Position numbers and translations under genes: made by a program. A model generated the notes under the pieces. It searched no databases, was not told where the DNA came from, and saw nothing but the letters and a program-made list of their open reading frames with translations. Shown here in pieces: positions 1 through 23,845 of a stretch of DNA of 23,845 nt. How positions within the stretch are numbered: the stretch's first letter is position 1; each line of letters begins with the position of its first letter. The stretch comes from a virus. The DNA is taken from IMG/VR virus record IMGVR_UViG_3300006990_000162, positions 1 to 23,845 of that record; one strand, given 5' to 3'.

Positions 1-30
1 AAAGATATCACTACAGAAGATCCAGAGTAG
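1..30 (+). CDS. 3' end of an upstream plus-strand gene (partial)
   Basis: Reading from base 1 in frame gives nine codons (KDITTEDPE) and then TAG at 28-30. The last base of this stop is the first base of the GTG start of the next gene (TAGTG overlap). This junction, like the TAATG junction after the next gene, suggests the fragment is the real end of a translated gene in a short plus-strand operon. The piece is far too short to assign a function. It could be chance open sequence. Confidence 0.4.
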   Translation, partial: KDITTEDPE

Positions 31-221
31 TGTATGTCTTAGTACTCATAATGTCTGTTGCACCAGGGTATATCCAAGTCCAAGCAATTAATCATGTATA
101 CCCTACTATGGAGATGTGCAAGAGTAGCGCATCATACATACGCAGTGAACTTATAAGTAAGAAGCCTACACCTGAGTCCACTGTATCAGCATACTGTACG
201 GAAATACCAACAGAGGTGTAA
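30..221 (+). CDS. Small putative exported protein with two cysteines, 63 aa
   Basis: I do not recognise the family. The N-terminus (about residues 1-19) is hydrophobic with small residues near its end (VQA), which resembles a signal peptide or a single membrane segment. The remaining roughly 44 residues are polar and hold two cysteines, C30 and C56, which could form a disulphide if the protein is exported. The GTG start at 30-32 overlaps the preceding TAG, and the TAA at 219-221 overlaps the ATG of the next gene, so translation of the three reading frames is probably coupled. An alternative start is ATG at 51, but that would cut off part of the hydrophobic leader. It lies on the opposite strand from the virion genes, so it probably belongs to a different expression class. 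Confidence 0.6.
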   Translation: MYVLVLIMSVAPGYIQVQAINHVYPTMEMCKSSASYIRSELISKKPTPESTVSAYCTEIPTEV

Positions 222-424
222 TGAATATAGAGCGTGAAGCAAAGATACACATGGAAAGGAAACTAAAGCTTTTCTTCGAGGAGCTAGAAGTAAAGTTACG
301 TCCTGTAAGAAAACACATAGAAGAAAATCTGCGTGAGGATATATACAAAGTCAGAGCTTTACAGGACATAGATGACATACTTATGATAGCTAAATACGCT
401 ACAGAAAAGTATGGTCTAAAATAA
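221..424 (+). CDS. Small charged helical protein, 67 aa, unknown function
   Basis: The predicted product is rich in Glu, Lys and Arg, lacks Pro except at residue 28, and has spacing of Leu, Ile and Val that suggests a long amphipathic helix or short coiled coil; no membrane segment is seen. The ATG overlaps the previous stop (TAATG), and a GAGGTG Shine-Dalgarno-like stretch lies directly upstream. It ends at TAA 422-424, at the edge of the convergent hairpin separating it from the late genes. No function can be assigned. Small regulatory or host-takeover proteins with this look are common in phages, but that is only a general expectation. Confidence 0.65.
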   Translation: MNIEREAKIHMERKLKLFFEELEVKLRPVRKHIEENLREDIYKVRALQDIDDILMIAKYATEKYGLK

Positions 425-466
425 AAGGGTAGCCGTTGACTTAATTGTTGGCGGCTATTCTCCTTT
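425..466 (-). terminator. Candidate rho-independent terminator of the late operon, between convergent operons
   Basis: TAGCCG at 430-435 pairs with CGGCTA at 452-457 around a 16-base loop. A second pairing, AAAGG near 424-428 with CCTTT at 462-466, can extend the stem past a mismatch. Read on the minus strand, the hairpin is followed by CCCTTTTATTTT, a reasonable U-tract. The downstream arm contains the TAG stop (455-457) of the 1225-aa gene. On the plus strand the tract after the stem is poor, so termination of the late transcript is better supported than bidirectional action. Confidence 0.5.
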
Positions 467-3400
467 GGCAGTGTCTTTGTACAAAGATAGTATAGCTCTA
501 AACTGATTTAACTCACTCTCTGTCATGGTTAGTGGGTCTTTTATTTTAATAGCTTTTAGTTCTTTTTCCGTTGCACCTTCGTCACGTAGCTTTTCTAAAC
601 GTATCTTGTGGAAAGTTTTCTTAGCGTTTTTGTACTGTTCACTATTGCCAGAGTAGTTTATCGTATCGTATTTCTGTTTGTTTATCCTATGGTTTTCAGA
701 TAGAAAAGGCATAGCTTCATTTACTGCAGACCTAGTTTCTTTTATTATCCTGCTTACTTCTTGTCTACGATAAGTGTTTGTACCTTTCATAAAGTCCTTG
801 TCAGCTAATAACTTTCTGGCTTTTCTTTCAAGCAAAGGAGATAGGGTTTCGTTAAACAGCCTGTCGTACATAGCAACCTGACTTCTTTTGTTTGCTCTAA
901 ATCCTCTTAGCCCTGCCATAGTGTATACTTTTTCAGCAGCCGTTTTACCCCTGACTACCCTAACACCAAATATAGAACTTAGTGGATTAGGATCGTACAA
1001 ATCCCCTTCTCTAGTTGCAGCACGTAGCTGACTAAATTCATTCTCTTCGTTAGTATCACGAAATATGTCTAGTATATTATCTAGGTATCTGGTAGCTTCA
1101 AGAGAAAATACTTCTCCCCCACCCCTTTTAATTAACTCTACTTCACCAGTGTCACTAACCACAGCTTTTTGTCTTTTATCTTTATGTATATCTGTATCAC
1201 GAACAAAACCTACAGCCCTGTCTATTGTCTGAAAGGGTCTAGTAAATCCAGCTAAGAAACTACCTGCACGTCTTTGTAGTTCTGCTGCACCAGCTTCTCC
1301 GTTAGTTTCATCAAACATCATGTTAAGGATTCTATACATATCGTTACCAAACTGTATGTCTTTAGCAAACTGACCTACACCTAGTTGAACGAGACTATCC
1401 TCTATTGCCTCTGGTGTACTTGTTGCATAGTAAGGCAACACACCGTCCTTCACAGGGCTAGGATCAGCAGCTTTACCTAAAGGTCCAAGTGTTCCTTGCC
1501 TAGATAACTGGTTAAACAATCTACCCATAGCTAAGAACTCTGACATAGGAAAGGCGTTCTTCGTGTCGATAACTGTGCCACCCCCAACATCTAATTGTGT
1601 AGACTCTAACCCTCTGTCTTGTCTCTCTTGATCCATACGAGCAGCTAGCACTAAACCTGTAGTACCCACAGCCGCACGACTAAAAGCCTCCATAGTTTTT
1701 ATGTCTGCTTTACCTCGCATGATAGCAGCAGTAGGTGATATTAATCCTGCAGGACCAACCTGATAGACAGTGGCTACAGTGTTATTGAAGAATCTACCAA
1801 ACGGTAACACAGAACCTAACACAGGCAAGTTGGATATACTTTCTACAAATTTAGCTGTGGTTCTAATAACAGGCGCTTGCTCTACAGTCGTGTAGTCTTT
1901 TGAGAAAACACTCTTCATTGTACTGTCTAGTGCAAGCCCCATTACATCTTCGTCTATTGCGTTAAGGTTGTTTGTACGCATTGCATCAGCAAGAGTTACA
2001 TTGTTTTTTATTCTAAGCTGTTTGTCTAGCTCTGTCATAAACATCTGAGATTTAGTGAAGGTATCCTGTGCTCTAACGCCTGTTAACTTGGTAGATGCAT
2101 CAACAAAACCCTCTATAGTTCTATATACCTTGTTGTTTGGATTCATATCAAACTTATCTGCTGATATTTCTACACCAGTTCCCCCCACTGTCTCGTGCAG
2201 CAAGCTTTTTACTTCTTTATTTTCATCTAAGAACTTTATGTAAGCATCATGCGTAGTAAAAGGATCAAGTAAGTTTCTAAACTTGTCTCCTTGTATTTGT
2301 GCGTATACCTTACCTATTCTTCTTGCTTCTCTTCCTGCCTCTGTGTTGCCTCTTAACATACCGTAAGCGTAGAACATACCACCGTTTAAAGCATCAGCCA
2401 CAGACTGTCCTAAGTAATACTGTGACCAGCCAAATATATTAGCTGCAGTTGTAGGCACAGATGACACAAGAGTTCTACGCCACACGTTTTGTAGATACAT
2501 AAGTTGCTTCGGTTGTTTTTCTTTTGACAGATAACCTGGCAGTCCATCCTCTAGGGCATCTCGTATCTCTTTACGCTCTAACGCTTGATTAATTATGTCA
2601 TTACCCATAACAACACCAGCGTTTAGTTTGTTCTTCGCTTGAGCAAATACCGAAAGTTCTCTACCTAAACCACTAGAGTAAGACGCTATCACATCACTAA
2701 GTTTTACTTTAGCTGCTGCTGCATCTCCTAAGTGTATACCTGTAGCTTTCTCAAAGTCTTTTGACATGGCAACAAATTCCTTGTCAGGCATGACACGTAT
2801 TACATCTGTTAAAAAATCTGATATAAAAGTATCTTTGTTTACCGTTATACCTTTTTTTCGCAATAGCCCTACAAGACCTGTTTCTTTATCTGGCCCTAAA
2901 AGTATCTCACCTAATAAACCTTCTGGCATCATTTGATTACCACGGATTTCTTTACCAGCTTCTACTTTCTTAGCCCATGACTTATATCCCTGTCGTATTA
3001 CTTTACTAGCCTCAAATCCTACATCTGCATCCACTAAACCTTTTTTAGTAAACTTACGCATAGCCATCTCTTTTTGGGCATCTGCTAAACTAGTCTTGCC
3101 AACTAGTCCTCTTGCTCCACTACCTACTAATGAAAAAGCAGGAGCAACTGCACCACCTAACATGGTACTAAGTAATACTTGTTTTTTATTTATTGTATCT
3201 ACAGAATCATCTACGTTTACATCTAAGTATATGTCCTGTATTGCTATGTCTTGAAAGGCTGCAACTGTAGCGTCTGCCCCAAAGGTTGCACCTAGCTCAA
3301 ATACTTTTCCTTTTTTAAGTCTATTTTGATTAAAGTCTTTTAATGATTCATACCCAAGCTTACGATACCACTCAGACCTAATATTAATTGCAGACTGATC

Positions 3401-4132
3401 TAGTGCTAGTTTACCTGCTTTAGTTCTAGCTGCACCTTTACCTATTTTACCTATTAAATCATCTTGTGCTTTTTTTACTGCTTTCTTAACTTCTTTTGAG
3501 TTAGCTCCTTTTTTGATAGCCTCTTTGTAGGCTCTCTTACTAGCTTCTTTTATTGCTTTCTTACTAGCTGTAGTTACACCTAAAGTAGCAGCCCTACCTA
3601 CACCACCAGTAAGAAGACCTAAGTAGTTGGATGGGTCTGCTGCTGCAGCAAAGACATAATCTTTTATACCATCTATTTTACCAGAAAGAGTTTCGCCTCT
3701 GTTAAATAAGTTACCTAAACTATCATACAATCTATACGCATCTGCAGCAGCAGCTTTGTCTGCTTCACTACCCTTACGTACAAACTGTACCTCACCTGCT
3801 GTTGATAAGGTGTTTGCATTAAACCAGCGCATATGGTCTACAAAATCATTGACTAGCTTATTGTCATCCTCCATAGTACGATAGTCTTCGCCTTTATTTC
3901 TAGACATGTACTCACGTATGGTATTTAGATTACTGCGTGTATGTAAATCTTTTATTTTAAGAACTTTATCAGGGGCTGTGGTATCGAATAACTGATCCTC
4001 TTCTGAATCATAATCATCATCAAACAAAGCATCTACAGAACCTGTGAACTTTTTCTTAGGCGATACAGTTAAAGCTGTGCCATAACTATCGTCAAACAAA
4101 TCATCTATATTGCCTTTATAAACTTCTGACAT
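455..4132 (-). CDS. Giant internal (ejected) virion protein candidate, 1225 aa
   Basis: This is the last gene of the late operon. Its size, helical Ala-rich composition and position match the large internal or ejection proteins of short-tailed phages (T7 gp16-like role), but I see no gp16-type catalytic domain. The N-terminus carries an acidic motif of the form (N/S)-(I/V)-D-x-LFDD-x-Y twice (residues 8-17 and 32-41) and a shorter QLFD copy (47-50). Residues about 180-242 are rich in Lys and Ala and look like a basic amphipathic helix. Gly/Ala-rich hydrophobic stretches lie at about 160-188 and 319-345. The C-terminal third is charged and helical. The ATG at 4130-4132 overlaps the previous stop (TAATG), with GGAG five bases before the overlap. 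It could instead be a structural protein of another kind. The ejection role is inferred. Confidence 0.6.
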   Translation of the reverse strand: MSEVYKGNIDDLFDDSYGTALTVSPKKKFTGSVDALFDDDYDSEEDQLFDTTAPDKVLKIKDLHTRSNLNTIREYMSRNKGEDYRTMEDDNKLVNDFVDHMRWFNANTLSTAGEVQFVRKGSEADKAAAADAYRLYDSLGNLFNRGETLSGKIDGIKDYVFAAAADPSNYLGLLTGGVGRAATLGVTTASKKAIKEASKRAYKEAIKKGANSKEVKKAVKKAQDDLIGKIGKGAARTKAGKLALDQSAINIRSEWYRKLGYESLKDFNQNRLKKGKVFELGATFGADATVAAFQDIAIQDIYLDVNVDDSVDTINKKQVLLSTMLGGAVAPAFSLVGSGARGLVGKTSLADAQKEMAMRKFTKKGLVDADVGFEASKVIRQGYKSWAKKVEAGKEIRGNQMMPEGLLGEILLGPDKETGLVGLLRKKGITVNKDTFISDFLTDVIRVMPDKEFVAMSKDFEKATGIHLGDAAAAKVKLSDVIASYSSGLGRELSVFAQAKNKLNAGVVMGNDIINQALERKEIRDALEDGLPGYLSKEKQPKQLMYLQNVWRRTLVSSVPTTAANIFGWSQYYLGQSVADALNGGMFYAYGMLRGNTEAGREARRIGKVYAQIQGDKFRNLLDPFTTHDAYIKFLDENKEVKSLLHETVGGTGVEISADKFDMNPNNKVYRTIEGFVDASTKLTGVRAQDTFTKSQMFMTELDKQLRIKNNVTLADAMRTNNLNAIDEDVMGLALDSTMKSVFSKDYTTVEQAPVIRTTAKFVESISNLPVLGSVLPFGRFFNNTVATVYQVGPAGLISPTAAIMRGKADIKTMEAFSRAAVGTTGLVLAARMDQERQDRGLESTQLDVGGGTVIDTKNAFPMSEFLAMGRLFNQLSRQGTLGPLGKAADPSPVKDGVLPYYATSTPEAIEDSLVQLGVGQFAKDIQFGNDMYRILNMMFDETNGEAGAAELQRRAGSFLAGFTRPFQTIDRAVGFVRDTDIHKDKRQKAVVSDTGEVELIKRGGGEVFSLEATRYLDNILDIFRDTNEENEFSQLRAATREGDLYDPNPLSSIFGVRVVRGKTAAEKVYTMAGLRGFRANKRSQVAMYDRLFNETLSPLLERKARKLLADKDFMKGTNTYRRQEVSRIIKETRSAVNEAMPFLSENHRINKQKYDTINYSGNSEQYKNAKKTFHKIRLEKLRDEGATEKELKAIKIKDPLTMTESELNQFRAILSLYKDTAKGE
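3983..4114 (-). repeat. N-terminal LFDD motif repeats in the 1225-aa protein
   Basis: Two copies of an eleven-residue motif, G-N-I-D-D-L-F-D-D-S-Y (residues 7-17) and G-S-V-D-A-L-F-D-D-D-Y (31-41), are spaced by 24 residues. A truncated copy, D-Q-L-F-D, lies at 46-50. The intervening sequence is polar and likely disordered, so these may be short linear binding motifs. Confidence 0.7.
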
Positions 4133-5871
4133 TACAACTCCAACTGTTTAATTAATTCATCTATAACTGTTTTAGTTATATAAGGGGATAGTCTATTCTT
4201 ACCAGAAAATCTGTTCCAATAAGCTAGTAACTTATCTTTATCATTTAGTATGCCCTTATCTCTGGCATCTTTTACAAATGTGTTAATAACTAAAGTAGTT
4301 CTTTCTTTACTCTGATTTAAAACAGATTCAGTTACAGCACTATCTGTTACCTCTGATTTTGGATCTCCTGTCTCAGCATCATTTATGTATACTTTTCCAT
4401 CAGGTGTTACACTAAAACTCTGACCTCCTAAATTCTGTGTTGAATAAACTGTGATCTTAGGTTTAGCTTCTTCCTGTTCCTTTTCTTCTCTTCTTCTTTT
4501 CTCTGCTCTTCCAGAAAGCCCTCCCTCACGAAAGAACTGTCCTATGTCATCAAATAAACTTGGCGTATCTTTAGGGTCTACTTTAGTTTCTGGTATTTCT
4601 ATTTCAGGATCAGCATCTCTACGCTCATCTGCTTGTGGGGCCATTTGACCACCAAGTTCTGCTGGTGGTAACACCTCTTCAGTTATTTCTTGACCAGGGA
4701 ATAAAAAACTAGGCTCTGGAATAGCCCTAATAGCAGCATCTATAGACCCATCATCTTCATACATTGTGTCAAAGTTAAACCCTCGTTTCTTTAGAGTCTC
4801 CAAAACAGAGGTATCTTCTGAATCTAATTCTTCGTTGATCATAGTACCGTCTGCTTTAATTCTACTAAAAAAGATATTACCTATCAATTTACCATTTGCA
4901 TCCACATTGTATTTTAATGTTGTACCATCTTTTACTTCAGTAATAGTATTTCCTTGATCTGCTGCTATCGCACTTTTTAGCTTAGATGACAGAACAGATT
5001 TTTTAAGATCATCTTTTTCGTCTGCTTCTGCCTGTGCCACTAAACCTTCTATAAGAGGATTTTTAGACATGGATTGAATATCAGATAAAAAGTCATCTCC
5101 ATAAAGTTTATAGAACTTCTTTACAACCATTAACTCTGCTTTATCTTCTAGTCCTTGTTGCTCACCTTCACCTAAAGATTTTTTGTAAAGCTCTGTCTTT
5201 CTAAGATCTGAAAGGGCTGATTCTTTTTGTCTTAAATATTTATCGTATGTATCTACAGGATCATATACATTTGCTGTAGCCTGATCCACAGTCAAGTATA
5301 CAGAGGCTCTGTCGGAAGCTAGGCTATCATAAGCATCCTGTCTAGCTAATTCTATCATGCTCATCCTATTTGGATCATACCCTACTCTTGCAGCTTTCTT
5401 AGGATCAACAGCAAGTAGTTTTTGAAACGTTGTTCTTTCGTCAGTAGGAACAGACATATCTTGTTCGTTAGCTAATAGACCATATGAACGCTCTAAAAAT
5501 TCTTTTACATCTCCCTCTTCAAATAGTTCTGCACCTTCAACTAAAGTGTCTACCTCTGAGAAACTTAAAGTACCGCCACCTTTTGCAGCACTGTACTTAG
5601 TTAAGCCTTTTACAAAGTTAGGCAGTCCATTTTCACCTGAAGATATAGCAGCTTTTATTTGTTGAGGACTTGCACCTAAGTTACGTGCCTGTCCAGCTAA
5701 CATGATACCGTTGTTTACTAATTTTTTTCTATTCTTAAATACTACTTGAGCCTGTTTGTACTCTTCATCTAGTAAATCTTTTTCATCTTTCTGTGCTTCA
5801 ACTCTTTGATTTATACCTGTGCTTATAGTGTTAAGAAAGTTTGTTGTAAATGAGTTCCAATCAAATGCCAT
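4132..5871 (-). CDS. Internal virion protein candidate, 579 aa
   Basis: I recognise no named family. Residues about 20-60 and 210-305 are charged and probably helical. Residues 305-345 look like a small beta unit. Residues about 385-470 form a Pro/Glu-rich, then Arg/Glu-rich, disordered linker that contains LFDD (439-442), the motif repeated at the N-terminus of the next gene product. The C-terminal about 105 residues return to a compact mixed fold. There is no signal peptide or membrane segment. The start is supported by a strong AGGGAGGA upstream, and one base separates it from the preceding stop. Its place between a small virion-type protein and the giant 1225-aa protein suggests it is an internal core or ejection protein. 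That is inference from position and composition. Confidence 0.55.
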   Translation of the reverse strand: MAFDWNSFTTNFLNTISTGINQRVEAQKDEKDLLDEEYKQAQVVFKNRKKLVNNGIMLAGQARNLGASPQQIKAAISSGENGLPNFVKGLTKYSAAKGGGTLSFSEVDTLVEGAELFEEGDVKEFLERSYGLLANEQDMSVPTDERTTFQKLLAVDPKKAARVGYDPNRMSMIELARQDAYDSLASDRASVYLTVDQATANVYDPVDTYDKYLRQKESALSDLRKTELYKKSLGEGEQQGLEDKAELMVVKKFYKLYGDDFLSDIQSMSKNPLIEGLVAQAEADEKDDLKKSVLSSKLKSAIAADQGNTITEVKDGTTLKYNVDANGKLIGNIFFSRIKADGTMINEELDSEDTSVLETLKKRGFNFDTMYEDDGSIDAAIRAIPEPSFLFPGQEITEEVLPPAELGGQMAPQADERRDADPEIEIPETKVDPKDTPSLFDDIGQFFREGGLSGRAEKRRREEKEQEEAKPKITVYSTQNLGGQSFSVTPDGKVYINDAETGDPKSEVTDSAVTESVLNQSKERTTLVINTFVKDARDKGILNDKDKLLAYWNRFSGKNRLSPYITKTVIDELIKQLEL

Positions 5872-5872
5872 C

Positions 5873-6463
5873 TTACATGTCCTCCCTAGCCATTAAGCCT
5901 TTTTTCTCTACGGCCTGTAGTTCTACTGGCTCTGGCGGTGCATCTACAGTATCCTCTTTTGTTTCTACTTCTGTAGCACCTTGTTCTTCAAGTGAAGCTG
6001 CCATGTCCTTTAGTAACTGAACACCTTTATCATCTTCTCCACCTGCTTCAATACCCCTATCAATTGCTGCTCTAAGCATCATCTCTACTTTTTTCTGTTC
6101 TTTTTCTTTTTGCTGTTCTTGCGGATCTACTGCACTGTATTTGAAATCTATCTCGTATGTTTTTGCTACAGCCGCTAGAAACTCTGTTAGCACAGGAGCA
6201 ACCACTAACCCTACATCTAAATTGTGTATACCGTTCATAACAGAAGACATGTACAATGTTTTAACAATAGGCTGTAGAGGTATGCCCATGTCAACTACAG
6301 TCATTATATCATCTATTATTTCTGGATCACGAAAGTTTGTAAAGTAGTATCCTAATGCTTGATCTACTGTGCTTGTTTCAGAAGGGCGTTCCCACGGTCT
6401 TTCTTTAGGCGTTGTGGTTAACGACTGTCCTGGTATTGGTGCTCCAAAGTTTACTTCTTCCAT
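5873..6463 (-). CDS. Virion-type protein with PIPGQSLT N-terminus, 196 aa
   Basis: The N-terminal segment (residues about 4-31) has the pattern GAPIPGQSLT..P....WERP. From memory, similar proteins recur in marine cyanophage and related virion gene clusters, where they are annotated only as structural or hypothetical. Residues about 33-105 form a predicted helical domain containing a conserved-looking MGIPLQPIVKTLY stretch and an MNGIHNLDVGL stretch. The rest (about 113-196) is highly charged, Glu/Lys/Gln-rich and probably coiled-coil or disordered. A small AGGAAA Shine-Dalgarno-like site lies seven bases before the ATG. It sits between the holin-like gene and the internal protein genes. Its biochemical role is unknown. 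Confidence 0.6.
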   Translation of the reverse strand: MEEVNFGAPIPGQSLTTTPKERPWERPSETSTVDQALGYYFTNFRDPEIIDDIMTVVDMGIPLQPIVKTLYMSSVMNGIHNLDVGLVVAPVLTEFLAAVAKTYEIDFKYSAVDPQEQQKEKEQKKVEMMLRAAIDRGIEAGGEDDKGVQLLKDMAASLEEQGATEVETKEDTVDAPPEPVELQAVEKKGLMAREDM

Positions 6464-6472
6464 TTTGTTTTC

Positions 6473-6916
6473 CTATTTAGTAAATCCAGCGCCAAAGTAT
6501 AGTCCTACTATGGCAGATACTATGTGTGTATCTAGTGGTGTAATTACAAAGCCTTTAGCCATCTTCCATTGTATAGCGTCATCAGGTCCAAACATCCAGT
6601 TCCAAAAACCACCAGTTGCTTCTGTATATCCTACATATACACTTACTTCAGGATACCATACTGCGACTAGCTTTGGCAAGACAATAATGCTAAACACTGC
6701 AGATAAAGCTATTAATCTTCTAGTCCAAGCAAAGTGCTTGTCATCCTTGCCAGCGTTACGTGCTTCATCTACAGCTTGCTTCCTGAAGTTGGCACGTTCC
6801 ATAAGCATTTTGTTGTTAGCTTCTTTAGCCTTTATGGACTGCCCCCATATAGACATCACTCCACCTAGTATAGTGGAGAACAGCATAGTGATTAGTTCTA
6901 GGGGTAGGCCAAACAT
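6473..6916 (-). CDS. Holin-like membrane protein, 147 aa
   Basis: Three hydrophobic segments are visible: residues about 4-25, 67-86 and 126-145. The first two are separated by a charged helical stretch (27-65, rich in Lys, Glu, Arg) and the last two by a Gly/Trp/aromatic loop. Size and three-segment layout resemble the three-TM holins of phages and gene transfer agents (GTA_holin_3TM type). It directly follows the gene for a peptidoglycan hydrolase, which fits a lysis pair: the membrane protein would form lesions in the cytoplasmic membrane and let the hydrolase reach the wall. An AAGGAA site precedes the ATG. It could instead be a virion membrane-penetrating protein, and no sequence-specific holin motif is decisive. 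Confidence 0.5.
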   Translation of the reverse strand: MFGLPLELITMLFSTILGGVMSIWGQSIKAKEANNKMLMERANFRKQAVDEARNAGKDDKHFAWTRRLIALSAVFSIIVLPKLVAVWYPEVSVYVGYTEATGGFWNWMFGPDDAIQWKMAKGFVITPLDTHIVSAIVGLYFGAGFTK

Positions 6917-6932
6917 TAGTTATGTTCCTTGA

Positions 6933-8237
6933 TTAATTTGGAGTATCGCTAGGCGATTCTTCTGAAAAAGCATCTCTTACTAGACGTGTATACTCATCAC
7001 CTTTAGTTCCGAAAGAGTCTGCTCCTGATACACCTGTATACAACCACTCTTCTGCAGAAACTGCTCCTTGATTATGTGCATAACCTAAAACTCCAAGCTT
7101 TTCTTTCATAGACATATCTCTATACTCCTGAGAGTTCTTTGTTAAGGCTATGTGATTTGCTGTAGTATACGCTTTAAATGCTCTATCTTGTAGATCCTTG
7201 TCTTTTCTAAAAGCCTTTCGTGATTTAGCATCGTGTTTTAAAGTTATGCCCAATATTCTTGCTGCATCCAATTTAGCAACCTCGCCCATTTGATACCTAC
7301 CGTCATAATGTTTATTTGCTCCTCCTCTAATGTTATAACGATCTGAACTTTCCTTTTGTGCTATAGTCTCTCTAAATGTATTAAATAAACTTTCTGGAAT
7401 ATTTTCTACTTTGGCATCAGGTTTAGGTGGATCAAAATATGCAGGAGCATTACCTGAGTTAAGTAAGGCTATTACTTCCGCAGTTAGCTCACCTGTTATA
7501 GGTAAATCAGAAGCCTTTTGTAACTTTCTTATAGCTCTTGCTGAACCCTTACCTAGTATGCCATCTACACCCTGTGGCTTGTACCCTAAATCAGTTAAAG
7601 TTTGCTGTGCATCTTTTACGGTTGTTCCTGTTTTTACGGCTATTCTAGGGCTACCCAGCCCTCCTTCTGGTATAGGATCAAGCCGCACCTCATCAATATT
7701 AATGCGGTCACTATCAACATCAACACTTTCAACCTCATCTCTAACCTCTCCTAGTTTTTGTGAGTCAAGTCCGTATTGGATATCTTGTACACTGCCCTCT
7801 GGCGGTCTTAAATCCAACTTATCTAGCAGTCTACTTTGTAAACTGTCTATGTCTAATGTGGGATCAGCTTTACGCATCATACCCATAGGCATTTTTATTA
7901 TGCCTTGCTTCTCTAGACCGTCACGGTTAGCACTCAGTATATCTAACACAGTAGATCTATTTACGTTGCTAAATCTAGGTGCTCTGTCTACACGGACCTC
8001 CTGAGTAGGAAACTCATCAGGCTGATAGTATAATGGATCAGACATATCATTTAAAACACGAGTTGCAGTAGACACTGGTGTTTTGGCTGGCGGCAACTCT
8101 TCTTGTTTTATTGGCTTGTTGGCTATAGACCTTTGACCAAGACCTTTTTGTTCTCTGGCATCAAGAGCTTCTTCATCTATTTGTGCAAAGTTATTTCTTA
8201 TTACGTTTGCTACAAAGTTCTCAAAGTTGTCTTCCAT
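6933..8237 (-). CDS. Peptidoglycan-binding, lysozyme/transglycosylase-like cell-wall hydrolase, 434 aa
   Basis: Residues about 203-260 match the PG_binding_1 fold: V-K-D-A-Q-Q-T-L-T-D-L-G-Y, then G-V-D-G-I-L-G, then A-I-R-K-L-Q, then ITGELT. Residues about 283-425 look like a lysozyme-superfamily domain: Glu296 in AQKESSD is the likely catalytic acid, followed by GRYQMG (313-318) and a helical half with YAHNQG (386-391). The first about 200 residues are Asp/Glu/Pro-rich and probably disordered, which is more typical of a virion-associated wall hydrolase than of a compact endolysin. The product would cleave the glycan strands of the host wall during entry, lysis or both. AGAGGA precedes the ATG. 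Without a structural comparison I cannot say whether it hydrolyses or transglycosylates. Confidence 0.75.
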   Translation of the reverse strand: MEDNFENFVANVIRNNFAQIDEEALDAREQKGLGQRSIANKPIKQEELPPAKTPVSTATRVLNDMSDPLYYQPDEFPTQEVRVDRAPRFSNVNRSTVLDILSANRDGLEKQGIIKMPMGMMRKADPTLDIDSLQSRLLDKLDLRPPEGSVQDIQYGLDSQKLGEVRDEVESVDVDSDRINIDEVRLDPIPEGGLGSPRIAVKTGTTVKDAQQTLTDLGYKPQGVDGILGKGSARAIRKLQKASDLPITGELTAEVIALLNSGNAPAYFDPPKPDAKVENIPESLFNTFRETIAQKESSDRYNIRGGANKHYDGRYQMGEVAKLDAARILGITLKHDAKSRKAFRKDKDLQDRAFKAYTTANHIALTKNSQEYRDMSMKEKLGVLGYAHNQGAVSAEEWLYTGVSGADSFGTKGDEYTRLVRDAFSEESPSDTPN

Positions 8238-8261
8238 TACAATAATCCTCTATTAATGCTA

Positions 8262-11200
8262 TTATGTAGCAAATATGCCTACTTTACTCGTTGCCATGCC
8301 ATTAACTATAGCGCCCAAAAACGTACCTGCAGCACTCGCTAAACCACCACTTTTTTCACCATCAGAGGCTATGTTTTGTAGGGCTAATTTATTTTCTCTA
8401 TCCATAGCATTGTCTGCTGTTCTCCAAACATACTCCATGAGATCTCTTTCTTGTTGCCATAACTCAGCGATACCTGCTGCTGTAAGATTGTTAGCAGCCA
8501 TAGCTTCACGCATAGCAGCCTCATTATCTGCAGCATTGTTTATTGTCGCTATACTTTGTCTCCATACAGCATTAGCTTGCGCTATCACTAATTGATTTTG
8601 TGCGTTGAAGATATCACGTTGTGTATCAAGCTCTGCCTGAAACTTAGTCATACTATTTTCTTCACCTGCATTAAACTGTTCCATAGCATTTTCTTGTGCT
8701 AGATTAAATTGATCTACTTGTGTAGTTAAGCTTGCAAAAAACTGTTCCGCTTGATTGGCGCTCTCAGCATTAAATTGTAAAGATGCGTTCTCAGCGGCTT
8801 GGTCAGAAAATATACTTTGTACAAGTGATTGTGCTTCAAACATAGTAGCTTGTTGTTCGTTGTCTAAATTAGACATGTCCATTTGTAAAAATGCTTGAGC
8901 TTGTTGTGCTGCAGCTTGTTGTCTGTTGTTTAGGTTAGTCACATCCACTTGTGTTAAAGCAGCAACGTCAGCTAAAAGTTTAGCTTGTCTGTTATCTAAG
9001 TTAGCTAAGTCAACTGTTTGTGCTAACTCAGAGTTTCTGATAGCACGAGTTTGCTCTGCTGTGAAGTTTAGATTGGCTATCTCTGCAATACGTTCTGATC
9101 TTATAATATTTACTTGTTGTTTATTAGTAAGCTCTTGACCTTTCATAGCTGCTTCTATCTGTGCATTTGCAAGAGCAGTTTGTTGACGTGCAGATAAGTT
9201 TTCTACTTCGATGTTTAACTTATTAGTCATGTTAAACATTCTAGTTTGTTGTTCGTTGTTTAACTCTATTTCTCTTTCTGCTAACTGATTAGACACATTA
9301 AACAAAGATGTTTGTTGTCTGTTATCTAGAACTCTACCTTCCATAGCTGCTGTAGCAACAGCATCCTGTATAAACGCTTGTTGTTTACTTGTAGCGTTTT
9401 GCATCTCTGTTTCAAATGCTTGAGTGCTTTCTATTACAGCCATCTGTTGCTCGTTAGAAAGAACTTGCCCCATCATGGATGCTTTTACTTGTAGATTAGA
9501 CAACGCAGTTTGTTGTGAGTTAGACAGGTTAGCCATCTCTACTTCTAGATTCTGTGTGGATTCTAGTATAGACATCTGCTGTCTATTTGTCAGGTTCAAG
9601 TTATTTACTTCTGCGTATCTAGAAGCGTTAGCTAGTGCCACGTTCTCACTAATACCCAGTGTTATATTTTGTAGACCTGCTCTAAGTTGTGCCTGTGCTA
9701 GTACAGCCTCTTGAGTGTTACTTAGGTTAGTTAACTGTAAGTTAGCATTGTTCATGCTGTTTTGCACTGCCATAGCTTGTCTGTTATTTAAATTCTGTAA
9801 CTCAAACTTCTGTGCTGCTGCTGCGTTAGATAAAGCTACAGCTTGTTTGTTACGAACATTTTCCATATCCATAGCTGCAAATGTAGCTGCATCAGCTTGA
9901 GCTATAGGTATAGCGCTCTCCATAGCAGCTTGTATCATGGCGGCTCCTACCATAGAGCTACCACCTAAACCTCTGGCGTTCATAACTTCATTAACTCTAC
10001 GTAAAGCTCCTGCAGCCCATGCAGGTGTGCCATCGTCAAATGAAGCCATAAGTTTTTCTAGCTGACCCTCTACTGTTGACTGTGGGCTAACTTCACCTAA
10101 AACAAACTTTGCTTCTAGTTGTTGAGAAAAAGTAGCTGTTTGGGCCTTACCTTTGGAGTCTTCATTTAGTGCTGTAAGAGTTGCACCAGTGACAACAATC
10201 TCTTCTACATTTAGTATTTCGTTTACGTCAACTAACTCAGAAGCAGAAACATTTGTTTCCTCTGCAGTTACATCTGGTTTAAACTCTGATTTCTTTTCTT
10301 CTGCACTGGCCTCTTCAGAAAACTTAGCAGCGTCTGCCACTTTTGTAATGGAAGCCTCTGCTGACTGAGTAGGGTTCAGTGTGTAATCTACTTCTGCAGT
10401 TGCTTTAGGTGTATCCCCTGCAAACTTAGCAGCTTCTATATCACCTTGCTGTTCAATCTGTTCAGTAGTTGATTTAACATAACTGTCAAATATCTCTGCA
10501 GTAGGTAACTCACCGCTATCTAAACTACGTTTTACTTCTGGTATCTGTCTTATTGTATCAAGAGTTTCAGGTGACAAACCAAGCTGTGCTAAATCCTGTG
10601 GACTCATTGTTTCAGCTTTCATCAAAGCTTCGTCAGATGGTGTTCCTGTTGCAGAAGCAAAATCTTCTAGTGCAGTTTTTACCTTTTCTTGAGATGTAAC
10701 TGCATCGTAAGTTGCCTCACGAGGATTTTCTGGTGTATCTATTGCACCAGCTTTAGTGGCTAACTTTACAATTACATCATCAGCATCTAAAACCTGACCT
10801 GTTTCAGAATCTATAAGCTGCCCATCCTTTTCAGTTATTTTGTATACATCTTGATCTGTTACTAGGCTTGTAGGGAGTGAAATAGTTTTAGCTAAAGATT
10901 CAGCCACACTAGGAATCTCTGTAACTTTTACACGCTCCTCTGCAGCAAGTAAGTCTGCGTAGGTACTTTCTATTAAAGATTGTGCGTTTTCTAAATTTGT
11001 TTTTGCAGTGTTGTACTCTTGCGTTAAACGTTCTTTTTCTTCTGCAGAGACTAAGTTACTGTTTGCTGTAACTGCTGCAGTTAATATATTTAATCTACCT
11101 TGTGCAAACTGTTGATTCTGATGCCCTGTACTTATAGAGATACCTAAATCTGGATATGATATTTGATAATACTTACCAGGTTTAGTAAGTTCTACTTTGG

Positions 11201-12758
11201 AGTCTTTTGTTATATTGGTATATTCTTGTAAAGTAGATTTAGTCCATGTTTTGTCTTGATCTAAATTTTTATTCTTACCATCTGTACCTTCATTGAAGTC
11301 AGTTGCAAAAGCACCTGCATAAGCTTCTTCAGAGTTAGTGTATAAACCTGATGGATCTGTTAAATCATTAAAAGCTTGTTGTGCATCTGTTAAAGTTTTC
11401 TGTGCATCTGCATAAGCTTTCTGTGCTTCATCTAAGATTGATTGAAGGTTATCATCTATAACTGTATCGTCTACCTTAGTATCGTCTACCTTTGTATCGT
11501 CTACCTTTGTATCGTCTACCTCTTCATCTGTTTCTTCGTCTTTTTTGGTCAAATCTATGATAGCGCCTGTCTCTTCTACTTCTTTAGTATCATCAATAAC
11601 AGTTGTATCGACATCAATATCTCTCCCATCTAAAACTGCAGCAGAATCATTATCAACAGGTAAACCTATGGATGTCCTATAATTTTGAACTGCTTCAGAG
11701 TAGTCTGCTGCACTTGTGTACTCTTTTCCTTGAAAATGATATGTGTTAGTATTTGGATTAAAATAGTTTTCTGTTGAACCAGAGCCAGTACCAGAGGAAG
11801 TTCCTGTTTTAACCATCTTAGATTCAATACCACTGCCAGGCTCCCCTGCAACTTTAGTGTACTCTATACCATCAACAACAACTTTATCTCCTATATTAGA
11901 ACCTATAGAAGCATCTTTTAAAGTACTATGTGTGTCTTCTTTAATTGTTGTTCCTGTAACTTCTGTGCCAACTGTAGAAGTACCTGTAGTACCTGCTGCT
12001 GCACCTGTAACTTCTGTGCCAACTGTAGAAGTACCTGTAGTACCTGCTGCTGTCTCTGCTTCTTGAATTACAGCGTCAGGTATATTAGCTTCTGATTGTA
12101 ATTCTACTAATAATTTTGAGGCTAATTCTGGATTTCCACTTTCTTGTGCTATTTTAATTTGATTAATGCGATTATCAAAGTCTTCTGGTTTAGGTGCAGC
12201 ACTTACGGTTCCAACATTTTTCAACAACTTATTTTCTGCATTATATTGTTGTGACTCTTCTTGCAGTTGATTTACTGTTTTACCTTGTTTTTCTGCTCTG
12301 TATTTCAAAGTAAGATCATTACCTTGTTTGTGTACAGCCGCCTCTATACTATATGGATCAACAGATTTTGCTGACATATCTGTAAAAAACTTATTATAAT
12401 CATCTCTAGAGTTTAACTCTACGTTTGTATTCTTAGCGTGATTTAAGTACGCTTCTGCAAAACCTTTTTGAACCCTAACTTTACTACCATCAGGAAAAGT
12501 AATCATGGCCGAATCGTCTTGCGCACCTGTGGCTACATCTGTTAATACAGGTCCACCTTCGTTCATACCGATACCTGACAGGGGTTCACCCTCTACACGT
12601 TGCTTGGCTATTTCAGTATAGCGTCCTAGCATAGAACCAGCAGAAGGTGTGGCTGCAACAAATGCATCCATCTGTTCTTTTCTTGCTGGGCCATCATACC
12701 CTAGTTCAGTTAGTAACTGATATGTTTGTTGAGTATTAAAACCTTTAAACTTAGCCAT
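8262..12758 (-). CDS. Giant repeat virion protein with a 22-residue helical array, 1498 aa
   Basis: Regions in order: an N-terminal globular-looking segment (1-180); low-complexity Gly/Thr/Ser and acidic linkers with exact DNA tandem repeats (about 230-440); a helical stretch with A-Q-K-A-Y-A-D-A-Q-K-T-L pattern; a mixed central region (about 500-860); a conserved-looking Gly/Ala/Met-rich segment (about 880-967); then tandem 22-residue units. Units are register-perfect from V968 to D1319 and weaker on both sides (about 946-1407). The C-terminal about 90 residues are helical and end in a Gly/Ala-rich hydrophobic segment. No enzyme motif is seen. From memory, related arrays occur in marine phage structural proteins of unresolved function. 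The size, position and regular helix suggest an ejected, tape-like or envelope-spanning virion protein (inference). The start has only a weak GGTGA upstream and lies immediately after the previous stop. Confidence 0.6.
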   Translation of the reverse strand: MAKFKGFNTQQTYQLLTELGYDGPARKEQMDAFVAATPSAGSMLGRYTEIAKQRVEGEPLSGIGMNEGGPVLTDVATGAQDDSAMITFPDGSKVRVQKGFAEAYLNHAKNTNVELNSRDDYNKFFTDMSAKSVDPYSIEAAVHKQGNDLTLKYRAEKQGKTVNQLQEESQQYNAENKLLKNVGTVSAAPKPEDFDNRINQIKIAQESGNPELASKLLVELQSEANIPDAVIQEAETAAGTTGTSTVGTEVTGAAAGTTGTSTVGTEVTGTTIKEDTHSTLKDASIGSNIGDKVVVDGIEYTKVAGEPGSGIESKMVKTGTSSGTGSGSTENYFNPNTNTYHFQGKEYTSAADYSEAVQNYRTSIGLPVDNDSAAVLDGRDIDVDTTVIDDTKEVEETGAIIDLTKKDEETDEEVDDTKVDDTKVDDTKVDDTVIDDNLQSILDEAQKAYADAQKTLTDAQQAFNDLTDPSGLYTNSEEAYAGAFATDFNEGTDGKNKNLDQDKTWTKSTLQEYTNITKDSKVELTKPGKYYQISYPDLGISISTGHQNQQFAQGRLNILTAAVTANSNLVSAEEKERLTQEYNTAKTNLENAQSLIESTYADLLAAEERVKVTEIPSVAESLAKTISLPTSLVTDQDVYKITEKDGQLIDSETGQVLDADDVIVKLATKAGAIDTPENPREATYDAVTSQEKVKTALEDFASATGTPSDEALMKAETMSPQDLAQLGLSPETLDTIRQIPEVKRSLDSGELPTAEIFDSYVKSTTEQIEQQGDIEAAKFAGDTPKATAEVDYTLNPTQSAEASITKVADAAKFSEEASAEEKKSEFKPDVTAEETNVSASELVDVNEILNVEEIVVTGATLTALNEDSKGKAQTATFSQQLEAKFVLGEVSPQSTVEGQLEKLMASFDDGTPAWAAGALRRVNEVMNARGLGGSSMVGAAMIQAAMESAIPIAQADAATFAAMDMENVRNKQAVALSNAAAAQKFELQNLNNRQAMAVQNSMNNANLQLTNLSNTQEAVLAQAQLRAGLQNITLGISENVALANASRYAEVNNLNLTNRQQMSILESTQNLEVEMANLSNSQQTALSNLQVKASMMGQVLSNEQQMAVIESTQAFETEMQNATSKQQAFIQDAVATAAMEGRVLDNRQQTSLFNVSNQLAEREIELNNEQQTRMFNMTNKLNIEVENLSARQQTALANAQIEAAMKGQELTNKQQVNIIRSERIAEIANLNFTAEQTRAIRNSELAQTVDLANLDNRQAKLLADVAALTQVDVTNLNNRQQAAAQQAQAFLQMDMSNLDNEQQATMFEAQSLVQSIFSDQAAENASLQFNAESANQAEQFFASLTTQVDQFNLAQENAMEQFNAGEENSMTKFQAELDTQRDIFNAQNQLVIAQANAVWRQSIATINNAADNEAAMREAMAANNLTAAGIAELWQQERDLMEYVWRTADNAMDRENKLALQNIASDGEKSGGLASAAGTFLGAIVNGMATSKVGIFAT
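8802..9857 (-). repeat. Sixteen tandem 66-bp (22-residue) units
   Basis: Units start at residues 968, 990, 1012, 1034, 1056 and every 22 residues to 1298, with no insertion or deletion. The unit head has the consensus L1-(S/N/D/T)2-N3-(R/E/K/S)4-Q5-Q6. Hydrophobic residues recur near positions 9-10, 16 and 18-20. The DNA has diverged between units, so the periodicity is kept by selection on protein. Weaker units in the same register extend to about residues 946 and 1407 (bases 8538-9923). A 22-residue period is two hendecads (11 residues, three helical turns). Confidence 0.9.
11464..11523 (-). repeat. 15-bp tandem repeat encoding VDDT(K)
   Basis: Four copies of a 15-base unit (GTATCGTCTACCTTT on the plus strand, with small changes in the first and last copies) lie head to tail. 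On the coding strand they give V-D-D-T-K three times and then V-D-D-T-V. They sit in an Asp/Glu/Thr-rich linker of the 1498-aa protein. Confidence 0.9.
11953..12052 (-). repeat. Near-perfect 51-bp tandem duplication (17-residue unit)
   Basis: The stretch starting CCTGTAACTTCTGTGCC at 11953 is repeated from 12004. The first 49 bases of both copies are identical. The encoded unit is G-T-T-G-T-S-T-V-G-T-E-V-T-G plus three Ala in one copy. Identity at synonymous sites indicates a recent duplication or slippage event in a flexible linker of the 1498-aa protein. Confidence 0.95.
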
Positions 12759-13217
12759 TTATGTCACCATGTATATTATTAAACCTAGCATCGCTGCTCC
12801 AGTTATTATGATTAGTATTGAAAGAGTCCAAGTAACTATTGCTTCTTGTATCTCTGCTTTACGATACTCTTGGTCTTTCTTCTTCTTGCGTATCTTTCCT
12901 TCAGTAGCAACAAGCTCATCCCATGCAGATGGCCCCATGCTGAAACTGATCCAATCCTTTAGCTCTTTTCTCATAGATTCAGCTTTTCTTTTAGCTGTAA
13001 ATATTTCTAGAGCTTCTGCCTCAACAGATCCTCCATTAAGTGCTTTCCACCAAGGAGGGTTTTTATTTTTTTGTTCAGCATAGGACAGGTCACTCATAGC
13101 ACCTGCCCATTGTGTCAACTGTCCTGACATATCTTGTAGGTCTTTACCTACTTGAAAGCCTTTCTTGAGCGCATTAAATGCTACAGTCGCACCACCTATG
13201 ATGGTAACTGGGTCCAC
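12759..13217 (-). CDS. Small C-terminally membrane-anchored protein, about 152 aa
   Basis: I prefer the GTG start at 13217 (product beginning M-D-P-V-T-I-I-G-G) over the GTG at 13223. The AGGGAG Shine-Dalgarno-like site abuts the upstream codon but lies seven bases before the downstream one. Residues about 1-55 contain a Gly/Ala-rich amphipathic segment (GGATVAFNALKKGF). The middle is charged, with a basic R-K-K-K-K-D cluster. Residues about 127-150 form one strong C-terminal membrane segment. From memory, proteins beginning MDP...GGATAAFNALKKGF are common next to fibre genes in marine phages, without a proven function. Lysis accessory or virion membrane-contact roles are both possible. It ends at TAA immediately before the ATG of the repeat-protein gene. 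Confidence 0.6.
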   Translation of the reverse strand: MDPVTIIGGATVAFNALKKGFQVGKDLQDMSGQLTQWAGAMSDLSYAEQKNKNPPWWKALNGGSVEAEALEIFTAKRKAESMRKELKDWISFSMGPSAWDELVATEGKIRKKKKDQEYRKAEIQEAIVTWTLSILIIITGAAMLGLIIYMVT

Positions 13218-13223
13218 AAGCAC
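13218..13223 (-). promoter_or_regulatory. Start-site choice for the membrane-anchored protein
   Basis: On the minus strand the sequence reads AGGGAG, A, GTG, CTT, GTG, GAC. The first GTG has almost no spacing from the AGGGAG ribosome binding site, while the second has seven bases. The second is therefore the more likely start. The region given here holds the two extra codons of the longer alternative. Confidence 0.5.
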
Positions 13224-13244
13224 TCTCCCTACTTTTAGTGTGGT

Positions 13245-13490
13245 TTATTTAAATGTCATCCAAACTGCTGTTGCTATAAAAGTAAGTACTGCTACTGTTC
13301 CCATTTTTACTGTCGTAGCCCATATACTTTTTTTAGTTAGTCTCCAAGCATCTAACAGTCCACGCATCTCACGTATATCATTAGCTGCGCTGGCATCCTG
13401 TAAACCTAACTCATGCAATGCTTTACTTGCACCTTTCTTAGCAGCACGATCTAACATATTTTCTAGTTGTTCTTCTGTTAACTCTATCAT
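13245..13490 (-). CDS. Small protein with one C-terminal membrane segment, 81 aa
   Basis: The N-terminal half is charged and helical (MIELTEEQLENMLDRAAKKG), followed by an R-E-M-R-G-L-L-D-A-W segment. Residues about 56-80 are hydrophobic and probably span the membrane, leaving a very short C-terminal tail. The ATG overlaps the TGA of the upstream fibre gene (ATGA, 13487-13490), and no good Shine-Dalgarno is seen, so translation is probably coupled to the fibre gene. From memory, similar small proteins with the REMRGLLDAWR pattern occur next to tail or lysis genes in alphaproteobacterial phages and prophages, without a known function. With the next gene it forms a pair of small membrane-anchored proteins. 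Confidence 0.6.
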   Translation of the reverse strand: MIELTEEQLENMLDRAAKKGASKALHELGLQDASAANDIREMRGLLDAWRLTKKSIWATTVKMGTVAVLTFIATAVWMTFK

Positions 13491-15286
13491 TTGGCTATCG
13501 CATAAAAAAGATATTTTGCATTACTTACATTCATATAACGTGCTGAATCGTAGTTTATTATAATCCCAGAGTCAGCAGGATCAACTATGTCAGAGTCTGT
13601 TACTTTTTCACTTGTGTCATTCAAAAACCAAAATGTATCGTTTCCTGATACAATCCCATGATGATCTGTGAACATTAACCAAGGGCTAGTTCCATCAATT
13701 CTTTTAACGATAAATAAAGCACACCCTGAACTAAACCCACAGTCAATTGTCTGATTAGTACCATTACCTGTGAAAGTTCCAACCTTTGAAACACCATCGA
13801 CTGTGCCAAATAAATTAGCAATATATCTTTGACCCGACTGATTAACCTGAGTCCAAGTGCCTAAACTTATATTGGTATCTGTTGGTGCTGTACCATTCCA
13901 CGCTGTTGAGATAGTTTGTTCATCAAAGTCTTGGTCTAAAAGAATATAGCCGTTTGTTGTTGATGTTAAACTTTTGTGCCAAACAACCCAGTTACTTGTA
14001 CTGCTTGTCTTCTTAATCCACATCATCTCAGGAGCTATCCCTAAATTGTGGCCCTGCGTTCTGTTTGCTCCTGTACCATTCCAATGAACTTGATCATAAT
14101 AATTTGGTGCTCTTGACCACATAATTCCATCGTAGTTATCGCTTTCTACACCTAAAAACCCATCATTAAAATCCCACTTACGATCTGTGTCATCTTGAGC
14201 CGCGCTGGTTGCTTCTGTAAAAAGTTTTTTATGTCCTGTTAATCTATGATAAATTCTTCTATTTGCAGTGCCACTTGAGGTGTAAAGATTAAGCACTAGG
14301 TCAGTGATAAAATTACTTTTATATTGTGGTATTTCATCATCAAATCTATCTACCACGGCAAACACGTTACTTGCTTTTGTAGGAATTGCCATTGGTCCTC
14401 TTCGTATTGCCATGTACGCATAGGTTTGCGTTGCATTAAAAATGTTAATGTCACCCAAAAGCCCAACCCTAAAACCATTATTAATGGGTATGATACCCCC
14501 TGCAGTTCCATCCCCACTTTCAGCATCATTTGTATTCCATTGTAAGTAAGGATTATTAGAAATACCGTCTGCTGCCCCTCCTGTTAACATGTTTTGAACA
14601 TGCCAGTTTCCAGTTGTACTGATTGCTTTAGCCATAATAAATTGAGCTTCAAATCCTAGATTTACATCTATTTCACTAGCAGATCCGTCTGATTGATACG
14701 TGCCGCATTTGATGATATCTTGATCCCCTGTAATACCAAAACCACCATCGCCATTATTATGTGCAAATAAATATGCCACGTAACTTGAATTATTTCCATT
14801 GACTGCTTCATCAGTGCCTACATAAAAATTACTTGCGTTTGGTTGCGTTGTTGTAAATAAAGCGTTGTTTGTATTTTTTGCATTAGTATCATTTAGAAGT
14901 AAAAATTCACCTGCGCTTAAACTATTATGCCACACTATCCAGTTTTGTTCATTTTGCGAACTAGTTTTCTTAACTATAATCATCCCAGGAACGGAAGCTA
15001 AACTATGGCTTATTGCTCTATTGTCGCTTCCGTTGCCTGTCCATGTTATTACATCAAAAAATTTAGGGGCCTTTTTCCAAGACCACGACTGATAAAAATA
15101 GCTTGAATTATTTACCCTACTTTGAGTGCCTACCCTAAAACCATTTGCAGTAAAGTCTGTCATATAACCAGAAGAAGGTGTATTATCTGTGGTTGCACTA
15201 GAATTAAGGAAATTATTTGCCCCTCTTACTGTATCGTTAATAATATGGCTTACGGCACTACCACGAGACTTAATCCAAACCATTCC
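13487..15286 (-). repeat. Five diverged ~100-residue modules in the 886-aa protein
   Basis: Aligned by eye at residues about 288-361, 362-466, 478-582, 681-783 and 787-886. Shared marks are a hydrophobic strand before K-(S/T/A/R), a Trp-containing strand such as N-W-(I/V)-V-W-H, an L-x-x-(N/D)-x-(T/D) segment, and a closing aromatic strand. The first copy is incomplete and the third is the most divergent. Confidence 0.65.
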
Positions 15287-16147
15287 ACTTTCAGCAGTAC
15301 CAGATACATAATTAACACCTCCTTGAGCAAAAGAAACTCTTCCAGTGGCAGTAAAGTCACCGCCAGTGCCTAAGTTTTTACCAATAGCGTAGTCCTCTGT
15401 TAAAGGACAGTACATAATAGGATTTAATGCAGATAAAGTTGAGACAGCAGTAGCGCCACCGTTAGAATCAATAAAAATCCTACGATTAGATTCTGTAGAT
15501 AAATCACGATAGGTGTAGTCAAGAAATACATGAGCTAATCTACCTTCTAAAAAATCGCCAGAGCGACCAGGCCCTCCTCCAAGCGTATGATATTGACGGC
15601 TAAATTCTATAGGGTCATTGTCGTAATTACTAAAAGAAAAGTGATTTGTCTCATCCGTATCGTCAACGTAAATATATCTATTTGAACTATTTCCTAACTC
15701 CATAGATATTAAGATATGTACCCAGCCAACTTTAAGATTAAGTGAGCTAGATGTTGCTGATAATCTTCTACTAGATCCTTGCCAACCATATATAACTATA
15801 TCGTTACCGTTTTTAATAAATACCTGAAAAGAATAAGTACCATCGTCAGCACTATATATGTAATGATTTCCACTATCATTCCTTCTAAAAACCCAAGCAC
15901 TAAAAGTAAAAGTTTTACTATCAGAGTTACTACTAAAGTCACTATCTCGCCCTAAGTAATCGCTATTACCTCCAAGCCTAGTACTAGTGCCTAAACCAAA
16001 ATTTCCAAGAGTAAGACCTGTTTCGATGGTAGTGCCATTTTCTTCAACACCTTTCCAAGAGTTAAGGCTAAAAAGGCTTTCTACATTTGGGCCTTCAGCA
16101 GGTCCTCCTGCACCACCGCCTAAAAGCTGCATCATTATACCTGACAT
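13487..16147 (-). CDS. LamG-like plus repeat-module fibre/receptor-binding candidate, 886 aa
   Basis: The first about 20 residues are Gly-rich. Residues about 55-255 resemble a LamG/concanavalin A-like sandwich: TFTFSAWVFRR, then YSFQVFIKNGN, then GWVHILISMELGN, then GRLAHVFLDYTYRDLS, then NPIMYCPL. From about 288 to the end there are roughly five modules of about 100 residues with patterns such as WIKKTSS...NWVVWHKSL and FIVKRIDGTSPWLMF, ending in Y(V/I)AxLF-type strands. I believe these match modules described in marine phage proteins (a DUF7483-like pattern). Glycan-binding and receptor contact are likely but not proven. The start overlaps the previous stop (TAATG), with AGGGAA upstream. 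It directly follows the fibre gene, so it may be a second fibre or a fibre partner. Confidence 0.65.
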   Translation of the reverse strand: MSGIMMQLLGGGAGGPAEGPNVESLFSLNSWKGVEENGTTIETGLTLGNFGLGTSTRLGGNSDYLGRDSDFSSNSDSKTFTFSAWVFRRNDSGNHYIYSADDGTYSFQVFIKNGNDIVIYGWQGSSRRLSATSSSLNLKVGWVHILISMELGNSSNRYIYVDDTDETNHFSFSNYDNDPIEFSRQYHTLGGGPGRSGDFLEGRLAHVFLDYTYRDLSTESNRRIFIDSNGGATAVSTLSALNPIMYCPLTEDYAIGKNLGTGGDFTATGRVSFAQGGVNYVSGTAESGMVWIKSRGSAVSHIINDTVRGANNFLNSSATTDNTPSSGYMTDFTANGFRVGTQSRVNNSSYFYQSWSWKKAPKFFDVITWTGNGSDNRAISHSLASVPGMIIVKKTSSQNEQNWIVWHNSLSAGEFLLLNDTNAKNTNNALFTTTQPNASNFYVGTDEAVNGNNSSYVAYLFAHNNGDGGFGITGDQDIIKCGTYQSDGSASEIDVNLGFEAQFIMAKAISTTGNWHVQNMLTGGAADGISNNPYLQWNTNDAESGDGTAGGIIPINNGFRVGLLGDINIFNATQTYAYMAIRRGPMAIPTKASNVFAVVDRFDDEIPQYKSNFITDLVLNLYTSSGTANRRIYHRLTGHKKLFTEATSAAQDDTDRKWDFNDGFLGVESDNYDGIMWSRAPNYYDQVHWNGTGANRTQGHNLGIAPEMMWIKKTSSTSNWVVWHKSLTSTTNGYILLDQDFDEQTISTAWNGTAPTDTNISLGTWTQVNQSGQRYIANLFGTVDGVSKVGTFTGNGTNQTIDCGFSSGCALFIVKRIDGTSPWLMFTDHHGIVSGNDTFWFLNDTSEKVTDSDIVDPADSGIIINYDSARYMNVSNAKYLFYAIAK

Positions 16148-19100
16148 TAACTTACGTTCCCTGATATTACGCAGACAGTTCCGCTTATAAATAAAATTGT
16201 ACAGACCCCTCTAGTTGCAAGAGTCACACTGCTTTTATCTTCATCTGTACCTGCGATATACGCAGTTGTAATTGAGCAAGTCACGGTAACATCTCCGCTT
16301 GTGTTGTTAAAAACAGAAACAGCATCCCCTGCTGAAAATGTACTGTTTGGAATTGTTATTGCACCACTTGATCCAACCTCTATAAAGTTACCTACATCTC
16401 CTGTAGCTAAAGTATAGCCTGATGTTTTGGCAGAGCCAGACTGAGGGATGGCTCTTATTTTACCGTCTGCATCGCTTATAACAAGTGAAGAATCAATAGT
16501 CATAGCGGTTGAACTGCCATCTCCGATACGAAACTCATCAGCGCTTCTTGCTACTTCTAAAAACCAATTGTGTTCTGTTCCTCCAGAAGACTTCCCTTGA
16601 ATTTTTAATTTTGTTGATTGGTTGTTATTAGCTGCTAATATTTCAGCACCACCGTCATGTGCTTGTGAGTTTGAAATAACGTTGCCACCAAAGTTAGCTC
16701 CTGCATTAAACGTAGCTGCTCCTGCTGCTGACATATCAAGGGTAAGGGCAACTATTGTACTACCACCATCTTCTCCACTAAATTTAATGTCTTTATCATT
16801 AACAAGTGACCTCATCTCAAAATCACTACTGTTATTTTTTAATAGACCAATACTTGTACCACCATCCTTAAAAAAGAAATCACCACCATCAGCATCAAGA
16901 ATAATATCGCCACCAACATCTATGGTAAAATCACCACTTTCAGATAAACTAGCACCAGTTAGAACAGTATTACCAACCTTAATTGTATTGTTGAAAGTAG
17001 CCGCGCCAGCGTCGGACATATCAAGGGTGAGGGCAGTTACAGTTGATCCACCATCGTTGCCTTGAAAAACCATATCTCCATCAGATATTGCAGAATAAAA
17101 ATAATACCCTGCATTATTATTACTTGCTAATTGACCAAATTGAGTGCCACCATCTTTTAAAAGAATATTTCCACCATCAGCATCAATAGTAATATTACCA
17201 CCAACATCAATAGTAAAATCTCCACCATCGGATATAGTTGAATCATTGATTGTTATATCATCTACAGTTAGAGCAGTTAGTGTACCTAGTGATGTAATAT
17301 TAGTTTGCGCTGCTGTTTGTAATGTACCAGATAATTGAGTTGCTGTCAACCTTCCTGTACTTGGATTGTAAGTAAAACCTGTATCAGTTTCTAATCCTTG
17401 ACTTCCTGTAGCACCATCAACAAACACTGGAAAAATAGTTTCATTTGCAGTATTGTTTGCAGATATAGTTACTTGTGTGGCTAGGGCTGCTGTACCTGTA
17501 GTATCCTGATTGAGTGTACCCACTGTAAAATCTAGAGTACCATCACCGTCTTGATACGCTACTGTAATGCCACTTTCAGTGTTGCTAGATACCATAGCTC
17601 CTACAGTATCCTGAATAACTTCTGATAAGTCTATATTCGCACTGCCATCAAAACTTACACCATGTATGTTCACTGCAGATGCTAAAGCTGTAGCAGTTGC
17701 GGCATTACCTGTTGTGTCTTGATTAAGTGTACCCACTGTAAAGTCAATCGTATTATCAGCGTCTTGATAAGTTACTGTAATACCGCTTTCAGTATTAGAG
17801 GATACCATTGCTCCCACAGTATCAGAAATAAATTCGGCTAGAGGTGTTTCATTAACTGTTATTGCATCTGCCTCTAGTGTACCATCTACATCCACATCTC
17901 CAGATATATCTAAAGAAGCCGCAATAAGCCCATCAACCTGTAAGTCTTCGTGATTAGAACCTAACTTTAACTCAAACTTTGGACCTGTAGTGTTGTATGT
18001 AAATGTAGCATCGTCACCACTGCCACCTTCTAGTGTAATACCTGCACCGTTGACTACAGCAGATGTACTGTTGCCACTATCAAGAACAATGTTGTGATCA
18101 TTAAGATTTACAGTCGTAGAGTTTACTGTTGTGGTTGTGCCTGATACAGTCAAGTCACCTGTAACTGTAAGATTATCTGCGACTGTAACCTCTGAGGTGC
18201 TGTGTCCTAATGTAATAGCTGTGCCTGATACTCCTGTACCAATAGATACAGACTCACTGCTGTTACCTGTGTCAACTACAAAGTAAGCATCTGACCCTTG
18301 TTTAATTGTAAAGGCAGTAGCTGAGTTATCAGATACAGCTACGTTAATATCTGTACCGTCAGCACTAATAGAGTCCAGTGCAATGTCACCAACGTTGGTA
18401 ATGTTGTTATCACCAAAACTTACATTGTCACCAAATGTTTTGTTTGTTAGTGTGTCTGTGGTAGTTTTACCTACTAAAGTATCTGTGGTAGCAGGTAGTG
18501 TGAGTGTTATGTTTCCACTAAATGCTGAGTGAGCAGGAGCTTGTAGTTGAGCATAGTGTGCATTAGAAGACTCACAATAAAATCTAACATATGATTGTGC
18601 TCCAGAGTTTTTAATAGAGATAGCACCTGACTGCATATCAATACCGTTAGAGCCATCTATCCTAACAACACCTGAACCATTGGGTGTTAGTGTAATGTTA
18701 CCGTTCGATACAGATACAATATCTTCTCCGTTAACATCAAGAGAACCCCCTAGTTGTGGTGTAGTATCTTCTACTACGTTAGCTATACCTGATCCAGATA
18801 CAGCTAAACCAGAAACTATAGTGCTACGTGTAATCTTTTTAAGTCCACCACCAGATGTATCTACAGCGAGAAATACGTCATCGTTAGCTACAGTGCTGAT
18901 CTCAGATAAATCACCTACACCAGTAGGATTAAAGTTTGTACCGTCTGCAATCAACAAATGACCTGCAGTGTTAGTACCCATAGTGAGATCATCACCGCCA
19001 ACGGTAAGATCACCTGTAAGTGTAAGGTTTCTTATACCAGTGTAGTCTTTGTTAGAATCAAGCACAACTGCTTTAGATGCAACGGCTGTACCTACAGCAG

Positions 19101-20550
19101 TACTACCTAAGTCAAGAGCGTTAAGTTCTCCAACAACTGCTGTTATGCCATCTAGTGTATTTATCTCTGCTGCTGTAGCATCAACTGCAGCTAGTTTAGT
19201 GAAGTCTGCTTGTACTAATCCTGATACACCATCTAGTAAGTTTAGTTCCGTAGCACTTGCTGTTACATTAGTGCCACCTATGTCAAGCGTAGTTACAGAT
19301 AGTTCACCTGCAACTGTGGCAATACCGTCAGCGACAGTTATAAGATCCGTATCATCTGTATGCCCTATAGTAGAACCATTTATTACTACATCATCTATAT
19401 CAAGAGAGCCGCCTGTAATTAATCCAGTAGTTGTAATAGTACTAGAGCCAGTGTCAATAGTGCCAAAACCTGATGTAATACTACCTGAGTTAAGTGCTCC
19501 TACTGTTGTTGCTGCAGTAGTAACTAAGTTAGGCATTGCCGTTATTTCATCATCAAAATATGCAGCCAGATCTGTAACAGCAACTTGTACCATTGTGCCG
19601 TTGTCGTTTAGTACAACACGATCTGCATCTGCTACAGTAGTAGAGGTAGCCGAAGTATCTCCATCTAGGATATTTATTTCAGCAGCCGTACTAGTTACAC
19701 CATCAAGAATATTTAACTCTGCTGCAGTGCTTGTCACTCCATCTAAGATATTAAGCTCTGCTGCTGTTGAAGTTACCCCATCAAGAATATTAAGCTCTGC
19801 TGTAGTAGATGTAATGCCATCTAGTACGTTTAGCTCTATTCCAGTAGATGTAACAGTAGTACCATCAATAGAAAGGGTATCTATTTCTGCTGTACCATCA
19901 ATAAATATATTACGCCATTGTTGACTTGCAGAACCTAAGTCATAGGTATCATCGTCATCAGGTATAATGCTAGAGTCAACGTCAGCACCAAATACAACAT
20001 TGTCAGAAGCGGAGTCACCAAGTGTTAGTGTACCACCATTAAATGTAGTAGTGCCTGTAACAGTAGCGTTACCTGCCACAGTAAGATTACCACCTACTGC
20101 TAAGTTACCTGATATATCTGCAGCACCATTGATGTCAATAGTGGTAGCTGCAATTTGTATTTCAGTGTCAGCAACAAGATCAAGCTGACCATCAGCACTA
20201 GAATTAATATAAATAGCAGTATCACGAAACTGTAACTTTTCTGTCGAAGCAACAAGTATATCATCAGAAAACTCAAAGTAGTCCTCGTCTTCCATCCATT
20301 TTATTACACCATCATTAGATTCGCCATCAAAGGTAAGTGTAATGTCTGTACCTGCAGTACCTGCACCAAAGGTTAAACTATGTCCTGCCATCGTACTAAT
20401 AGGACCACCTTCTCCTGTTGTACCATCGTGTGTGTGTCCTGTACTAGCTGCAAAGGCTGCGAGAAGCTGATCAAACTCATCATTAGTGTCTGATGCTTGT
20501 ATTACGTCACCCTCTGAGTATGTAGACTGTCTTGTATATGTAGCGCCCAT
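16147..20550 (-). CDS. Long repeat-built tail fibre protein, 1467 aa
   Basis: The N-terminus (residues 1-60) has the pattern of marine phage fibre attachment segments and includes G-H-T-H-D-G-T (H39, H41), a His-x-His motif that could bind a metal on a trimer axis. Then come beta-rich, Asp/Thr/Gly-rich repeats: five ELN(I/V)LDG units (about 232-297) with further single copies, two 39-residue DTVGAM units (910-948 and 981-1019), and two tandem 95-residue units (about 1093-1282). The C-terminal about 90 residues (GNFIEVGSSGAITIP onward) look like a compact beta tip. No intramolecular chaperone (peptidase S74) sequence is seen. It probably forms a trimeric fibre attached to the short tail. AGGAG precedes the ATG, which overlaps the nozzle stop. 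Confidence 0.75.
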   Translation of the reverse strand: MGATYTRQSTYSEGDVIQASDTNDEFDQLLAAFAASTGHTHDGTTGEGGPISTMAGHSLTFGAGTAGTDITLTFDGESNDGVIKWMEDEDYFEFSDDILVASTEKLQFRDTAIYINSSADGQLDLVADTEIQIAATTIDINGAADISGNLAVGGNLTVAGNATVTGTTTFNGGTLTLGDSASDNVVFGADVDSSIIPDDDDTYDLGSASQQWRNIFIDGTAEIDTLSIDGTTVTSTGIELNVLDGITSTTAELNILDGVTSTAAELNILDGVTSTAAELNILDGVTSTAAEINILDGDTSATSTTVADADRVVLNDNGTMVQVAVTDLAAYFDDEITAMPNLVTTAATTVGALNSGSITSGFGTIDTGSSTITTTGLITGGSLDIDDVVINGSTIGHTDDTDLITVADGIATVAGELSVTTLDIGGTNVTASATELNLLDGVSGLVQADFTKLAAVDATAAEINTLDGITAVVGELNALDLGSTAVGTAVASKAVVLDSNKDYTGIRNLTLTGDLTVGGDDLTMGTNTAGHLLIADGTNFNPTGVGDLSEISTVANDDVFLAVDTSGGGLKKITRSTIVSGLAVSGSGIANVVEDTTPQLGGSLDVNGEDIVSVSNGNITLTPNGSGVVRIDGSNGIDMQSGAISIKNSGAQSYVRFYCESSNAHYAQLQAPAHSAFSGNITLTLPATTDTLVGKTTTDTLTNKTFGDNVSFGDNNITNVGDIALDSISADGTDINVAVSDNSATAFTIKQGSDAYFVVDTGNSSESVSIGTGVSGTAITLGHSTSEVTVADNLTVTGDLTVSGTTTTVNSTTVNLNDHNIVLDSGNSTSAVVNGAGITLEGGSGDDATFTYNTTGPKFELKLGSNHEDLQVDGLIAASLDISGDVDVDGTLEADAITVNETPLAEFISDTVGAMVSSNTESGITVTYQDADNTIDFTVGTLNQDTTGNAATATALASAVNIHGVSFDGSANIDLSEVIQDTVGAMVSSNTESGITVAYQDGDGTLDFTVGTLNQDTTGTAALATQVTISANNTANETIFPVFVDGATGSQGLETDTGFTYNPSTGRLTATQLSGTLQTAAQTNITSLGTLTALTVDDITINDSTISDGGDFTIDVGGNITIDADGGNILLKDGGTQFGQLASNNNAGYYFYSAISDGDMVFQGNDGGSTVTALTLDMSDAGAATFNNTIKVGNTVLTGASLSESGDFTIDVGGDIILDADGGDFFFKDGGTSIGLLKNNSSDFEMRSLVNDKDIKFSGEDGGSTIVALTLDMSAAGAATFNAGANFGGNVISNSQAHDGGAEILAANNNQSTKLKIQGKSSGGTEHNWFLEVARSADEFRIGDGSSTAMTIDSSLVISDADGKIRAIPQSGSAKTSGYTLATGDVGNFIEVGSSGAITIPNSTFSAGDAVSVFNNTSGDVTVTCSITTAYIAGTDEDKSSVTLATRGVCTILFISGTVCVISGNVS
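16705..17274 (-). repeat. Two tandem 95-residue units in the tail fibre
   Basis: Equivalent Asp codons of the LTLDMS motif lie at residues 1177 and 1272, a 285-base offset. Each unit contains GDFTIDVGG, DADGG, KDGGT, D(G)GSTxxALTLDMS and AGAATFN. Unit edges are approximate. The nucleotide match is partial, with ACATATCAAGGGT at 16731 and 17016 as the clearest shared stretch. Confidence 0.85.
17494..17823 (-). repeat. Two 39-residue DTVGAM repeats in the tail fibre
   Basis: Copies at 17494-17610 and 17707-17823 (offset 213 bases) encode D-T-V-G-A-M-V-S-S-N-T-E-S-G-I-T-V and end in GTLNQDTTG. They differ at only four residues in the middle. A 32-residue spacer separates them. Such paired units are common in marine phage fibres, from memory. 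Confidence 0.9.
19661..19855 (-). repeat. Five 39-bp units encoding ELN(I/V)LDG
   Basis: The CCATC that codes for part of L-D-G recurs at 19661, 19700, 19739, 19778 and 19817, exactly 39 bases apart. The 13-residue unit is T-S-T-A-A-E-L-N-I-L-D-G-V with small changes in the outer copies. Isolated relatives (ELNLLDG, EINTLDG, ELNALDL) follow at about 19100-19260. Confidence 0.95.
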
Positions 20551-22289
20551 TAACGTCTAGCTCCTAACTGATATTCTAATTGAAATCCCTTTAGTGAATA
20601 TGGAGGAGACTCTCCATTGTCATCCACTCTTAATGCAACAGTAAAACCTGAACCTTCTACAGGCTGTCTTACAAGAGGTTGCGAACCACCCCCATAGACA
20701 AACTGTGTTGTAGATGACGCAGTAGTATATGTAGATACACCATACTGTGCTCCTACTGAAGCTGTGCTTAAACTATATGGTGCAGGTCTTGCCGCACCTG
20801 TTGACTCATTGTCATAACGTAAAAGTAAGTCAGCACTTAAAGCACCCTCTGGTGCATAGTTTAGTATAACTCTGTGCATTAACTTTCTAATCCCGACATC
20901 TCCGAAGTTTAAATCAGGACTTCTGTATCTTCCTTGTATTGCAGCACCATCAAAGTTATCCCCTTTTTCTTGTCTCATAATAAAACCATCAAAAGTACCG
21001 TGAATAACTTGTACATCACCCTCGTCTACAAATGTATCTGTGGTAGAGGGTTTTATACCTAAAGTTTCAGCAAACTCAAAGCCATCGCCCTTCATAACAC
21101 ATATTATACCTTTTGTTCTTTTTTGTACACGTCCATCTTTACTAAAGAATAATCTGTACTGTGTTTTGTCTGGTAGAACAACACTATCAAAAAGAGATGC
21201 ATCTGCTATTTGATCATCAAACAAAGACTGTACTTTTTTAGATATTGTTCCTAGCTCAACGTCACCAATCCTAGCAGTACCAGCAACAGTCCTTAAACCA
21301 TCAGGACCAAGAAAGATTAGATCACCTGCAAATTCTTGAATCGTGTTGCCGTTAACACATCCGATATTTCTGGTTACAGGCTCAACTGCAAAAGAACTTA
21401 GACCACTGCCTGTAAGTTTAAATATTCTATTCTCGCAAAATATAAATAGGTTGTCACGAAATACTTTTAATCCTACAATTGTATCATCTACTTTGATAGT
21501 TCCAGCACCGTCTGATGCGTCAAAACCATCTTCGTCAAAAGGTTCGCTAAAAACTAGCGTTTGCGGTGTAGTAGATTTACCTGCATAAAACATGTGATTT
21601 CTAAAAGCAGCAACAAATTTAGAACCTGATACTGAGCTTTCACTAACGTCTGTGGCGGTCATTGATGAGTTAAATACTACAGGAGCGTTAGTACCATCAA
21701 CACAAATTAATTTATTGTTGCCGTCAAAATTAAATCTTTCAAAAGCGTACTTACCTGCACTAGTTCTGCCTGTATCTCTTTCAGTCCAACTTTCAGATAC
21801 GGTATCTGTTTTTGCGTGGTTTGCTGCAGTTGTACTTGAGGTTGCTCTAGTTACACCTGTAAAGGTTCCAGATGTTATCCCTGTGTATGTAAATATTTCA
21901 CTGTTTATTTGAAGCGTACCACTAGATGAAAAACCTGTTGTTGACTCTACTGAAATAGTTCCAGAGCCTGTCATGGCAGTAGTAGATACTATCTTCAGAG
22001 AAAGCTCTGTCGTACCTGCTGAAAATATTTTTTCGCCTCTGGCTGCAACTACCCTATCCGAAAATATAGTAGACATTAAAATCTTTTCACTAGAGGTATT
22101 GGTTTGAGGAACTATGTGATTAATGAACTTGCGAAAACCACTTATACGCCTGTATCCACCTTCAACATCAGGCTCAAAGTTTTGTAAAACTAATGCCTCT
22201 CCAGGTTGCATAAGAAAGGTGGACCTGTTTAAAACTAGTCCACCCTCGCAGTTAAATGCTGCTGGCTGTATTGTTGATGTATCTGGCAT
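20550..22289 (-). CDS. Tail nozzle / tail tubular protein B-like, 579 aa
   Basis: The early segment (residues about 28-56) has the nozzle-family pattern of N-F-E-P-D-x-E-G-G-Y-R-R-I-S-G. The body holds repeated blade-like strands, such as FRNHMFYAGK, FRDNLFIFCENRIFKLTGSG and GDLIFLGPDGLRTVAG, consistent with the beta-propeller of T7 gp12 and related short-tail hub proteins. Residues about 94-166 carry an inserted beta module that is also found in the upstream adaptor gene product. The C-terminal about 130 residues are beta-rich. An AAGAG site precedes the ATG, and one base separates it from the adaptor stop. It would form the distal tail tube through which DNA leaves. P22 gp10-type hub proteins are an alternative relative. 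Confidence 0.7.
   Translation of the reverse strand: MPDTSTIQPAAFNCEGGLVLNRSTFLMQPGEALVLQNFEPDVEGGYRRISGFRKFINHIVPQTNTSSEKILMSTIFSDRVVAARGEKIFSAGTTELSLKIVSTTAMTGSGTISVESTTGFSSSGTLQINSEIFTYTGITSGTFTGVTRATSSTTAANHAKTDTVSESWTERDTGRTSAGKYAFERFNFDGNNKLICVDGTNAPVVFNSSMTATDVSESSVSGSKFVAAFRNHMFYAGKSTTPQTLVFSEPFDEDGFDASDGAGTIKVDDTIVGLKVFRDNLFIFCENRIFKLTGSGLSSFAVEPVTRNIGCVNGNTIQEFAGDLIFLGPDGLRTVAGTARIGDVELGTISKKVQSLFDDQIADASLFDSVVLPDKTQYRLFFSKDGRVQKRTKGIICVMKGDGFEFAETLGIKPSTTDTFVDEGDVQVIHGTFDGFIMRQEKGDNFDGAAIQGRYRSPDLNFGDVGIRKLMHRVILNYAPEGALSADLLLRYDNESTGAARPAPYSLSTASVGAQYGVSTYTTASSTTQFVYGGGSQPLVRQPVEGSGFTVALRVDDNGESPPYSLKGFQLEYQLGARR
21792..21965 (-). other. Beta module inserted in the nozzle protein (copy 2)
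   Basis: Residues 109-166 include S-T-T-G-F, S-G-T-L, E-x-x-T-Y-T-G-I and T-G-V-T-R. They align without gaps to residues 136-193 of the adaptor protein. By hand count, 32 of 54 aligned residues are identical. The same pattern appears, from memory, as an accessory domain in many phage tail proteins. Confidence 0.8.
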
Positions 22290-22290
22290 A

Positions 22291-23232
22291 TTAAGATACT
22301 CTTAGTACTGGATTGTAAGTTGTGGTAGCACCACCCATTAATGTTGATCTCACATAATCGTACTTGTTTATTACAAGGGTTTGCATATTTTTTATACCCT
22401 GTTGAAATCTATCGAAGTTTACTTGATACTGTTGTATCTCTCCACGATACTGATACACATAAGCCACTGCACCATCTATTAGGACAGTTGCAAATCTATC
22501 TGGTATTGTGGTTGTGTCTGTAGCTGCAGATAAATCAGAAGGGAATGTAAAGTAATCAAATATTAATGTGTACTGCTTATCAGGAAAGGGATACAATATG
22601 TAATTGTTATCAGGTGTACGTACTATAAATCTAGGAACACCGCCTTTTGTAAACTGAGTCACTGTTGTGCTATTTGCTATGGCTGCTGCTGTGGTGCTGT
22701 TAGCACCTCTGGTACATCCTGTAAAGTCATTACCTGATATACCTGTATAAGTTATTTGCTCTCCACCTATAAATAAAGTTCCTGTAGAGTCAAACCCTGT
22801 GGTAGATGCAACTGTTATTGTAGTGACTCCTGCTGATAATCCATCTGTTGCATTAACAGTTGTAGAAGAAACATCATCTTCTTGTACAGCATAGTCTCTT
22901 GATATATACTCATTATAATTTAATTTAGTTAGACTATTACCTGCTGAAGTTAAATCTTCATCTTTTTTTATTCTTGCTGTGTTGTAGTCTATGTACTTTG
23001 TGCTTGTTGGAATAGTGTACTTAGCAACGCCAGGTGTAAGTGTAGAGGAGTTTGATGCATGATTGAAAGGATATGCAAACTCTCTCTGATTAATATATCT
23101 TATAGATTCATTGACAGCATTTTTACACTGTGTCTGTATACCTCTAGGACTCAAAAAGTTAGAGGCTGTGAGTTCTACCTCGTTCATCCTAACTAGTGTT
23201 TTATTTGTCAGTGTAAGAAACGTTTCTGCCAT
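22291..23232 (-). CDS. Head-tail adaptor / tail tubular protein A-like, 313 aa
   Basis: The helical N-terminal half (about residues 1-60) and the C-terminal stretch YPFPDKQYTLIFDYF (213-227), then IPDRFATVLIDGAVAYVYQYRGE, match the pattern of T7 gp11-like adaptors that join the portal to the tail tube. Residues about 134-193 hold an inserted beta module shared with the nozzle protein of the next gene. The last about 50 residues (QYQVNFDRFQQGIKNMQ) are helical. AGGAAG lies five bases before the ATG. A GC-rich hairpin separates it from the upstream 178-aa gene. The order adaptor then nozzle is the usual one for short-tailed phages and supports both calls. Confidence 0.7.
   Translation of the reverse strand: MAETFLTLTNKTLVRMNEVELTASNFLSPRGIQTQCKNAVNESIRYINQREFAYPFNHASNSSTLTPGVAKYTIPTSTKYIDYNTARIKKDEDLTSAGNSLTKLNYNEYISRDYAVQEDDVSSTTVNATDGLSAGVTTITVASTTGFDSTGTLFIGGEQITYTGISGNDFTGCTRGANSTTAAAIANSTTVTQFTKGGVPRFIVRTPDNNYILYPFPDKQYTLIFDYFTFPSDLSAATDTTTIPDRFATVLIDGAVAYVYQYRGEIQQYQVNFDRFQQGIKNMQTLVINKYDYVRSTLMGGATTTYNPVLRVS
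22654..22833 (-). other. Beta module inserted in the adaptor protein (copy 1)
   Basis: Residues about 134-193 interrupt the adaptor between a polar segment (Q-E-D-D) and the conserved C-terminal half (GGVPRFIVRTPD). Key residues shared with the nozzle copy are T-I-x-V-x-S-T-T-G-F, G-T-L-x-I, T-Y-T-G-I, F-T-G-x-T-R and S-T-T-A-A. Confidence 0.8.
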
Positions 23233-23255
23233 AAGTACTTCCTAATATGTGATAA

Positions 23256-23277
23256 GGGGGCCAGTTGCCCAGCCCCC
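23256..23277 (-). terminator. GC-rich hairpin after the 178-aa gene (partial terminator or processing site)
   Basis: GGGGGC at 23256-23261 pairs perfectly with GCCCCC at 23272-23277. On the minus strand the loop can close further through two wobble pairs and one G-C pair onto a GCAA (GNRA-type) tetraloop. The U-tract that follows is weak (TTATCACATATT), so it may only reduce read-through or protect the 3' end of the upstream message. The 51-base gap is the longest untranslated stretch within the late operon. Confidence 0.6.
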
Positions 23278-23283
23278 AAAGTA

Positions 23284-23820
23284 TTATGCTAGTAGATCAC
23301 GATCTACTTCATTAGCAGATGAGGACTGTGTTACGTCATCCATCTGTACACAAACAGCGTATACACGTATGATACCACCAGTGATAGTTCCACCTGACGC
23401 ATGAATCTCTACGTCAATAGTGTCTGCTGATGCAGTAAACACTGGTAAGTTAGAACATACACCTGAAGATGTAATCGCAGGAGTGTGATCTCCTACTGAC
23501 GCACCGTCTAGGTCAAATGCCGTAGCAAAAATGTCTACGTCTGTTCCTGTGATACCAACATGGATAGAAGAGTCCGTAGTAGTACCTGCCATTGCAGTTA
23601 CAACTTCAAAACCTGCATGTAGGATCAAAGTGTTTGCAGGAACAGCGATAGCTTCAATAATATCATTTGCCGCTAACGCAGTACCACCGTTTTGTAATAT
23701 AGCATCTGCAAGATCTATATCATTCTGCAAAGTAACTAAGCTGCCACGAAGCTGCTTATTGCCAGTACCGCCATTGTTGGAAGTAGAGGCTGAGTTTGTG
23801 CTCATTGAAATAGTAGCCAT
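23284..23820 (-). CDS. Beta-rich virion protein, 178 aa (head decoration or similar candidate)
   Basis: I do not recognise a named family. The product is Ala/Thr/Asp/Gly-rich with many short predicted strands, no membrane segment, and few charged residues in the middle. The first about 25 residues are Ser/Asn/Gly-rich and likely flexible. Cys residues occur near 124 and 157. A strong AAGGGAGA site is followed by a good ATG, and a stable hairpin directly follows the gene. Both fit an abundantly made structural protein. Its place just before the adaptor gene is where head genes end in short-tailed phages, so a capsid decoration, head fibre or small capsid-associated protein is plausible. The major capsid role itself is less likely at this length. 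Confidence 0.6.
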   Translation of the reverse strand: MATISMSTNSASTSNNGGTGNKQLRGSLVTLQNDIDLADAILQNGGTALAANDIIEAIAVPANTLILHAGFEVVTAMAGTTTDSSIHVGITGTDVDIFATAFDLDGASVGDHTPAITSSGVCSNLPVFTASADTIDVEIHASGGTITGGIIRVYAVCVQMDDVTQSSSANEVDRDLLA

Positions 23821-23827
23821 TGTTCAA

Positions 23828-23835
23828 TCTCCCTT
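23828..23835 (-). promoter_or_regulatory. Strong ribosome binding site of the 178-aa gene
   Basis: The minus strand reads AAGGGAGA, seven bases before ATG. This is one of the better matches to the Shine-Dalgarno consensus in the window and fits high expression. No promoter can be read in the few remaining bases to the window edge. Confidence 0.6.
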
Positions 23836-23845
23836 CTTACGCTGC

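Follow-up and report, generated by a model that had tools for sequence, protein, structure and literature searches.

What holds a long protein repeat in register while its sequence drifts? The question is raised by a 1,498-aa protein encoded in a viral DNA of 23,845 nucleotides (IMG/VR record IMGVR_UViG_3300006990_000162; this whole stretch is called the window), which contains an array of 22-residue units. The gene and the parts of its product are as follows:

8262 to 12758, minus strand: coding sequence of the 1,498-aa repeat protein, a homologue of HMO-2011 gp25 (phage1322_25) (open reading frame; tblastn to HMO-2011-type phages)
10083 to 12758, minus strand: N-terminal region, residues 1-892, which differs among relatives (sequence comparison)
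11952-12044 and 11463-11519, minus strand: tandem repeats of low complexity, TGTSTVGTEVTG and VDDTK, which lie in the N-terminal region
9858 to 10082, minus strand: N-block, residues 893-967 (PAWAAG...RGLGGSSM...ESAIPIAQADA) (HMM, alignment)
9888-9908, minus strand: PIA motif of the N-block, used as the N anchor
8802 to 9857, minus strand: 22-residue repeat array, 16 units, residues 968-1319 (autocorrelation; AF2 predicts one helix per unit)
9528 to 9857, minus strand: units 1-5, a prefix block common to 11-unit homologues (unit-level profile alignment of 11 to 16 units)
9198 to 9527, minus strand: units 6-10, a 110-aa five-unit block, one copy here (profile alignment)
8802 to 9197, minus strand: units 11-16, a six-unit suffix (profile alignment)
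8538 to 8801, minus strand: C-terminal flank, residues 1320-1407, QFN repeats with a period of 11 (autocorrelation peak at 11)
8265 to 8537, minus strand: C-terminal domain, WQQERD motif and small-residue hydrophobic tail (alignment)

Residues 968-1319 corresponded exactly to positions 8802-9857 of the minus strand and, written in rows of 22 from residue 968, gave 16 units with no insertions or deletions. The BLOSUM autocorrelation of the protein reached 0.89-0.97 at offsets 22, 44, and 66 and was below zero at all other offsets, compared with 0.08 for the best of 300 shuffles. These results confirm the initial annotation of at least 16 units of 22 residues in perfect register. Its description of the DNA of the units as diverged also held: the mean identity between units was 25% for protein and 42% for DNA (29% for out-of-register DNA pairs). 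The unit head that it proposed, L-x-N-x-Q-Q, was exact in units 5, 6, 7, 9, 10, 12, 15, and 16, whereas in the other eight it was off in at least one position, the weakest being unit 4 (LGISEN). The suggested extension of the array to about 21 units was rejected, since both flanks lacked 22-aa repeats: residues 946-967 belong to a conserved nonrepeat block, and the flank from residue 1320 has a period of 11, not 22. An independent contig (L001) encoded an identical array, which rules out an assembly artefact.

Homologues were detected by tblastn in HMO-2011 (gp25, ADW08438.1), CRP roseophages, HTVC pelagiphages, Vibrio phage CHOED, rhizobial phages, including Sinorhizobium phage phiM6, and phages of Aeromonas and Pseudoalteromonas, and many IMG/VR contigs also encode them. 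Relatives were thus present throughout the HMO-2011-type podoviruses, which have been described as dominant and widespread at sea (PMC9038755). The window protein has the PAWA, PIA, and QAAENA..QFN motifs of the gp25 family and shares its N-block, 22-aa array, QFN flank, C-terminal domain, and gene order. It differs in length, with 16 units compared with 2-9 in gp25 and the other homologues from isolates, which are annotated as hypothetical. The only match in bacterial genomes, on a contig of a Flavobacteriaceae MAG (L381), is probably a phage contig that was binned with it. One homologue (L047, MW202701.1) is labelled "huntingtin" in GenBank, evidently a low-complexity misannotation.

The region common to all homologues runs only from the N-block through the C-terminal domain, and the part N-terminal to it varies; Pfam and PHROG searches with residues 1-892 of the window protein gave no match. 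An HMM found the N-block in 58 of 58 first-round sequences, and all first-round homologues that reach the region have it. The C terminus is glycine-rich and hydrophobic in the alignment. Clade-3 relatives add an S74 autochaperone domain (PF13884) at the C-terminal domain, which the window protein itself lacks. One homologue (L054, CRP-235, positions 2639-5170) carries LysM at the N terminus and S74 at the C terminus. Unit number showed no simple link with host: CRP phages on one host had 3 or 5.5 units, and pelagiphages had 2 or 9. It correlated with N-terminal length (Spearman 0.57), from which we conclude nothing because clades confound the correlation.

The initial annotation attributed the strict spacing to selection on either helical phase or total length. 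As a measure of phase, we used the number of residues separating the PIA motif from the QAAENA..QFN motif that opens the C-terminal flank (the C anchor) in all homologues with both motifs. After three contigs cut within the array were removed and one was re-anchored, 274 distinct arrays were counted; roughly 20 contigs, almost all from clade 3, had no matching motif and fell outside this count. Of the 274 arrays, 273 had an anchor-to-anchor distance, in residues, divisible by 11; the choice of motifs is blind to register, but a mis-hit inside the period-11 flank would still give a multiple of 11. Homologues thus do not routinely break the register, the sole break (-2 aa) being in a 26-unit array (L064) that has lost two residues in unit 25. 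On inspection, motif mis-hits accounted for the seeming breaks of L112 and L102 and for the odd lengths of L066, L068, L109, and L047. The arrays comprised 2, 3, 4, 5.5, 6, 7.5, 8.5, 9, 11, 13.5, 14, 16, 19, 21, or 26 units, and several members of the 5.5-unit class, inspected by eye, had cleanly lost the 11 aa that follow PIA. Because unit number ranges from 2 to 26 while all arrays except one keep the 11-aa phase, the sequence comparison indicates a constraint on phase and none on total length. Only the first of the two proposed targets of selection therefore stands.

The lengths were not evenly spread. In the window's clade, arrays had almost always 6, 11, 16, 21, or 26 units, plus the 5.5-unit variant, with a 2-unit array (L128) as an exception, and clade 2 formed a series of 4, 9, 14, and 19 units. 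Further exceptions to the five-unit step were L158 (11 units, clade 2) and L171 (7.5 units). The steps correspond to contiguous five-unit blocks of 110 aa. HMO-2011-like 6-unit homologues have only the equivalents of window units 11-16, and the block equivalent to units 6-10 is missing from 11-unit relatives, occurs once in 16-unit arrays, and has two similar copies in 21-unit relatives and three in 26-unit relatives. Unit-level alignments of 11 to 16, 16 to 21, 21 to 26, 4 to 9, 9 to 14, and 14 to 19 units each fit a net five-unit block.

We inferred length changes on two trees built without the array region. These gave 35-36 changes, of which about 21 of 36 were exact multiples of 110 aa, counts that are approximate because branch placement is uncertain, especially for single contigs, and because exchange of genes may make several events look like one or one like several. 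On both trees, many changes were of 5, 10, or 15 units. Distance-weighted parsimony on a reduced set gave 16 changes of five units, five of ten, and three of 0.5, the rest being mixed, including a change from 14 to 5.5 units in clade 2 and deep changes between clades; unordered parsimony gave fewer multiples of five (15). As judged from these sequences, growth in two clades is mostly by contiguous five-unit (110 aa) blocks.

A step of five units could correspond to one superhelical turn, a speculative reading, or could reflect the history of recombination. According to the latter explanation, the steps have no structural meaning and arise by tandem recombination between the most similar adjacent 110-aa blocks; neighbouring blocks in 21- and 26-unit arrays mostly share 54-71% DNA identity, well above the 42% mean of the window units. 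However, the clade 2 steps from 9 to 14 and from 14 to 19 each involve one contiguous five-unit block without visible tandem similarity, the step from 6 to 11 likewise differs by five, and the same step occurs at different sites in the two clades. In L034, a clade 2 array, the offset-5 score was not raised. We consider recombination alone a serious possibility, though we lean against it.

A structural reading of the step depends on the fold of the array. Residues 885-1498 were modeled by AF2 as a monomer from two alignments, of 15 and 90 sequences. With 15 sequences, helices of about 16 residues recurred every 22 residues, with pLDDT values mostly 60-70 in the array. The same pattern was obtained with 90 sequences, the helix spanning unit positions 3-18; confidence in the array was higher, with ten-residue block means of about 65-83 over units 2-14 and pLDDT below 60 in unit 1 and the last two units. 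Both runs gave parts of the flanks longer helices than the array, and the C-terminal flank was partly a continuous helix. Unit position 2 resembled a helix cap, being S, T, N, or D in 97% of clade-1 units but only 68% in clade 2; Q, likewise usual near the start of a helix, occupied position 5 in 90%, and Gly position 20 in 22%. The predicted helices and the residues at positions 2 and 5 are not independent, since AF2 may use the same signals.

The array is thus predicted to be a solenoid with one helix of about 16 residues and a loop per unit, which makes the single helix of about 53 nm proposed initially doubtful. With a pTM of 0.40, the model does not establish the global shape, including the number of units per turn; the figure of five would follow solely from the step size. 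Parallel units are favoured because adding five units would invert an up-down helix-pair repeat. Foldseek found no match to the array model among solved structures in the PDB (best E value of 0.068, the hits being for the most part helical proteins that were designed or unrelated), three profiles searched against PDB sequences gave no credible match, and none of the established solenoid folds (such as LRR, TPR, and ankyrin) has a solved structure that fits the array. Among predicted viral structures, the confident matches were homologues only. The solenoid, if real, would be without a counterpart among the solved structures searched.

Alternatively, the array could form a continuous hendecad coiled coil, with 22 residues as two hendecads, in an oligomeric rod of about 50 nm. 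The core-like spacing of positions 1-5-9-12-16-20 (4-4-3 twice) fits hendecads, and the clean period of 11 in the C-terminal flank, the half-unit (11 aa) length variants of 5.5, 8.5, and 13.5 units, and stretches of clade 2 with heads every 11 residues point the same way. Yet the hydrophobic moment of the array is low at 98-105 degrees, and position 18, on the opposite face, is hydrophobic. In the AF2 models, every unit interrupts the helix once, with a confidence that rises with alignment depth, and helix-end residues are conserved (S/T/N/D at 2, Gly at 20). The rod also leaves the five-unit steps unexplained, and we regard it as possible but doubtful.

The genes around the repeat protein bear on its function:

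6933 to 8237, minus strand: next gene, 434 aa, peptidoglycan-binding and endolysin-like domain (PF01471; phrog_5867, endolysin)
455 to 6463, minus strand: genes of 196, 579, and 1,225 aa, placed where gp14/gp15/gp16-like ejection proteins would be expected (relatives keep their order and sizes)
12759 to 13223, minus strand: upstream 154-aa protein with a C-terminal hydrophobic segment (phrog_32327, unknown function)

In relatives, a P22-like coat gene is followed by tail genes, fibres, the repeat protein, and three more genes (about 150-200, 300-950, and 800-1,900 aa), with a cell-wall hydrolase between the repeat protein and the trailing three in several phages. This order resembles that of ejection-protein loci (PMC8954989), and some relatives carry LysM or S74 domains in a mosaic fashion. 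The gene order, the mosaic domains, and the adjacent hydrolase suggest a role in ejection, and the likeliest identity for the repeat protein is that of an ejection (internal virion) protein of an HMO-2011-type podovirus. A search for proteomics of virions in this group gave nothing. The 196-, 579-, and 1,225-aa neighbours are similar in place and size to T7 gp14/gp15/gp16 and P22 gp7/gp20/gp16 (PMC8954989), but no sequence match to the T7 or P22 proteins was found, and none of the sequence tests applied to the neighbours gave a positive result. As far as we searched, no known ejection protein contains such an array.

Salmonella phage 7-11 gp020, a "DNA ejection protein," and Proteus phage Privateer gp018 occupy a similar locus with adjoining ejection-like genes, and for the Privateer relative of gp020 a verification by mass spectrometry of virions is noted. 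The S74 domain and glycine-rich end of gp020 are common with clade-3 members (hhalign, 99%, 87 columns), whereas gp020 and gp018 have no array and no detectable homology to the N-block or array. No homology to the Kuravirus/7-11-like DNA ejection protein was found along the body of the protein, only the clade-3 S74 end matching. The link to the 7-11 protein is indirect because the window protein lacks S74, and the 196-aa neighbour showed no homology to 7-11 gp022. In SU10, gp20-24 have been reported to leave the head (PMC9509320); SU10 gp022 has about 31% identity to 7-11 gp020 over 39% of its length.

An external trimeric appendage (a tail needle or fibre shaft) with the array as a stalk of variable length, a frequent feature, is improbable: clade 3 carries S74 chaperone domains, which trimeric fibres often have, and the gene comes after tail-fibre genes, but neither end has a recognised receptor-binding or beta-rich domain, the C terminus is glycine-rich and hydrophobic, S74 is also found on a protein annotated as a DNA ejection protein, and the gene is grouped with a cell-wall hydrolase and ejection-like genes.

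Tape measure proteins, with repeats in multiples of 11 aa and block-wise changes in length, follow the most similar logic; those with 11-aa repeats have variable numbers of repeats that align without gaps, and block duplication of 44 aa (PMC3271669). They have W/F anchors and determine how long the tail of a long-tailed phage is (PMC3271669), whereas the window protein belongs to a short-tailed phage, has no W in its array, and varies by 110-aa blocks. We rejected a tape measure identity, the relatives being podoviruses with short-tail gene sets.

The reading that we favour, tentatively and as somewhat short of probable, joins the ejection protein with a single-helix solenoid of about five units per turn that serves as an extensible spacer under selection for rotational register. 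The solenoid would bridge the conserved N-block and the C-terminal domain. With one superhelical turn close to five units, selection on the rotational relation between the two ends of the array would let these ends still meet their partners as the proteins exit the head. The exiting proteins would then help to build a DNA conduit across the envelope. Since length changes almost only by whole repeats, mostly five at a time, rotation between the array ends may matter in DNA injection. The more specific proposal, in which short-tailed phages use a new kind of 22-aa solenoid with a single helix per unit and a turn every five units as an ejected length element, lengthened by whole turns while its ends keep rotational register, is rather unlikely.

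The literature searched gave no description of how HMO-2011-type phages pass their DNA through the envelope, and the open-access literature gave no account of the array or its quantised length, most subscription papers lying outside that search. A length that evolves in fixed quanta offers a natural series, from 2 to 26 units, for learning what spacing and rotation mean to an injection machine. A second repeat array was seen elsewhere in the window, where positions 16147-20550 of the minus strand encode a 1,467-aa tail-fibre-like protein in which TAAELNILDGVTS repeats with a period of 13 form a short array.
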